A DNA stretch of 64,000 bases, from contig NZ_REGA01000013.1 in assembly GCF_003841505.1 (NCBI RefSeq), positions 1-64,000 of the forward strand, written 5' to 3'. Below the pieces are notes generated by a model. The model ran no database searches and had not been told where the DNA came from. It saw nothing but the letters and a program-made list of their open reading frames with translations. Shown here one piece after another: positions 1 through 64,000 of the stretch; the first letter of the stretch is position 1; every line of letters starts with the position of its first letter. The stretch comes from Natrarchaeobius chitinivorans. Lineage in GTDB: Archaea; Halobacteriota; Halobacteria; Halobacteriales; Natrialbaceae. The translations under genes and the position numbers were made by a program.

Positions 1-450
1 CTCGCCTGACGAGACGGGCTGGATCGCCCGGACTGATCAGCGATGGCTCTGGAACGGCGGCGCACTCACGACTGCGAGTGCGCCGCCTGTGACGGGAGAC
101 ATAACGAAGAACCGGCTGGTTTGGTGGAACAGCAGCTATCTCGGTATGATAGCGGTCAGACTCGGTGCAATTTCGGCGTGGTCGCCGTCTCAGCCAGTCA
201 CTAAGCTAGAACGGATGCCCCATTCGTGAATATTAAAATTCACCACTTGGATTCCAAATCATCGATAAAACTCGGAGCTGGGCCCAGGTCAACGAATATT
301 GAGTACCGTTCCAAACGTCAGTTGATAATCGAATTCGGATCCACTGCATGAGTTCGCTCGTCAGTCAACGGTTGGGCCGGTACTAGGTGGAAGTTTGAAT
401 CCAAAAGCGACCTACAAAATACATATATTATAGAAATAGTTTTATTCGTG
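1..450. other. gene-free left edge with a strong hairpin
   Basis: No convincing coding frame is seen. The main structure is a perfect 12-bp inverted repeat at 56-67 and 76-87. The last 50 bases are A+T rich and lie just past the end of the phnD-like gene. Confidence 0.6.
56..87. terminator. perfect 12-bp inverted repeat, terminator-like hairpin
   Basis: GGCGGCGCACTC and its exact reverse complement GAGTGCGCCGCC are separated by 8 bases. The stem is G+C rich. No T-tract follows on either side, so this could be a terminator or processing hairpin of a gene beyond the window edge, or the core of another palindromic repeat. Confidence 0.5.
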
Positions 451-1590
451 TTACGAGTGGTATTCCATGCCAAGTCCTTGCTGAACCTGCAACACTACAT
501 CCCAGACTGGTGCATAATCAATTTCAAGCCATTCCGTGTTGTCGATTGCCTCTTCAATGGAGGTACCGGCATAATCGTAGTCGAGAACTGCCCGTTCAAT
601 TCCTTCTTTTACATCTGGGTGAAGGTTGTGCATATAGCATAGAGGCGCAAATGGGAACGGCTCACTCATGTAAACAATTTTGATTTCGTCAAAATCAATC
701 TCGTCTTCGACGCGTTGCATCGACCCCGCCGCAATCGGTGCAGCGTCGTAGTCCCCGTGATAGACACCGAGTTGTCCTTCGTTGTGGCCACCGGAAAATA
801 CCATGTTGTAATCCTCTTCGGGATTGATACCGGCTTCGTCTTCGAAAAGAACACTTGGTGCTTGATGGCCGGAGAACGATCCATCGCTCGAATGGGCTAC
901 CGTCTTTCCTTCTAGGTCTTCGAGCGAGTTGATGTCGTCGTTATCTCGCCGCGTAATCAACCACAATCGATAGCCATATCGGCCTTCATTGACGGGCATT
1001 CCAATTGGGACGGCTCCACCGACATTAACTGCCAGGGGGACAGTGCCGGTAGCAAAATTAGAGACATGGACGCGGTCCGAACGGAACGCTTCTATCGTCG
1101 CCGAATAGTCCTCCATAACGTTGAACTCCACCTCACGACCGGTTTCCTCTTCGATGTTTTCTTCAAGTGGATAAAAGAGGTCTTGATAGATACCATCTGC
1201 TTCTTCACCTGAACCATATGCTAATTGGATGACGTCTGGATCGACAATCTCGTCTTCGTCATCGGGTTCATCCCAAACTGGATCACCATGTCTCGGCTCA
1301 TCGAGATCCCGTTCCATTGCTTCTTCGAGAGCAGCTTCAGTCCCCTCGTGAAGATTGTTTTCGTACAACGTAGGGGCTAAAGCTGGCAACGTCTCTCTGG
1401 GATTGTCCGGATCAAAGTCCTCGTATGGGGCTACTCCGTTTCCGCTGTCTGCACTGTCGTCGGTATCCCCATTACCGTTTCCATTACCGTTTCCATTTTC
1501 TCCTCCGGTACAACCCGCAACTCCAACAGCACCAGTTGAGGCAATACCTGCTAAGTAAGCCCTTCTATTAATGGTGTTAGATTTCACCAT
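451..1590 (-). CDS. phnD: phosphate/phosphite/phosphonate ABC transporter substrate-binding lipoprotein
   Basis: This is the likely periplasmic-side binding protein of the importer encoded just upstream on the same strand. The N-terminus has a twin-arginine (N-R-R at 8-10), a hydrophobic stretch and a lipobox ending in Cys27. A Gly/Asn repeat linker follows, then a PhnD-like binding domain from about residue 120 (for example VAHSSDGSFSG and PSVLFEDEAG). At 379 residues it is longer than typical bacterial PhnD because of the linker and an extra acidic segment of about 90 residues. A TATA-like box lies 21-31 bp upstream. It is separated from the second permease by about 660 bp that hold repeat debris, so it may be transcribed on its own. 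The ligand (phosphonate, phosphite or phosphate) cannot be told from sequence. Confidence 0.85.
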   Translation of the reverse strand: MVKSNTINRRAYLAGIASTGAVGVAGCTGGENGNGNGNGNGDTDDSADSGNGVAPYEDFDPDNPRETLPALAPTLYENNLHEGTEAALEEAMERDLDEPRHGDPVWDEPDDEDEIVDPDVIQLAYGSGEEADGIYQDLFYPLEENIEEETGREVEFNVMEDYSATIEAFRSDRVHVSNFATGTVPLAVNVGGAVPIGMPVNEGRYGYRLWLITRRDNDDINSLEDLEGKTVAHSSDGSFSGHQAPSVLFEDEAGINPEEDYNMVFSGGHNEGQLGVYHGDYDAAPIAAGSMQRVEDEIDFDEIKIVYMSEPFPFAPLCYMHNLHPDVKEGIERAVLDYDYAGTSIEEAIDNTEWLEIDYAPVWDVVLQVQQGLGMEYHS

Positions 1591-1610
1591 GATCCATTAG
1601 TATGTCTCCT

Positions 1611-1621
1611 AATACAAATAC
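1611..1621 (-). promoter_or_regulatory. TATA-like box of the phnD-like gene
   Basis: TATTTGTATT on the minus strand sits 21-30 bp before the ATG at 1590, the spacing expected for a leaderless archaeal transcript. Confidence 0.5.
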
Positions 1622-1802
1622 CTATCCCTCCAGTGGAACGTGACAACAACTGAAATCTCCGCTGAGTCTGTTCGTCGCAGTTCCGCCTATCGGGTCGAAC
1701 GTGCCAGAATGACTCGATGTTCTACTCTCGCCGAACGTGGTCACCTGAAAGAGGCAACCGAAGCGGTTGCCTTCATTACCTCGTATCTGGGACGCGGATA
1801 CT

Positions 1803-1845
1803 TATACTGTCGGAGAACGGGCACAGAATACTCGAATACGCCTCA
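1803..1845. repeat. degraded copy of palindromic element A
   Basis: TTATACTGTCGGAGAAC, followed a few bases later by CAGAATACTCGAATACG, resembles the terminus of element A at 26152 (ACTATCGGACAGAACTACTC) apart from small gaps. The other end is not recognisable. Confidence 0.4.
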
Positions 1846-1927
1846 CGGGTGAGTCGAGCTAGAGTAGTGATATTCCGTCACTGCACTCCCCTCGAACTCG
1901 GGCGCGGAGAATCGTTTCGACGATTAC

Positions 1928-1972
1928 TATACTATCTACTGAAAGTCATTGCACACCTGATCGCCAAACGGA
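1928..1972. repeat. half copy of palindromic element C
   Basis: CTATCTACTGAAAGTCATTG and the following CACACCTGATCGCC match the left arm of element C (30912, 44319 reversed). The right arm is absent. Confidence 0.45.
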
Positions 1973-2253
1973 ATGGTCTGGATAAATCCTAACCTCGTCA
2001 CGGAGCCACTTTGCGTCGATTTCTCTCGGGTAATTATTGATCGCCAGTTGAGGTGTTCAACTATTACGCTGATTGCACATTAGCCCGCGGCCGTTCTGTT
2101 TTCCGGTATAAGACCAATTCTGTTCGTCTCAATCGGTCATCAACGTCCCAGTTTCTCGTTCAACGTATGTTCGCTTCAGTCACAGAGGACGATAAACGGG
2201 AACCTCGGGAAGGTCGAACCCACCCTGCCGAAGGCAGACGACGAAATAGAGAA

Positions 2254-3066
2254 TTAAACCCCTCCGATCTTTTTTCGAAGATATGCAGATATCCCCTCAC
2301 TGAATATTACGATTAACAAAATACTTAGCAGAATAGTGGTTACACCTGGCCAGTACAGTCGAGTGATTGCACTGTCAAGTACTAGCCCGATTCCGCCAGC
2401 ACCGACGAGCCCCAACACGGTTGCCTGACGAATATTGATGTCCCACCGGTAGGTACTCATACCGATGAACGCCGGTTTGATTTGAGGAACGATGCCGTAT
2501 ACGAATACATCAATTTTATTTCCACCGGTCGCAGTGACGGCTTCAACCGGTATTGGATCTATCTCTTCGATTGCTTCGGACAGCAACTTGCCAATAAACC
2601 CTATCGAACGGACAGCGAGGGCGAATATTCCGGCCAAGGCACCTGGTCCAAACATAACGACAAAGATAAGCGCCCAAATAATGGCGCTAATAGACCTAGT
2701 AACCGAAATGATGAACTTACCGAAGTACACTAATGTCCAATGTGGCGAAACATTGTTTGCCGCTAAATAAGCTATAGGTACAGAAACGATGATCGAGAGA
2801 GCAGTTCCCATGATAGACATGTGTATCGTTTCTATTAGCGGTGAGGCAATCTCGTTAACATAACCTAGGTCCGGTGGGACCATTCGGTACAAAAGATCAT
2901 AGATCTCGTAGTGAGCCGTTAGTAGATATTCGTAGTTAACGTTCATCACTCGCCAAGAGACGATCAAAATTGCAAGCCCAACCAGCGCGGTGCCGTAACG
3001 CCGTATGTTGTCTCGTTTATCAAACCGATTCCACATCCCTGAATCCTGTTGTGGCGCTGTAGTCAT
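2254..3066 (-). CDS. phnE: phosphonate-type ABC transporter permease
   Basis: The 270-residue protein has several hydrophobic segments. Its cytoplasmic coupling loop is typical of PhnE, around EAVTATGGNKIDVFVYGIVP and the IRQATVLGLVGAGGIG segment. It begins 15 bp after the end of the other permease gene. Two non-identical PhnE-type permeases with one ATPase suggest a heterodimeric channel. The N-terminal region before the first membrane segment is short and charged. Confidence 0.88.
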   Translation of the reverse strand: MTTAPQQDSGMWNRFDKRDNIRRYGTALVGLAILIVSWRVMNVNYEYLLTAHYEIYDLLYRMVPPDLGYVNEIASPLIETIHMSIMGTALSIIVSVPIAYLAANNVSPHWTLVYFGKFIISVTRSISAIIWALIFVVMFGPGALAGIFALAVRSIGFIGKLLSEAIEEIDPIPVEAVTATGGNKIDVFVYGIVPQIKPAFIGMSTYRWDINIRQATVLGLVGAGGIGLVLDSAITRLYWPGVTTILLSILLIVIFSEGISAYLRKKIGGV

Positions 3067-3081
3067 TGTATCAACCTTATA

Positions 3082-3885
3082 TTATTGATATTTCTCTCGA
3101 ACTTTGAGACTCATTACTTCACCTATCATCACACAAATGAGAATGGTGATTAGTATAGCTAGACTGAAATCCAGTTGAAACCGCTGAAACGAGGACATCA
3201 GGGTCGACCCGATACCGCCGCCGCCAACGATACCGATAATCGTGCTCGCACGAAAGTTGATGTCCCACCGGTATACCGAAAGACCAATGAATCGAGGTTT
3301 GATCTGGGGGATAATGCCATAGGCCAATGACTGAAATGGATTTGCACCCGTTGCACGAATCGCGTCATACTGTAGACGATCCATGTCCTCTATCTCTTCT
3401 GAAAGCAATTTTGCAAAGAAACCAATTGTCACCACCGCAAGGGTAATTACACCCGCCAAAGGCCCGACACCTACCGCTTTTACAAAAACAATAGCCAAGA
3501 TTAATGGATGAAAGGTTCGTGAGAATACGATGATTCCCATTCCAATATAGTATACCGGTCTTGGGGCGTAATTTTTCGCAGCCATAAACGCAACTGGAGC
3601 ACTGAGTATAACCCCAGCTATGGTAGCAACGATAGACATCGCTATGGTATCTATCATTCCGGTCCAAATACGTCCCCTGGCTGTAGGTCCGAAGTCGGGC
3701 GGAAACATACTAGATACCATATCCGCACCTGCCCCAAAGCCAACTATAAGCCGATCAATCGGTACACGGAGTTCCCAAACGCTCCACAAAACAAATAGAA
3801 CAATCCCAGAGTATACAGCCCACTTCCTTACCCGTGACTGGAAAACGGATGGCCGATTCCAGGTGTGAGATTCCTTCGTACTCAT
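3082..3885 (-). CDS. phnE: phosphonate-type ABC transporter permease (second subunit)
   Basis: This 267-residue integral membrane protein is paralogous to the downstream permease. Shared features are the EEIEDMDRLQYDAIRATGAN coupling region and an FRASTIIGIVGGGGIG segment. Its ATG directly abuts the stop of the ATPase gene (3886/3885), so the two are surely co-transcribed. Codon use is A/T-rich compared with genes right of 7,800. Confidence 0.88.
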   Translation of the reverse strand: MSTKESHTWNRPSVFQSRVRKWAVYSGIVLFVLWSVWELRVPIDRLIVGFGAGADMVSSMFPPDFGPTARGRIWTGMIDTIAMSIVATIAGVILSAPVAFMAAKNYAPRPVYYIGMGIIVFSRTFHPLILAIVFVKAVGVGPLAGVITLAVVTIGFFAKLLSEEIEDMDRLQYDAIRATGANPFQSLAYGIIPQIKPRFIGLSVYRWDINFRASTIIGIVGGGGIGSTLMSSFQRFQLDFSLAILITILICVMIGEVMSLKVREKYQ

Positions 3886-4689
3886 TTATATTTCCTTTAT
3901 ATCAGTCGACTGGAGTTCGGAGTCATCAGATACATCTACCTCTTGCTCCGGATCCTCGCCTCGATAGATCTTGTCCTTAGCAGATTCATCTAATTCCGCC
4001 GCAAGACCCTCAAATACAACCTCTCCATCACGGAGCCCGAATATCTTATCAGCAAACCTCGTTGCCAGGTGGACCTCGTGAATATTAATGAGGACAGAAA
4101 TGTCCTCTTCTTGAGCGATATCTATCAGCAACTCCATCACCTTCCGAGACGTTTCCGGATCAAGGGCACTTGTTGGTTCGTCTACTAACAAAATTTTGGG
4201 GTTCTGAATCACTGCGCGTGCGATTCCAACACGTTGACGTTGGCCACCGGAAAGTTCGTCTGCTCTGTCGTCCTCATAGCCCGCCATATCTACCGTTGAA
4301 AGGATTTCACGCGCCCGTCTGATATCCTCTTCCGGATAATTCCTTCTGAAAGCATTTAAAGAACTCATATAACCCAAACGGCCAGATAATACGTTTTCCA
4401 TTACAGTCAATCGATCGACGAGGCCAAACTCCTGAAAGACCATCCCAATATCACGTCTGGCATTTCGCAGCTCCTTCTTCGAAAGTGAAGTTACTTCTAC
4501 ATCATCTAGAAAAATGGTGCCCTCCGTTGGTTCCTCCAGTCTATTTACACACCTAATCAAAGTACTTTTGCCGGCACCACTCGGCCCAATAATTGCAACG
4601 ATCTCACTACTATCAACTTCAAACGAGACACCCTTCAGGGCCTCATCCCCGGTTGAATAGGTCTTCTTTAAACCATCTATTTTCAGCAT
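3886..4689 (-). CDS. phnC: phosphonate-type ABC transporter ATP-binding protein
   Basis: The 267-residue ATPase powers the PhnE permeases. Walker A (GPSGAGKST) is at about 35-43, the Q-loop in VFQEFG, the signature LSGGQRQR at about 146-153, and Walker B LLVDEP with D-loop SALD near 167-177. The start is placed at the ATG at 4689. An upstream in-frame ATG at 4767 would add residues that belong to the transposase remnant and would cross the TATA-like box at 4715-4726. The gene order phnC-phnE-phnE-(gap)-phnD runs on the minus strand. Confidence 0.9.
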
Positions 4690-4714
4690 GCGGGTTACCA
4701 ATATTGCCTTGCAG

Positions 4715-4726
4715 CATATATATTTG
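4715..4726 (-). promoter_or_regulatory. TATA box of the phnC-phnE-phnE operon
   Basis: An AAATATATATG run on the minus strand lies 26-37 bp before the ATG at 4689. It supports the short start of phnC. Confidence 0.55.
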
Positions 4727-4764
4727 ACTGAATATGATGATTTATCTAGTGATATCGGGGTTAG

Positions 4765-5101
4765 CAACAGTACAACGTGTTCGGGATCAGTGAGAAACCA
4801 CTCAATGGTGTCTCTCTATGGGGGCTTGTTGAGCCCGTAGTACCAGACGAGTCCGTGCTGGAGTTCTCGCGTGGCTGGACGTGTTCCGTAGATATTCTTG
4901 TAGTAGCAATGGAGAAAGGCGTAAAAGAGATCTGGTGGTTGGTAAACTCGCGTTCGCCCCCGGCGATAGGGGGCAAACACCCGTACTCCACCAAAACTCG
5001 AATTCAAGATAGTCAAACAACGGAACTGTTTCGATAGCGACTGTATTCAAAAACTCGTCGACCGAAGCAACGTCGTGCAGGATCGCGGTTGTGTTGGACA
5101 C
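4765..5101 (-). pseudogene. N-terminal remnant of a DDE transposase, frameshifted and with a stop
   Basis: Reading the minus strand from the ATG at 5101, a frame starting SNTTAILHDVASVDEF runs to about 5000. It continues after a frameshift as RRGRTRVYQPPDLF, FLHCYYKNIYGTRPATRE and WYYGLNKPP. An in-frame TAG then interrupts, followed by [15 protein letters not shown], where homology ends just before phnC. The series FLHCYYK-IYGTRP-RELQ is familiar from haloarchaeal IS4/IS5-like transposases. The insertion is dead (one frameshift, one nonsense codon, no C-terminus). Confidence 0.7.
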
Positions 5102-5329
5102 ACATTCCGTACCCTGTTGCTTCGTTTGTGACGCTTTCTATGAGATGGCCAACCATTTATAACGGAAACTGGCATAGTGTAATATAATATTTTTGAGAGA
5201 GACTGTTTAGCAGTACTTCCGTGGTTTAGACCAAGCAGGTGATTTTTCGCCGGAGAATGCAACTATACCTACGTGGGCTGAGCAGATGACACAGAGTACG
5301 AAACACAACAGTAGCGAGAACTCTTCGCT

Positions 5330-5875
5330 AAGCGCCGAGAAAATGCGAATAGTCTAAACGACATTGAACACTGGGCGAAACGCAAGATTGCAATTGAACT
5401 CGTTAAACATGTTGTCTCGGCCGATATCGAACATGGCCATGTCGTTGCTGATCGGAACTACGGTAGGTCCCGGAGTTTTCGAGAGAACCTCCGAAGTCTA
5501 CGGCGAAAGGAAAGAGGCTGTAACACCGCGACCGATTCAGAATCGAGTCTTCTACTCGAGATAGACCTCTTCAGCCTCCGCGGAACCGATTCCACGGTGG
5601 CATCCCTCTCTCGTATTGAAGTGAAACACGACCTCAACGAGAGAGGGTTTCTCGTTAATGCTGACGACTATCTGACTGCCCCTTTCGCCACAAAGTAAAC
5701 GGTCAACTCGATACCAACGAGCGAAACCACATTGAAAAGTGGCTTCAGACGCTCTTGATGCGGATCAATCGTTCCACGCCTCTTGGCGGAGCTGTCCAGC
5801 CCGCATTTGCCGCTGGCCCAGGCACCCCAGACATCACTATAACCATGATGAGGCGAATCAAGCGCTAAGCGGTAG
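5330..5875 (+). pseudogene. degraded integrase-type (DDE) transposase, C-terminal half
   Basis: Across frame breaks the plus strand gives IEHWAKRKIAIELVKHVV, IEHGHVVADRNYG, then SRIEVKHDLNERGFLVNADD, then NERNHIEKWLQTLLMRINR, and after a frame change HYNHDEANQALSGRTPVKEV before a stop near 5875. The last two pieces are the usual C-terminal end of integrase-fold transposases (KWLQTLKMRxxRFH, HYN, QAL-GRTP-EV). The first piece may come from the same or another element. No terminal inverted repeats could be fixed. Confidence 0.55.
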
Positions 5876-6016
5876 AACACCCGTCAAAGAGGTATAAGGT
5901 TTTTGAACATTGGTGAAGAGATTCTGAGATAAGACCGGCTAAACAGAGTTAGAGATGGATCTAATCTGGGTGAAAATTTTCCAAAGTCCTAATAGAAGGT
6001 GTGACTATAATTTCGT

Positions 6017-6778
6017 ATGAAACATCTCATAATTGGGGATATTCATGGAAATCTACCTGCCTTGGAAGCAGTGTTGGCAGAGGAGTCAGATTGGGACAGC
6101 GTCATTTTTTTGGGGGATGCAGTCGATTCTGGTCCCCATCCAAATCAAGTCCTTACGCGCTTAGCGAATTTATCCGGTACCTTCCTCATGGGAAATCACG
6201 ACAGCGAAATCACTGAATCGAAGGACAAAGATCCACCAACTCCCCGTGAGTACACTAAGTGGACCAACAATGTAATTTCTGAGGAGAACAGAAGCCTGAT
6301 CAGGAGCTTCATCCCGGATACAGTGCTATCATTTCCCGATGCAGAGCTGGGAGATATGCGAGTACACCACGGGGATTTTACAATTGAGGATAGTGACATC
6401 GATTGGAACGGGCGTCTCTGGCCGGATTCCGATAGCGAAATATTCGAGTTATTATCTGATCGATATGACGAACCAATCGTCGTGTTTGGCCACTCACATG
6501 TACAATTCGAACGATATAAAGACGGAACGAGATTTATTAATCCAGGTAGCGTTGGACAACACCGATTACAGACGGTGAAAGCGTGTTATGCGGTACTTGA
6601 GGATGGCATCTTCGATTTAAAAGCAGTCGAATACGATGCAGAAAAGGCGGTCAAGGCTCTTCACGAACTTCCACTCGGTGATGCATTGATCAAAGAGCGA
6701 AGCCAGATTTATACGGATGGGATACTCACAATCGACTTGCGAGATTTCACGTCCTTACGAGAGGCAGGGTACCGGTAA
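6017..6778 (+). CDS. calcineurin-like metallophosphoesterase (YfcE/MJ0936-type)
   Basis: This 253-residue single-domain phosphoesterase carries the family's metal ligands in order: GDIHGN (D8, H10), GDAVDSG (D34), GNHD (N60, H61), HHGDF, and GHSHVQF with the paired histidines. Such proteins hydrolyse small phosphodiesters or phosphomonoesters with two metal ions. The substrate is unknown. It lies alone in the A+T-rich island next to the phosphonate-type importer, so a role in using the imported phosphorus compound is possible but only an inference. Confidence 0.85.
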   Translation: MKHLIIGDIHGNLPALEAVLAEESDWDSVIFLGDAVDSGPHPNQVLTRLANLSGTFLMGNHDSEITESKDKDPPTPREYTKWTNNVISEENRSLIRSFIPDTVLSFPDAELGDMRVHHGDFTIEDSDIDWNGRLWPDSDSEIFELLSDRYDEPIVVFGHSHVQFERYKDGTRFINPGSVGQHRLQTVKACYAVLEDGIFDLKAVEYDAEKAVKALHELPLGDALIKERSQIYTDGILTIDLRDFTSLREAGYR

Positions 6779-7084
6779 ATTACAATGTTCCCCCCTCCCC
6801 CCCTATATAAAGTGGAGTTCGGAAATCGAGGACCAGCTTGCAAGGACACTCAATAAGAATTGTTCCAATGGCAATTATTCAGGATCTCATAACCGATTAT
6901 GGGCCTCTAAGCTTTTGCCAGACTGAAACTAAGACTTGGTCTTGAGTCCAATCCGATCGTCTAGAGGGTTGCTGAAGGAAGAAATAAGGACTGGTACTTA
7001 AACAAACGGCGTTTCCACTTTTGACGTCGAAAATGGGTTCGTGGTCACCGGCTCCGTCAGTGATCAGAGCGTATTATCTCTCTT
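6779..7084. other. intergenic stretch, nothing recognised
   Basis: A C-run followed by TATATAAAG (about 6785-6812) could be a promoter, but no credible gene follows it. No repeat of families A-C is seen. Confidence 0.5.
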
Positions 7085-7276
7085 TCAGTGGCTTTTTTTC
7101 ATCACTCTCCCGGTGGGTTCTTCACCAGGTTTGTTCTCGAAAAGGACGGTCTTATTGCAGTGTTCACACTTGAACAGGCAGCTTTCGCCGTGAGCTACTA
7201 ATCGATACTTCTCCATCTCCGTCGGAACGGAGCGGCAATTACACGTTGGGGAAAGATCGGCGTACCACTTGACCAT
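7085..7276 (-). CDS. small Cys-rich (zinc-ribbon-like) hypothetical protein
   Basis: This 63-residue basic protein has CNC at 12-14 and a C-x3-C-x2-C cluster near residues 33-40 (CLFKCEHCNK), a pattern suited to binding one zinc ion. A GGAG Shine-Dalgarno-like stretch lies about 11 bases before the ATG. Isolated genes of this size with zinc-knuckle patterns are common in haloarchaea. There is no partner gene to suggest a role, and it could be a chance frame. Confidence 0.45.
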   Translation of the reverse strand: MVKWYADLSPTCNCRSVPTEMEKYRLVAHGESCLFKCEHCNKTVLFENKPGEEPTGRVMKKSH

Positions 7277-7831
7277 TATCTCGACTCCTACTCAAGAATA
7301 GGAGTTTCTTCTATTCAATATTTTGTTTCTCTGTGAACTAGAAACACGAGAGTTGAACGAATCCGAGGGATACCACCGAATCCCCTTTGCCCATCGTGAT
7401 ACACGTCGTCGAAGTCGCACCCCCTGATAACGAAGCGAACTAATAGTGTGTCGGAATCGATGGTACGAGTCGTCATGACACGGGTGATCGATCGACGATA
7501 GCCCACAAATGAGGAATAGCAGTCGGTGAAACGATGAAACTATCGTACATTTTGAGTACCGAGGTGAAATGCGAGTACATACTAGGTAGTGCATCAATCG
7601 ATACTCTATCGCAGGTGGCGAACGGTTCCTCTCTCCGATACGTGGCCACACTCATTCGAAAGCATCCGCATTCGACAAAACCGACGAACTGAATCGAAAT
7701 GGAAACGGTCCAAACGCGATATTGAAAACCGTAGTTTTCTGTACACTTGGTTCCAGTGGTGCCACGCCGGCGGACGACGAAAGAGTTCGATGACCGATAG
7801 AGATTTAAAACTGAAAATAGGACAATAGTAA
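7277..7831. other. intergenic stretch at the composition boundary
   Basis: No gene is supported. Base composition changes here from the A+T-rich island on the left to the G+C-rich genome on the right. The promoter of the ACT-domain gene lies at its right end. Confidence 0.5.
7803..7810 (+). promoter_or_regulatory. TATA box of the ACT-hom operon
   Basis: ATTTAAAA lies 22-29 bp before the first ATG at 7832, as in leaderless haloarchaeal promoters. Confidence 0.55.
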
Positions 7832-8410
7832 ATGATGGATCAGATAAACCGGTCGGAAAGCGAATCGTTGTACGCGACCGACGGCGGATCGAAAATCCAC
7901 AAGTCAGCCCACACCATCCGGCTCGAGCTGGTCGACGAGCCGGGTTCACTTCTCGAGGCGTTGAAACCGATCGTGGCGAACGAGGGCAACTTGCTCTCTA
8001 TCTACCACGAACGGGGGAAGAAAAGTCCCCGTGGGCGCGTCCCGGTCGAGGTGGACTTCGAGGCGACCGATCGCCAGTACAATTCGATCATCATGGCGTT
8101 TCGCCGTTCCGGGTTCACCGTCGTCGAGACCGGAAAATCACAGTACTCGGAGGAGTTTATCGTCCTCCTGGCCGGAGACGTGATCGAAACGGACGTCACC
8201 GATACGATCGAGCGGGTTCGGGACGGATCGAACGTCTCCGTCATCGACGTCTCGCTAACGCCGGGTCAAAGCGAAGACGAAATTTCGGGAGCACGGTTTA
8301 GACTCGCAACCCAGGAAGGAAAGATGTCCGAGACGCTGGAGATGCTGCGCGAAATCACCGAGGAAAAGGGGCTGAAACTGATCGAGCCGCTGACGGAGGT
8401 AGAACGATGA
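7832..8410 (+). CDS. ACT-domain amino acid-binding regulatory protein
   Basis: The 192-residue protein begins with an ACT domain (about 25-100: HTIRLELVDEPGSLLEALKP, then GNLLSIYHERGKK) and has a second, more divergent half. ACT domains bind amino acids and give feedback control. The stop overlaps the ATG of homoserine dehydrogenase by 4 bp, so it is probably the separate regulatory subunit of that enzyme, sensing threonine or a related amino acid (inference). Two ATGs stand in tandem at the start, and the first fits the TATA spacing. Confidence 0.85.
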   Translation: MMDQINRSESESLYATDGGSKIHKSAHTIRLELVDEPGSLLEALKPIVANEGNLLSIYHERGKKSPRGRVPVEVDFEATDRQYNSIIMAFRRSGFTVVETGKSQYSEEFIVLLAGDVIETDVTDTIERVRDGSNVSVIDVSLTPGQSEDEISGARFRLATQEGKMSETLEMLREITEEKGLKLIEPLTEVER

Positions 8411-9363
8411 GACTCGTCGTGATCGGGACCGGATCCGTCGGTCGATCGATAGCCGAACTCGCAGCCGACTACGGTCACGAGATCGTCGGACTCGCCGATT
8501 CAGCGGGGGCAGTCATCGCCGAAGACGGGGTCGACGTCGCCGACGCGTTCGAAACCAAAGCGGCTGACGGGACGGTCGGTTCGGCCGACCCAGCCGACGT
8601 GTTCGAGACGTCGTACGACGTCCTCGTCGAAGCGACGACGACGGTCGACGACGCGAACCCCGGCTTCGAGAACGCTCGAGAGGCGCTCGCTCGAGACAGG
8701 GACGTCGTGCTCGCAAACAGGGACCCAGTCGCTAAACGGTTCGACGAACTCCGGGAACTCGAACGGAACAGCGACGGAACGGTCAAATTCGGGGCAACCG
8801 TCGGTGGCTCTCTGCCGATCATCTCGATACTCACCGATCACAGGCCATCGAACATCGTCTCGGTGAGGGGGGTGCTCAACGATACGTCGAACTTCATTCT
8901 CTCGCGGATGGCCGCCGAGAAACTCGACTACGAACACGTGCTGACCGAAGCGAAAGAGCTCGGTATCGCCGACGAGGATCCGTCGGCGGACGTGAACGGA
9001 ACCGATACTGCGGTGAAGTGTACGATACTCTCGAACATGTTGTCGTCGTACGACGAAAGCGCCATCGACGACTCGATCACGGTCGACGACGTCGACACCG
9101 ACGGGATCACGAACATTCCCGGAAGTTTGCTCGAACTCGCCGCACAGGATAGCCGAACGATTCGGTTGATCGGCGAGGTGAACGGAAACGGCGTACGGGT
9201 CGGACCCCGACTCGTCCCCGACGACAGCCCGCTGGCAGCCGAGGGGGCACAGAACATCGTCCAAATCGAGACCACACACAGCGGAACGATTACGCTGAGC
9301 GGACAGGGAATGGACGACCACGGAACTGCGAGTGCCGTGTTCACGGACATCGATCGACTGTAA
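8407..9363 (+). CDS. hom: homoserine dehydrogenase
   Basis: It catalyses NAD(P)H-dependent reduction of aspartate semialdehyde to homoserine, on the way to threonine and methionine. The Rossmann motif GTGSVG is at 7-12, the substrate region GATVGGSLPI is mid-protein, GVLNDTSNFIL follows, and the conserved DVNGTDTAVK holds the catalytic lysine. At 318 residues it is the short form lacking a fused ACT domain, which fits the separate ACT gene that overlaps its start by 4 bp. Confidence 0.92.
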   Translation: MRLVVIGTGSVGRSIAELAADYGHEIVGLADSAGAVIAEDGVDVADAFETKAADGTVGSADPADVFETSYDVLVEATTTVDDANPGFENAREALARDRDVVLANRDPVAKRFDELRELERNSDGTVKFGATVGGSLPIISILTDHRPSNIVSVRGVLNDTSNFILSRMAAEKLDYEHVLTEAKELGIADEDPSADVNGTDTAVKCTILSNMLSSYDESAIDDSITVDDVDTDGITNIPGSLLELAAQDSRTIRLIGEVNGNGVRVGPRLVPDDSPLAAEGAQNIVQIETTHSGTITLSGQGMDDHGTASAVFTDIDRL

Positions 9364-9383
9364 CACGCAGCCGAGGTGACTTC

Positions 9384-9464
9384 TGATACGGATTGCGGTA
9401 CCTGTGTACCTGAGACCGCGGGACGACGCCCGATCTTCGGTACTGACGGACAGTAAACAGTATG
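9384..9464. repeat. palindromic element B (variant with different right end)
   Basis: It begins TGATACGGATTGCGGTACC and ends CAGTAAACAGTAT. It shares an inner ACTGACGGACAG block with the copy at 22981. It lies 20 bp past the stop of hom. Confidence 0.6.
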
Positions 9465-9624
9465 AGGCCGCCAGGTCCGGTCCATCGCTTTTCTATCTAT
9501 CAGTAACCCGATCCGACGGCGGCGGCGGTGTCGGCAACCGTCGAGTGGGTGAGTAAGAGCGGATTCGAACCAGCCTCGAGTGGACGAACGAAACCGTCAG
9601 GGGAGCGGTTCGGAGAGGGAAGAT

Positions 9625-10890
9625 CTACAGTTTCTCGGGTGAGGTCGCGATCATGACGAGAACACTCAGACACCCGATGACGGTAAATGCCACCGCCGAT
9701 CCACCGAGCGAGTACCGAATTGCGTCCTGAAAGCCGAAAATCGGCTCTGCAAGCGTTATCACGCCACCCAGGAAGACGGGGGCGAACGTGGCCCCGACGC
9801 GACCGACCGCTTCCCCGGCACCCACGAGTCCACCGCGGTACTGGACCGATGCCAGTTTGGAGATGATGCTCCTGTACAGCGATAGAATAAAGCCGAATCC
9901 GACTCCGATGAGTATCGCCCCGAGCGCTGCGACGAGGACGCTCGGGGTGTACAGGACGACGAGAAATCCGAGACAGAGAAGCGAATTCGCTCCCACCAAC
10001 GTAATCGTGTGTCCACTGATCATGGAGTTGATCCGTCCCGCCTGAATCGCGGTCAGCGCGTAAACGAAGTTGACGATACCCACGATGATACCAGCATCTC
10101 TCGGCGTTCCACCGACCAGTTCGACGACGACGATCGACACGTAGGTCAAAAACCCGATGTACACGAAGACGGGCGTAAACCGGGCGACGAGAAAGCTGAA
10201 TACGTGAGTCTTGAGACACTGCCGAGATAGCTCTACGACGTACTCGAGGGGGACCGATCCCGAAGAGGTCGACTCCTGATCGTCGGTAGATGGGGTTCTC
10301 GATTCGGACAGGAACAGATACGACAGGCCCGCGAGCGGAATCGAAAGGCCGTACAGGTAAAACGGGTACTGCCAGGCGACGACCACGAGAATGCCCGCGA
10401 AGACGGGGAAGACGGCCGACAACAAGCCGGAGACGCCGAATCTCATCCCCTGTGCCGTCGTTTCGCGTTCGCCCGAAAACAGGTCACCGACGATCGTGAT
10501 GAGGACGGGCGTGATTCCGGAAAGACCGGCCCCCTGAAGGAACCGGAGGGCGAGTGCGATTCCGAAACTCTCCGTGAACGCGATCAGGACGCCACTCGTT
10601 CCGAACAACAGTAAGCCAACAGACAACACCGGCTTTCGGCCGTACGTATCGGCCAGAAAACCGCCGAGAACGATCAGAACGATTCCCGGCGCTGTAAACG
10701 CAGTGATCATCAGCCCGACTTCGGTCGCCGACACCGAGAACGGATCCCGGAGCGAGTCGAGTATCGGCGAGACGAGGCTCGTACCGAGTGGGGTAACGAT
10801 TCCCGCGATCAGAACGATCTGAAAGTCACGATTGCCGACGACGTCGTGGTTATCGCCGACTAGTCGGCTCAAAACTGAACGAGCAGTCAT
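9625..10890 (-). CDS. MFS transporter
   Basis: The 421-residue protein has about 12 hydrophobic segments and the MFS signature GGFLADTYGRKP in the loop after the second helix. A cytoplasmic loop rich in Ser/Asp/Thr sits near the middle. It begins 11 bp after the end of the ABC ATPase gene on the same strand and is likely its last operon partner. It resembles drug/sugar-efflux-type carriers. The substrate is unknown. Confidence 0.85.
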   Translation of the reverse strand: MTARSVLSRLVGDNHDVVGNRDFQIVLIAGIVTPLGTSLVSPILDSLRDPFSVSATEVGLMITAFTAPGIVLIVLGGFLADTYGRKPVLSVGLLLFGTSGVLIAFTESFGIALALRFLQGAGLSGITPVLITIVGDLFSGERETTAQGMRFGVSGLLSAVFPVFAGILVVVAWQYPFYLYGLSIPLAGLSYLFLSESRTPSTDDQESTSSGSVPLEYVVELSRQCLKTHVFSFLVARFTPVFVYIGFLTYVSIVVVELVGGTPRDAGIIVGIVNFVYALTAIQAGRINSMISGHTITLVGANSLLCLGFLVVLYTPSVLVAALGAILIGVGFGFILSLYRSIISKLASVQYRGGLVGAGEAVGRVGATFAPVFLGGVITLAEPIFGFQDAIRYSLGGSAVAFTVIGCLSVLVMIATSPEKL

Positions 10891-10901
10891 ACCGCAGCCA
10901 C

Positions 10902-12020
10902 TTACGGCCGGGTCAGTTCGTTGGTGATTACCTCTTCGGTGGACGCATCGAACAGGTGGACGTCCTCGTGAGTGAACGTCAGGTCGAACTGGTCGTCGGG
11001 TTCGGGGATGTCATTCGGCGGAATCGAGACACGAATCTCTTCGTCGGAGGACTCGACGTAGACGATGTTCTCGTCGCCCATCTGCTCGTAGATACGGACC
11101 GAGCCGGTGATGATCGAGTCCTCTCCGTCGGAAACCTTGTTGACCTCGTTCGGCCGGACACCGACCAGAACCTCGTTGTTTTCGACCTCCCTGTCGACGG
11201 TTTCCTGGAGTTCCGCAGTAACCGGGAGCGGACGGTTGAATAGATCAGCCGTGATGACGCCGTCCTCGACGGTCCCCTTGATCATATTGATCGTCGGCGA
11301 TCCGATAAACCGTGCGACGAACGCGTTCTGTGGGTGATCGTAGATTTCGTCCGGCGGCGACTTCTGCATGATTTCCCCGTCGTTCATCACGATGACGCTG
11401 TCGGACAACGTCATCGCCTCGACCTGATCGTGAGTGACGTAAATCGTGGTCTTGGGGAGCATCTGGTGGAGTTCTTTCAACTCGGTTCGCATCTTCGATT
11501 TCAGTTTGGCGTCGAGGTCGCTGAGAGGTTCGTCGAGAAGAAACACTTCGGGATCCCGAATCAAAGCTCGTGCAAGTGCTGCGCGCTGTTGCTGGCCGCC
11601 CGAGAGCTGCGGTGGCTTCTTGTTCAACAGTTCCGTGATACCGACCATCTCGGCCATTTCACTGACCCGGCTGTCGACCTCTTCGCCCTCGGCGTCCGCG
11701 TACTTCAGACCGTATCTGATGTTGTCTTCGACCGTCTTGAACGGAAACAGGGCGATACTCTGGAAGACCATCGAGATGCCGCGGTTCTGTGAGGAAACGT
11801 CGGTGACGTCCTCACCGTCGAACAGGATGTCACCGCTCGTCGGGGTTTCGAGACCGGCGATCATACGGAGAAAGGTCGTTTTGCCACATCCACTCGGTCC
11901 AACGACTGTCGCAAATTCCCCCTCTTCTATCGTGACGTCAATCGAGTTGACGGCGACTTCTTCACCGCCATCGGAGAGTTCGAAGACACGTCTCAGGTCA
12001 ATGCATTCAACACTTGCCAT
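10902..12020 (-). CDS. sugar-type ABC transporter ATP-binding protein (MalK/UgpC family)
   Basis: The 372-residue ATPase has Walker A at 41-49 (GPSGCGKTT), signature LSGGQQQR at 139-146, Walker B FLLDEP at 160-165 and a C-terminal TOBE-like regulatory region. It is transcribed after the two permeases and the binding protein, with a 300-bp gap that holds no gene. The equivalent ATPase of the second importer at 42981 differs clearly in sequence, so each importer has its own. Confidence 0.92.
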   Translation of the reverse strand: MASVECIDLRRVFELSDGGEEVAVNSIDVTIEEGEFATVVGPSGCGKTTFLRMIAGLETPTSGDILFDGEDVTDVSSQNRGISMVFQSIALFPFKTVEDNIRYGLKYADAEGEEVDSRVSEMAEMVGITELLNKKPPQLSGGQQQRAALARALIRDPEVFLLDEPLSDLDAKLKSKMRTELKELHQMLPKTTIYVTHDQVEAMTLSDSVIVMNDGEIMQKSPPDEIYDHPQNAFVARFIGSPTINMIKGTVEDGVITADLFNRPLPVTAELQETVDREVENNEVLVGVRPNEVNKVSDGEDSIITGSVRIYEQMGDENIVYVESSDEEIRVSIPPNDIPEPDDQFDLTFTHEDVHLFDASTEEVITNELTRP

Positions 12021-12319
12021 AGTGGATACCGGGTTTTCCCACTCCTAGTATTTATTCATACCCATTTATCGCCATCTCCAAAAATCGATACTCGATTACC
12101 GCGACGAATGGCGGGAGTACTGGGTACACCTGCTGGAGATTCTCGAGACCACCGAAACTACGTGCGGACGATCCGTGGGTGGGACTGAACGTGAAAGAAT
12201 GGAACGTCTCGAACGATCTTTCGGTCAGTATCGAAGGGTTTCACTGGAGTGATGATGCCCGATTTCAGACGCCCAACGAGAAACGAGAACCGAGAAAGCC
12301 AATGGGGGCCGCCGCGGGA

Positions 12320-13150
12320 TCAGTCCATTCCGCCGACGGAGAACCCTTCCAGGAGGTACTTGTTGAGGAAGTAGATGACCACGAACGGTGGAAGCACGAG
12401 GAACGCGCCACCGACCATGATGTGATTCCACCTGGTTTCGGTCCCGCCGACGAACTGTGCGATTCCCGTGGTGAGCACTTCCTGGTTCGGATTGCTGATC
12501 AGGACGAACGCGAAGGTAAAGTCGTTCCACGAGATCGCGAACGCGAATATTGCACAGGCGACGATTCCCGGAAGCGCCGCCGGCATCGCGACCTCGAAGA
12601 TCGTCCGGAATCGAGACGCACCCATGATCCAGGCGCTTTCTTCCCACGCCAGGGGCACCGTCTGGAAGAACTGCCACATGATCCAGGTCGTGAACGGGAG
12701 CGTTACGGACGCGTGTGCCAGTATCAGCCCGATATTCGTGTTCACCAGTCCGACGCGCTGGAAGATGACGAAGAACGGGAGCCCGAGCATCATCGACGGG
12801 AACATGTACGAGAAGATAAACGCCCGTGCGACGTTCTTGCGCTGCCAGACGTCGTACCGTGCGAGGCTGTAGCCGGCGAACGAGGCCACCGTGACGCTAA
12901 AGATGATGTTGCCGGCCGCGACCATCAGACTGTTCTGGAGCCAGATCCGGTAATCGGTCTGCTCGAACAGCATGAAGTAGTTTTCGAGGGTGACCCGTCC
13001 CGGAACGAGTTCGGGCGGATACGTGATGATATCCTCGAGCGGTTTGAAGCTGGTTATGAGTAGCCAGTAAAGCGGAAGACCGAACACGATGACGGTGAGT
13101 CCGATCAGGATGCGGGTGGCGATCGGTCGGACGGTTTCTTCAGAGAGCAT
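12320..13150 (-). CDS. carbohydrate ABC transporter permease (MalG-like)
   Basis: The 276-residue permease has six hydrophobic segments and the EAA coupling loop (EESAWIMGASRFRTIFEVAM). The ATG shares one base with the stop of the upstream permease (TGATG), and a strong GGAGGTGG ribosome-binding site precedes it, indicating translational coupling. Confidence 0.92.
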   Translation of the reverse strand: MLSEETVRPIATRILIGLTVIVFGLPLYWLLITSFKPLEDIITYPPELVPGRVTLENYFMLFEQTDYRIWLQNSLMVAAGNIIFSVTVASFAGYSLARYDVWQRKNVARAFIFSYMFPSMMLGLPFFVIFQRVGLVNTNIGLILAHASVTLPFTTWIMWQFFQTVPLAWEESAWIMGASRFRTIFEVAMPAALPGIVACAIFAFAISWNDFTFAFVLISNPNQEVLTTGIAQFVGGTETRWNHIMVGGAFLVLPPFVVIYFLNKYLLEGFSVGGMD

Positions 13151-14088
13151 CAGGATTCCACCTCCTCTTCTGGGGCGAAGTAATAGAAGTATATAATTGC
13201 AACGACAGCGAGCAGGAGGAACATGATCGTCGTGACCGCAGCACCGGTTCCGTAGTCAGCGCGACCGAACGCCTGGTAGTACGCGTAGATGACCATCGTC
13301 CGCGTCGAGTCGAACGGTCCTCCGCGAGTGAGAATGTAGATCATGTCGAACTTGTTGAACATGAATATCCCGCGAAGGAGGATGACCAGAAACAGCGCAC
13401 TCCGGATGTGCGGGTAGGTAACGTCGATGAACCGGCGGAACGCGTTTGCGCCGTTGATCCGGGCGAGTTCGTACAGTTCCGAGTCGATAGACTGCAACCG
13501 GGCCAGGATGATGAGGACGACGAAGATCGTAAACTTCCAGCCGGAGATCCAGGTTACGCTGTGGATCGCAAGCTCCTGCGAGAAGAAGTTGATCGTGTCG
13601 TCGACGGGCGTGTACGTTATCAGGTAGTAGTTCAAGACGCCGATCTGGTGGTCGAGCAGGAATCGGAAGATGATCGCCACGGCGACCGTCGGGATCAGAT
13701 ACGTGACGAGAACGAGCGTCCGGACGAAGTTCTGGAAGCGGAACGTCTCGTTGAGCAACAGCGCTATCGCGACGCCAGCGACCGTCTGCAAGACGACCGA
13801 GTAGACCGCGTACACCGCGCCCAGCCACACCGAGTGCCAGAAGTTCGAATCGGCGAACAACAGGTTCTGATAGTTGCTGAGACCGACGAAATCGAGGTTC
13901 GAGCCGGCCCCGCTGTGAAAGCTTATCCAGATCCCGTACAGGATCGGAAGGACGGACAGGAACAGAAAGACGAGGACGGCGGGAAGCAACAACAGGTATC
14001 CCAGCAGATTATCACGACTGTCGATCCACTGATTCAGATTGTCGAAGTTCACCGATATTCGCTTTTGTATAGTGCTCATCTCAAACAC
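13150..14088 (-). CDS. carbohydrate ABC transporter permease (MalF-like)
   Basis: This is the partner permease of 312 residues with a longer N-terminal cytoplasmic part, six to seven membrane segments and the EAA loop around ELARINGANAFRRFIDVTYP. Two other ATGs lie within the first 12 residues and could be the true start. It follows the lipoprotein gene by about 150 bp. Confidence 0.92.
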   Translation of the reverse strand: MFEMSTIQKRISVNFDNLNQWIDSRDNLLGYLLLLPAVLVFLFLSVLPILYGIWISFHSGAGSNLDFVGLSNYQNLLFADSNFWHSVWLGAVYAVYSVVLQTVAGVAIALLLNETFRFQNFVRTLVLVTYLIPTVAVAIIFRFLLDHQIGVLNYYLITYTPVDDTINFFSQELAIHSVTWISGWKFTIFVVLIILARLQSIDSELYELARINGANAFRRFIDVTYPHIRSALFLVILLRGIFMFNKFDMIYILTRGGPFDSTRTMVIYAYYQAFGRADYGTGAAVTTIMFLLLAVVAIIYFYYFAPEEEVES

Positions 14089-14237
14089 CCGATATTACGC
14101 GCTGATCCATACATACTACCGTATCGTAGCTTTTGGGCTCATAAGTGTTCTGATCGCTGTCGTCGCGTACCGGCCGTGACGCGGGGACGTGTGTCTCTGT
14201 CGGCCCTGTGCATCATAATGATGAAATTCGAGAGCGG

Positions 14238-15704
14238 CTACTGGTTGAAGCGCTCTTCGAAATCGGGAATCTCCGTTCTGAGTTCGTCCGCCGCCCAGTC
14301 GACAGCCTCCTCCGGTTCCATCTGACCGGCCATCGGCGCGGCGAGCATGTTGGTTCCGATCTCCGTCCCGCGGATCAGCGTGTCCCAGTACGGCGTCACC
14401 GCGTCGTCGCCAGTGATATTCGTATAGAACATCACACCGTCGGCGTTTTCTTCGACGTAATCGATGTACTCCGGCGAAGATTGGACGATCTCGTTTTCCT
14501 GATACCGATCCGAGCGAAGGATATTCAGGTCCGTCGGCACCCTGTGAAGCGGCACTTCGAGCAGGAAGTCGACGTAGTGGTCGGAATTCATGAAGAAGTC
14601 GACGTAGCTCTCAGCGAGATCGGGGCTATCCGCGCCGATGTCCTCGGTCGGGACCGAGAACCCTTCACCGATCGTCGCGATGGAGTAGTCGGCGTCACCC
14701 GACTGCATCGCAGGCGTGTCGGGGAACGGAGCCATCTTCACGTTCTCGGCTTCGTCTGGGTTTTGCTCGTGGAAGTTGAGCAGGGCTCGAGCCGGATATT
14801 TCGTATCCATCACCTGCTCGGTAGTGAACAGTTCGGTCGCCTCACCGTATCCGTAGTTAACGGAGTCCGGCGAGTACTGGTAGGCCTCCTGGAGGTACTC
14901 GAGGTACTCGATCGCACGGGATCGGTACGGCTCTTCGTCGACGACGACGTACGGCTCTTCGTCCATGCTGTCGCGGTCGATGAACTGGGATCCGTTGCTC
15001 AGCATCGGGTGGTAGTGCCCGTAGATCATGTACGGGTGTGCACCGTTTGCGATGTACAGGGTCGGATCCTGATCGTCCGGAAGGTGATCGTCGAGTACCT
15101 CGAAGTTGTGGAGTTGTTCCTCCCAGTCGCTGCCCCACTCGATGCCGGCTTCCTCGTAAACGTCCTCCCTGTACCACTGGGCACACATCTGGAGGTTGCC
15201 GGGAACGTACACTTCGGTTCCCTCGATGTTCAGCCTGAACGAATCCGGAATGCCGCTGGGAACGATATCCGAGAGGTCGCGGAGATACCCCTGAAGACCG
15301 AACTCGGCGTGGTAACTGACGCTGGTGAAAATCAGGTCAGGTGCGTCCTCGGCCGCCAGTCGCTGGTCGATCGTCTGGCGGATGTCGTCGCTCGGAACGA
15401 CTTCGAACACCGGCTCGACGTCGGCGTCAGCCTCCTGTTCTTCCCACTCCTCGAACGCGTCCTCGAACTTCTGATGAGCGGACTGAACTTCGACGTCGCT
15501 CAGGACGTGCAGCTCTCTCGTTCCGCTACCGTTACCGCCGTTACCGTTACCGTTACCGTTACCGTTACCGTTACCGTTGCCACCCGTACAGCCGGCGATT
15601 CCGGCCGTAACGATCGCGGAAGATGCCAATATGCTTCGACGACTGAGCGGCGTATTGGTTCCAGTACCCCTCACACCATTTCCTTTACCATCATTGCTAG
15701 TCAT
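14238..15704 (-). CDS. sugar ABC transporter substrate-binding lipoprotein (UgpB/MalE type)
   Basis: The 488-residue protein has a Tat signal (S-R-R at 21-23) and lipobox Cys39, then an unusually long Gly/Asn repeat tether coded by a hexanucleotide repeat, then a two-lobed binding fold (for example DLIFTSVSYHAEF and GEGFSVPTEDIG). It heads the operon binding protein-MalF-MalG-MalK-MFS. The ligand is unknown. The next cluster downstream is aromatic catabolism rather than sugar use, so the assignment to sugars rests on family only. Confidence 0.9.
   Translation of the reverse strand: MTSNDGKGNGVRGTGTNTPLSRRSILASSAIVTAGIAGCTGGNGNGNGNGNGNGNGGNGSGTRELHVLSDVEVQSAHQKFEDAFEEWEEQEADADVEPVFEVVPSDDIRQTIDQRLAAEDAPDLIFTSVSYHAEFGLQGYLRDLSDIVPSGIPDSFRLNIEGTEVYVPGNLQMCAQWYREDVYEEAGIEWGSDWEEQLHNFEVLDDHLPDDQDPTLYIANGAHPYMIYGHYHPMLSNGSQFIDRDSMDEEPYVVVDEEPYRSRAIEYLEYLQEAYQYSPDSVNYGYGEATELFTTEQVMDTKYPARALLNFHEQNPDEAENVKMAPFPDTPAMQSGDADYSIATIGEGFSVPTEDIGADSPDLAESYVDFFMNSDHYVDFLLEVPLHRVPTDLNILRSDRYQENEIVQSSPEYIDYVEENADGVMFYTNITGDDAVTPYWDTLIRGTEIGTNMLAAPMAGQMEPEEAVDWAADELRTEIPDFEERFNQ
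15534..15590. repeat. hexanucleotide microsatellite in a lipoprotein tether
   Basis: Repeats of GTTACC (plus strand) encode alternating Gly-Asn on the minus strand just after the lipobox cysteine. A shorter similar tract occurs at 1471-1500 in the phnD-like gene. Slippage here would change tether length without shifting frame. Confidence 0.7.
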
Positions 15705-15735
15705 AATCTGACTGTAATCGCAGATTGGAGTCGTC

Positions 15736-15749
15736 CTATATATATATTT
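15736..15749 (-). promoter_or_regulatory. TATA box of the minus-strand sugar importer operon
   Basis: A run of alternating TA (CTATATATATATTT on the plus strand) lies 32-45 bp before the lipoprotein ATG, so a short leader of about 12 bases is expected. Confidence 0.5.
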
Positions 15750-15937
15750 CCCAACGGCTGCGGGGTCTCAGATCGGTCGGTTATCAATCCGATTTATGAG
15801 GGAAGTTGAAAATCGCTCACCTAAGAACCGATCTACGGCGACTGGAATAGCGTCTCGGTGATGGGATTGCTAACACTGGTAACCAGTGGATCGGTGAGCT
15901 GTCGAGGCCCGCTGGCAGTGGCTGGGATGGGGACCGG

Positions 15938-16048
15938 TATACTGCCGGACAGCAGTCAGTGAGACGTCGGTCGCGAATTCGCGGCCGTGCCATCGGAGAC
16001 GACCGCAGGATAGCGACCGATTGTCGAATAGTTCTGTCCGACAGTATA
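15938..16048. repeat. palindromic element A, intact copy
   Basis: The ends are TATACTGCCGGACAGC and GTTCTGTCCGACAGTATA, inverted repeats of each other. The interior carries CGCGAATTCGCGGCCG. It is the reverse orientation of the copy at 26152. It has no coding capacity and lies between two divergent genes. Confidence 0.7.
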
Positions 16049-16204
16049 ACGACCGACAGCGGCCCGCCCAGGATCGGTAGAACGCCGACCTGCCGAACGG
16101 CCGAAACCGTCGTTGAAAAGTCGGAACACCGAAGATGAATCGTGGGCCGTCCGAAACGCCGTGGAGGCCGGTATCGGTCGAACGGGTAAGTAACGGAAAC
16201 ACAA

Positions 16205-16216
16205 AAAGTATATACA
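16205..16216 (+). promoter_or_regulatory. TATA box of the aroE-aldehyde dehydrogenase-AOR group
   Basis: AAAGTATATACA sits 24-35 bp before the ATG at 16240, consistent with a leaderless message and with the short start of the aroE product. Confidence 0.55.
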
Positions 16217-16239
16217 ACATCGACTTTGAACATTCCAGT

Positions 16240-17040
16240 ATGGATCTCTACGGGATAATAGGGAACCCTGCACATCACTCGATGTCTCCGCCGATGCACC
16301 AGGCGGCATACGAGGAGTACGGGATGGACGCGAGTTTCGTCACCCTCGAGTCGGATCCCGAGGACCTCGAAGCCGCTATTCGAGGTGCTGATGCCCTCGG
16401 AATACAGGGGTTGAACGTAACGATGCCGTTCAAAGAGGACGTCCTCGACCTCGTCGAACTCGACGAGGTCACCAGTCAGATCGGCGCCGTAAACACGATC
16501 GACTTCACGGGAGAGGGAGCCCCTGTCGGATACAACACCGACGGCGTCGGAGCCCGCCGTGCACTCACACACCACGGCGCGTCAATGGACGGAAACGCCG
16601 TCGTCGTGGGGGCCGGGGGGACCGGACGAGCCATCTCCTTTGCGCTCTCCGAAGCGGGGATGTCGGTCGACATTCACAACCGGACGGTCGAACGAGCCAC
16701 GGAGGTCGCAGAGATCGTTCCCGGCGCGTCGAGTTACGGGTTAGACGAGCTTTCCGAACGGGTCCCGGAGGCGAGCGTTCTCGTTGACGCGACGAGCGTC
16801 GGAATGCACGAGGACAACTCGCTCGTGCCACCGAGCGCCCTGCACGAGGACCTGACCGTGCTCGATGCGGTGTACACGCCACTCGAGACCACGTTGTTGC
16901 GTGATGCGAACGAACAGGGCGCGACGACCGTCGACGGGGCCTGGATGTTGCTGTTCCAGGGTGTGGAAGGGTTCGAACTCTGGACCGACAAAGAGGCACC
17001 CGTCGACGCGATGAACGACGCCTTGCGTGAGGCCCTGTAA
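16240..17040 (+). CDS. aroE: shikimate (or quinate) 5-dehydrogenase family protein
   Basis: The 266-residue protein has the substrate motif HSMSPPMHQ, the catalytic-lysine motif NVTMPFK, GAVNTI, NTDGVG and the nucleotide loop VVGAGGTGRA. The ATG at 16240 fits the TATA box, and in-frame codons upstream cross it. The usual reaction is NADP-dependent interconversion of dehydroshikimate and shikimate. It heads a run with an aldehyde dehydrogenase and AOR (gaps of 54 and 82 bp). In this aromatic-catabolism setting it may work catabolically on quinate or shikimate rather than in biosynthesis (inference). Confidence 0.88.
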   Translation: MDLYGIIGNPAHHSMSPPMHQAAYEEYGMDASFVTLESDPEDLEAAIRGADALGIQGLNVTMPFKEDVLDLVELDEVTSQIGAVNTIDFTGEGAPVGYNTDGVGARRALTHHGASMDGNAVVVGAGGTGRAISFALSEAGMSVDIHNRTVERATEVAEIVPGASSYGLDELSERVPEASVLVDATSVGMHEDNSLVPPSALHEDLTVLDAVYTPLETTLLRDANEQGATTVDGAWMLLFQGVEGFELWTDKEAPVDAMNDALREAL

Positions 17041-17094
17041 GGTCTCTCGCCGGTACAGTCAGCCAATCGACTTTCGAAACGAGAGAAGATACCC

Positions 17095-18582
17095 ATGACC
17101 GAAGACGCTTCCGAAGACCGACCAGTATCGATCGATGGAGAGTGGAACGAGATCTACGTCGATGGCGAGTGGCGGCCGGTGCCGGACCGCGACCGGATCG
17201 ACGTCGAAAATCCCGCGACGAGAGAGCTGATTACGCAGATCCCCGCCGGCACCACCGACGACGTCGACGACGCCTACGAGGCGGCAGTCGCCGCACAGAC
17301 CGAGTGGGCACAGGCGACGCCGGCCAGGCGAGCAAAGGTCGTCAGACGAGTGGCGGAGTTGCTCGATGAGTACGCCGACGAGATCCGTGAGATCCTCGCC
17401 GTCGAAGCCGGGAGTGCGCCGCCGAAACTCGACATCGAACACGGCGGTGCGGTGACGTTCGTCCACGACACTGCGTCGTTCCCGTTCCGGGTGTCCGGAC
17501 GACACAACCAGTCGAAGATCCCCGGCAAGGAAAACATCGTCCAGCGCGAACCTGCGGGCGTCGTCGGCATCATCAGCCCGTGGAACGTGCCGTTGAAGCT
17601 CGCGATACGGGCCGTCGCGCCCGCTATCGCCCTCGGGAACAGCGTCGTCCTCAAGCCGCCGACCGAGACGCCGATTTCGGGCGGCCTCGTGATCGCGCGG
17701 CTGTTCGAGATGGCGGGCCTCCCCGACGGCGTCCTCAACGTCGTCACCGGCCCCGGTTCGACGACCGGCGACCGCGTCGCCTCCCACCCCGACAGCGACG
17801 TCATCGCGTTTACCGGATCGACCGGCGCGGGCCGACTCGTCGGGAAGAACGCGATCGACCACTTCGCGCTTCCCGCCCTTGAACTCGGTGGCAACAATCC
17901 ACACGTCGTCCTCGAGGACGCGGACCTCGACGACGCGGTCGCCGCCGGAACGTTCGGCTCGTTCTGGCACCAGGGACAGGTGTGTATCTCGATCAATCGC
18001 CACCTCGTCCACGAATCGATCTGCGACGAGTACGCCGAGCGACTGGCAGCGCGTGCAGCCGAACTGCCGATCGGCGATCCACGCGAGGAGGAGACGGTCG
18101 TCGGGCCGATCATCAACGAGTCCCAGCGCGACGAGATCGTCGGCTACATCGAGCAGACGGTCGAGGAGGGAGCCACGCTCGAGACCGGCGGCGACTACGA
18201 CGGCCTGTTCGTCGAGCCGACGGTGCTTACGGGCGTCACCAACGACATGGCGGCGGCCTGCAACGAACACTTCGGGCCCGTCGCACCGATCGTTCCGTTC
18301 AGTACGGACGAAGAGGCGATCGAACTCGCGAACGACACCGAGTACGGACTCGCCGGCTCGGTTCACTCGGCCGACCGCGGTCGTGCTCGCGACGTCGCCG
18401 ATCGGATTGAAGTGGGGATGATGCACGTCAACGACCAGCCAGTCAACGCGGAGCCACACGTTCCATTCGGCGGGAAGAAAGCCTCCGGCGTCGGTCGGTA
18501 CAACGGCGACTGGATCATCGACGAGTTTACGGAAGTGAAGTGGACGTCGATCCAGCGCGAATCTCGCGAGTACCCGTTCTAG
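17095..18582 (+). CDS. aldehyde dehydrogenase (aryl- or semialdehyde-type)
   Basis: The 495-residue NAD(P)-dependent enzyme has the general base in LELGGN (Glu263), the nucleophile in GQVCISINR (Cys297), and the cofactor regions SPWNVPLKLAIRAVAPA and FTGSTGAGRLVG. The HQGQVC-I-x-x-NR stretch and ELGGNNPHVVLEDADLD resemble benzaldehyde/vanillin-type dehydrogenases. In the meta-cleavage context it could oxidise an aromatic aldehyde or 2-hydroxymuconic semialdehyde. Sequence alone does not decide. Confidence 0.88.
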   Translation: MTEDASEDRPVSIDGEWNEIYVDGEWRPVPDRDRIDVENPATRELITQIPAGTTDDVDDAYEAAVAAQTEWAQATPARRAKVVRRVAELLDEYADEIREILAVEAGSAPPKLDIEHGGAVTFVHDTASFPFRVSGRHNQSKIPGKENIVQREPAGVVGIISPWNVPLKLAIRAVAPAIALGNSVVLKPPTETPISGGLVIARLFEMAGLPDGVLNVVTGPGSTTGDRVASHPDSDVIAFTGSTGAGRLVGKNAIDHFALPALELGGNNPHVVLEDADLDDAVAAGTFGSFWHQGQVCISINRHLVHESICDEYAERLAARAAELPIGDPREEETVVGPIINESQRDEIVGYIEQTVEEGATLETGGDYDGLFVEPTVLTGVTNDMAAACNEHFGPVAPIVPFSTDEEAIELANDTEYGLAGSVHSADRGRARDVADRIEVGMMHVNDQPVNAEPHVPFGGKKASGVGRYNGDWIIDEFTEVKWTSIQRESREYPF

Positions 18583-18664
18583 ACGTCCTCCGATCGGTCC
18601 GCTGCGACCGGAATTGTTCACACCGCCACCGCGTGAGACGATGCGGAGAGATTTTGAGGGACCC

Positions 18665-20353
18665 ATGCATTGGTCCCAGACGATGCTACACGCGAAAGGC
18701 ACCTTACTAACGATCGACGTCGGCGACCGAACTGCCACGACGTCGAACATCGACGACGAACTCGCCTCGTTCATCGGCGGCCGCGGCGTCGCGACGAAAC
18801 TCGCTCACGATCGGATCCCGTTCGACGCGGACCCCCTCGGTCCCGAGAACCGCCTCTATCTCGCTTCGGGTCCGCTTCAACAGTCCCGGATGAGTTTCAC
18901 CGGGCGAATGAACCTCACCGGCCTCTCGCCGTTGACCGACGGCCTGCTCTCCTCGAACGCAGGCGGCTATCTCTCGCGTAACTTCGTCGCCACCGGCCAC
19001 AGCGTCGTCGAAATCGTCGGCGAGAGCGACGAACTGCTCGCGATCCACGTAACCGACGACGGGGTCGAGTTCGAACCGGTATCGGAACTCGAGGAAGCCG
19101 GCGTGCCGGACGTCACCGACGCGATGAACGAGCGCCACGGTCTCGAGAGCGAGAACCTCGTCACGATCGGTCCGGCAGGAGAACACGAGGTCAGGTTCGC
19201 GTCGGTGATGACCTACGACGAACGCGCGTTCGGCCGGGGCGGTCTGGGAGCCGCGCTGGGAGCGAAAAACGTCAAGTGCGTCTCCTTCGCAGGCGAGTCG
19301 GCGCCGGAACTCGAGTTGCCAAACGAGGACCTCCACATGGAGGTCCACCGCGAGGCGGCGACCAGCGACGACATCATGCGCCGGCAAGGGACGTCGAACC
19401 TGACCGAGTTCCTGAACGACGAGTTCTCCCTGCCGACGCGGTACTTCAACGAACTCGAGTTCGAACACGCCGCGGACATCGGCGGGAACGCCGTCGAAGA
19501 GAAGAAATACGAGAAGGCGTCGTGTTCGGTCTGTGCGTTCGCCTGCAAACTGCCGACCCGTGACGAGGCGAGTGGTCTGGAGACCGAGGGGCCGGAGTAC
19601 GAGACGGTGTTTTCGTTCGGGTCGAACTGCGGCGTCGACGACGTCGTCGACGTGATGAAATCCAACGAACTGTGCGACCGGTACGGGATGGACACGATCT
19701 CCTGTGGCGTCACCGTCGCGGCGTACCTCGCGGCCAACGACGAGTTCGGCAACGCCGACCTCGTCCACGAACTCGTCGAGAAGATCGCCTTCCGTGAGGG
19801 GGACGGCGACCTGCTCGCGGAGGGCGTCGCCCGCATCCACGAGGACCTCGGCGTCGACAACTGGGCGATCAAGGGACTCGAACACGCCGCCCACGACGGC
19901 CGCGTCGTCCAGGGACAGGGACTGTCCTACGCCGTCGCGAACCGCGGCGGCGATCACATGTACTCGACGACGATGATCGACGAGTACCACGGACGGATCG
20001 AGCGGGAGGGAACCACCGGCAAAGCCGAGACCGTCATCGAGAACGAAAACAGGAACGCGCTACGCGACAGCGGGATCATCTGTCAGTTCGGCGTCGGTCG
20101 AGCGGTCGAGGCGGATCGATTCGAACGACTGTTCGACGCGGAGTACGACGAACTCCAGCAAGTCGGCGCGAACGTCGTCGAACTCGAGCGTCACTTCAAC
20201 AATCGACGCGGGTTCGACGACGGCGACGACCGGGTTCCGTACGACCTGCCCGACCTCGAATCGTCGAAGAGGGACTACTACCGCGCACGTGGATGGAACG
20301 ACGACGGCACCGTTCCCGCAGACGCCGTCGCCAGCGCCTCGCGGTCGGACTGA
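18665..20353 (+). CDS. tungsten-dependent aldehyde:ferredoxin oxidoreductase
   Basis: The protein (562 residues from this start) is of the AOR family, oxidising aldehydes to acids with ferredoxin as acceptor. The N-terminal part shows IDDELASFIGGRGVATKLA and GRMNLTGLSPLTDG. The cluster ligands are CSVCAFAC with a later Cys in NELCDRYGMDTISCG. Starts at 18614 (TTG), 18641, 18665 or 18683 are possible. 18665 is preceded closely by GAGGG, and family alignment also fits 18683. A MoaD-like protein, possibly for its tungstopterin, is coded convergently just downstream. Confidence 0.9.
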   Translation: MHWSQTMLHAKGTLLTIDVGDRTATTSNIDDELASFIGGRGVATKLAHDRIPFDADPLGPENRLYLASGPLQQSRMSFTGRMNLTGLSPLTDGLLSSNAGGYLSRNFVATGHSVVEIVGESDELLAIHVTDDGVEFEPVSELEEAGVPDVTDAMNERHGLESENLVTIGPAGEHEVRFASVMTYDERAFGRGGLGAALGAKNVKCVSFAGESAPELELPNEDLHMEVHREAATSDDIMRRQGTSNLTEFLNDEFSLPTRYFNELEFEHAADIGGNAVEEKKYEKASCSVCAFACKLPTRDEASGLETEGPEYETVFSFGSNCGVDDVVDVMKSNELCDRYGMDTISCGVTVAAYLAANDEFGNADLVHELVEKIAFREGDGDLLAEGVARIHEDLGVDNWAIKGLEHAAHDGRVVQGQGLSYAVANRGGDHMYSTTMIDEYHGRIEREGTTGKAETVIENENRNALRDSGIICQFGVGRAVEADRFERLFDAEYDELQQVGANVVELERHFNNRRGFDDGDDRVPYDLPDLESSKRDYYRARGWNDDGTVPADAVASASRSD

Positions 20354-20473
20354 TCGAGGGGGTTGAGGACCGATCGGCGAGGCTCGAGGACCGTCGGTGA
20401 GGATTCGAAAACCGAATCGCTGTTGGACGGTCTGTCGCGAGTCGGTGCAACCGTTTCTGGAATCTCGCCAATC

Positions 20474-20556
20474 GTACCAGGGACCACGTCAGTTGTACCA
20501 GAGACCGCATCAGTCGCATCTGGGACCATGTCAGTCGCATCTGGGACCACGTCTCC
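20474..20556. repeat. four tandem 21-bp repeats
   Basis: Units start at 20474, 20495, 20516 and 20537, for example GCATCTGGGACCATGTCAGTC within the third unit. They lie between the AOR gene and the half copy of element B that ends the MoaD-like gene. No protein is supported here. Confidence 0.65.
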
Positions 20557-20592
20557 GGGTGCGCCGGTAAACAGTTACAGTAATCCGTATCA
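20557..20592. repeat. half copy of palindromic element B overlapping a stop codon
   Basis: GGGTGCGCCGG, ACAGTTACAGTAATCCG and TATCA match the right arm of full copies (48890-48975, 23350-23433). Its outer TCA is the TGA stop of the MoaD-like gene on the minus strand. Confidence 0.65.
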
Positions 20593-20874
20593 GTCAGCGC
20601 CTCCTTCGACGGGCGGATACGCCCGGATCACGTCACCGTCTTCGACCGGCGTCTCGAGGCCCTCGTCGAGGCGGACGTGTCTCGCATTGACGGAGACGTT
20701 CATCGTCTCGCGAAGCGTTCCGTCCGAGAACAGCGCCTCCTCGAGTTCGGGATGCTCCTCGGCGATGGTCTCGAGGAGTTCGCCGACGGTCGTTTCGTCC
20801 GATACGTCGTGGGTGACGGATTTCTGTCCGACCGCATCCCGAAGAGTTCCGTAGAAGTCACACGTCACAGCCAT
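20590..20874 (-). CDS. MoaD/ThiS-type ubiquitin-like protein (possible SAMP)
   Basis: The 94-residue beta-grasp protein ends PPVEGGAD. MoaD and archaeal SAMPs normally end in a free Gly-Gly that is adenylated and thiocarboxylated. Here two residues follow, and the stop codon is the first triplet of a repeat element. A role in pterin cofactor sulphur transfer for the neighbouring AOR is likely by family and position. Whether the tail is trimmed or the protein is inactive is open. A TATA-like box lies 24-34 bp upstream. Confidence 0.85.
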   Translation of the reverse strand: MAVTCDFYGTLRDAVGQKSVTHDVSDETTVGELLETIAEEHPELEEALFSDGTLRETMNVSVNARHVRLDEGLETPVEDGDVIRAYPPVEGGAD

Positions 20875-20897
20875 AGCCGGACGTTAGCTACGCAACG

Positions 20898-20908
20898 ACT
20901 TATACTGT
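20898..20908 (-). promoter_or_regulatory. TATA box of the MoaD-like gene
   Basis: AGTATAAGTC on the minus strand is 24-34 bp before the ATG at 20874. Confidence 0.5.
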
Positions 20909-20972
20909 CCGTTGACCGCGATTCCAGCGAATTTCGGCTCGAACGACCGGGTTGAACGGGTTATCTCCAATA

Positions 20973-20982
20973 GTATTAAATA
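20973..20982 (+). promoter_or_regulatory. TATA box of the mhpF-mhpE operon
   Basis: GTATTAAATA is 24-33 bp before the ATG at 21006. It favours that ATG over the in-frame ATG at 20994. Confidence 0.55.
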
Positions 20983-21005
20983 CCGGCGCACAGATGACTA
21001 CCCAC

Positions 21006-21947
21006 ATGCCGGTTGATGCAGCAATAGTGGGTCCTGGGAATATCGGGACCGACTTAATGTATAAGATTCTCGATAGAAGTGACTCGATCAACCTCCAGCG
21101 AATGATCGGTATCTTTCCGGTCGAGGAGTCGGAGGGACTCCAGGCGGCCGTCGACGAAGGTATCGACGTCGGGACCGACGGCATCGATAGCGTCCGAGAG
21201 TACGCCGACGAGTTCGACGTGGTCTTCGAGGCGACGAGCGCGACGGTTCACGAACAGCAAGCGCCGGTGTACGAAGAACTCGATCTGTTTGCGATCGATC
21301 TCACGCCTGCGGCGGTCGGGCCGTACACGGTCCCGGCCGTCAATCTCGGAGACGTCGTCGACACCGAGGACAACATCAACATGGTCACCTGCGGGGGACA
21401 GGCGACGATTCCACTCGTCCACGCGGTCGACCGCGTCGCGGACGTCGAATACGCGGAGATGATCTCGACGATCGCGTCGAAAAGCGCCGGACCGGGGACG
21501 CGCCAGAACATCGACGAGTTCACCCAGACCACCGCCGCCGGTCTCGAGCAAGTCGGCGGAGCCGACGAGGGGAAGGCGATTATCGTGCTCAACCCCGCCG
21601 AACCGCCGATCATGATGCGAAACACCGTCTACACGAAAGTTCCCAACACGACCGACATCGAGGAGGTCCGAGACTCCGTCGACGACATGGAAGCGGAGAT
21701 CCAGTCGTACGTGCCCGGATACGAGGTGACGCTCGATCCGGTCGTCAAGGATCAGGACGATGTCGGCTTCGATCTCGGAGAGTCGATCGTCATCACCACC
21801 ATGCTCGAAGTCGAAGGGGAAGGACAGTACCTCCCCTCCTACGCCGGTAACCTCGACATTATGACCAGTGCAGCCCTCGGCGCGGCCGAACGCATCGCGA
21901 CTCAACCCGCTGAAGCGAACCCGATCGGAGGTGAAAGCGATGACTGA
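21006..21947 (+). CDS. mhpF: acetaldehyde dehydrogenase (CoA-acylating)
   Basis: It converts acetaldehyde, NAD+ and CoA to acetyl-CoA, the last step of meta-cleavage pathways. The 313-residue protein has VGPGNIGTD at 8-16 for NAD and the nucleophile Cys129 in NMVTCGGQA. Full length equals the DmpF/MhpF family. The stop overlaps the start of mhpE by 8 bp, consistent with the known aldolase-dehydrogenase complex that channels acetaldehyde. Confidence 0.93.
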   Translation: MPVDAAIVGPGNIGTDLMYKILDRSDSINLQRMIGIFPVEESEGLQAAVDEGIDVGTDGIDSVREYADEFDVVFEATSATVHEQQAPVYEELDLFAIDLTPAAVGPYTVPAVNLGDVVDTEDNINMVTCGGQATIPLVHAVDRVADVEYAEMISTIASKSAGPGTRQNIDEFTQTTAAGLEQVGGADEGKAIIVLNPAEPPIMMRNTVYTKVPNTTDIEEVRDSVDDMEAEIQSYVPGYEVTLDPVVKDQDDVGFDLGESIVITTMLEVEGEGQYLPSYAGNLDIMTSAALGAAERIATQPAEANPIGGESDD

Positions 21948-22983
21948 CCCCGACGTTCGCCTGGTCGACATGACGCTTCGCGACGGCATGCACGCCGTCG
22001 ACCACCAGTTCACCCCAGAACAGATGGCCGACGTCGCGAGCGCGCTCGACGACGCCGAGATGGACGTCGTCGAAATGTCCCACGGCGACGGGATGGGGGG
22101 CTCGTCGATCAACTACGGCTTCGCGGCCGCCGACACCGGCGAGTACCTCGACGCCGTCGTCCCCGAACTCACGGACACCAAACTGTCGGTGCTGTTGTTG
22201 CCCGGAATCGGAACCGTCGAGGAACTCGACCTCGCTGTCGACCGCGGCGCTGACATGTGTCGAATCGCCACCCACGTCACGGAAGCGGACGTCTCCGCCG
22301 AACACTTCGAGTTCGTCAACGAGCGCGGACTCGAGGCGAACGGGCTGTTGATGCTCTCGCACATGGCCTCGCCCGAGACGGTCCTCGAGCAGGCCAAGCT
22401 CATGGAGGAGTACGGCGCCGAGGCTGTCTACGTGATGGACTCCGCGGGCGCGATGTTACCCGAGGACGTCCGCGAACGCGTCGGACTGCTCGCCGACGAA
22501 CTGTCGGTCGACGTCGGCTTTCACGCGCACAACAACCTCGGTCTCGGCATCGCCAACACGCTCGCCGGCATCGAAGCCGGCGCGACCACCGTCGACGGCT
22601 GCCTGCGCGGGCTCGGTGCCGGCTCGGGCAACGCACAGATGGAGGTGCTCGTCGGCGTTCTCGAGAAGGCGGGCTACGACGTCGAGCCGGACTTCTTCGG
22701 CGTCATGGACGCCGCCGAGGACGTACTCGTCCCGATGCTGACTGAGGATACGATGCCCGAACTCGACAACGACTCGCTGGTGCTCGGCTACGCGGGCGTC
22801 TACTCGTCGTTCCTGCGACACACCCGCCGCGTCGGAGAACGCTTCGATCTCGATCCCCGCGAGATCCTCGTCGAACTGGGCGACATCGGCGTCGTCGGCG
22901 GTCAGGAGGACATGATTACCGACGTCGCCGCGCGGATGGCCGACGACGAACCGGCGGCCGCCGAATCGGAGTCGGACGACTGA
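21940..22983 (+). CDS. mhpE: 4-hydroxy-2-oxovalerate aldolase
   Basis: It splits 4-hydroxy-2-oxovalerate into pyruvate and acetaldehyde. The 347-residue DRE-TIM protein has the TLRDGMHAVDHQF active site near the N-terminus and the metal motif FHAHNN. The ATG at 21940 lies inside the end of mhpF, and longer in-frame starts would read through mhpF. Its TGA stop is also the first triplet of a copy of element B. Confidence 0.93.
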   Translation: MTDPDVRLVDMTLRDGMHAVDHQFTPEQMADVASALDDAEMDVVEMSHGDGMGGSSINYGFAAADTGEYLDAVVPELTDTKLSVLLLPGIGTVEELDLAVDRGADMCRIATHVTEADVSAEHFEFVNERGLEANGLLMLSHMASPETVLEQAKLMEEYGAEAVYVMDSAGAMLPEDVRERVGLLADELSVDVGFHAHNNLGLGIANTLAGIEAGATTVDGCLRGLGAGSGNAQMEVLVGVLEKAGYDVEPDFFGVMDAAEDVLVPMLTEDTMPELDNDSLVLGYAGVYSSFLRHTRRVGERFDLDPREILVELGDIGVVGGQEDMITDVAARMADDEPAAAESESDD

Positions 22984-23062
22984 TACGGATTGCTGTAACT
23001 GTGTACCGGAGCGGCCGCGGACGGTACCCGGTCTTCGGTACTGACGGACAGCAAACCGTATA
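22981..23062. repeat. palindromic element B (variant), starting on the mhpE stop
   Basis: It begins TGATACGGATTGCTGTAACT, where TGA is the stop codon of mhpE, and ends CAGCAAACCGTAT. The inner TCTTCGGTACTGACGGACAG is shared with the copy at 9384. Confidence 0.7.
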
Positions 23063-23349
23063 AGTTGGTTTCCCGCGTTTCCGGACGAAATCGTTTTTCT
23101 CGGTATACACCGATCGGAGAGCGGAGACGCTCGAGGCGAGCGGCAAACGGAGACGGAGAAGCCGATTTCGCTACGCAGTGTACCCGCCGTCGGTCTCGAG
23201 AAGTGAAAACCGTGAGAAAACGTCGGATAGCCGTCTGTGACAGTTGACGGGCGCAATCGCGACACCTCACCCGGCGGATGGACGAAACTGCTCGGCGGCA
23301 ACCGCAAATACTCCACAGCACCCACAAGAGCTCGACGGCAGCCCGTATC
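23063..23349. other. intergenic spacer between two B elements
   Basis: No gene or further repeat was recognised between the B copies at 22981 and 23350. Confidence 0.5.
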
Positions 23350-23433
23350 ATACGGTTTACTGTAAGTCGTTACCGGAGCGACCGGGCGCAGTCCCGCGGT
23401 CGCTCCGGTACACAGTTACAGTAATCCGTATCA
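23350..23433. repeat. palindromic element B, full copy, ending on a stop codon
   Basis: The left end ATACGGTTTACTGTAAG and the right end CAGTTACAGTAATCCGTAT are inverted, as are ACCGGAGCGACC and GGTCGCTCCGGT inside. The outer TCA on the right is the TGA stop of the minus-strand VOC gene. Confidence 0.75.
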
Positions 23434-23805
23434 GTCGAACTCCTCGACCAGTTCGATCCCGTAGCCGTCGGGGCCCTCGAGGAACGCGACGCGGGCGTTC
23501 GCTCCCTCGGAGTCGAGGGGACCGCGCTCGAGGGTGCACTCGGTCTCTTCGACGAGGCGTTCGACTTCGGCGTCGGTGTCGTCGACCGCCAGCGCGACGT
23601 GGTCGATGCCGGCCGGCTCGGATACTTCCCGGTCCGGATCGTACTTGAACTGCAACTCGACGCCGTTGTCGCCCGCGACGTAGACGTTGCGGGCACCGTC
23701 ACCGCTTACGAACTCGTTCGTCTTCTCGAGGCCGAGTTCGTCCACGTAGAACGCGAGCGTTTCGTCGATGTCCGATACCCAGATCGCGCTGTGTATGACG
23801 TTCAT
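23431..23805 (-). CDS. VOC-family (glyoxalase-like) protein
   Basis: This 124-residue single VOC protein has two beta-alpha-beta-beta-beta modules: MNVIHSAIWVSDIDETLAFY with His5, GIDHVALAV, and a terminal GIELVEEF with Glu. The metal-ligand pattern resembles glyoxalase I or methylmalonyl-CoA epimerase relatives. The start at 23805 has a TATTTTATT box about 27 bp upstream. It may serve an isomerase or lyase step in the surrounding aromatic pathway, for which no tautomerase was found. This is an inference. Confidence 0.8.
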   Translation of the reverse strand: MNVIHSAIWVSDIDETLAFYVDELGLEKTNEFVSGDGARNVYVAGDNGVELQFKYDPDREVSEPAGIDHVALAVDDTDAEVERLVEETECTLERGPLDSEGANARVAFLEGPDGYGIELVEEFD

Positions 23806-23883
23806 ACCTCGAGATTCCGATACAGCGCAATAAAATAACCGGATCGACCGCGTCGACGGAGTCGGCGACCGCTGCCGGGACTG

Positions 23884-23967
23884 TCCGTCGCCGCCGCGGT
23901 ACTCCGAGGGGTTCGTCGCCGCCACAGTACTCCGGGCAGTCCGTCGCCGCCGCGGCCCTCCGGACGG
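23884..23967. repeat. three imperfect 28-bp tandem repeats
   Basis: Units start at 23884, 23912 and 23940, each beginning TCCGTCGCCGCC or a close variant. They lie in the 300-bp gap between the VOC gene and the amidohydrolase, which holds no gene. Confidence 0.6.
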
Positions 23968-24107
23968 CTCGATGCCTCCGAAGTGGCTACTCCGGTCGGG
24001 AGCGACTCGAGATCGAACCATCGGCGTTTCACGGTCCGTATCCGGAGTTTGTACGCGAAACGAGGACGTGAGCTTTATGTGGTGGGTGTCCGTTGCTGTT
24101 GATGCTC

Positions 24108-25067
24108 ATGAAGATCGACGCATTCACTCACGTACTGACCGAGCGGTTCTACGAGACGCTGCTCGACGAGCACGGGTTTCAGGGACTCAGCGGCTCGCCG
24201 TCGTTCCTCTGGGACCTCGAGCAGCGACTCGAGGACATGGACGAGTACGGCATCGACAAGCAGGTTCTGACCATCGCCCTGCCACCGATCTGGCAGGGGA
24301 TGGACGACGAGACGGCCCTCGAACTGACGAAGCTCGCGAACGACGAGATTCGCCACATCACGGACGAGCACCCGGACCGGTTCGTCCCCGTCGGGACGAT
24401 TCCGAAGGTCAACGACGAGTTCATCGACGAGTTCGACCGGTGTGTGAACGACCTCGAGATGGCCGGCATCCAGATCTTCTCGAATATCGACGGCGAGCCG
24501 CTCGACCGTCCCCAGTTCGATCCGCTGTTCGCCAAAGCCGACGCCGAAGACGCGCCGCTGTGGCTGCACCCACAGATTCACGAGTGGTACGACTGGGCGA
24601 GTGAGTATATGGACCACCGACTGTTCGGCTGGCCGTTCGATACGACGCTCGCGCTGTCGCGACTCGTCTTCGGCGGCGTCACCCAGAAACACGACTTCGA
24701 CGTCGTCGCACACCACGGCGGCGGCATGATTCCGTACTACAGCGGCCGGATCGACGGCTTCTACGAAACCCGACAGCAGTACCCCGAAAACTACGCCGAC
24801 ACCGACCTCCCCGACCTCGAGCAACCCGTCAGCGACCACTTCGCGGAGTTTTACACGGACGCCTGTCTGGGCAGTTCCGTCGCCGCCCACGAGTGTGCCT
24901 ACGACTTCTTCGGCGACACGCTCATCTACGGCACCGACTACCCGTTCGGACCCGGCCGCGGTCGGACCGGAATCGAAACCGGAATCGACGCGGTCGAATC
25001 CATGGACATCGACGACGAGGCTCGCGAGGGGATCTACGCGGAGAACCTCCTCGAGTTGATCGACTGA
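24108..25067 (+). CDS. ACMSD-like amidohydrolase (decarboxylase type)
   Basis: The 319-residue TIM-barrel metalloenzyme belongs to the group with 2-amino-3-carboxymuconate semialdehyde and aromatic acid decarboxylases. Visible are PLWLHPQIHEW, DVVAHHGGGMIPYYSGRI and YGTDYPFG with the catalytic Asp. The N-terminal motif reads IDAFTHVL, so the first His of the usual HxH metal pair is Phe. An ATG two codons earlier (24102) is also possible. In this cluster it could decarboxylate an aromatic acid to a catechol or a ring-cleavage product. Confidence 0.85.
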   Translation: MKIDAFTHVLTERFYETLLDEHGFQGLSGSPSFLWDLEQRLEDMDEYGIDKQVLTIALPPIWQGMDDETALELTKLANDEIRHITDEHPDRFVPVGTIPKVNDEFIDEFDRCVNDLEMAGIQIFSNIDGEPLDRPQFDPLFAKADAEDAPLWLHPQIHEWYDWASEYMDHRLFGWPFDTTLALSRLVFGGVTQKHDFDVVAHHGGGMIPYYSGRIDGFYETRQQYPENYADTDLPDLEQPVSDHFAEFYTDACLGSSVAAHECAYDFFGDTLIYGTDYPFGPGRGRTGIETGIDAVESMDIDDEAREGIYAENLLELID

Positions 25068-25189
25068 TCGACCACCGACGCGACTCGTCCACGAAAACAC
25101 CTAAATAACATACCTGCAAATAGCCGACCAAGCCGCTATCGAGGGGTTGTGCCCGTAGAAATCACAGTGCGGCTGCCATCAACTCGACC

Positions 25190-26152
25190 ATGACTACGAA
25201 ACCACCAATTGCCAAACTCGGCCACGTCGCTATTCACACGCCCGACCTCGACGAATCGCTCTGGTTCTTCGAAGACGTTCTCGGGCTCTACGTCGTCGAG
25301 CGAGACGACGAAACGGCGTATCTCCGTGCACAGCGTGACTGGGAGCACCACACCCTGCGCATCACCGAATCGGGACAGCAAGGCGTCGATCACATCGCGT
25401 TCCGAACCTCGAGTCCCGAAGCGCTCGACGAACTCGCGGAGGGATTCGAAGCCGAGGGAACCGACGTCACGTACGTCGACGCCGACGAGAGGAAGGGACA
25501 CGGGGAGGCGATCCGCGTCGAGAAGTTCGGCCATCCGTACGAGTTTTACTACGACGTCGAGAAGCCGGACGCACCCGACGGAGAGCGGTCGGGGCTCAAA
25601 AACAGGATCTACAGCGAGACGGACACGAACCGCATCGCACCGCGACGAATCGATCACGTCCACGTCCAGGACGAGGACGAAACGGCGAAAGAACACGCCG
25701 CCTGGCTGCAAGACGAGCTCGGATTCCAGCTCAACGAGCAGTATCGCGCCGGTGACGGCGAACTGTGGGGCTGGTGGTTTGCGGTGACGGCGCTGCCCCA
25801 CGACATCGCGATCCACCGCGAGCCGGCCGGGTCGCCCTCGGAGTTTCACCACCTCTCGTATCACCTCGATAGTCTCCACGATCTCTGGAGCGCGGCCGAC
25901 ATCTTGAGCGAGGAAGGGATCGAACCGGACGGCGGTCCCGGACGTCACGCGATCACTCGAGCAGACTTCCTGTACGTCTCCGATCCGGCCAGCGGATTCC
26001 GTATCGAACTGTTCGCCGGACCGGGATACCTGAACTTCGAACCCGACTGGGAGCCGATCGAGTGGACCGAATCGGACATCGGCGGCGAAACCAGCCACCA
26101 GTGGGTCGGCCAGGGGCCGGACTGGAACGGTCTCGGGTACGTCGACGAGTAA
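25190..26152 (+). CDS. extradiol ring-cleavage dioxygenase (catechol 2,3-dioxygenase type, VOC fold)
   Basis: The 320-residue two-domain VOC protein has the extradiol length and the 2-His-1-Glu iron site in the C-terminal domain: His156 in RIDHVHV, His220/221 in EFHHLSYHL and Glu273 in GFRIELFAG. It would open a catechol ring next to the hydroxyls, feeding MhpD, MhpE and MhpF encoded nearby. Its TAA stop overlaps the first bases of an A element. Confidence 0.88.
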   Translation: MTTKPPIAKLGHVAIHTPDLDESLWFFEDVLGLYVVERDDETAYLRAQRDWEHHTLRITESGQQGVDHIAFRTSSPEALDELAEGFEAEGTDVTYVDADERKGHGEAIRVEKFGHPYEFYYDVEKPDAPDGERSGLKNRIYSETDTNRIAPRRIDHVHVQDEDETAKEHAAWLQDELGFQLNEQYRAGDGELWGWWFAVTALPHDIAIHREPAGSPSEFHHLSYHLDSLHDLWSAADILSEEGIEPDGGPGRHAITRADFLYVSDPASGFRIELFAGPGYLNFEPDWEPIEWTESDIGGETSHQWVGQGPDWNGLGYVDE

Positions 26153-26262
26153 TACTATCGGACAGAACTACTCGAATATCGGTTGCTCTCCTGGGGCCGT
26201 CTCCGATGGTGACGGCCGCGATTCGCGACCGACGTCTCTCTGACTTCTGTCCGACAGTATAA
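26152..26262. repeat. palindromic element A, intact copy, abutting a stop codon
   Basis: It runs from ACTATCGGACAGAACTAC to CTTCTGTCCGACAGTATA. The termini are inverted. The TAA of the dioxygenase gene forms part of the outer TAATACTATCGG end. Confidence 0.7.
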
Positions 26263-26313
26263 GCGACCCCCGTTTTCGATTACACTGCCGGCCAGCAGGA
26301 GGCGTCGGAGTCG

Positions 26314-26400
26314 ACTACGTTAGCCACGGAACGTCACTGTACACCCGATCGCCGGACTGATCGGCGATGGGCGGGTAAATCGTTTCAGGTGTTACTATCG
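26314..26400. repeat. palindromic element C
   Basis: The left arm is TTAGCCACGGAACGTCACTG and then ACACCCGATCGCC, and the right arm is AAATCGTTTCAGGTGTTACTA. It is the same layout as the copies at 30912 and 44319. Elements A and C share the 380-bp gap before mhpD. Confidence 0.65.
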
Positions 26401-26503
26401 TGGCGTTCCACACCTGAACTGACGAGCGAAACCGGCGGACGGGATGGCCTCGAGTCGGTAGTCGACGACGTGGTGGGATGGGCGGCCTGACGAAGGCGGT
26501 ACC

Positions 26504-26513
26504 GTTAAATAAG
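26504..26513 (+). promoter_or_regulatory. TATA box of the first MhpD gene
   Basis: GTTAAATAAG is 24-33 bp before the ATG at 26537. Confidence 0.55.
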
Positions 26514-26536
26514 TCGTCTCCAATATCCGGACACTG

Positions 26537-27319
26537 ATGAGCCTCAGTGAGGAGAAACTGGACGAGTTCGCCGAATCGTTGTACGACGCACAGCAGAACG
26601 GATCCCCGATCCCGCCGTTGACCGACGACGAGGAGTTTTCGGTCGAAGAATCCTACGAGATTCAATCACGAGTGGTCGAGCGCCTTCGCGGTGACGACGG
26701 CGGAATCGTCGGACACAAACTCGGTCTCGTCAGCGAGGCCAAACAGGAGCAACTGGGCATCCAGGAACCAATTTTCGGCTACGTAACCGACGATACCGTC
26801 CTCGAGGAACCCGTAATTCCGACCGAATCGATGATCTCGCCGCGCCTGGAAGCGGAGATCGGTCTCGTCCTGGGCGAAGACGTACCCGCGCCCGCCACGC
26901 CGACGGACGTCCTGACTGCGACGGAGGCGGTCGTGCCGATGGTCGAGATTCTCGAGAGCAGATTCCAGGGCTGGTCGATTCCGTCGGCACAGGACGTCAT
27001 CGCGGATAACACGTCAGCCGGCCGTATCTACGTCGGAGAGACGCTACGGGACGTGACAGACGTCGATCTGGCGATGGAAAGCGTCGTCATCTCGGTCAAC
27101 GGGGAGGTCGAAGCCACCGGCGTCGGTGCAGACATCATGGGCAACCCCGCCCGCGCCGTATCGTGGCTGGCGAACCGTCTCGAGGATATCGACGACGGAC
27201 TCCAGGCCGGCGAAGTGATCCTCACCGGCGGTATCAACGCCGCGATCGATATCGAACCCGGTGACGTCTACACCGTCACGTTCTCGAACATCGGCGACAT
27301 ACAACTTCGCGCCGAATAG
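26537..27319 (+). CDS. mhpD: 2-keto-4-pentenoate hydratase / 4-oxalocrotonate decarboxylase family
   Basis: The 260-residue protein is of the fumarylacetoacetate hydrolase-like fold, with GHKLGLVSEAKQ, SPRLEAEIGLVLGED and LTGGINAAIDIEPGDVYTV typical of MhpD/DmpE. Hydratase (DmpE) and decarboxylase (DmpH) are homologues that form a complex. This protein and its paralogue at 28553 may be that pair. It has its own TATA box. Confidence 0.88.
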   Translation: MSLSEEKLDEFAESLYDAQQNGSPIPPLTDDEEFSVEESYEIQSRVVERLRGDDGGIVGHKLGLVSEAKQEQLGIQEPIFGYVTDDTVLEEPVIPTESMISPRLEAEIGLVLGEDVPAPATPTDVLTATEAVVPMVEILESRFQGWSIPSAQDVIADNTSAGRIYVGETLRDVTDVDLAMESVVISVNGEVEATGVGADIMGNPARAVSWLANRLEDIDDGLQAGEVILTGGINAAIDIEPGDVYTVTFSNIGDIQLRAE

Positions 27320-27677
27320 CCGACCGGTACGTATCTGCTACGGATTGCTGTCGCGTTTTCCCAGTGATCGTCGATCCCACGAGCGATCGCCGGAAGCGAT
27401 CTACAACGGCCCGTACGATACGCCCGCGACCAGTCAGTGGCGGGTAACCGCGACCGATCTTGCGGTCGTGGGGACGTAACGCAGTTCGTCCGAGATGCAG
27501 GGCGGACCCACCGGCCGCATCCGACCCATCCCGAACCGTTCGTGTTTTGATATCGAAAACACCATCGAGCGGAGTGATCGGCCAGACACACCCATCGGGG
27601 ATCGAGGGTGATCGGAGAGTTTTGTCATAGAAAACGCACAGAATGTCGCGGAAACGGGGAAATCGAACGAGAGCGGG
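27320..27677. other. intergenic gap between mhpD and iclR
   Basis: It holds a fragment of element B at about 27337 (CTACGGATTGCTGT) and a candidate IclR operator at 27544-27560. No gene is supported. Confidence 0.55.
27544..27560. promoter_or_regulatory. candidate IclR operator, site 1
   Basis: GTTTTGATATCGAAAAC has GTTTT and AAAAC arms matching sites at 28471 and 29430. It lies between two convergent genes. Confidence 0.45.
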
Positions 27678-28439
27678 TTACATGTACTTAATATCCAGTG
27701 CGATCTCGTTCGCCGTGCTCTTGACCTGGCCGACGAGGTCGTCATCGAACGCACGATCCCCGAGGCGACTCGTCGGTGCCGAGATACTGATCGCACCGAG
27801 GATGTCGTCGCCCGGCTGAATCGGTGCAGCGATACAGCAAAGCCCCTCGGTGCGTTCCTCGAGGTCGGTCGCAAACCCCTGCTCGCGGACGGACTCGAGT
27901 TCCTCGAACAGCGTTTCTCGATCCGTGATCGTGTTCTCGGTTTCCGTCGGAAGACCCCATTCGTCGACGATCGCTTCGACGCGTTCGTCGGGAAGATACG
28001 CGAGAATCGCCTTTCCGATCGCGATGTTGTGAAGGCGAAGACGGTGGCCGACCTGCGTGTCGAGATTGACGGCGTACTCACCGCGAGCCTGGTAGAGATA
28101 GACGCTCTGCCCGTGTTCCTCGGTCGCGAGGTTGACCAGCATCCCCGTGTCGGCAGCGAGTTTGTTCGCTTTTGGGCGGCCGAACTGATAGATAGAGTAG
28201 TTGCTCCGAACGTACCCTCCGAGAGTCAACACCTTGAGGCTCAGCCTGTACTCGTTGCCCTCTTTTATAACGTATCCGTGCGTCCGAAGCGTGCTGAGGT
28301 GATTGTGGATCGCGCCTTTCGTCATCTCGAGTTCGTCCTCGAGTACGTGGATCCGCGCCCCATCCAGTTCTCTGAGTTTTTCGATGAGGTGCAACGATTT
28401 CTCGGTCGTTCGCACCGGGTGATTTGCTTCCGTCGTCAT
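27678..28439 (-). CDS. IclR-family transcriptional regulator (aromatic cluster)
   Basis: The 253-residue protein has an N-terminal winged helix (TTEKSLHLIEKLRELDGARI, MTKGAIHNHLSTLRTHGYV) and a C-terminal effector domain (HNIAIGKAILAYLPDERVEAIVDEWGLP, GLCCIAAPI, GAISISAP). Members often bind aromatic acids or sugar acids and control catabolic genes. The start at 28439 fits a TATA-like GGTTATG about 27 bp upstream. A palindrome at 28471 sits just above that box, suggesting self-regulation and control of the divergent MhpD-type gene. Confidence 0.9.
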   Translation of the reverse strand: MTTEANHPVRTTEKSLHLIEKLRELDGARIHVLEDELEMTKGAIHNHLSTLRTHGYVIKEGNEYRLSLKVLTLGGYVRSNYSIYQFGRPKANKLAADTGMLVNLATEEHGQSVYLYQARGEYAVNLDTQVGHRLRLHNIAIGKAILAYLPDERVEAIVDEWGLPTETENTITDRETLFEELESVREQGFATDLEERTEGLCCIAAPIQPGDDILGAISISAPTSRLGDRAFDDDLVGQVKSTANEIALDIKYM

Positions 28440-28470
28440 ACACCACACCATACCGTCCACACACATAACC

Positions 28471-28487
28471 GTTTTCAATTCGAAAAC
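28471..28487. promoter_or_regulatory. candidate IclR operator, site 2
   Basis: GTTTTCAATTCGAAAAC lies immediately upstream of the TATA-like box of iclR, where the BRE would be. Confidence 0.55.
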
Positions 28488-28552
28488 AGCGATGCGGACG
28501 ACCAGACAGTGAAACAGCGGCTTCGATGCCCACCTCTGGGGCCAGAGCGGCG

Positions 28553-29332
28553 TTACTCGACCCGACTCGTCAGCGTACCGATCGACGTGAATTCGACGGT
28601 GATCACGTCACCCGGTTCGACGTCGACTGCCGGCGTCACCGAACCGCTCAGGATGAACTGGCCGGCCTCGAGGGTCTCGTCGAGTTCCGCAAGCGTGTTC
28701 GCGAGCCACGCGACGGCCCGCGCGGGGTGATCGAGAACGGCCGCACCGACGCCGGAGGACTCGAGTGTCCCGTTTCGATACAGCTTGACGCCCTCTAACG
28801 AAAGGTCGACGTCGTCGACGTCGCTTCTCGTCTCCCCAGTGAGGTACAGTGCGGAGGATGCGTTGTCCGCGATCGTATCCTGAATCTGGATGTCCCAGTC
28901 CCGGACGCGACTATCGATCACCTCGAGAACCGGAACGACGAACTCCGTCGCCGCCAGCACGTCGAGGTACGATACTGGGGGCTCGAGGTCCTCACCGATC
29001 AGAAAACCGATTTCGGGTTCGACCCGCGGTGCGATGAGATTCTCGCTCGGAATCGTTCGCCCGTCGACGAACATCGAATCGAGCAGTCGGCCGAAGTCGG
29101 GTTCGGAGACGCCGAGTTGGTTCTGTATTCCGTCGCTCGTGAGCCCGATCTTGTGACCGACGACGCTCGCACCGTCGTCCAGGCGGCGGTCGATAAACGC
29201 CGATTGGACGGCGTAGGCGTCTTCGATCGTGAGATCGTACGTATCGGTCGGTCGATCGATGGGGTCGGTCGTCTCCAATGCCTCGTACAGCGACGTCGCG
29301 AGTTGATCGCGCGTCTCGTCTTCGAGTGACAT
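28553..29332 (-). CDS. mhpD: 2-keto-4-pentenoate hydratase / 4-oxalocrotonate decarboxylase family, second copy
   Basis: The 259-residue paralogue of the protein at 26537 has GHKIGLTSDGIQNQLG, APRVEPEIGFLIGED and LSGSVTPAVDVEPGDVITVEF. The start at 29332 fits a TATA-like CTATTTG box 24-33 bp upstream. A longer frame upstream is not supported by family length. Having two divergent members in one ring-cleavage cluster suits a decarboxylase/hydratase pair. Which does what is not visible. Confidence 0.87.
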   Translation of the reverse strand: MSLEDETRDQLATSLYEALETTDPIDRPTDTYDLTIEDAYAVQSAFIDRRLDDGASVVGHKIGLTSDGIQNQLGVSEPDFGRLLDSMFVDGRTIPSENLIAPRVEPEIGFLIGEDLEPPVSYLDVLAATEFVVPVLEVIDSRVRDWDIQIQDTIADNASSALYLTGETRSDVDDVDLSLEGVKLYRNGTLESSGVGAAVLDHPARAVAWLANTLAELDETLEAGQFILSGSVTPAVDVEPGDVITVEFTSIGTLTSRVE

Positions 29333-29355
29333 ACGTACGGGAACCGCTGGGACCG

Positions 29356-29365
29356 ACAAATAGAT
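29356..29365 (-). promoter_or_regulatory. TATA box of the second MhpD gene
   Basis: ATCTATTTGT on the minus strand lies 24-33 bp before the ATG at 29332. Confidence 0.5.
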
Positions 29366-29429
29366 TGGGATAGACGCGACCGACGATCCTTCGAGAACGG
29401 ACGTTTTCAGTGTCAAAATCCCCAAATTT

Positions 29430-29446
29430 GTTTTCGGTATGAAAAC
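29430..29446. promoter_or_regulatory. candidate IclR operator, site 3
   Basis: GTTTTCGGTATGAAAAC lies about 70 bp above the TATA box of the second MhpD gene, a position suited to activation. A weaker look-alike (GTTTTCAGTGTCAAAAT) lies at about 29403. Confidence 0.5.
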
Positions 29447-30371
29447 GGTATTCCGTCTTCCCTGACACGAGTACACCTGTAATATCTACCGTATTCGATT
29501 CGTCGATACCTCCAGGCCGGAGACACCGATCACACACCGGAAACGTCGTAATCGACCACCACCATTACACTTGTACTACTGTAAATAAAAGCCGATCAAC
29601 AGGCGCGCCAATGGAATCGAACGGGACGTCGGTCGAGTAGTACGAATCCGGAATCGGACCTTTCTGCCTCGATTCGAGGTTCGACACCGCCCGAGTGTCA
29701 TCTACCGGCGAGTCCACATCGCTGGAGACGACAAAAGAGAGCCTTCTGTTCGATTTTCGTATGGTCATTTTCCAGTTACTTAGAGGTACCTGATAGGCAT
29801 GTTACCAACAGGATCTGGAGGGGCAGCCGACCCCACGTCGACCGTGGGTGATACAACAGGGGAACCACCCGCCGAACGACGAAGAGGGATCGAATACGTC
29901 GCGTTGAAAGGGACAATACACCGAACGGAAAGAGAGACCGTCGTAACCCACGTCGAGCCGGCCAGATACATGAAAGAAGGGGCAGTGATCGATGACGGTG
30001 GATACTCGGACCGGTCAGGGCCAAGACTGGTACGGTTTACTGTAAGTCATTGCCGGCGCACCCGCGAACCGAGCGGCGGGTGCGGCGGTAAATTGTTACA
30101 GCAATCCGTATGACGGGTTGTCATTAGTTCCCCGCTCGAGCGTGTCCTCCGTCCCCCACAGCTCGTGTAGTTTCCGGCCACGAGAAGAGACGCCCATGCT
30201 TATTCTTTCTGGTATGAATTTGTATATGATACGAGTTCGTCGAGAACGACGTCCGTCGAGCGTGTACGGCAAAGTCACAGTGAAATCCCGGTTCGACCGC
30301 CAACGGTGACGGGCCAGCTGCTAACGGGAGCCGACGCCCAGCTATTAGTAGGCGAAGGTGGTAACACGCCT
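29447..30371. other. long gap without a supported gene
   Basis: Short frames exist (for example 29565-29768 minus and 29799-30113 plus) but none has a recognisable fold, promoter spacing or codon bias. One frame runs into the B element at 30031-30112. The promoter of the DCC-family gene lies at the right end. Confidence 0.5.
30031..30112. repeat. palindromic element B, full copy
   Basis: TACGGTTTACTGTAAG is mirrored by TTACAGCAATCCGTA, and CCGGCGCACCCGC by GCGGGTGCGGCGG. No gene ends here. Confidence 0.7.
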
Positions 30372-30770
30372 ATGCGAGATACGGTCCTCGTCTACGACGA
30401 CGATTGCGGCTTTTGCACCTGGTGGGCCGAGTTCTTCGACGAACGGTCCGACGTCCCGATCGTCGGCTTTTCCGATCTCGAGTCCGACCTCGAGGACAGA
30501 CTCCCCGAGGACTACGAGCGGTGTTCTCATCTGCTGACGCCGGAGGCGCGGTACTCGTGTGGCGCTTCGATAGAGGAGACGTTCGCCCGGTCGAGCGTCG
30601 GACGCCCCCTTCGGCCCCTCGTTGATCGTCTGCGGAGATACGACACCTACACCACCCTGAGGGAGGGGGCGTACCGCCGAATCGCGCACAACCGGGCCGT
30701 CTGGGGACGAGTGCTTTCGAAGACGCCTCCGGCGCGAGAGGGTGAATCGACCGAGGCATCGATAGAGTGA
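30372..30770 (+). CDS. DCC-family thiol-disulphide oxidoreductase-like protein (DUF393)
   Basis: The 132-residue protein opens with the family motif YDDDCGFC (Cys12, Cys15), a thioredoxin-like CxxC, and has a conserved RRYDTYTTLREGAYR segment. The function in archaea is unknown. The start at 30372 fits a TATA-like TATTAG about 26 bp upstream, and longer frames would cross it. Confidence 0.8.
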   Translation: MRDTVLVYDDDCGFCTWWAEFFDERSDVPIVGFSDLESDLEDRLPEDYERCSHLLTPEARYSCGASIEETFARSSVGRPLRPLVDRLRRYDTYTTLREGAYRRIAHNRAVWGRVLSKTPPAREGESTEASIE

Positions 30771-31078
30771 CGGCGAGCCGCCCCACAGTCGGCGGGGCAC
30801 GAACCGCTGGTCCCCCAGAGAAGGGAGGTCGAGCGCGAACGGACGACCAGGAATTCGAAGACAGATACCAAGACGCGACGGGGCTGTCGCGGTCGAGAGG
30901 CGAACGAAGGCTATAGTAGCCACTGAACGTCAATGGACACCCGATCGCATGACGGCTCTGCGATCGGTGTGTAACTCGTTTCAGTTGTTACTATACCGGT
31001 GGGTTCCCAAACACAGGATCGAGGACAAAGACCGGTCCCGGGCACACGGTTCCGAGTGAGGATGGTGCCAGAAGTCGA
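30771..31078. other. convergent intergenic gap
   Basis: It contains element C (30912-30995). Nothing else was recognised. Confidence 0.5.
30912..30995. repeat. palindromic element C, best-preserved copy
   Basis: TATAGTAGCCACTGAACGTC is balanced at the other end by TCGTTTCAGTTGTTACTATA, with ACCCGATCGC and GCGATCGGTGTG near the centre. The perfect outer TATAGTA/TACTATA-like termini suggest a mobile miniature element or a bidirectional terminator. Confidence 0.7.
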
Positions 31079-31360
31079 TCAGATGGGGTCGGTTGGATCG
31101 TGTTCCTCGGCCATTCGGGTGGCCTCCGTCGCGTACCGTTCCTGAAGTGCCGTATCGTCGACAGTCCCAAGGTTCGAGGGGGCCGCCGTCACGGCTGCCG
31201 TCGTCGTCCGAACGTCCGTCGAACTCGTTAGCGCGCGCTCTTTCCGGAAGTACTGCGTTCCGTCGGGCGTCGCGTAAACGAGGATTACGAGGTTCTGCTC
31301 GTCGTCGGAGTACGTCCGTTCGACCAGCCAGACGCGTACGCCGTCAGTTTCGGTATCCAT
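31079..31360 (-). CDS. conserved hypothetical protein next to thioredoxin
   Basis: The 93-residue acidic protein includes WLVERTYSDDEQNLVILVYA and GTQYFRKERALT. It starts 11 bp after the thioredoxin stop on the same strand, so it is probably in an operon with it. No domain is recognised. The amphipathic beta-like first half could be a small beta-sheet fold. Confidence 0.65.
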   Translation of the reverse strand: MDTETDGVRVWLVERTYSDDEQNLVILVYATPDGTQYFRKERALTSSTDVRTTTAAVTAAPSNLGTVDDTALQERYATEATRMAEEHDPTDPI

Positions 31361-31371
31361 ATCGGGAATCC

Positions 31372-31809
31372 TCAGCTGTGGCGTTCGATGAGCGCCTCGA
31401 GGGTCGCGCGATCCTGCGCACCGACGCGTCGATCGACCGGCTGGCCGTCGGCGTAGAGGACGAGCGTCGGGACGCCCCGAGCACCCAGCTGCTGGGCCAG
31501 ACGCTGGTGGCTATCGACGTCGACTTTCGCGACAGCGGCGTCGGTATCGGCTGCCAGCGCTTCGATCGTCGGCTCGAGCATCTGGCAGGGACCACACCAG
31601 TCGGCATAACAGTCGACGAGGACGACGTCGTAGGAGTCGACCACCGTCTCGAGGTGGTCTTGCCCATTGATCTCGATCGGTTCCGCCGGCGGCTGCTCGG
31701 ACGGAGAGTCGTCGGTTGCCGTATCGGCACCGTTCTCGAGTCGCTCTCTGAGTTCGCGTTTCTTTCGTTCGCGGATACGCTGACGTTCGTCGTCTATCGC
31801 GTCACTCAT
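31372..31809 (-). CDS. trxA: thioredoxin
   Basis: The 145-residue protein has a charged N-terminal extension (RQRIRERKKRELRERLENG, likely helical) followed by a thioredoxin fold with YADWCGPCQM (Cys72, Cys75) and the cis-proline region RGVPTLVLY. It reduces disulphides in the cytoplasm. The start at 31809 is the last ATG before the conserved extension. Confidence 0.9.
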   Translation of the reverse strand: MSDAIDDERQRIRERKKRELRERLENGADTATDDSPSEQPPAEPIEINGQDHLETVVDSYDVVLVDCYADWCGPCQMLEPTIEALAADTDAAVAKVDVDSHQRLAQQLGARGVPTLVLYADGQPVDRRVGAQDRATLEALIERHS

Positions 31810-32136
31810 GCCTCCAGGTACGGCCCTGTCGACCATAATTGTTTGCATATACCCCACAATACACCAGCAAGACGGTGACGGTATACGACTACGATTCGTT
31901 CGGACTCTTATCTCCAAGCAAACCAACATCCCCTTATATCACGGTTTTCCCTCGAGCAGATTGGATGTCCATCGTGGTAGGATTCGACATCGATATTGGA
32001 CTAGTTCCACAATAAGCCAGTGGGAACTGTTCCCGGTGAGTCCGGCCTATTCGCCCCAGTGCGAACCGGATGAGTCACCGTCCGCTCCGTCGACGAGTCG
32101 CTCACCGGAAAATCGACGGAAACCGGTTGGACCCGA
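31810..32136. other. intergenic gap, nothing recognised
   Basis: An imperfect inverted repeat (AGTTCCAC/GTGGGAACT near 32003-32028) is the only structure seen. Confidence 0.45.
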
Positions 32137-32580
32137 TCAGGACTCGAACGCCGAGCCACCCCGTCTCCGTCGTCGCTGGCGAACGTCTTTGAGTTCGCGA
32201 GTGAGTTCGCCGTAGTGGTCGATCAGGTCGTTCGTTGTAACGATTCCCCGCATCTCGAGGGCCTCGACGACCACGAGTTTCTTGATCCGTTCGGTTCGCA
32301 TCCGCTCGACGACCAACCGTACCGACTGCCGCGGTTCGACAGTGACGAGTGGGTGACTAGCGACTTTCTGCGTCGGAATATCCGCGAACGGTCGACCGGT
32401 ACGATAGCCCGCCATCACAACGTCCGACTCCGTGACGATTCCGTACGGCGATCCGTCGTTCGTAACGACGACGCTGCCGACGTCGTTGTGAAGCATCCAC
32501 TCGGCGACCACCTCGAGGGTCGTCGACCGGTCTGCGGTGACCACGTCTTCGGTCATGACGTCCGCGACGCGAGCGCACAT
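32137..32580 (-). CDS. CBS-domain pair protein
   Basis: The 147-residue protein consists of two CBS motifs (VADVMTEDVVTADRSTTLEVV and VASHPLVTVEPRQSVRLVVE with GIVTESDVV and GIVTTNDLI), a module that senses adenine nucleotides or SAM. The C-terminus is basic (RQRRRRRGG). No partner enzyme is adjacent. A TATA-like TTATCGG lies about 27 bp upstream of the ATG. Confidence 0.87.
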   Translation of the reverse strand: MCARVADVMTEDVVTADRSTTLEVVAEWMLHNDVGSVVVTNDGSPYGIVTESDVVMAGYRTGRPFADIPTQKVASHPLVTVEPRQSVRLVVERMRTERIKKLVVVEALEMRGIVTTNDLIDHYGELTRELKDVRQRRRRRGGSAFES

Positions 32581-33010
32581 GAGGCCGATTCCGCACTCGA
32601 ATCCGATAACTGTTCTCGCCGCTGGTCGGGTTTCGCTCGGTAGACACCGACACCGAACTCATCCACTCCAGTCTCCAGTGGGGAATAGACACCGTCCGTT
32701 CGGGCAAGTCGAACCCGATATCAACAGTATCGAACGGAACCGCTCGAACATGGGTCGCGCTACTGTGGTCGATCCTCAATGGTGGCGGGCGCGAACTCGC
32801 GGCCGACTATCCACTGGCTGCTGTCCAACAGGATACGACGGCCACGATCTGGACCCTCGGACGCGCCATCGACTGACCGCTGACTACGGAGACTCGAGAT
32901 CGATCTAGGGACCTGCCAGTATACGTATGGAAAGTCCTTGCTACTAGAACAAATATGCTTTCGGCGTTCGGAACACTGGCCGGGCGGACCGTGCTGGTTC
33001 GATCGGATCG
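32581..33010. other. intergenic gap with a degraded A element
   Basis: No gene is supported. A degraded copy of element A lies at 32779-32834. Confidence 0.5.
32779..32834. repeat. degraded copy of palindromic element A (right half)
   Basis: ATGGTGGCGGGCGCGAACTC, then GCGGCCGACTATCC and CTGCTGTCCAACAGGATA, parallel the right half of the copy at 26152 (ATGGTGACGGCCGCGATTCG ... CTTCTGTCCGACAGTATA). Confidence 0.5.
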
Positions 33011-34072
33011 TTACAGCGTGTCGAACTCGACGACCGTCTTGATCCGATCGTCACCGCCCGCCAGTGCGTCCTCGACTTCCGCTGGCGAAAATACGTCGGT
33101 AATGATATCGTCCGTGAACCAGTCTGGAAGTCGGCCGAGCGACTCCTTTGCTGATTCGAAGTGACGGAGATGGGAGTTGACACTACCCAGTAATGCCTTG
33201 TTTTCGAGAACGATCTCGCGGTGCAGTCGGCCGCCGTCGATCTCGAACGACCAGTCGTCCGGAATGCCAAGCAAGACGCCGACGCCGTTCGGTGCGAGCG
33301 CGTCGACCGTCTCGTAGGCGTGTTTCGCGTATCCCGTCGCCTCGTAGACGAGGTCGACGGGTTCGTGCACCTCCGCGATCTCCGAAACCGGCGTCTCGCG
33401 AGAATCGACGTACGTCGCCCCGAGTTCGTCGATCACGTCGATCGTGGGATCGGGGCGGTCTCGGCGACCGAGACAGTACGACCGGTCGACCGTCTCGTCC
33501 AACATCGCGAGGGTCAACAGCCCCAGCGGTCCGTTCCCGAGGACAAGTGCCGTCTCGGGAGACCAGTCGAACATCGACCGAGAAGCGAACGCGTGTTCGA
33601 GCGCCTTGACCGTGTTGCTCATCGGTTCGACGAGAATTCCGGTTTCGGCGAACTCGTCCGGAATCGGGACGAGGTACTCCGCCGGGCTGGTGAAAAACTC
33701 CGCCATAAAGCCGTGCGCACCGTCGATCCCGCGCTCGAGGTACGTACCGGGTGGGGCCATGTCGGGTTCGCCGCGTTCGAAGTACTCGTTCGATCCGGCC
33801 GGCGGTCGGCGGACGGTAGGAACGACGAGCTGGCCCTCCTCGAAGTCGGTTCCGTTCGCATCCTCGACGACGCCGACGGCCTCGTGGCCGAGTACCTGAT
33901 GGTCGTCGCCCTCGGGAAATCCGCCGTGGTTCCCTTCGATCACTTCGAAGTCGGTGCCGTCGATCCCGACACGCAGTGTTCGCATCAACGCCTCGCCCTC
34001 TCCGGGTTCCGGAACGGGCTTTTCGATGAGGCGTGGGGTGTTTTCCCCCCGTTCGACGCCGATTGCCTTCAT
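33011..34072 (-). CDS. gdh: glucose 1-dehydrogenase (NAD(P)+), haloarchaeal type
   Basis: The 353-residue zinc-dependent MDR enzyme closely follows the Haloferax glucose dehydrogenase pattern. Catalytic zinc ligands are in place at Asp38 (GIDGTD), His63 and Glu64 (LGHEAVG), with Glu149 (LVEP). The nucleotide motif is GNGPLG, followed by GRRDRPDP with arginines suited to NADP. It opens the semi-phosphorylative Entner-Doudoroff route by oxidising glucose to gluconolactone. Beside RidA, a SelA-like lyase and a deacetylase, it may oxidise glucosamine instead (inference). Its ATG overlaps the RidA stop by 4 bp. Confidence 0.92.
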   Translation of the reverse strand: MKAIGVERGENTPRLIEKPVPEPGEGEALMRTLRVGIDGTDFEVIEGNHGGFPEGDDHQVLGHEAVGVVEDANGTDFEEGQLVVPTVRRPPAGSNEYFERGEPDMAPPGTYLERGIDGAHGFMAEFFTSPAEYLVPIPDEFAETGILVEPMSNTVKALEHAFASRSMFDWSPETALVLGNGPLGLLTLAMLDETVDRSYCLGRRDRPDPTIDVIDELGATYVDSRETPVSEIAEVHEPVDLVYEATGYAKHAYETVDALAPNGVGVLLGIPDDWSFEIDGGRLHREIVLENKALLGSVNSHLRHFESAKESLGRLPDWFTDDIITDVFSPAEVEDALAGGDDRIKTVVEFDTL

Positions 34073-34449
34073 TGGCTGACCCGTGCGATGATCTCGATCT
34101 CGACGCCGATATCGACGGGGAGATCTTCGACCTGAACGGCGCTTCGGGCCGGATACGGCGCACTCAGGTACTGCTCGTACACGCCGTTAATCGCGTCGTA
34201 GTTGTCCATATCCTGGACGAAGACGGTCGCTTTCACCACGTCGTCGAGCGAACTTCCGGCCGCCTCGAGAACCGCACCGATGTTTTTCATCGTCCGGTGA
34301 GTCTCTTCTTCGATCGTGTCGCCGACGATCTCCTCCGTTTCGGGGTCGATCGGACCCTGTCCCGAGACGTAGACGGTTCCATCGTCGACGATTCCCTGGG
34401 AAAACGGACCAATGCTCGGCGGTGCATCCGACGTAGATACCTCTTTCAT
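34069..34449 (-). CDS. ridA: RidA-family enamine/imine deaminase
   Basis: The 126-residue protein has the conserved ARSAVQV with Arg102, which is required for imine hydrolysis in active RidA proteins, and a terminal LPVDIGVEIEIIA. RidA hydrolyses reactive imines released by PLP enzymes. It has its own TATA-like box and is coupled to gdh, with the PLP-dependent SelA-like gene just upstream on the same strand. Confidence 0.92.
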   Translation of the reverse strand: MKEVSTSDAPPSIGPFSQGIVDDGTVYVSGQGPIDPETEEIVGDTIEEETHRTMKNIGAVLEAAGSSLDDVVKATVFVQDMDNYDAINGVYEQYLSAPYPARSAVQVEDLPVDIGVEIEIIARVSQ

Positions 34450-34474
34450 ACTCAGTTACCACGACTTTCGCGTC

Positions 34475-34483
34475 GATAAAGTA
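34475..34483 (-). promoter_or_regulatory. TATA box of ridA-gdh
   Basis: TACTTTATC on the minus strand is 26-34 bp before the ATG at 34449. Confidence 0.5.
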
Positions 34484-34524
34484 GGTTTCGGTTCGCCCGT
34501 GGACGTTCCGCCACGATCGGGGTA

Positions 34525-35754
34525 TCAGTGGGACGGACCGACGCAGGCCTCGATGCGATCGAGGACGTAGTCTGCCTCCTCGTCCGTGAGACACATCGGA
34601 TTGATCGTCACGATGTTCTCGTCGAGACGATCCGTTCCGACGAAGACTCGCGGGTTCTCGCGTCGTAACGCACGGACGAGGTCCGTCGCCGACACCCCCG
34701 CTTCGGACGGGACGATATGTACGACGACCTCCGGAGAAACCGACACGTCGTTACCCGACGTGACCGTCGTCTCGAAGCCGTCGATTTCCGAGAGGACAGT
34801 CGAAATTCGAGCGGCCCGATCCTGCCACTCTCGGGCGAGTTCCGCCTGATCCTCCTCGAGGAAGGACTCGAGAGCGACGATCAGACCGGCGAGTTCCTCC
34901 TTGCCGACCTTCATCGGGCGCCCGATTCCCTGGCGAGGAACGGCATCGAGTCGGTCGCCGTCGATGAGGGCAGACGGCGGGTCCCAGACGGCGGCTGCGG
35001 CGTGCATATCGAGTTGCTGTAATGCAATCGATTCGATGAGGTCACGCCTGCCCGCGACGATTCCGGTCGTCTGTGGACCACGAATCGCCTTCCCACCGCT
35101 AAACACGACGAGATCGGCCCCGTCGTCGATAAACCTCGAGAAGTTTTCCACTGGCGGGAGTTCGGCGGCCGCATCCACGATGACCGGAACGTCGTGACGG
35201 TGGGCGATTTTCGTGACGACCTCGAGAGGCGGTTCGGTGTAGGACTTTTGGACGTATCCGATCGCCGCCGTCTCGTCGGAGATCGCAGCTTCGATCTCCC
35301 AGGGTTCGACGTTGGTCGCGCCCGTTCCGAGGTGTCTGTCGTTGGTTCCGACGTCGACGATCGTTGCCCCTGCTGCACGGAAGGCGTGATCGTACCCCGT
35401 GCGGTGAGTCCGGGGCATGATAATTTCGTCGGGGATGCCGGACGTCTCCGGCAGACGATCCATTCGATGAACGTCCCGGCCCGCCAGCGTGGCGGCCGCA
35501 CCGAGAAGGAGGCCCGCGGACGCACCACTCGTTACGTATCCCGCCTCTGCACCGGTTATTTCGGCGATGCGTGCGCTCGCTTCGGCCTGCATATCGGAGA
35601 TTCGAACGAACGAGTCGGACGCCCGGACCATCGCATCGACAGCTTCGCTTCGAATTCGACTGCCGCCGATCCGTGTCTTGGTCCCTGTCGCGTTGATGAC
35701 GGGGGGGACTCCGATCTCGTCGTAGATAGATCCATCTTCGACAACTCCATCCAT
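34525..35754 (-). CDS. SelA-like PLP-dependent enzyme (D-glucosaminate ammonia-lyase / DgaE type)
   Basis: The 409-residue fold-type I PLP enzyme belongs to the SelA-like group. It shows VINATGTKTRIGGSR at the N-terminus, GYVTSGASAG, the PLP aspartate in PVIVDAAAELP (Asp194) and the Schiff-base lysine in VVFSGGKAIRGPQ (Lys222). This group includes enzymes removing ammonia from 2-amino sugar acids to give 2-keto-3-deoxy acids. There is no selenocysteine machinery nearby. The start at 35754 matches a TATA-like box 21-31 bp upstream. It is divergent from iclR. Confidence 0.85.
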   Translation of the reverse strand: MDGVVEDGSIYDEIGVPPVINATGTKTRIGGSRIRSEAVDAMVRASDSFVRISDMQAEASARIAEITGAEAGYVTSGASAGLLLGAAATLAGRDVHRMDRLPETSGIPDEIIMPRTHRTGYDHAFRAAGATIVDVGTNDRHLGTGATNVEPWEIEAAISDETAAIGYVQKSYTEPPLEVVTKIAHRHDVPVIVDAAAELPPVENFSRFIDDGADLVVFSGGKAIRGPQTTGIVAGRRDLIESIALQQLDMHAAAAVWDPPSALIDGDRLDAVPRQGIGRPMKVGKEELAGLIVALESFLEEDQAELAREWQDRAARISTVLSEIDGFETTVTSGNDVSVSPEVVVHIVPSEAGVSATDLVRALRRENPRVFVGTDRLDENIVTINPMCLTDEEADYVLDRIEACVGPSH

Positions 35755-35774
35755 GGGGGTAGTTGCTGGATAGC

Positions 35775-35824
35775 GGATAAAAAAGTTCGGGTGTCCGGCC
35801 GTTTCGTCCTGGGAAATATTAAAG
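35775..35824. promoter_or_regulatory. divergent promoters of the SelA-like gene and iclR
   Basis: GGATAAAAAAG (35775-35785) serves the minus-strand gene and AAATATTAAAG (35814-35824) the plus-strand iclR. The two boxes are 28 bp apart, so one bound regulator could control both. Confidence 0.55.
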
Positions 35825-35849
35825 GTCACCCGGGCAAAACACCTCGTCT

Positions 35850-36596
35850 ATGACTGCAGAGGCGAAAACCGAGACGATCGAAGCGACGAATCGATCGTTT
35901 TCGGTGCTGAACGTGTTAATCGACAGTCCACAACCCGTCGGGGTTACCGAAATCGCATCGCAAACGGAGATGACAAAAAGTACCGTGTACAAGCACGTGA
36001 ACACGCTCGTCGAACTCGGGTACGTCACGAAAGTCGACAGCAAGTACGAACCAGCGCTTCGGTTTCTCGACTGTGCGAGACGGGTCCGGTGGAACGACGA
36101 CCTCGTCCAGACCGTACGGGGGCCGGTCGACGAACTCGCCGAGATGGCGAACGAGGTCGCCGGACTCCTGGTCGAACGCAACGGCGTCGCGGTCGACATC
36201 TACTGTGCAGACCAGTACTACAGCGGGACGTTCCCTGCATACAACACCCGACACTTACACTGCAGCGCCGCTGGAAAGGCGATTCTCGCCGAGTTACCGG
36301 ACGAACGAGTCGAATCCATCGTCAAGACGGCCCCATCGTTGACCGAACACACGATTACGAACCAGGAGGAACTGCAGATCGAACTCAATCGAATTCGCGA
36401 ACGGGGGTTCTCGCTCGACCGCCAGGAGCAGTTCTCGAACGTCAACAGCGTCGCCGTCAGTCTACAGACCGATTCGGTGATCGGCTCCGTCTACGTCTCC
36501 GGACAGGCCGACGAGCTCTCGGGAAAGCGATTCGAGGAGAACATCCCCGGCCTCCTGCTCAGCGTCGCCCGGACGCTCGCGTCCGCACTCGAGTGA
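35850..36596 (+). CDS. IclR-family transcriptional regulator (sugar-acid cluster)
   Basis: The 248-residue regulator has a winged helix (NVLIDSPQPVGVTEIASQTE, MTKSTVYKHVNTLVELGYV) and an effector domain (HCSAAGKAILAELPDERVES, VYVSGQADELSGKRF). Placed between the SelA-like gene and the deacetylase, it is the likely controller of the amino-sugar genes. The effector could be a sugar acid such as KDG, as in KdgR-type IclR proteins (inference). Confidence 0.9.
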   Translation: MTAEAKTETIEATNRSFSVLNVLIDSPQPVGVTEIASQTEMTKSTVYKHVNTLVELGYVTKVDSKYEPALRFLDCARRVRWNDDLVQTVRGPVDELAEMANEVAGLLVERNGVAVDIYCADQYYSGTFPAYNTRHLHCSAAGKAILAELPDERVESIVKTAPSLTEHTITNQEELQIELNRIRERGFSLDRQEQFSNVNSVAVSLQTDSVIGSVYVSGQADELSGKRFEENIPGLLLSVARTLASALE

Positions 36597-36650
36597 GCGA
36601 CCAGTACGGGAGCGGTCAGCAAAGAAATAGTTAAAAGCGGGCCATCGCAA

Positions 36651-36665
36651 TGTACCCGTTGTACA
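36651..36665. promoter_or_regulatory. perfect 15-bp palindrome at the deacetylase start
   Basis: TGTACCCGTTGTACA has exact TGTAC/GTACA arms with a 5-base spacer, ends on the base before the ATG at 36666, and covers the expected transcription start set by the TATA-like AGTTAAAAG at 36627-36637. It suits an operator for the adjacent IclR. Confidence 0.45.
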
Positions 36666-37367
36666 ATGGAACTGTTAGCAATCGTTGCACATCCGGACGA
36701 TGCAGACATCTTCTGTGGTGGCACACTCGCCAAACACGCAGACCGCGGAGATACGGTTACGATCGCCCACATGACCAAAGGGGAGTACGGCGGGTTCGAC
36801 ACGGACGAAGAGACGATCGCCGAAACGAGAGCGGAGGAAGCACGGCGTTCGGGGAAGAAACTCGGCGCGGACGACGTCACGTTTCTCGGGTTCGAGGACG
36901 GCCGAATCGAATACTCCCTCGAGAAGCGCCTCGAGATCGTCGAGACGATCCGGGCACACGATCCAGACGTGATCCTGACGCACTTCCGTGACGATATGCA
37001 TCCGGACCACAAAGCGACGGCACGGCTCGTCACGGACGCGTACTACATGGCGTCGCTCCCGCTCGTCGACACCGAACACGATCCGTGCGATCCCGACAAC
37101 GTGTACTTCTTCGGGAAGCCGACGTCGTCGTTCGAACCGACGACGTTCGTCGATATCTCGGGATACGAAGATCGGAAAGCCGACGCGATCGATCAACACG
37201 AATCACAGGTCGCGTTCCTCGAGGAACACGGCGGAATCGACGCCGAGTTCGACAACCTCATCGAGGGCGTCGCGGCGGAAGATGCCACTCTCGGCAAACG
37301 GACCGGTGTGGCGAGTGCCGAAGGGTTCGTTGCGCTTCACGATCAGGCCAGCGACTATCTCGGTTGA
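36666..37367 (+). CDS. PIG-L/LmbE-family deacetylase (possible GlcNAc or chitobiose deacetylase)
   Basis: The 233-residue zinc enzyme has AHPDDAD (His9, Asp12) and MHPDH (His112, His115), the complete metal site of PIG-L deacetylases. Members remove acetyl from N-acetylglucosaminyl compounds. In Thermococcales a member deacetylates diacetylchitobiose in chitin breakdown. No export signal is present, so it acts inside the cell. Its position between an IclR gene and a chitin locus supports an amino-sugar substrate. Confidence 0.88.
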   Translation: MELLAIVAHPDDADIFCGGTLAKHADRGDTVTIAHMTKGEYGGFDTDEETIAETRAEEARRSGKKLGADDVTFLGFEDGRIEYSLEKRLEIVETIRAHDPDVILTHFRDDMHPDHKATARLVTDAYYMASLPLVDTEHDPCDPDNVYFFGKPTSSFEPTTFVDISGYEDRKADAIDQHESQVAFLEEHGGIDAEFDNLIEGVAAEDATLGKRTGVASAEGFVALHDQASDYLG

Positions 37368-38126
37368 ACGGGGCCGGTAATCGTCGTCCCACGGCGATAC
37401 CGTCTCCGATTCGTTCACTCGACTCGCCGACGGCCCCACCGTCGATCGTCACGCAATCGAGATCAGCGACCCGTTTTCGACCGACGACACTGCCCTCAGT
37501 GGCGGTTTGGGAATCCACCGCCCCTGTTCCAGCCTCGGGCTACCAATCGATCACACAACCCGTGACGGAGACGAACCGCCGCATGAGATTCCGCCTCCCT
37601 GTCGTGTGTTCTCGAGTTCGTATCGAACACGAGTCTTCCGGAGTTCCGACAGGCGCGAATCATTTCTTTGTGAGAAAATTCCGATTCACCCCGCCCAGTA
37701 TTACACCCGTACGTGCGTAAATGACACCGATCGATCGGCACATATTCTCGAGAGGAGGTCTATTTGTTTCGTCTGAAGAAACCAGGTGATTTGAGAATGC
37801 GACATTCGAGAGATATTGCGGTGGGGTGACGTGCTCTAACAGCCCTCATTCAGTGGATTGATCGTGGTTAATTCCGTCTATGAGAGGTCGGCACCGGGAT
37901 TTCTACAGTCGAAACGTCCGGATTCGGACCGGTACGCAGGCATCCGGCGAGACGAACCGTGATGCCAGTTCATACGTGAAAGTCAGGTCAGCACACGTCG
38001 GACGACCACGAGTCTCGTGGCCGAAATCGGACGGACACAGAACTGGTGGATCAAAATCGGACGGGCACGGAACTGGTGGACCGAAAGGAGGCCAGTCATA
38101 CGGCCCGCTATCCGGCAGTGCCGGTG
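37368..38126. other. long gene-free gap
   Basis: Short frames show no recognisable fold. The right part contains two 30-bp tandem units (38026-38085, AAATCGGACGG...GAACTGGTGG) just ahead of element B. Confidence 0.5.
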
Positions 38127-38206
38127 AGATTACTGTAACTGTTTACCCGCGCACCCGCCGCCCGGGTCGCGGGTGCGCCGGCAATGACTTACAGAAAGCC
38201 GTATCA
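38127..38206. repeat. palindromic element B, full copy
   Basis: GAGATTACTGTAACTG pairs with GACTTACAGAAAGCCGTATC, and CGCGCACCCGCC with GCGGGTGCGCCGG. It ends about 40 bp from the stop of the dehydratase gene. Confidence 0.7.
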
Positions 38207-38244
38207 GAATTCGTATCACCGAAAATGCACGCGGCGGACGTCGG

Positions 38245-39396
38245 TCACCACTCGGCGATGCTGCCGTCCTCGTGTCGCCAGATCGGGTTCGACCAGTCGA
38301 GGTCCTGGCGCGAACGCTCACGCACGGCCGACTCGTCGATCTCGAGGCCGAGGCCCGGACCGTCGAGCGGGGAGAGGTAGCCGTCGACGAACTCGAAAAC
38401 CGAGGAGTCGTGAAGGTAGTGATCCGCCGCACTCTTCGGTGCCGGATAGATGTCGAACCCGTGATCCTGTACCAGCAGGTTCGGAATGTACGCACTCACT
38501 TGCAACGACGCCGCGAGCGCGATCGGCCCGAGGGGACAGTTCGGCGCGACGGCGACGTCGTGGGCTTCCGCCATCGCCGCGAGTCTGACGAGTTCGGAGA
38601 TACCCCCCGCGTGGGAGACGTCCGGTTGAATCACGTCGATCCCGCCTCGCTGGAACAGCGGTTTGAAATCCCACCGAGAGTAGAGCCGTTCGCCGGTCGC
38701 CATGGGAACGTTGGTCCGTGCCGCGAGGTCCGGGAGGTACTCCAGGTTCTCCGGGAGCAGCGGCTCCTCGACGAACAGGGGATCGAACTCCTCTAAAGCC
38801 CCGATGACCTTCTTTGCGAGCGACTTCGAGATCCGGCCACGGAAGTCGACGACGATATCCATCTCACCGCCGATGACGTCGCGAACGTGTCCGACGCGCT
38901 CGGTGATCTCTTCGACTGCCCCGGGGGGCTCGAGGTGGCGCATCTGATTCGACGCGTCCATCTTCAGGGCGGTGTATCCCGCATCCGACAGCTGTTTCGC
39001 TTCCGTTCCGATCTCCGCGACGCGGTCGCCGCCGATCCACTGGTAGACGCGGATCCGATCCCGTGTCTGTCCCCCGAGCAGTTCGTAGACGGGTACGTCG
39101 AAACTCTTCCCTTTGATGTCCCAGAGAGCCTGGTCGATGCCCGCAATCGCGCTCATCAGGACGGGGCCACCCCTGTAGAAACAGCCACGGTACATCGCTT
39201 GCCAGTGATCTTCGATATTGTGCGGATCTTTCCCGACGAGGTAGCCGTTCATCACCTCTTCGACCGCAGTCCGAACGGTTCTGGCCCGACCTTCGACGAT
39301 CGGTTCCCCCCACCCGGTAACGCCGGCGTCGGTCTCGATTTTCAGGAAGAGCCAACGCGGCGGGACTTCGAACAGTTCGTAATCGGTGATTTTCAT
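38245..39396 (-). CDS. enolase-superfamily sugar-acid dehydratase (DgoD-like) with replaced catalytic histidines
   Basis: The 383-residue protein aligns along its whole length with D-galactonate/gluconate dehydratases (PPRWLFLKIETDAGVTGWGE, FYRGGPVLMSAIAGIDQALW, WRHEDGSIAEW at the end). Metal ligands are present: Asp184, Glu210 and Glu236. In E. coli DgoD the acid/base residues are His185 and His285. Here the matching positions are Arg186 (VVDFRGR) and Asn286 (APNCPLGPIALAA). The enzyme therefore either uses another base, acts on another acid (for example an amino-sugar acid) or is inactive. The TATA box is at 39420-39430. Confidence 0.88.
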   Translation of the reverse strand: MKITDYELFEVPPRWLFLKIETDAGVTGWGEPIVEGRARTVRTAVEEVMNGYLVGKDPHNIEDHWQAMYRGCFYRGGPVLMSAIAGIDQALWDIKGKSFDVPVYELLGGQTRDRIRVYQWIGGDRVAEIGTEAKQLSDAGYTALKMDASNQMRHLEPPGAVEEITERVGHVRDVIGGEMDIVVDFRGRISKSLAKKVIGALEEFDPLFVEEPLLPENLEYLPDLAARTNVPMATGERLYSRWDFKPLFQRGGIDVIQPDVSHAGGISELVRLAAMAEAHDVAVAPNCPLGPIALAASLQVSAYIPNLLVQDHGFDIYPAPKSAADHYLHDSSVFEFVDGYLSPLDGPGLGLEIDESAVRERSRQDLDWSNPIWRHEDGSIAEW

Positions 39397-39419
39397 AGCA
39401 GGCCTGTTCGTGACGTACC

Positions 39420-39430
39420 GGTATATATCC
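39420..39430 (-). promoter_or_regulatory. TATA box of the dehydratase gene
   Basis: GGATATATACC on the minus strand is 24-34 bp before the ATG at 39396. Confidence 0.55.
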
Positions 39431-39536
39431 CCCCGATGGTGACGACAGCCGGTCGAATTGATACCGCTGCGGTTCCTGGCGCAATTTTGGAAACAGTTAT
39501 GTATAATGTGTCACAATAAGCGGTCGAGGTTTCGCT

Positions 39537-40814
39537 ATGAGAGAGCATACTCGCCGGAAGGTGTTAGCAACGACTGGTGCAGTAAGCGCATTCAGTCTAG
39601 CAGGGTGTATCAGTGATGGGAACGGCGACGGGACGACGATCGAAACACGGTACATGGACGCTCCAGGTGCCGAAGAGTACTTCGAAGAACACGCCGCGAA
39701 CTTCGAAGAGGAGACCGGCATTCACGTCGAATTCGAGTTCGTCGGGTGGGGTGAAGCCCAGGAAGTCCTGATGAGCGACATCACGAGCCAGACCGGCCCG
39801 GACGTCCAGGAGATCGCCTCGACGTGGATCCCCGAGCAGGCCGACGCGGGCGGATGGATGGACCTCGAGTCCGACGAGGTCGTCGATCACATCCCGGACA
39901 CCGGGATGTTCGAGGAGGGTGCGATGGACGTCGCGACGTTCCAGGACGACCTCGTCGGTATCCCGTGGTTCTGGGGGCCGCGCGCGTGGCAGCAGGTCGA
40001 CGAAGAGGTCGAAAACGGCGGCGTCGGCGGACATCCCGACGACTGGGACGACCTCGTCGACCAGGCCCAGTCCTACGACGGGGACAACGATTTCTTCGCG
40101 CTGATGGGGTCGGACTTCGAACCCATGCGGAACTTCGCGATGTTCCTCTGGCAGAGCGGCGGACAACTGCTCAACGACGACCTCTCCGAACCGGCGTTTC
40201 ACAACGAGGAGGGGGTTCAAGCACTCGAGTTCTACGCCGATCTGTACCGGGAGTACGACGTGTTGCCGTCGGAGACGGTCGAGTGGGCCGCAGCCGACAT
40301 CAACGGCGCGTTCGCGGGTCGACAGATGGCCAGCACGGTCGACGCCCTCGGAACGGTCGGTGCGTACGAGGACGAGGACGGTCACTCGCTCGACGACCTC
40401 TCTATCTCCGCCCCGCCAGCCGGTCCCGACGGCGACGGCGGCACGTTCTTCGGCATGGAACTGCTCGGCATCCACCCGTGGACCGACGAACCCGAAGCGG
40501 CCGCCCAGTGGATCGACTACCTGCTGCGTGCCGAACCCAACGCCGAGATTTCGAGTACGATCGGCTTCCTGCCGACGAACCCCGACGGGTTCGACACCGA
40601 CTACTACGATCACGACCTGTACGACGCGTTCAACGAAGACGTCTTCCCGGTCGCACAGACGTACCCACAGGTGCTCGGTTGGGGTGAGATCGAAGGCGAA
40701 CTCAACAGCGTCGTCGCCGAGGTCATCCAGAACGCCGTCACCGGTGACCTCGAGGACGGAGACATCGAGGACGCCCTCGACGACGCCGCGGAAGTCGCAC
40801 ACCAGACGTTGTAA
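39537..40814 (+). CDS. sugar ABC transporter substrate-binding lipoprotein
   Basis: The 425-residue protein has a Tat signal (T-R-R at 5-7) and lipobox SLAGC with Cys24, then a solute-binding fold (TYMDAPGAEEYFEEH-like start, GIPWFWGPRAWQQVDEE, STIGFLPTNPDGF). It is the first gene of the second importer. Next to chitin and amino-sugar genes, chito-oligomers or GlcNAc are the most likely ligands (inference). A TATA-like GTATAATG lies about 35 bp upstream. Confidence 0.9.
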   Translation: MREHTRRKVLATTGAVSAFSLAGCISDGNGDGTTIETRYMDAPGAEEYFEEHAANFEEETGIHVEFEFVGWGEAQEVLMSDITSQTGPDVQEIASTWIPEQADAGGWMDLESDEVVDHIPDTGMFEEGAMDVATFQDDLVGIPWFWGPRAWQQVDEEVENGGVGGHPDDWDDLVDQAQSYDGDNDFFALMGSDFEPMRNFAMFLWQSGGQLLNDDLSEPAFHNEEGVQALEFYADLYREYDVLPSETVEWAAADINGAFAGRQMASTVDALGTVGAYEDEDGHSLDDLSISAPPAGPDGDGGTFFGMELLGIHPWTDEPEAAAQWIDYLLRAEPNAEISSTIGFLPTNPDGFDTDYYDHDLYDAFNEDVFPVAQTYPQVLGWGEIEGELNSVVAEVIQNAVTGDLEDGDIEDALDDAAEVAHQTL

Positions 40815-40957
40815 TCGAACGTACGGAGCGTCGGTCCCTGACGGGATCGCACCGTGAGATACCACTGAGTTCGGATCGCCGACCACCAGTCGCATCCTGT
40901 CGCGGGCAGGACGACAGTCGCGGGACTGTCACGTCCGTGGCGCTTCCAAGAGCGAAA

Positions 40958-40968
40958 AGCATTAATCA
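40958..40968 (+). promoter_or_regulatory. TATA box of the permease pair
   Basis: AGCATTAATCA is 22-32 bp before the ATG at 40990, giving the permeases their own leaderless start separate from the binding protein. Confidence 0.5.
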
Positions 40969-40989
40969 GACTCATCCCACATAATCGTT

Positions 40990-41976
40990 ATGGCGAGTAC
41001 GACGAGACAATTCCGAAGACGAGTAGCCGATCTTCAACTCGGGAACTATCTCCCGTTTTACAGTCGGCTATCCGAAGAGCAACGCTTTGCATACAAGCTC
41101 CTCGCACCGGGGCTTGCGATGATGTGTATCATCCACTTTCTCCCGATCATCTGGGGGACGCTGATCAGTTTTATGGGGGTCGACTCGACCTACGCCCGAC
41201 AGTGGCACAACGCACCGTTCGTCGGCCTCGAGAACTACCTCTACGTGCTCGATCCGCGTACCGTCATCGGCGGTCGGTTCTGGTTCTCGATCCGCCAGAC
41301 TGTCATCTTCGCTGTGGGATCGCTCGTCGTGACCTACGTCCTCGGGCTGACGGCGGCGCTGGTCCTCAACCAGAAATTCAAAGGCCGGTTCGTAGCGCGG
41401 ACCCTGCTGTTGCTCCCGTGGGTCGCGCCGGTCGTCGTCACGCTGCTCATCTGGCGGATGATGTTCCAGCAACAGAGCGGGATCATCAACAACATCCTCC
41501 TCTCGATCGGGATCATCGACGAACCGATCTACTGGCTGATCGGTGACAACACCATCTGGACGCTCGTGCTTACCCACTCCTGGACGCAGTTCCCGCTGGT
41601 CATGATTATGCTCTACGCCGGCCTCCAGGGGATCCCTCAACAGCTGTACGAGGCTGCCTCTATCGACGGAGCCAGCCGCTGGCAGAAGTTCCGGTACGTC
41701 ACCTTTCCACAACTGAAGCCGGTTTCGGCGGTCGTCGTGTTGCTCGTGATGTTGTGGACGATGATCAACTTCACCGCACCGTACGTTCTTCTCGGGGCAC
41801 AGCCCCCACGGGCCGGCCAGGTCGGCATTCTGTACATCTACGAGTTCGCCTTCTCGAACTTCCAGTTCGGACGCGGAGCCGCGATGAGCGTGATCCTCTT
41901 TATCATCGCGATGACGATGGCGATGGTCTACTACAAATATCTCTTCGATGACGACTTCACGGAGGATTCCCAATGA
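40990..41976 (+). CDS. sugar ABC transporter permease (MalF-like)
   Basis: The 328-residue membrane protein has the EAA loop QLYEAASIDGASRWQKFRYV and a strongly hydrophobic LLLPWVAPVVVTLLIW segment. It overlaps the next permease by 4 bp (ATGA). Confidence 0.92.
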   Translation: MASTTRQFRRRVADLQLGNYLPFYSRLSEEQRFAYKLLAPGLAMMCIIHFLPIIWGTLISFMGVDSTYARQWHNAPFVGLENYLYVLDPRTVIGGRFWFSIRQTVIFAVGSLVVTYVLGLTAALVLNQKFKGRFVARTLLLLPWVAPVVVTLLIWRMMFQQQSGIINNILLSIGIIDEPIYWLIGDNTIWTLVLTHSWTQFPLVMIMLYAGLQGIPQQLYEAASIDGASRWQKFRYVTFPQLKPVSAVVVLLVMLWTMINFTAPYVLLGAQPPRAGQVGILYIYEFAFSNFQFGRGAAMSVILFIIAMTMAMVYYKYLFDDDFTEDSQ

Positions 41977-42899
41977 TTCCCGAAGAACTACAGCTCTCGT
42001 CGGCCACAAAGGACCGTCTATTCGGACTGCTCGTAAAGGGAGTACTCGGCACTCTGTTGCTGTACGCCCTGTTTCCCATCTACTGGATGGTGATCTCGAG
42101 TTTCCGAACCCGAACCGAGATCACGGCCGCAGACCCACAGCTACTTCCGGTCGAACTCGGGCAGATCCCGGCTATCGTTCAGGACCCTGCACTCCTGTTG
42201 GAGATCCTCCACTACGAGAACTACATCACGATGTGGGCGCGGTTCCCAGTGTTAGATTACTTCATCAACAGTCTCATCATCGCCACCACGACGACCGTGT
42301 TCGCCCTCGTCGTCGGCTGTCTGGGCGGGTACGCCTTCTCGAAGTATCGGTTCCCCGGAAAGGGAGGCGTCGGCGGTGCCCTGCTCGGAACCCAGATGAT
42401 CCCCGGAATCCTCATCCTGCTCCCGATGTATCTGCTTTTCATCTGGATTCAAGACACGATCGGATTCCCGATGACCAACACCTATCACGGAATCATCTTC
42501 GTCTACACCACGTTTACCGTCCCGGTAGCGATCTGGATGCTCAGGGGCTTTTTCGACACGATTCCCGACTCGGTCGAAGAGGCGGCTCGAGTCGACGGCT
42601 GTTCGCGGATACAGGCACTCGTCCGGATCATCCTCCCGATGGCCGCGCCAGGGATTGCGGCGACCGGGATGTTCGTCTTCCTCGTCGCGTTCAACGAGGT
42701 GCTGTTCGCGTCGATTCTCGCCAGCGGCGACGTGACACCGTTTGCGATCGGTATTCAGAGCTTCGAGACACAGACGACGGCCTACTGGGGTGAGATGATG
42801 GCGGCGTCGACCGTGGCGACGGCTCCGATCCTCCTCCTGTTCGTCCTCTTCCAGAAACCGATCGTCGAAGGGCTAACCGAGGGGAGCGTCAAGCAGTAG
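41973..42899 (+). CDS. sugar ABC transporter permease (MalG-like)
   Basis: The 308-residue membrane protein has the EAA loop SVEEAARVDGCSRIQALVRI. A GGAGG ribosome-binding site lies 7 bases before its ATG inside the upstream gene, and the 4-bp overlap indicates coupled translation. Confidence 0.92.
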   Translation: MIPEELQLSSATKDRLFGLLVKGVLGTLLLYALFPIYWMVISSFRTRTEITAADPQLLPVELGQIPAIVQDPALLLEILHYENYITMWARFPVLDYFINSLIIATTTTVFALVVGCLGGYAFSKYRFPGKGGVGGALLGTQMIPGILILLPMYLLFIWIQDTIGFPMTNTYHGIIFVYTTFTVPVAIWMLRGFFDTIPDSVEEAARVDGCSRIQALVRIILPMAAPGIAATGMFVFLVAFNEVLFASILASGDVTPFAIGIQSFETQTTAYWGEMMAASTVATAPILLLFVLFQKPIVEGLTEGSVKQ

Positions 42900-42946
42900 T
42901 GACGGAATCCGTCCGCGTTCCGTCTCGGTTCGTCTCACATTAGGTA

Positions 42947-42957
42947 GTTATAAGTAT
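42947..42957 (+). promoter_or_regulatory. TATA box of the second MalK-type ATPase
   Basis: GTTATAAGTAT is 24-34 bp before the ATG at 42981, favouring that ATG over the in-frame GTG at 42975. Confidence 0.55.
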
Positions 42958-42980
42958 CTGCGAAAACCAGGTGAGTGCAA

Positions 42981-44147
42981 ATGGCCCGTGTTATCGTAGA
43001 CGATCTGACGAAGGAGTACAACTCTCCTGGGGGCTCGATCCTGGCAGTCGACGAGTTGAACCTCGAGATCGACGACGGCGAGTTCGTCGTCTTTGTCGGT
43101 CCGTCCGGGTGTGGAAAGTCGACGACGCTTCGGTGTATCGCAGGACTCGAGACGGTTACCGATGGCACACTTCACTTCGGCGACGAGGATGTCACGGATC
43201 AAAAGCCCAAAGAACGGAACATCGCGATGGTGTTTCAAAACTACGCGCTGTACCCGCACATGACCTCACGGGAGAACATGGCGTTCGGGCTGAAGATGTC
43301 GACTGACCTCTCGAAAGACGTGATCGACGAACGCGTCGAGGACACCGCCGAGATGATGGGGATCAAAGAGTTGCTCGCTGACAAACCGAAGGCGCTCTCG
43401 GGTGGCCAACAGCAACGCGTCGCACTTGGCCGGGCGATCGTTCGCGATCCGGAAGTCTTCCTGATGGACGAACCGCTCTCGAACCTCGATGCCAAGCTTC
43501 GCGCCCAGATGCGAACAGAACTCCAGCAGTTACAGAGCGAACTGGACGTAACGACGGTGTACGTCACCCACGATCAGACGGAGGCAATGACGATGGGCGA
43601 CCGGATCGTCGTTCTCAACGACGGGAAACTCCAGCAGGTCGGAACCCCCCTCGAGTGTTATCACAGACCTGCAAACAGGTTCGTCGCGGGATTCCTCGGA
43701 TCGCCCCCAATGAACTTCCTCGAGGTCGACGTCGACCTCGAAAGCGGGACGCTCTCGAACTCGGCGTTTTCGCTCCCGATTCCGGAATCGGCCGTCGACG
43801 ACGTCAGCGGGTCGAAACTGACACTCGGAATTCGACCGGAGCACGTCTCACTCGTCGACGCTGTGGAAACCCACGCCGAACCCGATCACCTGATCGAGAC
43901 GGAAGTCACCGTCACCGAGCCGATGGGAGACATAACGAACGTCTATCTCGACGTCGGTGGGGAATCGCTGACCGTCACCTCCGACGACCGCCTCGGGGTC
44001 AGAGGCGGAGACACGGTCCACATACACGTGCCAGCCGCGAAGATACACCTGTTCGATGCCGAATCGGGCGAAGCGATCAAACACAGCGACGAGCCGATCG
44101 ATTCGACGCGGATCGCGGAAGCCAGTGGCCACGCCGAAACGGCGTGA
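42981..44147 (+). CDS. sugar ABC transporter ATP-binding protein (MalK/UgpC family)
   Basis: The 388-residue ATPase has Walker A GPSGCGKST at 40-48, LSGGQQQR at 139-146, Walker B FLMDEP at 160-165 and a C-terminal OB/TOBE region ending in an acidic tail. MalK-type ATPases often serve several importers. It has its own promoter, so its level can be set apart from the permeases. Confidence 0.92.
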   Translation: MARVIVDDLTKEYNSPGGSILAVDELNLEIDDGEFVVFVGPSGCGKSTTLRCIAGLETVTDGTLHFGDEDVTDQKPKERNIAMVFQNYALYPHMTSRENMAFGLKMSTDLSKDVIDERVEDTAEMMGIKELLADKPKALSGGQQQRVALGRAIVRDPEVFLMDEPLSNLDAKLRAQMRTELQQLQSELDVTTVYVTHDQTEAMTMGDRIVVLNDGKLQQVGTPLECYHRPANRFVAGFLGSPPMNFLEVDVDLESGTLSNSAFSLPIPESAVDDVSGSKLTLGIRPEHVSLVDAVETHAEPDHLIETEVTVTEPMGDITNVYLDVGGESLTVTSDDRLGVRGGDTVHIHVPAAKIHLFDAESGEAIKHSDEPIDSTRIAEASGHAETA

Positions 44148-44586
44148 ACGGGGGGCCTTCGCCTCGCTAGCGCTGTAACTCCCGGCAGAATTGTTACACC
44201 GATTGTTCTGCGATTCGAAGTACCACCTCCGCGCCGTGACCGGTGGGAGTCGCTCCTCGAAGAAGTCAGCCGGAAACGGCCGGGAGTCAGATTGCGGCCG
44301 GTGGCGTTGTGAATCCCTCTATAGTAACAACCGGAACGAGTTACACACCGATCGCCGATCCGTCCCGCGACCGGGTGTGCAATGACGTTCAGTGGCTACT
44401 ATAGTTGTTACTATAGATCGGGTGAGCCGTCTCGAGCGGGATGGTAACCCGGGAGCCTGGTTGCAATCGCAAAATAGTGTAGTTTTACAAATTATAGTAT
44501 ATTTTCACATATATTGTTGGCAATCCAATAGCTAAATCCCAGTTGCGTAAAACCATACTTCTCTTTCGGTATTATTTTATAGAAGG
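44148..44586. other. intergenic region between importer and chitinase arsenal
   Basis: It holds element C (44319-44404) and a markedly A+T-rich tract (about 44468-44580). No gene is supported. Confidence 0.55.
44319..44404. repeat. palindromic element C, reversed copy
   Basis: TATAGTAACAACCGGAACGA is balanced by GACGTTCAGTGGCTACTATAG. A second short TTGTTACTATAG follows directly, so an extra terminus is present. Confidence 0.7.
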
Positions 44587-44623
44587 AGCCACGATATAAT
44601 GATAGTCACGATAGATCGTGGCT
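44587..44623. promoter_or_regulatory. 9-bp inverted repeat around a TATA-like box before the first chitinase
   Basis: AGCCACGAT (44587-44595) and ATCGTGGCT (44615-44623) flank ATATAATGA and an inner CACGAT. It lies 38-74 bp upstream of the ATG at 44661. It could be an operator for the chitinase group or a hairpin in the leader. Confidence 0.5.
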
Positions 44624-44660
44624 ATCCGGCGATGCAGGCCGGTATCGATAATCGACAACT

Positions 44661-46652
44661 ATGAAACGAACACGTCGAAACGTTTTGAGTAACGCGACGA
44701 GACTGTCCGCACTGCTTGCCGGAATCGGTGCAAGCGGTGCAGCAGCGGCCCAGGAGTACCCCGAATGGGACCCCGACACGGCGTATACGGGGGGTGACCG
44801 GGTCGTCTACGACGGCTCTGTTTGGGAAGCCCAGTGGTGGACCCAAGGGGACGAACCGAGTGAGGACTCGAGCGTCTGGGAGCTGGTCGAGGACGGCAAC
44901 GGAGGGAACGACGACGAAAACGGCGACGTCGACTACCCCGCGTGGGATCCCGACGTCGTCTACACCGGCGGCGACCGCGTCGTCTACGACGGCTACGTCT
45001 GGGAGGCCAACTACTGGACCCAGGGAGACGAGCCCGGCGAAAGCGAGTGGGGCCCCTGGGAGGAGATCGAAGAGCACGACGACGATGATGATGACGAGGA
45101 CGAGGACGAACTGACTGCACGATTTACCGTCAGCAACCAGTTCCCGGATCCCGGCGACGAGATCGAGTTCGACGCCTCCGACTCCGAAGGCGAGATCGAG
45201 TCCTACGAGTGGGAGTTCGGCGACGGAACCGAAGCCAGCGGTGAGGTCGTCACACACTCGTTCGACGAGGGTCAGTACGACGTGACGCTGACCGTCGAGA
45301 ACGCCGACGGCGAGACCGACACCGATTCGATCAGGATCACGGCGGGGCGTCCCTCGTCGGACGAAAAGCGCGTCGTCGCGTACTACCGCCAGTGGGCGCA
45401 GTACGATCGCGAATTCGTGCCGGCGGACATCCCGTACGACCAGGTCACGCACGTGCAGTACGCGTTCGCACGACCCGAGTCGGACGGATCGGTCAACCTC
45501 GTCGGCGACTCCCACGGCCAGCAGGCCTTCTGGGCGGAAGAGGACTGGCAGGGTGTCGAGGGCGGCACCTTCGCCGAACACGCCGCCGAGCACGACGACA
45601 CCAAGTTCGTCCTGTCGATCGGCGGCTGGGGCGACTCGCGGTACTTCTCCGATGCAGCGCTGACCCAGGAGAACCGGGAGCGCTTCGCCGAGGACTGTAT
45701 CGAGTGGATCGAACGGGGCAACTTAGACGGCATCGACATCGACTGGGAGTTCCCCGGCGGTGGCGGCTGTACGTCCGAAGACGCCGAAGAGCCCGCCAGC
45801 GTCTGTCCGAGCGATGGCAACATCGTCCGCGAGGGCGACCAGGAGCGCTTTACGCTGCTTTGTGAGACGGTTCGAGAGCGCCTGGACGAGCACGCACAGG
45901 AGGTCGGTCGCGACGAGCCCTACGAGCTCACCGCAGCCGTCTCGGCCAATCCCGACGTCGCCGAAGGAGTCGAGGATGGCAACGACGGACTCGAGCACGA
46001 GAAGCTCTCGGACCTGCTTGATTTCATTCTGGTGATGACGTTCGATTACGCTGGAGTGTGGTCCGAGACGACCCGTCATCACGCCCCGCTGCGGTCGAGC
46101 CCGGACGATCCGTTCGACGAGGCCGACACGTGGAACGCAGAGTACGCACTCCAGTACTGGGAGGAACAGGGCTGGGACCCAGACCAGCTCAACATGGCCG
46201 TCCCGTTCTACGGACGGAGCTGGGACGATGTCCAGCCGCCAGAGGGTGACTTCGGAACCGGCGAGAACGACGGCCTCTTCCAGGAGTACGAGGGTGAAGG
46301 AGCCGACGCCAGCATGGACGGCTCCTATCCGTCGCCTCCCGGCAGCCCCGGCTCCCAGCTTGGCGGTGTCTTCGAGTGGTTCGACCTCGAGGGCGACGGC
46401 CGCGGGGGGAGCAACTCCGTCAACCTGGACAGCTCCGATTGGGAGGTCCACTTCGACGAGGACGCGATCGCCGCGTGGGCCTGGAACGAAACCACCGGGG
46501 AGATGATCAGCTACGAGTCCGAGGAGTCGATGGCAGCCAAAATGAACTGGCTCCGTCAGTCGCCCTACGGCGGGACGATGCTGTGGGCCATCGGTGGAGA
46601 CACCTACGAAGGCGATCTCATCGGGGCCCTCTGGAACAACCTCAACGGCTGA
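44661..46652 (+). CDS. exported GH18 chitinase (CBM5/12 x2, PKD, GH18)
   Basis: The 663-residue enzyme starts with a Tat signal (MKRTRRNVL, cut near AAAQ at about 32). Two chitin-binding CBM5/12 repeats follow (about 33-75 and 94-135, WDP-x-x-x-YTGGDRVVYDG ... WWTQGDEP), then an Asp-rich linker, a PKD domain (about 150-230) and a GH18 barrel (about 238-663). The GH18 motif DGIDIDWE spans Asp356 to Glu363, and MTFDYAG is the later MxxD strand. It hydrolyses chitin outside the cell with retention through the acetamido group. The TGA stop begins a B-type repeat. Part of the N-terminal DNA is nearly identical to that of the gene at 56532. Confidence 0.93.
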   Translation: MKRTRRNVLSNATRLSALLAGIGASGAAAAQEYPEWDPDTAYTGGDRVVYDGSVWEAQWWTQGDEPSEDSSVWELVEDGNGGNDDENGDVDYPAWDPDVVYTGGDRVVYDGYVWEANYWTQGDEPGESEWGPWEEIEEHDDDDDDEDEDELTARFTVSNQFPDPGDEIEFDASDSEGEIESYEWEFGDGTEASGEVVTHSFDEGQYDVTLTVENADGETDTDSIRITAGRPSSDEKRVVAYYRQWAQYDREFVPADIPYDQVTHVQYAFARPESDGSVNLVGDSHGQQAFWAEEDWQGVEGGTFAEHAAEHDDTKFVLSIGGWGDSRYFSDAALTQENRERFAEDCIEWIERGNLDGIDIDWEFPGGGGCTSEDAEEPASVCPSDGNIVREGDQERFTLLCETVRERLDEHAQEVGRDEPYELTAAVSANPDVAEGVEDGNDGLEHEKLSDLLDFILVMTFDYAGVWSETTRHHAPLRSSPDDPFDEADTWNAEYALQYWEEQGWDPDQLNMAVPFYGRSWDDVQPPEGDFGTGENDGLFQEYEGEGADASMDGSYPSPPGSPGSQLGGVFEWFDLEGDGRGGSNSVNLDSSDWEVHFDEDAIAAWAWNETTGEMISYESEESMAAKMNWLRQSPYGGTMLWAIGGDTYEGDLIGALWNNLNG

Positions 46653-46733
46653 GACGGATTGCCGTCGGATGTATCGGGGCAACCCCAGACTGATCGCGGT
46701 TGCATCGATACTGACCGACAGCAGACCGGACGA
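46650..46733. repeat. B-type element starting on a chitinase stop codon
   Basis: TGAGACGGATTGCCGTCGG opens on the TGA of the upstream chitinase, and ATACTGACCGACAGCAGACC near the other end resembles the right end of the variants at 9384 and 22981. Confidence 0.5.
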
Positions 46734-46790
46734 CGCGTTCGAGGGCTGCCCCGGCGACTCTCGTGACGCGACGCATAGCACACGAACAAC

Positions 46791-46874
46791 TGATACGGTC
46801 TGCGATGACCGATTGCCGGTCGATCGCCCGCTGTCATGCGAACGGGCGGTACAGACTCATCGCAGTCCGTTTGA
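46791..46874. repeat. B-type palindromic element
   Basis: TGATACGGTCTGCGATGA is mirrored by TCATCGCAGTCCGTTTGA, and GATCGCCCGC by a GCGGGCGGT-like arm. It is a diverged relative of element B in the 320-bp gap between two chitinases. Confidence 0.5.
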
Positions 46875-46975
46875 AACGGACTGTGGTGCCGACTTCCCGG
46901 TACGACCGCAGACGGGTTGCGGTCGTGTGGGAACGACGGACAACGGTCCATGCGACGGACGACTGACGATACCCA

Positions 46976-48892
46976 ATGAAACGATCACGACGTGACATAC
47001 TGAACGACGCATCGAAGGTACCGATCCTGTTTGCCGGACTCAGTGCGAGTTCGGCGGCAGTAATGGCACAGGAGTATCCCGAGTGGGACCCTGACGAGGT
47101 GTACAACTCCGGCGACCGGGTCGTCTACGACGGTTCGGTCTGGGAAGCCCAGTGGTGGACACAGGGTGACGAACCCAGCACTGGTCCTGGTCCCTGGGAA
47201 CAGGTCGAGGACGGCAACGGAGAGAACGGTAACGAAAACGGCGACTACCCCGCGTGGGATCCCGACGTCGTCTACACCGGCGGCGACCGCGTCGTCCACG
47301 ACGGCTACGTCTGGGAGGCAAACTGGTGGACCCAGGGCGACGAGCCCGGGGAAAGTCAGTGGGGCCCCTGGGAGGAGGTCGGACCGGTCGACAACGATCC
47401 GGAACCCGAGCCCCCGGGACTGGAAGCCAACATCGACTCGAGTACGACCCGTATCGAAGTGGGTGAGGAAGTCGAACTCGACGGCTCCGGCTCCGAAGGC
47501 GACATCGAGTCCTACGAGTGGGACCTCGGCGATGGGACAGAGGCAAGCGGCGACGTCGTCACCCACACCTACGAAGAGACGGGCGAGTACACGGTCGAAC
47601 TGACCGTCACCGACGCGGACGGCGAGACCGACACCGCGTCTGTCGTCCTGGACGTCCTCGACGAGATCGAAGGGCCGGGCGATGACTTCAAAGTCGTCGG
47701 CTACTACCCCGGCTGGAAGGCCAACGAAGAGCAAGATTACTACCCGAGTGACATCCCCTTCGACAAGGTGACCGACGTCCTGTACGCGTTCATCGGGCTC
47801 GACGATCAGGGTAACGTCTTCCCACCCGAAGACGACGAGACCGAGTTCGACATCGACCGCCAGAGCCACGAGGAAAACCTGGAGGAGTTCGCCGGACTGG
47901 CCGACGACGTCGACTGTCGGTTCCACCTCTCGGTCGGCGGCTGGACGCTGTCGGATGACTTCCACATCATCGCTTCCGATCCGGATCTGCGCGAAACGTT
48001 CGCAGAGAACTGCGTCGAGTTGATGCGAGAGTACAACTTCGACGGCGTCGACATCGACTGGGAACACCCCGGTCCCGAGCAGGGACAGTGTCAGTGTGGC
48101 AACGACGACGACTACGAGACCCACGTCCTCTTGCTCGAGGAGCTTCGCGAGAAACTCGACGAGGCGGCCGACGAGGACGGACAGTACTACTACCTGTCAG
48201 TGGCAAACGGCGGCTCCGACTGGAACGCCGGCGGCATTCGCCACGATCAGGTCGGCGAGATCTGTGACTCGGTGTACGTCATGGCCTACGACTTCACCGG
48301 CGAGTGGATGGACACAATGGGTCTGAACGCGCCGCTTTACGGTCCCGACACCCACCCAACGGACGATCAGGACGTCTACCCGGACGGCGAACAGTACTGG
48401 GCCGAGTACTCCGTCGATACACTGTGGGCCGGTGATCACGGCGACGATGGCTACTGGCCCGGTCAGTGGGAGTACCCTGCTGCCGATCCCGCGGAGTACG
48501 ACGAACTCGTGCTTGGCATGCCGTTCTACGGACGCGGGTTCGAGGCCGGCTTCGGTGGACCCGAACTGGGCGCGCGGTTCAACAGCCTCCCGGAGGGGAC
48601 CTGGCATCACCTCCTCGCGGATGGCGAGGACGCGACCGGCGCGTTCGACTTCGGTGACATCGAAGAGAACCTGCGTGACGACGACGACTGGGAAGTCAAC
48701 CGCCACGAGATGGGTGAAGTGCCGTACCTCGTCAACGAGGACGAAGGGGTCCTCATCAGCTACGACGACGAGGACGCCATCGAGGCGAAAGTCGAGTTCG
48801 CCAAAGAACGCGGTATGCAGGGCGTGATGTTCTGGGAGCTGGCCCAGGACTGGAACGAGACGCTGCTCGACACGATCCTGCAGAACATCTGA
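46976..48892 (+). CDS. exported GH18 chitinase (CBM5/12 x2, PKD, GH18)
   Basis: The 638-residue enzyme has Tat signal MKRSRRDIL, two CBM5/12 repeats (about 35-75 and 85-127), a PKD domain (about 145-220) and GH18 from about 232 with FDGVDIDWEHPGP (Asp356 to Glu363) and VMAYDFTG. The barrel contains a cysteine-bearing insert (QCQCGNDDD), unusual for an exported halophile protein. It lacks an A+T-rich upstream tract and probably shares the transcript of the preceding chitinase. Its TGA stop starts a full B element. Confidence 0.93.
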   Translation: MKRSRRDILNDASKVPILFAGLSASSAAVMAQEYPEWDPDEVYNSGDRVVYDGSVWEAQWWTQGDEPSTGPGPWEQVEDGNGENGNENGDYPAWDPDVVYTGGDRVVHDGYVWEANWWTQGDEPGESQWGPWEEVGPVDNDPEPEPPGLEANIDSSTTRIEVGEEVELDGSGSEGDIESYEWDLGDGTEASGDVVTHTYEETGEYTVELTVTDADGETDTASVVLDVLDEIEGPGDDFKVVGYYPGWKANEEQDYYPSDIPFDKVTDVLYAFIGLDDQGNVFPPEDDETEFDIDRQSHEENLEEFAGLADDVDCRFHLSVGGWTLSDDFHIIASDPDLRETFAENCVELMREYNFDGVDIDWEHPGPEQGQCQCGNDDDYETHVLLLEELREKLDEAADEDGQYYYLSVANGGSDWNAGGIRHDQVGEICDSVYVMAYDFTGEWMDTMGLNAPLYGPDTHPTDDQDVYPDGEQYWAEYSVDTLWAGDHGDDGYWPGQWEYPAADPAEYDELVLGMPFYGRGFEAGFGGPELGARFNSLPEGTWHHLLADGEDATGAFDFGDIEENLRDDDDWEVNRHEMGEVPYLVNEDEGVLISYDDEDAIEAKVEFAKERGMQGVMFWELAQDWNETLLDTILQNI

Positions 48893-48975
48893 GACGGTTT
48901 GCTGTAAATCATAACCGGCGCACCCGCGATCCGGGCGACGGGTGCGCCGGTACACAGTTACAGTAATCCGTATCA
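48890..48975. repeat. palindromic element B, full copy, starting on a chitinase stop codon
   Basis: TGAGACGGTTTGCTGTAAAT at the left (TGA is the stop) pairs with ACAGTTACAGTAATCCGTAT. CCGGCGCACCCGC and GGGTGCGCCGG form the inner stem. Confidence 0.75.
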
Positions 48976-49185
48976 ATCCCGACCACTGTGGTGGACCGAG
49001 AGGCACATCCGTCGCGGACGGGTACGGGTCAGCATACCCGACGCGATTTCGGAACTCACCAGTAGTGAACCGTTTCCGAAGGAAATAGCGAGTATACTCG
49101 ACACCGAGAACGACTCGAGACACGCTCCGGGAACGGTCGGATTCCCGTGGGAGCCCCCTTTCATAACGACACACAACACGTAATC

Positions 49186-50871
49186 ATGAAACGAACGCGA
49201 CGCAACGTACTCGGTACAGCATCGACAGTTACAGCACTCCTGTTCGGCGCGAGCGTGAGCAGCGCCGAACAGGAGCACCCCGAGTGGGACCCCGACGACG
49301 TGTACACCTCGGGCGACCGGGTCGTCTACGACGGCTCGGTCTGGGAAGCCCAGTGGTGGACACAGGGCGAGGAGCCTGAGACGGGTCCCGGTCCCTGGGA
49401 ACAGGTCGACGAAGACGACGGAAACGGCAACGACGACGACGGCGAGAACGACGACGGCGACTACCCAGCGTGGGATCCGGACGCGGTCTACACCGGAGGC
49501 GACCGCGTCGTCCACGACGGCTCCGTCTGGGAGGCAAACTGGTGGACTCAGGGCGACGAACCCGGGGAAAGCCAGTGGGGCCCGTGGGAGGAGATAGAGG
49601 AACACGATCCCGGCCTGGAAGCCGCGATCGACGTCAGGCCCGGCCGTCCCGATCCCGGCGAAGAACTCACCGTCGACGGCTCCGGGTCCAGCGGTGAAAT
49701 CGATCGCTACGAGTGGGATCTCGGCGACGGTACCGAAGCCGACGGAGAAATCGTCACGCACAGCTACGACGAGGAGGGCGAGTACACGATCGAACTAACC
49801 CTCGTTGGTGCGGACGGCGACCGGGATAGCACCGAGACCATCCTCACGGTCGCCGACGGGGACGACGGGGGCTGGCCGGGCGAAGACCACCCCGTTATGG
49901 CCTACGAGTTCAGCGGTCCTGCACCCGCCGAGAAGGTCACCCACGTCATCCAGACGTTCGGCGACGTCGCCGCCGACGGATCGGTCTCCGTCCCGTGGGA
50001 CGTCGGCGGCGTCGACGGCGCTGTGACGCTGTTGTCGATCGGCGGCTGGGGGAACTCGGATGGGTTCCCACAGACCGCCGCCGACGCCGAGAGTCGCGAA
50101 CGGTTCGCGAGCGACTGTGTCGACCTCATGCGCGAACACGACATCGACGGGATCGACATCGACTGGGAGTATCCCGGACCGTTCGGTCCCGACGGCCTCG
50201 TCTCCTACGACGACGACCCCGAGAACTTCACGGCGCTATTGAGCGAGTGTCGCCAGCAGTTCGACGAGGCTGCCACGGAAGACGACACGGAGTACTACCT
50301 CACGGCGGCGCTGTCGGCCCACGAAGAGCACCTCGAGATCCTCGAGCACGAAGAGCTGGCCGACGTGCTCGACTTCGCGAAGATGATGACCTACGATATG
50401 CACTCGCCCGGACTGGAGTGGGTCGAGTACACCAATCACAACGCGCCGCTTTACTCGAATCCGGAGTCGCCGACCGACAAGTCGGTCCACGACACGATGA
50501 CGTACATGCAAGAGCAGGGCTGGCCGGAACACAAACTCGTCCTCGGGCTCGCCTTTTACGGACGGGAGTATTCCGGCGTCGAAAGCGCCGAGAACGACGG
50601 CCTGTTTCAGCCGTTCTCGAGTGCGGGTGCGGTCCCGTCCTATCCGGAGATCCAGGACGGGTTCGACGACTACGATCGACTGTGGGACGACGAAGCCAAG
50701 GTGCCGTGGCGTTTCGACGGGGAGAACCTGCTCGGCTACGACGACGAGGAGTCGATCGCCATCAAAGCGGAGTATGCGTCCGAACACGGGTATCCACTGA
50801 TGTACTGGGCGTCGGGCCACGATCCGAACGAAACGCTGGTTGATGCGGTGAACGATGCGCTCGACAAGTAG
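49186..50871 (+). CDS. exported GH18 chitinase (CBM5/12 x2, PKD, short GH18)
   Basis: The 561-residue enzyme has Tat signal MKRTRRNVL, CBM5/12 repeats (about 27-65 and 88-130), PKD (about 140-215) and a compact GH18 barrel from about 230 with DGIDIDWEYPG (Asp321 to Glu328), LLSIGGWGNS and MMTYDMHS. The barrel lacks the first strand insertions of its neighbours. An in-frame GTG at 49147 would add 13 residues before the signal and is not favoured. Confidence 0.92.
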   Translation: MKRTRRNVLGTASTVTALLFGASVSSAEQEHPEWDPDDVYTSGDRVVYDGSVWEAQWWTQGEEPETGPGPWEQVDEDDGNGNDDDGENDDGDYPAWDPDAVYTGGDRVVHDGSVWEANWWTQGDEPGESQWGPWEEIEEHDPGLEAAIDVRPGRPDPGEELTVDGSGSSGEIDRYEWDLGDGTEADGEIVTHSYDEEGEYTIELTLVGADGDRDSTETILTVADGDDGGWPGEDHPVMAYEFSGPAPAEKVTHVIQTFGDVAADGSVSVPWDVGGVDGAVTLLSIGGWGNSDGFPQTAADAESRERFASDCVDLMREHDIDGIDIDWEYPGPFGPDGLVSYDDDPENFTALLSECRQQFDEAATEDDTEYYLTAALSAHEEHLEILEHEELADVLDFAKMMTYDMHSPGLEWVEYTNHNAPLYSNPESPTDKSVHDTMTYMQEQGWPEHKLVLGLAFYGREYSGVESAENDGLFQPFSSAGAVPSYPEIQDGFDDYDRLWDDEAKVPWRFDGENLLGYDDEESIAIKAEYASEHGYPLMYWASGHDPNETLVDAVNDALDK

Positions 50872-51332
50872 CCCGCCAGGTCCGGTGACGTAGCGTTCGA
50901 GAGAAGTCGCCGATCCTCGGCCGACGTCGGTCGTTCGATGCCCGTGGGATCGGTGTCTAAACGGCTTCGGTAATCCGCCTCGAGGGAGCCGGGTGTCCAC
51001 GATCGCGACGGGAGGTCCGACAGCGACTGCTGGAACACCGCGACCGAGATCAGCAGGCGAGTGATTAATAGTATTATATCTACCATAATCATTTTATCAA
51101 TCAAGGTGTAAAATGTGTCCGTGCTTGGGTGACACTCGCCACCGATACGACTGGACAACAGCCGATTGTCGGGACCCGTCCGAACCGATCCGCGAAATTC
51201 GGGCTCGAGTCGGCGGCGGTGACGCCGATTTCGGACGGGATAGCGTCGTCCTGTAGGGATGTTGATACTCCGAGCGCACGATCGTTCGCGACAGACGAGA
51301 GAGAACACGTCCGAATACGAGGACTCACAACC
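50872..51332. other. intergenic region with an A+T-rich tract
   Basis: No gene is supported. An A+T-rich tract at about 51060-51118 (including GATTAATAGTATTATATC) lies 215-270 bp before the dead chitinase. Confidence 0.5.
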
Positions 51333-51893
51333 ATGAAACGCACACGTCGAACGGTACTGCACAACGCGTCGAAACTCACCCTCGCTGTCGGCGGTCTCGG
51401 AATCGCCGGGCCGGCCGGGGCACAGGAGTATCCCGAGTGAGACCCTGGCGAGGTGTACAACTCCGGCGATCGGGTCGCCCTCGACGGCTCCGTCTGGGAG
51501 GCAAACTGGTGGACCCAGGGCGACGAGCCGGGCTCGAGCGACTGGGGTCCCTGGCAGGAAGTCGAAGCGGACGATCCCGATCCGGAGCCACCCGACGGAC
51601 CGACCGCGGCCTTCGACGTCAGCGACGACAGTCCGGCTCCCGGCGAAGACGTCGAGTTCGACGCCTCGACCGCCGAGGGTGAGATCGACTCCTACGAGTG
51701 GGACCTCGGCGACGGCACCGAACTCGAGGGCGAAATCGTCACGCACAGCTACGACGACGATGGAGAGTACGAGGTCGAACTCCGATCACCGACCCGGCCG
51801 GAACGACTCCGGTCGGGTGATCGACGAGAATGGTCCCTCGAGCAGGCACGGGATTCGCTCGTAGTGTACGATCGTCGAACGGAGAACGTGTAA
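51333..51893 (+). pseudogene. dead chitinase: Tat signal, CBM5/12 and PKD, with a nonsense codon and no GH18 domain
   Basis: From ATG 51333 the frame reads MKRTRRTVLHNASKLTL and reaches QEYPE. The conserved Trp36 codon is then TGA (51438-51440). The same frame continues with DPGEVYNSGDRVALDG and WEANWWTQGDEP, then a PKD (YEWDLGDGTELEGEIVTHSY) up to a stop at 51893. The catalytic domain is absent, replaced by about 30 unrelated residues. It is either decaying or a store of modules for recombination. If translated from the GTG at 51453 it would lack an export signal. Confidence 0.8.
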
Positions 51894-52014
51894 ATATACA
51901 ACAATTTTATTCTAGATGTGTTTATTGAGAGGATAAAATTTTATAGTCGATGAAATTGATAATTATGTGTATCGGTTCCCGACGCGTCCGTCGGGGACCG
52001 CCAGATCGCCACCT
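51894..52014. promoter_or_regulatory. A+T-rich upstream tract of the unusual barrel gene
   Basis: About 70 bases (51895-51967) are nearly pure A/T with ATTTTATT and AAATTTTATAG stretches, in sharp contrast to the surroundings. A TATA-like element must lie inside, but its exact position cannot be fixed. Confidence 0.5.
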
Positions 52015-53928
52015 ATGAGACAGACACGCCGCGATATCCTGATGCGAGCATCGCTGGCCTCGGTCGGCACCCTCGGGGTTGCAGCCACCTCGTCGGTCAC
52101 GGCGACGGAGGGGGAGACTTCGGCGACGGACGTCGATCCCGACTACTCCGTCTTTAACGACCGAGGTCTCTGGGACTGGGTCCCGTACACGATTATCACC
52201 GACGGTGAGACGGTGATGGACGGCTACGACGGTCGGTGGGAACTGTTCTTCGATAAAGCCGACGCCCATTCGATCGGGACGTTCTACCCACACTACTCGG
52301 ATCCGACCGCCGACGAACCCCTGGAAGAACCAGTCCGGGCGGCACCCGACGAGGACGTCGAGCGATTTCTTCGGGCCTGCCACGACCAGAACATCCAGGT
52401 CGAACCGCTCATCGGCGGCGGCGTCGCCGGCTGGGTCGCCTCGGAGGCCTGGCCCCAGGCGGAGTCGATCCTCGAGTGGAACAGCAACCACCCGCCGGAG
52501 GAACGCTTCGACGGTATCCACATCAACGTCGAGAACGGGGACCGCTACGACGTCAAACCCGAGATACTCGATCGACTCGACGACGCCCCCGACGATCTGA
52601 TCGTCTCCATGTCACAGGATCCGCTGTGGGCCAGAAACACCGATAATGATCGTGTGCGCGAAGTGATGGAACACCGGAATCTCGATTACTACTGCACGAT
52701 GGTCTACGATCTCGACATGGACCACTTCTGGCCCAACCTGGGGCGGGTCACCCAGCCCTACGACACCCCGTTCGCGCTGGGCCAGGGGATCAACGAGCAC
52801 GGCCATCCCAACCGAAACTGGGGCGACGCGGATGCGCTCTACGGCTGGGTCGAGGAGAACTGGATCGAAGAGGGTCCGCCAACCGACTACCAGTACATCG
52901 ACGAAGGCACCGGCCAGAAGTACCTGGGGCTGTCGATCCACTCCTTCTGGGGGCTGATCGACGCGCCAGAGGTCGGCGACGAGACGAACATCGGCGAACC
53001 GAGCCGCGAGTACCGGACGGATCCAGCGCCGGGTTCCGGCCCCGACCCCGATCCCGATCCGGACCCCGTGGCGGTGATCACGGCGAGCGACGACGCTGTC
53101 GCACCCGAGGAGACGGTAACCCTCGACGGCGGCGACTCCTCAGCACCCGAAGGAGAGATCGTCGCCTACGAGTGGGACCTCGACGACGGCAGCGAAGCGA
53201 GCGGCGAGACCGTCGAACACGCCTACGACGACGAGGGCGAGTACGTCGTGGAGTTGACAGTGACCGACGATCGCGGCGAAACCGACGCGACGGCGACCAC
53301 TATCGCGGTCGAGGAGCCCGACGAGGACGAGCCAGTCGCCGCCTTCGACGTCGACCCGACCGAACCCGTCGCCGGCGAGGAGGTAACGTTCGACGCCACA
53401 GACTCACACGCGCCGGCGGGCGAGATCGTCGAGTACCTCTGGGACTACGACCTCCAGCCCGGGCTCGAGGAGCGCGGTGAGACCTTCACCCACGTCTACG
53501 AATCAGCCGGCGGCTACGACGTCCGGCTCGTGGTCGTCGACGACGAGGGCCGCGAAGGCGAGACGATTCGGACGGTCACCGTCGCCGAGGACGACGAATC
53601 CGACCCGGACTACCCCGAATGGGAGCCGGATGCGGTCTATCAGGGCGGTGATCGAGTCGTTCACGACGGCACGATCTGGGAAGCTCGGTGGTGGACCCAG
53701 GGCCAAGAGCCCGCTCGCGACGCTGGGCCGTGGGAGCCAGTTCGGGACGTCGACGACGATCCCGATCCTGACCCTGACCCCGACCCCGATTACCCCGCGT
53801 GGGATTCCGATTCCACCTACACGGGCGGTGACCGGGTGACTCACGACGGAACGGCCTGGGAAGCCCAGTGGTGGACCCAGGGAGACGAACCGGGTACGAC
53901 CCAGTGGGGTCCTTGGGAGGAAGTCTGA
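52015..53928 (+). CDS. exported TIM-barrel protein with PKD x2 and C-terminal CBM5/12 x2; distant GH18/GH85-like enzyme
   Basis: The 637-residue protein has a Tat signal (MRQTRRDILMRASLASVG). The module order is inverted relative to the chitinases: barrel first (about 42-330), then two PKD domains (about 345-430 and 440-525), and two CBM5/12 repeats (about 535-637) with Asp-Pro linkers. Barrel strands resemble GH18: EPLIGGGVAGW for the SxGG strand, FDGIHINVE (Asp166, His169, Asn171, Glu173) for DGIDIDWE, and CTMVYDLD (229-232) for MxYD. The Asp that assists catalysis in GH18 is Asn here, leaving an Asn-x-Glu pair as in GH85. No assigned family is recognised with certainty. It probably acts on N-acetylated glycans bound to chitin (inference). 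Confidence 0.8.
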   Translation: MRQTRRDILMRASLASVGTLGVAATSSVTATEGETSATDVDPDYSVFNDRGLWDWVPYTIITDGETVMDGYDGRWELFFDKADAHSIGTFYPHYSDPTADEPLEEPVRAAPDEDVERFLRACHDQNIQVEPLIGGGVAGWVASEAWPQAESILEWNSNHPPEERFDGIHINVENGDRYDVKPEILDRLDDAPDDLIVSMSQDPLWARNTDNDRVREVMEHRNLDYYCTMVYDLDMDHFWPNLGRVTQPYDTPFALGQGINEHGHPNRNWGDADALYGWVEENWIEEGPPTDYQYIDEGTGQKYLGLSIHSFWGLIDAPEVGDETNIGEPSREYRTDPAPGSGPDPDPDPDPVAVITASDDAVAPEETVTLDGGDSSAPEGEIVAYEWDLDDGSEASGETVEHAYDDEGEYVVELTVTDDRGETDATATTIAVEEPDEDEPVAAFDVDPTEPVAGEEVTFDATDSHAPAGEIVEYLWDYDLQPGLEERGETFTHVYESAGGYDVRLVVVDDEGREGETIRTVTVAEDDESDPDYPEWEPDAVYQGGDRVVHDGTIWEARWWTQGQEPARDAGPWEPVRDVDDDPDPDPDPDPDYPAWDSDSTYTGGDRVTHDGTAWEAQWWTQGDEPGTTQWGPWEEV

Positions 53929-54037
53929 TCGCCGTGATCTTCCTCGAGACCGACGGCCGGACCGTCGAGCAACCCGCGAGACGATCGCACGCGAACTACT
54001 ACCGACCCGTCAGAACACCGGGCGAATCTACGAACTC

Positions 54038-56254
54038 ATGAGACACACGAGACGCGATGTATTACGGAGTGCAACGTCGATCTCCGCGCTGGGGATCGCA
54101 GCAAGCGCGAGCGCAACAGCATCCGCCGACTGCGAGGGCGTCCCCGAATGGGACCCCGACGCCACCTACACCGGCGGCGACGAGGTCGTCTACGAGGGCG
54201 AACGCTTTACCGCCGAGTGGTGGACCCAGGGCACCGAACCCGACGACGGCGACGCCGTCTGGACCCTCGAGGGCCCCTGCGAGGACGACGGCGGCGAGAG
54301 TGACGGTCCCATCGCGTCGATCGACGTGACGGCGACGACGGTCGAACCCGACGAGACGGTCGAGTTCGACGGGAGTGACTCCACCGGCGGCGATGCGTCG
54401 ATCGAGGGCTACGAGTGGGACCTCACCGGCGACGGCGAGGCCGACGAAACCGGCGAGACAGCGAGTCACAGCTACGCCGAGAGGGGCGAATACACCGTCC
54501 AGTTGACGGTCACCGACGACGAGGGGCGGACGGACACGGCGGTGGTCACGATTACCGTCGGAATCGGGGACGACGGTCCCTGTGGCGGCGTCTCCCGCTG
54601 GGAATCCGACGCCACCTATCAGGGCGGAGACGAGGTCGTCTACGACGCTCACCTCTGGGAGGCCCGGTGGTGGACCCAGGGCGACGAACCCGGGGCCAGC
54701 GACTGGGGACCCTGGGAGAACCTCGAACGCTGCGGCGACGCCGAGACGCCGGATCCGATCGATCGAACGCTCGAGGACGTCGTTCCGAAACCGGTCGACG
54801 TGAGCACGACTGACGCCGAGTTCGAGATCACGGCCGAAACGGCGATCGTCGTCGACGACGAGGCCGAAGCGGTCGGCGAGTCCCTCGCGGACCTCCTGCG
54901 TTCACCGACGGGATACGACCTCCCCCTCGAGGAGGCCCCCTCGGACGCGACCGACGTAATCGAACTCGCAGTCGGGGACCGAACCGACCACCTCGGCGAA
55001 GAGGGCTACGAGCTGGCCGTCGACGAGGACGGCGTCACGATCGAAGCGGCGACCGACGCGGGCCTGTTCTGGGGTGTTCAGTCGCTCCGACAGGTCTTGC
55101 CCGCGGCGGTCGAAGCCGACACCGAGCAGTCCGCCGAGTGGACCGTCCCCGGCGGCGAGATCGTCGACTATCCGCGTTTCGATTTCCGCGGTGCACACCT
55201 CGACGTGGCGCGGCACTTCCGTACCGCCGACGAGATGAAACAGTTCGTCGACTATCTCGCCCAGTACAAGATCAACCACGTCCACATCCACCTGACGGAC
55301 GACCAGGGCTGGCGTCTCGAGATCGAGGAGTGGCCGGAGTTGACCGACGTCGGTGGCCAGTATCAGGTCGACGGCGAGTGTGAGGACTGTTATTATACCC
55401 AGGCGGAGTACGCAGACATCGTCGAACACGCCGAGGATCGCTTTATCACGGTCATCCCCGAGATCGATATGCCTGGCCATACGAACGCGGCGCTGGCGTC
55501 GGTCTGTGAACTCAACTGTGACGACGAGTGCGAGGATCCCTACACCGGTATCGAGGTCGGGTTCAGTTCGCTCTGTGTCGACCAGGAGTTCACTTACGAG
55601 TGGATCGAGGACGTCGTCGCCGAGGTCGCAGAGCTAACTCCGGGGCCGTATTTCCACATCGGCGGCGACGAAGCCGATCCGCTCTCGGACGACGAGTACG
55701 AGTACTTCATGGATCGGGCCGTGCCGATCGTCCAGGACGCCGGCAAGCGGCCGATGGGCTGGCACGAGATCCTCGGTGCGGACCCGCCGACGGAGACGAT
55801 CGGCCAGTTCTGGGCACCGGATTCCACGGCCTCCGGCGTCGACGTTCCGGGTGCTGTCGAGGAGGGCCACGAGATTATCGCCTCGCCGGCCAGCCACGCC
55901 TATCTCGACATGAAATACCACTGGGAGACCGAACTCGGACTCACCTGGGCCGGAACCACGTCCGTGCGAGAGTCCTACGAGTGGGATCCCGGAAGCTACA
56001 TCGACGGCGTCGACGAGTCCTCGATCGTCGGTCCCGAAGCGGCGCTGTGGTCTGAGACCCTCGAAACGTTCGCCGACGTCGAGTTCATGCTGTTCCCGCG
56101 GATCGCGTCGATTGCCGAACTCGGCTGGACGCCCGACGCCGACACCGAGTGGGAGGACTTCCGCGAGCGGGTGGCGGGCCACGGCCCGCGGTGGGACCGC
56201 CAGGGAATCAACTACTACCGCTCCGACCAGATCGACTGGCCGAACGGAGAGTAG
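54038..56254 (+). CDS. exported GH20 beta-N-acetylhexosaminidase with CBM5/12 and PKD modules
   Basis: The 738-residue enzyme has Tat signal MRHTRRDVL, CBM5/12 (about 33-80), PKD (about 88-170), a second CBM5/12 (about 178-230), a GH20b-type N-terminal domain (about 245-375) and the GH20 barrel (about 380-738). The catalytic pair is HIGGDEAD (Asp544-Glu545). Also seen are FDFRGAHLDVARHF and IPEIDMPGHTNAA. It releases GlcNAc from chitobiose and chito-oligomers made by the chitinases. Several Cys residues cluster in CELNCDDECEDPY. It follows the barrel gene by 109 bp and is probably co-transcribed. Confidence 0.94.
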   Translation: MRHTRRDVLRSATSISALGIAASASATASADCEGVPEWDPDATYTGGDEVVYEGERFTAEWWTQGTEPDDGDAVWTLEGPCEDDGGESDGPIASIDVTATTVEPDETVEFDGSDSTGGDASIEGYEWDLTGDGEADETGETASHSYAERGEYTVQLTVTDDEGRTDTAVVTITVGIGDDGPCGGVSRWESDATYQGGDEVVYDAHLWEARWWTQGDEPGASDWGPWENLERCGDAETPDPIDRTLEDVVPKPVDVSTTDAEFEITAETAIVVDDEAEAVGESLADLLRSPTGYDLPLEEAPSDATDVIELAVGDRTDHLGEEGYELAVDEDGVTIEAATDAGLFWGVQSLRQVLPAAVEADTEQSAEWTVPGGEIVDYPRFDFRGAHLDVARHFRTADEMKQFVDYLAQYKINHVHIHLTDDQGWRLEIEEWPELTDVGGQYQVDGECEDCYYTQAEYADIVEHAEDRFITVIPEIDMPGHTNAALASVCELNCDDECEDPYTGIEVGFSSLCVDQEFTYEWIEDVVAEVAELTPGPYFHIGGDEADPLSDDEYEYFMDRAVPIVQDAGKRPMGWHEILGADPPTETIGQFWAPDSTASGVDVPGAVEEGHEIIASPASHAYLDMKYHWETELGLTWAGTTSVRESYEWDPGSYIDGVDESSIVGPEAALWSETLETFADVEFMLFPRIASIAELGWTPDADTEWEDFRERVAGHGPRWDRQGINYYRSDQIDWPNGE

Positions 56255-56531
56255 GGCCGGCGTGGCTTCCGGGTAGTCACCGAAGGCGCTCCCGGCACCT
56301 ACCGTGGCTGTCCTCGCGAACGGAACTGGTAACGATCCGTCTCTGGGTTACTACACTCCGAGGCGCGAATGGTATGTTTTGATCATTTAACACTTTTCCG
56401 TAATATTATGTTTCTGGAGACGTAACTAACGGTCGTCCCCGGCGACAGTCTACCGACGGGGCTCCGACTGCAAGCCGACTCCGGGGACGAAATTCAGTGT
56501 GGAGTCCGTCGGTATCAAACGCAGGTAAACC
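56255..56531. other. intergenic region with an A+T-rich tract
   Basis: The tract at about 56366-56425 (GTTTTGATCATTTAACAC, CGTAATATTATG) lies 110-165 bp before the next chitinase and probably contains its promoter. Confidence 0.5.
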
Positions 56532-58070
56532 ATGAAACGAACACGACGAGACGTACTACGTAACGCATCGACACTCTCGGCGATTCTGGCTGGCGTCGGC
56601 GTCGGCGCCGCTGGCAGCGCCACAGCACAGGAGTACCCCGAATGGGACCCAGACACGACGTATACGGGGGGTGACCGGGTCGTTCACGAGGGCTCCGTCT
56701 GGGAGGCCAACTGGTGGACCCAAGGGGACGAACCGAGCGAGGACTCGAGCGTCTGGGAACTGGTCGAGGACGGCAACGGAGGGAACGACGACGAAAACGG
56801 CGACGAGGAGTATCCCGCGTGGGACGCCGACGCCGTCTACACCGGCGGCGATCGGGTCGCCCACGACGGCTACGTCTGGGAGGCCAACTGGTGGACCCAG
56901 GGCGACGAGCCAGGGGAAAGCGAGTGGGGCCCCTGGGAGGAGATCAGCGTCTACGATCCCGGTCCGAGCGCCGACTTCGACGTCGATCCCGCATCCCCGG
57001 ACCCAGGCCAGGAAGTCACCTTCGACGGATCGAGCTCCGAGGGAGAGATCGAGAGCTTCGCGTGGGCGTTCGGCGACGGCTCGACTGCAAGCGGCGAGGT
57101 CGTCACACACAGCTACGACGCCGAAGGCGAGTACGACGTCACGCTCACCGTCACCGACGTCGACGGCGAGGAAGACGACACCCAGCGGACCCTCTACGTC
57201 GGCGACGTCGAGGCGCCGACTCCCGACGGAGTGTACACGCCGTATCAGGGAACCTGGTACGACATCGTCGACGGCACTCTCGGCCGCGACACCGACCGCG
57301 TCATCATGTCGTTCATCGGTGACGCCACCCGCGACGACGAGATTTCGCCCGGCTGGCTGACCGGCTGTAACGAGGGGGCGTGCGATCAAGAACCGCTCGA
57401 CACCTACGCCGACGAGATCGACACCCTCCAGGACGAGGGCATCGAGGTCGGCCTCTCGATCGGCGGCTGGGACAGCCCGGTCGTCGCCCGCGACGCCGAC
57501 GATCCCGAGGAACTCAAGGAAGCCTACGCGGATCTCCTCGACTACTTCGGCGTCACGCACATCGACATCGACGACGAGAACGCAGACGACGCCGGCCGTC
57601 GCGACGACCTCCACGAGATTCGCAACGAGGCACTCGCAATGTTGAAAGACGAGCGCCCGGAGGTCACCGTCGGCTTCACGGTGGCTGCGACGCCCGACGG
57701 GATCGTCGATTTCGGCCACTCGCCCGGCAAAATCTTCATCGAGGACGCCGTCGAGAAAGGTCTCGAACTCGACTACGTCCAGCCGATGACGATGCACTTC
57801 GACGGCGCACCGGAGAACTTCGAGACGATCACCTCGTCGCTCGAGGGGACCGTCGACTTCCTCGAGGGAGTATACCCAGACAAGTCTCGAGACGAACTCT
57901 GGTCGATGGTCGGCGTGACGCCGTATCTCGGCGAGATCACGACGGACGTCGCGAGCGATCTCGTCGACTACGCCAACGAGAAGGGTATGTACAGCATCGC
58001 GCCGTGGGTGCTCGGTGAAGACGACGGCGGTGAGTTCTCGGCGATCTTCCACCAGTTCGAAGGGAACTAA
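56532..58070 (+). CDS. exported GH18 chitinase, DIDDE subtype (CBM5/12 x2, PKD, GH18)
   Basis: The 512-residue enzyme has Tat signal MKRTRRDVL, CBM5/12 repeats (about 35-78 and 97-138), PKD (about 147-220) and a smaller GH18 barrel (about 232-512). The active motif is THIDIDDEN (Asp345, Asp347, Glu349), with GLSIGGWDSPVVARD as the SxGG strand. It is a different GH18 subgroup from the genes at 44661, 46976, 49186 and 60607, and is paired with the near-identical barrel at 62592. A stretch of about 190 bp at the 3' end is almost the same in both genes. Confidence 0.92.
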   Translation: MKRTRRDVLRNASTLSAILAGVGVGAAGSATAQEYPEWDPDTTYTGGDRVVHEGSVWEANWWTQGDEPSEDSSVWELVEDGNGGNDDENGDEEYPAWDADAVYTGGDRVAHDGYVWEANWWTQGDEPGESEWGPWEEISVYDPGPSADFDVDPASPDPGQEVTFDGSSSEGEIESFAWAFGDGSTASGEVVTHSYDAEGEYDVTLTVTDVDGEEDDTQRTLYVGDVEAPTPDGVYTPYQGTWYDIVDGTLGRDTDRVIMSFIGDATRDDEISPGWLTGCNEGACDQEPLDTYADEIDTLQDEGIEVGLSIGGWDSPVVARDADDPEELKEAYADLLDYFGVTHIDIDDENADDAGRRDDLHEIRNEALAMLKDERPEVTVGFTVAATPDGIVDFGHSPGKIFIEDAVEKGLELDYVQPMTMHFDGAPENFETITSSLEGTVDFLEGVYPDKSRDELWSMVGVTPYLGEITTDVASDLVDYANEKGMYSIAPWVLGEDDGGEFSAIFHQFEGN

Positions 58071-58239
58071 CCAGCCGCGTCCGACGTCGAAACCGATACC
58101 GATCGGTTTTCTCCGGATTACAGCGTTGATTTTGAACACTCGGCAGACCCACACCCATATATTTTGAACGGTATCGTACTTGTTCCAATGAACACAGACT
58201 AACTATCTAGTTAATTAATTATTTTGGTGTAAACAGTAG

Positions 58240-58252
58240 AAAAATATAATAC
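58240..58252 (+). promoter_or_regulatory. TATA box of the halolysin gene
   Basis: AAAAATATAATAC lies 27-39 bp before the ATG at 58279, within an A+T-rich tract starting about 58190. Confidence 0.55.
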
Positions 58253-58278
58253 AAGGTTCGGTAGTTATCAATTGCAGC

Positions 58279-59964
58279 ATGGCAGAAAGTAATAATCACG
58301 ACGATCCCGGACGGCGGGACGTGCTCCGAAGCCTCGGGGCAATCGGCGGTGTCGCAGCGCTCAGTGGAGTGACGGTCGCACAACCCGGACGCGAACCGGG
58401 CCCGAAACCGGACGAGTTGTTGGTCGGAACGGCACCGACCGTACAAACGGTATCGGTACAGCAGAACGTACAACGGGAGCTCCCAGCCGACGCGAGTGTC
58501 GTCCATCGAAACGACACGCTCGGCTACTTCGCCGTCGAGCTTCCCGACGAGGCGAGTGCACAGTCCGATTCGGCAGTGGCACAGCGAATCGAACGGACCG
58601 ACGGCGTCGCGTTCGTCGAAGAGAATGGAACGTACTACGCGCTCGAGCAGTCGGTCGACCCCGAACAGTACGTGCCGGACGATCCCGGATTCGATCAGCA
58701 GTACGCGCCACAGCTGGTCAACGCGCCGGAGGCCTGGGAGACGACGCTCGGCTCCTCGGACGTGACGATCGCGATCGCGGACACGGGAACCGACTACGAC
58801 CATCCGGACCTGCAGGCGCAGTTCGGCTCGAATCCAGGGACCGACCCCGCCGACGGAACGGGTGATCCCGACGCGCGGGGTTCGGCTCACGGAACGCACG
58901 TTTCGGGGATCGCCTCCGCGACGACCGACAACGGACAGGGAGTCGCCGGCATTTCGAACTCGCATCTGTACGCGGTTCGCGTCCTCGGCGGGGGTGGTGG
59001 CGGTTCCTGGAGCGAGATCGCCGACGGTATCCAGTGGTCGGCAGACAACGGTGCCGACATCGTTAACCTGAGCCTCGGAGGACAGCAAGCGAGCGGAGTC
59101 ATCCAGAGCGCGATCGACTACGCGTACAATAACGGGACGCTCCCGATCGCCGCGGCAGGAAACGACGGGCCGTGCAGCAACTGCGTCTCCTATCCGGCGG
59201 CGTTCTCGAACTGTGTGGCCGTCTCGGCCATCGATTCCTCCGAGAACCTCGCACACTTCAGCAGTACCGGACCCGAAATCGACGTCGCTGCGCCGGGAGC
59301 GGGTGTCCTCTCGACGATGCCAAACGGCGGGTACGACACCATGTCCGGTACGTCGATGGCGTCTCCCGCGGCGGCCGGCGTCGCCGCGCTCGGACTGGCG
59401 GCCAACCCCGAGTGGGGCCCGGGTGAGTTGCGACAGGCCCTCGAGGAGACCGCCGTCGACATCGGTCTTCCCGGAAGCCAGCAGGGATCCGGTCGGGTCG
59501 ACGCGGCGAACATCGTCGGCGAGAACGGCGATCCGCCGGACGACGTCACGGCGGTCGCCGACGCCTCGCCGTCGGTCGCCGATCCCGGCGAGACCGTAAC
59601 GTTCGACGGCAGCAGTTCGTCCGGCCCAATCGAGAGCTACCAGTGGGAACTGGGCGACGGAACCGAGGCAAGTGGCGAAAGCGTCGAACACGCCTACGAC
59701 AACGAGGGCGAGTACACCGCAACGCTTTCGGTCTCCGGCGGTGGCGACACCGACAGCGATTCGGTGACCGTCACCGTCGACGAAGACGACGACCCGGAGC
59801 CGCCGGGTGACTGCGGCGACTACCCGACCTACGACAACGCGACGGTCTACGCTCCCGGCGACCGCGTCGCCTACGACGGCGCGGTCTGGGAGGCCGAAAT
59901 GGAGGTCATGACGGTCCCGCCGAGCCACGGGAGCATGTGGTGGTCACACGTCCAGGATTGCTAA
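58279..59964 (+). CDS. exported subtilisin-like protease (halolysin) with PKD and CBM5/12-like tail
   Basis: The 561-residue protein has a Tat signal (GRRDVLRSLGAIGG), an I9-type propeptide (about 40-130) and an S8 catalytic domain with triad Asp168 (ADTGTD), His204 (AHGTHVSG) and Ser359 (SGTSMASP). A PKD domain follows (about 430-505). The C-terminal module of about 50 residues (YPTYDNATVYAPGDRVAYDG ... VWEAEM) follows the CBM5/12 plan, with two Cys framing it. Among chitinases, such a protease would strip protein from chitin-protein complexes or mature the other exoenzymes. Confidence 0.92.
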   Translation: MAESNNHDDPGRRDVLRSLGAIGGVAALSGVTVAQPGREPGPKPDELLVGTAPTVQTVSVQQNVQRELPADASVVHRNDTLGYFAVELPDEASAQSDSAVAQRIERTDGVAFVEENGTYYALEQSVDPEQYVPDDPGFDQQYAPQLVNAPEAWETTLGSSDVTIAIADTGTDYDHPDLQAQFGSNPGTDPADGTGDPDARGSAHGTHVSGIASATTDNGQGVAGISNSHLYAVRVLGGGGGGSWSEIADGIQWSADNGADIVNLSLGGQQASGVIQSAIDYAYNNGTLPIAAAGNDGPCSNCVSYPAAFSNCVAVSAIDSSENLAHFSSTGPEIDVAAPGAGVLSTMPNGGYDTMSGTSMASPAAAGVAALGLAANPEWGPGELRQALEETAVDIGLPGSQQGSGRVDAANIVGENGDPPDDVTAVADASPSVADPGETVTFDGSSSSGPIESYQWELGDGTEASGESVEHAYDNEGEYTATLSVSGGGDTDSDSVTVTVDEDDDPEPPGDCGDYPTYDNATVYAPGDRVAYDGAVWEAEMEVMTVPPSHGSMWWSHVQDC

Positions 59965-60606
59965 CCGCGCCATCGCGGTTCACTCGTCCGGACAGAAATA
60001 CCGGCTTCGGCGGTCCCGACTGATCACTTTTTCTCGTGTCCACACCCGTGGGCCTCCGTTCGAAGTCCAGTCTGGATATGCGACGTTCCCGTCGGCGAGT
60101 CTATCGACTCGTCCGACGAACAAGGGCAAATCGCGGACCGTCCCGAGCACGAAGACGGTGAGGTCGTCGTCTCCTCCGGAGGACTCGAGCAGACCGAGTG
60201 AACAACGGAACAATGGGACAGCATAAATACATCCTGATTTGATAGTTCACACTAACAAGTATTTTTTAAAAATAGTATATATTTTGGTTTGTTAGAAGAG
60301 GTTCAGGAGAGGAATAAGTTCGGTGAACGATCCACGAACAGACAAGCTGTTAGCCTAGGCTTTTCGTTTCCCACGAACCTCGACGAGGATACGCTGGTAG
60401 TAGTGTTGATTAATCAATATTTCTTCGATCACTATTCCCTCAGTATACTAAATATTTTCCTGAATGTACAGATTTATTACCAATGCCACAAGATAATTGG
60501 TAGCGTCTCGCACGAGGCGTTGCGGTACGAGAGGATAGCCGTGTGTTCGCTCGATCGGGCGAGGGCAACTCACGGATCACGGATATCACGGCCCACAATT
60601 ACGACC
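59965..60606. other. gap with an acidic frame remnant and A+T-rich tracts
   Basis: A short plus-strand frame ending at 60201 (IADRPEHEDGEVVVSSGG) has acidic, haloarchaeal-like composition but no start or family and may be a gene scrap. A+T-rich tracts at about 60225-60300 and 60410-60500 precede the next chitinase by 100-380 bp. Confidence 0.45.
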
Positions 60607-62385
60607 ATGAAAAGAACCAGACGCGACGTTCTGTGGAAGGCATCGGCGTTGTCCGCGCTCGGAATCGGTGGAACTGCCACCGCCGCGGCAGCAGACGACT
60701 GTAACGACTCTCCCGATTGGGACGCAGACACCGCCTACACCGGCGGCGACCGGGTCGTCTTCGAGGGCGACCTCTACGAGGCGGAGTGGTGGACCCAGGG
60801 TAGCGAACCCGACGAGGAGGAGGGGGTCTGGACCCTCGTCGGTTCCTGTGAGAACGGTGGCGGGACAGAGGGTCCCCAGGCGGCGTTTTCCGCCAGCCCA
60901 GCGGTTCCTGAACCCGGCGAGGACGTCGCGTTCGACGCGAGCGAGTCGGACGGAGAGATCGAGAGCTACGCATGGCAGTTCGGCGACGGCGAAACAGCCG
61001 ACGGCGAGGTCGTCGACCACGCCTTCGACGACGCCGGTGAGTACGAGGTCGAACTCACCGTCGAAGACGCCGACGGCGAAACCGACACTGCCACCGAAGA
61101 GCTTTCCGTCGTCGATCGGGACGCCGGCCCCGCGGACAAGCGCGTCGTCTCGTACTACATGCAGTGGGCGCAGTACGAGCGCGATTACTACCCCGAGGAC
61201 ATCCCGTACGACGACATCACCCACCTCCAGTACGCGTTCATGCGTCCCGAGGAGGACGGCTCGATCGAGATCGTCGGCGACGACCACGAGGCGCGCCTGC
61301 TGTTCCCCGACGAGGCGGGATACGGCCACGAGGACTCCTTCGAGGGAATCGTCGACGAACACGACGACGTCGTCTTCCTCATCTCGATCGGCGGCTGGGG
61401 CGACTCCGAGTACTTCTCCGACGCCGCACACACCCAGGAGAACCGCGAACGGTTCGCCTCCGACGCGGTCGAGATCCTCCGGGAGACCGGGTTCGACGGC
61501 ATCGACGTCGACTGGGAGTATCCGGGCTTCGAGGGCGAGGAGGGCAACGTCGTCCGACCCGACGAAGACCACGAGAACTACGCCCTCTTGCTCGAGGAGT
61601 GTCGAAAACAACTCGACGAGGCCGAAGACGAGGACGGGAAACGCTACTGGCTCACGGCGGCCCACTCGGCCGACGTCGAGCACAACGAGGACTTCGACCA
61701 CGAGACGCTCCAGGAGTGTCTGGACTTCGTCTCGCTGATGACGTTCGACTACCACGGCGGGTTCTCCGAGTACACGTCCCATCACTCGCCGCTTCACGCG
61801 AACGAGAACGATCCCCACGACGATACCGAGGAGTGGAACGCCTCCTACGCCCTCGAGTGGTGGGTCGATCAGGGCTGGGACCCCGGCGATCTCAACATGG
61901 CCACGCCGTTCTACGGGCGGAGCTTCGCCGGCATCGACCCGCCCGAGGGCGACTTCGGGAACGGCGAGGACGACGGGCTCTTCCAGGAGTTCGAAGATAC
62001 TGGCGAGGGTTCGTTCCCCGATCCCGATCCGGACGGTGGCTCGAGCGTCAGCGGGATCTACGAGTACTGGGATCTCGCCGGCGAGACCCGCGGCGACGGC
62101 GAGGGTCAGGTCGACCTGAGCGAGGACGGCTGGGAGACGACCATCGACGAGGAAGCGATGACCGCCTGGAGCTACAACCCCGACGCGACCGTGCCGGCCT
62201 CGCCCGGCGAGGGCTGGGGCGACAACGAGGGGCTGATGATCTCCCACGATACGCCCGAGACCGTCGAGCAGAAGATGGAGTGGGTCAAGGAAAACGACTA
62301 CGGCGGCACGATGCTGTGGGCGCTGTCGCACGACACCCCCGATCACGAACTGCTGAGTGCACTCTCCGAGACGTTACTCGAGTGA
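60607..62385 (+). CDS. exported GH18 chitinase (CBM5/12, PKD, GH18)
   Basis: The 592-residue enzyme has Tat signal MKRTRRDVLWKAS, one CBM5/12 (about 36-80), PKD (about 92-170) and a GH18 barrel (about 182-592) with FLISIGGWGDSEYF, FDGIDVDWEYPG (Asp297 to Glu304) and LMTFDYHGGFSE. The barrel is paralogous to that at 44661 (YYxQWAQY opening in both). An in-frame upstream extension is A+T rich and not protein-like, so the ATG next to the Tat signal is chosen. Confidence 0.93.
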   Translation: MKRTRRDVLWKASALSALGIGGTATAAAADDCNDSPDWDADTAYTGGDRVVFEGDLYEAEWWTQGSEPDEEEGVWTLVGSCENGGGTEGPQAAFSASPAVPEPGEDVAFDASESDGEIESYAWQFGDGETADGEVVDHAFDDAGEYEVELTVEDADGETDTATEELSVVDRDAGPADKRVVSYYMQWAQYERDYYPEDIPYDDITHLQYAFMRPEEDGSIEIVGDDHEARLLFPDEAGYGHEDSFEGIVDEHDDVVFLISIGGWGDSEYFSDAAHTQENRERFASDAVEILRETGFDGIDVDWEYPGFEGEEGNVVRPDEDHENYALLLEECRKQLDEAEDEDGKRYWLTAAHSADVEHNEDFDHETLQECLDFVSLMTFDYHGGFSEYTSHHSPLHANENDPHDDTEEWNASYALEWWVDQGWDPGDLNMATPFYGRSFAGIDPPEGDFGNGEDDGLFQEFEDTGEGSFPDPDPDGGSSVSGIYEYWDLAGETRGDGEGQVDLSEDGWETTIDEEAMTAWSYNPDATVPASPGEGWGDNEGLMISHDTPETVEQKMEWVKENDYGGTMLWALSHDTPDHELLSALSETLLE

Positions 62386-62591
62386 ATGTGCTCGAGTAAT
62401 CTCGCTCGAGTGAACGCACTCGGGACGTCCCGAAAGGACGGTCGTTCGCGGACGCGACGACGGTTCGAAGTGGCTGATCGCGGACGCACTGGCCGTTCGA
62501 AGAGCGGACCACGGCTTGCACACACGTTCGCAGTTTGCGATGCGACACGAATCGCTCGTCAAACGAACGCTGCGGCATACGAACGAATACG

Positions 62592-63956
62592 ATGAAACCA
62601 ACACGACGAACGCTGCTACGAAACGCATCGAACGTATCGATCCTGCTCGGCGGCCTCGGCGTCGCCAGCACGACCGCTACTGCAGAAGAGTATCCCGAGT
62701 GGGATCCAGACGAAACGTACACCGAAGGCGACCGCGTCGTCCACGACGGGACCGTCTGGGAAGCCCAGTGGTGGACCCGGGGTGACGAACCCGGAACAAA
62801 CGAGTGGGGGCCCTGGGACGAAGTCGAAACGCACGATCCTGGGCCGAGCGCTTCCGTCACTGTCAGTGACTCGAGTCCCGAACCCGGCGAGGAAATCACG
62901 TTCGACGCGAGCGATTCGGACGGTGACCTCGAAGACTACGCGTGGGAATTCGGCGACGGGACGACTGCAACCGGCGAGGTCGTCACACACTCCTACGACG
63001 CCGAAGGCGAGTACACGGTCGAACTCACGGTGACCGACGTCGACGGCGAGGAAGACGACACCCAGTCCACGGTTTACGTCGGCGACGACGAGGTGTCGGA
63101 TGCCGACGGCATTTACTCTCCGTATCAGGGGACCTGGTACGACGTCGTCGACGGCACCCTCGGGCGCGACACCGACCGCGTCATCGTGGCGTTCGTCGGC
63201 GATCCCCATCGAAACGGCGAAATATCGCCCGCCTGGCTCGCAAACTGTAACAACCACGAGTGTGAGGGTGAATCACTCGACACCTACGCCGACGAGATCG
63301 ACACCCTCCAGGGCGAGGGCATCGAGGTCGGCCTCTCGGTCGGCGGCTGGGAGAGTCCCGTCGTCGCTCGCGACGCCGACGACCCCGAGGAGCTCAAAGA
63401 CGCGTATATCGATTTACTCGACACGTTCGACGTCACTCACCTCGACATCGACGACGAGAACGCCGAGGCTCCCGATCGACCCGACGACCTCCACGAGATT
63501 CGCAACGAAGCGCTCGCGTTGCTCAAAGACGAGCGTCCCGATGTGACCGTCGGCTTCACCGTCTCGGCTAGCCCGGACGGTTTCGCGGACTCCGGTCACT
63601 CCCCCGGAAAGGTGTTCATCGAGGACGCCGCCGAGAAAGGCCTCGAACTCGACTACGTCCAGGCGATGGCGATGCACTTCGAAGACGAACCCGAGAACTT
63701 CGAGACGATTACCTCGGCACTCGAAAGCGGGGTCGACTTCCTCGAGGGAGTATACCCAGACAAGTCTCGAGACGAACTCTGGTCGATGGTCGGCGTGACG
63801 CCGTATCTCGGCGAGATCACCACCGACGACGCGAGCGATCTCGTCGACTACGCCAACCAGAAGGGGATGTACAGCATCGCACCGTGGGTGCTCGGTGAGG
63901 ACGACGGTGGCGAGTTCTCGGAGGTCTTCTACGGGTTCGAAGGAGACGCAAACTAA
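62592..63956 (+). CDS. exported GH18 chitinase, DIDDE subtype (CBM5/12, PKD, GH18)
   Basis: The 454-residue enzyme has Tat signal MKPTRRTLLRNAS, a single CBM5/12 (about 36-76), PKD (about 83-160) and a barrel (about 172-454) with THLDIDDENAEAP (Asp285, Asp287, Glu289). The barrel is nearly the same protein as in the gene at 56532, with one chitin-binding module fewer. It lies 206 bp after the preceding chitinase with no A+T-rich tract between, so the two may share a transcript. Confidence 0.92.
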   Translation: MKPTRRTLLRNASNVSILLGGLGVASTTATAEEYPEWDPDETYTEGDRVVHDGTVWEAQWWTRGDEPGTNEWGPWDEVETHDPGPSASVTVSDSSPEPGEEITFDASDSDGDLEDYAWEFGDGTTATGEVVTHSYDAEGEYTVELTVTDVDGEEDDTQSTVYVGDDEVSDADGIYSPYQGTWYDVVDGTLGRDTDRVIVAFVGDPHRNGEISPAWLANCNNHECEGESLDTYADEIDTLQGEGIEVGLSVGGWESPVVARDADDPEELKDAYIDLLDTFDVTHLDIDDENAEAPDRPDDLHEIRNEALALLKDERPDVTVGFTVSASPDGFADSGHSPGKVFIEDAAEKGLELDYVQAMAMHFEDEPENFETITSALESGVDFLEGVYPDKSRDELWSMVGVTPYLGEITTDDASDLVDYANQKGMYSIAPWVLGEDDGGEFSEVFYGFEGDAN

Positions 63957-64000
63957 CCGCCCGGGTTCGCCATCGAGAGCACACACGAGTCAGATATTCG

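Follow-up and report, generated by a model that had tools for sequence, protein, structure and literature searches.

The nearest known relatives of the protein described here form the galactonate dehydratase (DgoD) group of the enolase superfamily, represented by the NCBIfam model NF010624 and the Ralstonia pickettii structures 3rr1 and 3rra, with which it shares its fold, three metal ligands and a lysine on beta-2 (Lys145). In DgoD, the beta-7 histidine is taken as the catalytic base and the beta-3 histidine as the acid. The D-mannonate dehydratases (ManD; 3vcn, 4gme and 3ow1), about 30% identical to our protein, adopt the same superfamily fold and, along with 2poz, represent the next closest solved group; unlike our protein, 4gme and 3vcn keep the beta-3 and beta-7 histidines.

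In the accessible text of a 2025 report (PMC12343721; Fig. 5 legend), chitinase clusters of Natrarchaeobius include a gene labelled GAD; both this gene and its cluster are of the same type as ours. Those portions of the report treat GAD as a galactonate dehydratase, mention no residue change and assign none of the steps of the pathway in Fig. 6 to it, and they propose that glucosamine is used via an unknown kinase, a phosphorylated route and KDPG. The available portions of PMC3102087 discuss both haloarchaeal galactonate dehydratase and N-acetylglucosamine (GlcNAc) use, and leave the two unlinked. PMC12343721 was the only report found on haloarchaea, chitin and glucosaminate together, and the titles and abstracts retrieved on the enolase superfamily and glucosaminate, on glucosaminate together with archaea and dehydratases, and on missing histidines (with thin coverage of subscription papers) did not describe the variant reported here.

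The His-less protein and its gene cluster

We analysed a 64,000-nucleotide stretch of Natrarchaeobius chitinivorans (NZ_REGA01000013.1, positions 1 to 64,000), hereafter the window, whose relevant genes are collected in Table 1. The gene of interest encodes a DgoD-like protein that we call His-less; its ORF lies on the minus strand, and the plus-strand frame over the same bases contains a stop. An earlier sequence-only reading had considered new chemistry or a new substrate such as an amino-sugar acid plausible in this cluster; the neighbouring genes and their recurrence in other genomes support an amino-sugar cluster.

Table 1. Features of the chitin and amino-sugar cluster, in window coordinates.
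Feature	Position	Strand	Remarks
Glucose dehydrogenase family protein (Glu_dehyd_C), candidate glucosamine oxidiser	33011..34072	-	
RidA-family enamine/imine hydrolase	34069..34449	-	
DgaE/SelA-like PLP ammonia-lyase	34525..35829	-	His-162/His-163 of DGL and the arginines of its phosphate site are missing
IclR-family regulator	35850..36596	+	
PIG-L family deacetylase, candidate GlcNAc/chitobiose deacetylase	36666..37367	+	
DgoD-like enolase-superfamily protein, His-less, 383 aa	38245..39396	-	D184/E210/E236 kept; D147, R186, N286, D311 for N, H, H, E
Sugar ABC transporter substrate-binding protein	39537..40814	+	
Two ABC permease genes (40990-41976, 41973-42899)	40990..42899	+	from position and conserved synteny
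UgpC/MalK-type ABC ATPase	42975..44147	+	
GH18 chitinase with CBM5/12 and PKD domains	44661..46652	+	
GH18 chitinase with CBM5/12 and PKD domains	46976..48892	+	
GH18 chitinase	49147..50871	+	
GH20 beta-N-acetylhexosaminidase with CBM5/12	54038..56254	+	
GH18 chitinase	60289..62385	+	

By Pfam, the window also encodes CBM5/12 and PKD proteins with no catalytic domain (51967-53928 and 62535-63956) and another with only a weak GH18 match (56532-58070). Chitin-binding proteins without a GH18 domain are mentioned for such clusters in the accessible text of PMC12343721.

NF010624 matches the His-less protein over its whole length at 575.8 bits (cut-off 311), and Pfam recognises the N- and C-terminal MR_MLE domains (PF02746, 98.6 bits; PF13378, 213.1 bits). 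The best structural homologue is 3rr1_A, annotated as a D-galactonate dehydratase and aligned over residues 2-383 at 446 bits; together with 3rra it is the nearest solved protein. Foldseek with an AlphaFold2 model built from 38 window and locus sequences (mean pLDDT 87) likewise returned 3rr1 as the top match (TM 0.91, 51% identity). The sequence-only reading had proposed an end-to-end match to DgoD with Asp184, Glu210 and Glu236 in place, and Arg186 and Asn286 at the positions of His185 and His285, which are E. coli DgoD numbers. Alignment to 3rr1, with which we compared the residues, upholds both points (DFHGR to DFRGR, APHCPLGP to APNCPLGP, and QEQS to QDHG), but the set of replacements was incomplete: two changes coupled to these, N147>D and E311>D, had been overlooked.

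Across the 39 distinct sequences that share all four changes (see below), the acidic metal ligands at the ends of beta-3, -4 and -5 are present in every case. The position of the beta-3 catalytic histidine (His185) is Arg186 in 39/39, against His in 62/62 canonical relatives; that of the beta-7 histidine (His285) is Asn286 in 39/39, again against His in 62/62; and the residue at the end of beta-8, which we take to be Glu310 of DgoD, is Asp311 in 39/39 and Glu in 62/62. Because the residues expected of a galactonate dehydratase are replaced at these positions, the His-less protein is best filed, judging from its sequence, as an uncharacterised DgoD-group variant with ties to the catabolism of amino sugars. 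In the model, beta-2 (strand 143-147) ends with Asp147, at the position that a catalytic Lys, the second of a KxK motif, occupies in mandelate racemase. Asp is found at this position in further enolase-type paralogues of the host, which keep the histidines, so Asp147 alone proves nothing.

Eleven MR_MLE_C matches were found in the host genome, of which the His-less protein is the only one at the DgoD level (E<=1e-110). The same genome has no match to NagB (PF01182) and none to NagA above the cut-off, so the standard route for GlcNAc cannot be recognised in the host by these profiles.

Conservation of the four-residue signature

Among 80 relatives fetched, which are the best 80 of 360 confirmed on genome contigs, R186/N286 occur in 15, all with D147 and D311; four are a second variant (V2) with R186 and a retained H286, and 61 are canonical. 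A larger set of 105 distinct sequences, counted apart from 237 records of a plasmid search, holds 39 with the full signature, four V2 and 62 canonical, and positions 147, 186, 286 and 311 part the 39 from the 62 without exception. When 16 signature and 61 canonical sequences are aligned, the two groups are told apart by 6 of 383 positions (147, 151, 186, 286, 311 and 313); the chance that at least four of eight named active-site positions, the eight being our own choice, fall among these six is about 1e-6. At a 90% cut, the 39 signature and 62 canonical sequences of the larger set yield ten separating positions (156, 314, 336 and 344 added).

The 39 signature sequences form one clade in a quick maximum-likelihood tree (SH-aLRT 98-100), with a mean identity of 71% and a minimum of 57%. 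One member, from Natrarchaeobius chitinivorans AArcht7, is 92% identical to the His-less protein and carries all four changes. Invariant positions number 137 of 383, including all metal ligands and Lys145, and the invariant N147>D, H186>R, H286>N and E311>D, together with linkage to amino-sugar genes, set the clade apart from DgoD. Comparison of the signature gene with four relatives yielded dN/dS values of 0.053, 0.073, 0.067 and 0.125, which indicate purifying selection. Decay, a pseudogene or a sequencing error was considered and is ruled out by the 39 distinct sequences and dN/dS of 0.05-0.13; the sequence-only reading was right to call the change a specific replacement, and the sequences support its being specific, old and conserved. 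Arg186 and Asn286 do mark a conserved clade among haloarchaeal relatives, and all same-residue homologues found sit in this uncharacterised clade, none of them a proven ordinary dehydratase.

Both histidines are kept in the examined relatives from Haloferax, Haloarcula and bacteria, and among the 80 named loci, 18 of them bacterial, the signature was found in none beyond the haloarchaea. A pattern search of 391 haloarchaeal genomes matched 35, of which 34 were known already; a match in genome G277 was rejected as chance (AGC codon, other place). Since the search overlooked 5 of the 39 known signature genomes, a few additional members may exist.

V2, from Halohasta and Halobellus (loci L064, L070, L075 and L081), shares R186, lacks Glu at 311 and groups with the His-less clade; unlike that clade, it keeps H286, has Ala311 and, in three of four sequences, carries Gln at metal-ligand position 236. 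The two are sisters with a joint SH-aLRT of 90, under the 95 mark, and from this placement the change of His to Arg at 186 and the loss of Glu311 may be older than the loss of His286. V2 neighbours include an FGGY kinase gene and a gene of the class II aldolase type, each with Pfam confirmation in L064 only. The V2 ORFs of L064, L070 and L081 lie near 10001-11149; a PdxA-like gene stands beside V2 in L081, and a similar one occurs in L075.

Linkage to DgaE-like PLP enzymes

In counts drawn from related, non-independent genomes, 88 of 391 haloarchaeal genomes carry a DgaE-like gene (E<=1e-80): all 39 whose signature gene was verified by residues, versus 49 of the other 352. By coordinates, the signature gene lies within 10 kb of a DgaE-like gene in 38 of the 39; in the exception, G073, the enolase-type gene starts 236 bases from a contig end. 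Among the named loci, which are partly the same organisms as these genomes so that the linkage counts overlap, a DgaE-like gene lies within 10 kb in 15/15 signature loci versus 0/65 others, some of them on short contigs. The 21 sampled signature loci, including the query locus, contain genes for IclR (21), DgaE (21), PIG-L (17), glucose dehydrogenase (16), the substrate-binding protein (16) and RidA (14). The corresponding counts in 57 DgaE loci taken as signature-less, two of them (L168 and L169) being fragments of the split G073, are IclR 8, PIG-L 30, glucose dehydrogenase 11, RidA 19 and substrate-binding protein 1. The set is minimal in Halomicrobium katesii, with DgaE, the enolase-type gene and IclR in a row and nothing else, while in Halostella (L049; the minimal set is L021) the enolase, PIG-L, ATPase, RidA and DgaE genes all lie on one strand.

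According to the accessible text of PMC9529869, D-glucosaminate-6-phosphate ammonia-lyase (DGL) holds the phosphate at Arg301/332/346, its H163A mutant lets the enamine go, and RidA-type enzymes break the enamine down. The window DgaE-like protein scores 192.6 against NF047797 (cut-off 600) and has E, G and M at the three arginine positions and S and Y at His162/His163. Of 88 haloarchaeal DgaE-like sequences, 87 have Gly for R332; R346 is Met in 30/30 linked and 46/58 unlinked sequences, R301 is retained in 4/30 linked and 0/58 unlinked, and His-163 is replaced in 88/88, including the 58/58 without a His-less partner. With the phosphate-site arginines and the proton-donor His-163 gone, these residues suggest an unphosphorylated substrate, glucosaminate, and release of the enamine, the latter fitting the presence of RidA in the cluster. 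In principle, the DgaE-like enzyme could with RidA take glucosaminate to KDG alone.

One clade of 35 rows in the DgaE tree takes in all but one of the 28 linked sequences (27 of 28), the exception being Halostella. Eight rows of this clade are unlinked: three are second copies in signature genomes, two come from the split G073, and three belong to G160, G228 and G336, which have no His-less gene nearby. These three, and the 49 genomes with DgaE but no His-less gene, indicate that the amino-sugar route can apparently run without the His-less protein. G160, from the host's genus, is a natural loss; it keeps DgaE, while the DgoD family has no match there at E<=1e-110 and the fetched region contains no PIG-L.

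Proposed function and alternatives

Our preferred reading, held tentatively and at a little under even confidence, is that the His-less protein is a repurposed DgoD-type enzyme of an unphosphorylated amino-sugar-acid route, with a C1-C3 site rebuilt for a 2-amino or 2-acetamido acid. In such a route, chitin would be taken up as GlcNAc or chitobiose and deacetylated by PIG-L, glucosamine would be oxidised to glucosaminate, and glucosaminate would lose water and ammonia on the DgaE-like PLP enzyme with RidA to give KDG. The His-less protein would retain the Mg site and C4-C6 pocket of DgoD, its C1-C3 site being rebuilt for glucosaminate, N-acetylglucosaminate or the 2-amino-2-enoate of the PLP enzyme. 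Most likely it acts at the C1-C3 end of glucosaminate or of one of its close derivatives and is not a galactonate dehydratase; glucosaminate or a derivative is our best guess at the substrate, from the gene context and the clustering of the changes at the metal end of the barrel. Asp147 on beta-2, beside Lys145, would be the only obvious substitute acid/base after loss of the beta-3 and beta-7 histidines, and Arg186 and Asn286 may bind the C2/C3 substituents, although the chemistry at Asp147 and the exact reaction are guesses. Possible, with the greater weight lying against it, is the more specific proposal that the protein carries out a reaction new to the enolase superfamily, with an amino-sugar acid as substrate and Asp147, Arg186 and Asn286 as its centre, and that it would form a chitin-to-KDG route beside an atypical PLP ammonia-lyase for unphosphorylated glucosaminate.

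The loss of the presumed general acid weighs against ordinary dehydration of any kind, the preferred reading included, and with both histidines gone conventional dehydration by the His-less protein is unlikely. The NF010624 score, the match to 3rr1 in identity and fold, and the status of sole host match at E<=1e-110 would all accord with an ordinary galactonate or gluconate dehydratase that uses Asp147 and Arg186 in place of the histidines, with a correct annotation and a coincidental cluster context; yet canonical relatives retain both histidines and the glutamate without exception, and the signature gene always accompanies DgaE as none of the other named loci do, which makes this quite improbable. 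The same missing acid/base groups could instead point to a non-catalytic role, in which the protein would bind Mg and a sugar acid as a sensor, scaffold or regulator. Retention of the metal ligands, Lys145 and the other invariant positions across 39 sequences fits an enzyme, and we regard such a role as distinctly unlikely.

A function as enamine tautomerase, in which the protein binds the 2-amino-2-enoate from the DgaE-like enzyme and directs its protonation to the imine or keto acid alongside RidA, would draw on the universal replacement of the C3 proton donor His-163, on the enamine freed by DGL H163A (accessible text of PMC9529869) and on RidA in the cluster. Against it, the lost beta-3 histidine is the group expected to serve C3, and the idea of the His-less gene as a specific cure for DgaE without His-163 was rejected because partnerless DgaE lacks that residue too (58/58); we consider a tautomerase unlikely. 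Retention of the metal and distal pocket with loss of alpha-proton chemistry could also suit a non-enolate reaction, such as metal-dependent hydrolysis of a glucosaminate lactone made by the dehydrogenase, and no lactonase was recognised among the profiled cluster genes. Such an activity is not known in the enolase superfamily, however, and aldonolactones also open spontaneously at alkaline pH, so that this reading appears very improbable.

Family models report a galactonate dehydratase far above cut-off even though the activity-defining residues are gone in a fixed way, and a galactose route predicted for the host from this gene would rest on a doubtful label, given that it is the only DgoD-family match there at E<=1e-110. 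For glucosamine use by chitin-eating haloarchaea, the phosphorylated route in the accessible text of PMC12343721 stands against PLP-enzyme residues that point to an unphosphorylated one. In the His-less clade, the active site of an enolase-superfamily enzyme has been altered at four positions at once, which makes the clade a clean example of such a change.

No general rule emerged for a second enolase-type gene (MR-like KxK) found near some DgaE genes. The host's second DgaE-like copy (G000:C10:120044-121279; L153), 68% identical and with one stop in the matched stretch, has an MR-type enolase gene some 10 kb away, and similar MR-type genes occur near DgaE in L149, L154-L156, L158, L160 and L204.

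Follow-up and report, generated by a model that had tools for sequence, protein, structure and literature searches.

The window analysed here, a stretch of 64,000 nucleotides from the salt-loving, chitin-degrading archaeon Natrarchaeobius chitinivorans (assembly GCF_003841505.1, contig NZ_REGA01000013.1, positions 1 to 64,000), is a chitin-use cluster encoding an IclR-type regulator, a CE14-type deacetylase, a dehydratase and a sugar ABC transporter, together with GH18 genes at 44661, 46976, 49147 and 60289 and a GH20 gene at 54038-56254. The gene under study lies between GH18 genes and the GH20 gene, with the deacetylase, transporter and regulator upstream of it, and encodes an exported modular protein (Table 1). 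A genome paper on Natrarchaeobius from 2025 counts, in each cluster, one or two genes for chitin-binding proteins that lack a GH18 domain, and marks an 'ambiguous chitinase' (PMC12343721). Two short GH18-like proteins in the window, at 56532-58070 and 62535-63956, have THIDIDDEN or THLDIDDEN replacing DGxDIDWE and are possibly the ambiguous chitinases of that paper; the first scores 25.0 against the GH18 profile PF00704, below the Pfam cut-off of 29.6 bits, and the second gave no GH18 match at E≤0.001. Directly upstream of the gene, at 51333-51893, is a CBM5/12-PKD gene remnant, interrupted in frame by a stop codon following residue 35 (QEYPE-stop) and lacking a downstream domain. The reading frame of its counterpart in N. 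chitinivorans AArcht7 (about 5635-7494 of L016) is open and runs into a domain of ~330 residues of unknown family.

Table 1. Features of the barrel gene and its product, in window coordinates.
Feature	Position	Strand	Basis
Whole gene, exported modular protein, 637 aa	52015..53928	+	ORF and translation; ATG at 52015, stop 53928; orthologues L016, L015
Twin-Arg type signal peptide, MRQTRRDIL..., boundary approximate	52015..52107	+	RR motif read directly in sequence
GH18-related TIM-barrel domain (likely kinship), without Pfam/NCBIfam model	52147..52974	+	Profile matches, AlphaFold2 model
DGIHINVE, residues 166-173, end of strand 4	52510..52533	+	Stands where GH18 has DGxDxDxE
N171 (codon AAC); E173	52525..52527; 52531..52533	+	Translation
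MVYD, residues 229-232, end of strand 6	52699..52710	+	Alignments and model
PKD domain 1	53062..53301	+	Pfam PF18911/PF00801
PKD domain 2, bounds approximate	53314..53589	+	Pfam second stretch; ColH PKD-type matches at residues 366-528
CBM5/12 module 1	53617..53736	+	PF02839
CBM5/12 module 2	53797..53916	+	PF02839

After the signal peptide come a barrel of ~275 residues (roughly residues 45-320), a pair of PKD domains and a pair of CBM5/12 modules, and all four accessory modules exceeded their Pfam cut-offs, as the original prediction from the bare sequence had anticipated. The GH18-like landmarks that it had named are likewise all present in the barrel: a GGG strand (PLIGGG, on strand 3), DGIHINVE, and MVYD on strand 6, which corresponds to the MxYD feature of GH18. 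Compared with the DxDxE motif of GH18, the translation retains the Glu, while the middle Asp is replaced by His (H169) and the last by Asn (N171), giving the HxNxE site expected. The module order had been described as inverted relative to every neighbour, which is incorrect. In the GH18 and GH20 neighbours the order is CBM-PKD-catalytic. The S8 protease encoded at 58279-59964, in contrast, shares the arrangement of the barrel gene, catalytic-PKD followed by a CBM5/12-like C-terminus. This protease, lying inside the chitin cluster with its PKD and CBM5/12-like C-terminus, perhaps serves protein-coated chitin.

The barrel gave no Pfam match at E≤10, GH18 (PF00704) included, and no NCBIfam match, and a single-sequence PDB search with the window protein returned chance matches to Mre11 only. 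No GH20 profile match (PF00728), which with an adjacent Asp-Glu pair would mark that family, was found in the protein, and the GH97 Pfam profiles matched neither it nor the homologues scanned. Profiles of the family reached further. Against the PDB, profile A5 matched the entry 10YV over its whole length (E=7.7e-19), followed by GH18 chitinases at 1e-5 to 1e-3. Since A5 included two GH18-like members, L020 and L021, the search was repeated with a profile leaving both out (A11); 10YV was again the best match (4.9e-20), and most of the others were still GH18 enzymes, weakened to 0.0008 at best. A profile of the close clade alone reached only E=0.03 for the GH18 link, and weakly matched the GH18-like protein PPL-2. 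When aligned with hhalign to the GH18 domains of the window itself, DGIHINVE fell on DGIDIDWE, with probabilities of 43-47%. One row (L017) of alignments A4, A5 and A7, and likewise one plasmid-search query, carries a single wrong residue, K instead of R, close to the N-terminus and away from the motifs; A8 and A10 are exact.

Kinship of the barrel to the GH18 superfamily is likely, because one homologue (L020) scores above the PF00704 cut-off (41.6 bits, E=1.6e-10), the family profiles match GH18 chitinases and the motifs on strands 4 and 6 correspond, although the link of the window protein itself is indirect. GH18 chitinases of clan GH-K (e.g. 5JH8, chitotriosidase and OfChtIV) share with it the barrel order, a DG-x-x-x-x-x-E stretch ending strand 4 and MxY(D) at strand 6, whereas the window protein lacks a PF00704 match, has HxNxE for DxDxE and shows no trace of an insertion domain like that of GH18. 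Without that match and the DxxDxDxE motif, it would not be classed as GH18 by sequence. We instead regard the barrel as belonging to a putative un-named family related to GH18, 'un-named' being judged against Pfam and NCBIfam. Origin by duplication of a neighbouring chitinase is ruled out, as the original prediction had argued on other grounds, since the barrel is of a different family. An AlphaFold2 model of the barrel, built from six exact sequences, is a TIM barrel with a pTM of 0.76, and the other model, for which the Natronococcus homologue was placed first, has eight regular beta/alpha units (pTM 0.80); in the models strand 4 terminates in HxNxE and strand 6 in MxY. The predicted TIM barrel is thus supported, but the fold comparison singles out no one family, GH18 included: Foldseek returned TIM barrels for both models, in a mix of GH20, GH84, GH18 and unrelated barrels.

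Relatives were gathered from searches of 100, 391, 393 and 392 genomes, a species-collection scan and plasmid searches; the window protein itself found no copy on the plasmids searched, and no copy turned up in the viral contigs scanned. The family alignment comprises 28 sequences from haloarchaea, Methanosarcinales-type archaea, an actinobacterial MAG, Bacilli and Devosia. The Glu is kept in 26 of them. Most have Asp two residues ahead of it, and nearly all have His, Asn or Gln at the middle position. In the core alignments A4, A5 and A11, the Glu and the Met and Tyr of MxY are invariant. Asn two residues before the Glu is found in the window protein, in N. chitinivorans AArcht7, Halomicrobium katesii, Natronococcus and genome G247, and in one unaligned relative (L037), and only Asp or Asn occurs there among the relatives, degenerate Methanosarcinales-type paralogues apart. 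On the tree the Asn state takes three changes, at least two of which are forced by well-supported branches. His for the middle Asp is therefore old and family-wide, and Asn for the last Asp later and recurrent; the substitutions are real but not peculiar to the window protein. A Glu on strand 7 (GxET) is conserved in bacterial and polysaccharide-locus members, while the window clade has GQGIN instead.

The closest orthologues are those of AArcht7 (L016), from the same genus, with a barrel 94% conserved, and of H. katesii (L015), with 80% conservation. Both have the HxNxE site and the identical barrel-PKD-PKD-CBM order; they differ from the window in that Pfam detects one CBM5/12 in the AArcht7 protein and that the H. 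katesii gene sits outside the GH18 clusters of its genome. A relative in YIM A00010 (L018) keeps the Asp (HIDVE) and is encoded between GH18 chitinases, with one frameshift in the deposited contig. Further away, 'hypothetical proteins' of Bacillus, Paenibacillus, Priestia, Pontibacillus, Planococcus and a Devosia plasmid (L049-L052, L067-L070) belong to the same barrel family by its profile (E 1e-20 to 1e-93), but most have HxDxE or NxDxE, no CBM5/12 was noted in them, and several lie near polysaccharide genes. In Natronococcus amylolyticus (L014/L003), a member with HLNVE adjoins a processive GT2-type polysaccharide synthase and is likely an exopolysaccharide-locus hydrolase. Four Methanosarcinales-type proteins of ~650-730 aa (L026, L036, L023 and L024) carry the barrel toward the C-terminus with degenerate sites (NIALNP, DITLDP, NIYMEP) and are probably non-catalytic; L026 (NIALNP) and L036 (DITLDP) have lost the Glu.

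One member of the family already has its structure solved. PDB 10YV, deposited as 'Putative GH97 from Cellulomonas fimi', is a protein of 275 aa that belongs to the barrel family by profile match over the whole domain, with HVQLDVEP at the equivalent place. It is a single domain, unlike the window protein, with Q and D where the latter has H and N, and the Tyr of MxY is Phe. As the barrel family has no Pfam GH97 match, the GH97 label looks doubtful, and our literature search found no paper describing the entry. The proposal of a new glycoside hydrolase family is supported in so far as Pfam and NCBIfam have no model for the barrel, but its novelty is reduced by this deposited member and by the earlier remarks on non-GH18 chitin-binding genes in such clusters (PMC12343721).

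Between the window and AArcht7, the barrel has a dN of 0.029 and a dS of 0.548 (dN/dS 0.053), against a dN/dS of 0.148 for the PKD/CBM part of the same protein; three true GH18 domains compared between the same two genomes gave 0.123, 0.123 and 0.153. The barrel is the most constrained among the domains measured, and this value, with its conservation in two other species, argues that it is no chance reading frame. The four sampled genomes with the window clade (G000, G001, G175 and G756) have 5, 7, 7 and 6 GH18 matches and all have CBM5/12, whereas none of the six with distant members only (G052, G247, G331, G397, G217 and G370) has a GH18 match, with one CBM5/12 match in total. The Natrarchaeobius genome G003 has GH18 genes and no copy of the barrel gene, which is therefore dispensable for chitin use. 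The chitin link is specific to the clade, found only in GH18-rich genomes, yet not obligatory.

These data lead us to hold, with moderate confidence at best, that the window protein is an exported, chitin-tethered glycosidase of the un-named GH18-related family, substrate-assisted with an Asn. A role on chitin is favoured by the CBM5/12 and PKD modules, the position in the cluster and the co-occurrence with GH18. The same evidence backs the chitin half of the suggestion that the protein is aimed at chitin-linked glycans, but its context points to chitin itself rather than linked glycans. Catalysis and substrate, like each step that follows, are what we infer. The PKD spacers and the two CBM5/12 modules would keep the protein on chitin, where the barrel would cleave beta-linked N-acetylglucosaminides by substrate assistance. 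E173 would give a proton to the glycosidic oxygen, and an oxazoline would arise through attack of the substrate's 2-acetamido group on the anomeric carbon; N171 would orient and stabilise the acetamido group, assisted by Y231, in the manner of the Asn and Tyr in GH85, and H169 would take the place of the middle Asp of GH18, as across most of the family.

The parallel with GH85 had been drawn in the original prediction, and it holds for chemistry and not for kinship. The active site of the GH85 enzyme Endo-A reads DGWFIN-Q-E and MWYD, and its N171, E173 and Y205 are critical: the Asn orients the acetamido group, the Glu is the acid and the Tyr assists, and N171A abolishes hydrolysis (PMC2646837). 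The window protein resembles it in the N-x-E pair (N171-V-E173, the matching numbers being coincidental) and the Tyr of M-x-Y-D. That it might itself be a GH85 endo-beta-N-acetylglucosaminidase acting on N-glycans, as Endo-A does, is highly improbable despite the resemblance of D-G-x-x-I-N-x-E and M-x-Y-D to Endo-A (PMC2646837), since neither Pfam at E≤10 nor the profile searches of the PDB gave a GH85 match, the Tyr follows the Glu by 58 residues (E173, Y231) rather than 32 (E173, Y205), and the default residue of the family is D rather than N. GH85 is an analogy for the window protein, not its family.

The Asp replaced here by Asn matters greatly in GH18, and its replacement could mean loss of catalysis. 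The missing strand 7 Glu of the window clade and the lack of the gene in G003 also count against the glycosidase reading. Damaged GH18 sites are familiar from binding proteins, and these too would be conserved. The window protein might accordingly be a chi-lectin-like pseudo-enzyme in which Asp to Asn ended catalysis and the barrel binds or loosens chitin, aiding the GH18 and GH20 enzymes encoded nearby. The pattern is known among GH18-like lectins (PMC3662789), the genome paper lists such genes as chitin-binding without a catalytic domain (PMC12343721), and the close-clade profile has its weak match to PPL-2. L026 and L036, being without the Glu, indicate that non-catalytic descendants exist in the family. 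We nevertheless consider this unlikely, though the strongest of the alternatives: the window protein retains both Glu and Tyr, N alternates with D in its branch with no drift to other residues, and the barrel is under the tightest constraint, which lowers the alternative without removing it, as a lectin would be constrained too. The literature reports, as far as we found, no activity for any member of the barrel family.

It is rather less probable still that the protein is an active glycosidase whose substrate is a different polymer within or accompanying chitin, e.g. exopolysaccharide or deacetylated stretches, using a family-specific His/Asn/Glu chemistry without acetamido assistance. The replacement of the middle Asp by His, Asn or Gln throughout the family would fit such a chemistry, as would the surroundings of several relatives, with the GT2-type synthase beside the Natronococcus gene, a GT4 gene near that of Priestia, a glycosyltransferase near that of Devosia, and polyphosphate polymerase, DUF4956 and CotH genes near that of Planococcus. 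The window clade differs from those relatives in its association with CBM5/12 and with genomes that carry GH18, which speaks against this reading.

Returning to the substrate-assisted glycosidase, the presence of Asn in the window, AArcht7 and H. katesii proteins and of Asp in that of YIM A00010 means that the residue central to substrate assistance in chitinase-type enzymes varies within a single clade, which makes the use of Asn for Asp outside GH85 directly testable. Tentatively, the family may be a new, uncatalogued glycoside hydrolase family of a kind with GH18 and GH85, with a working His-x-(Asp/Asn)-x-Glu site. Its interchange of Asp and Asn at the acetamido-orienting position in evolution would provide natural intermediates between GH18 (Asp) and GH85 (Asn), and one archaeal branch of it would have been recruited to chitin when it acquired PKD and CBM5/12 modules. 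The findings point to a widespread barrel family missed by Pfam and NCBIfam, give PDB 10YV a family assignment, and, in the chitin clusters of haloarchaea, may account for one or more of the genes described as 'chitin-binding, no catalytic domain'.
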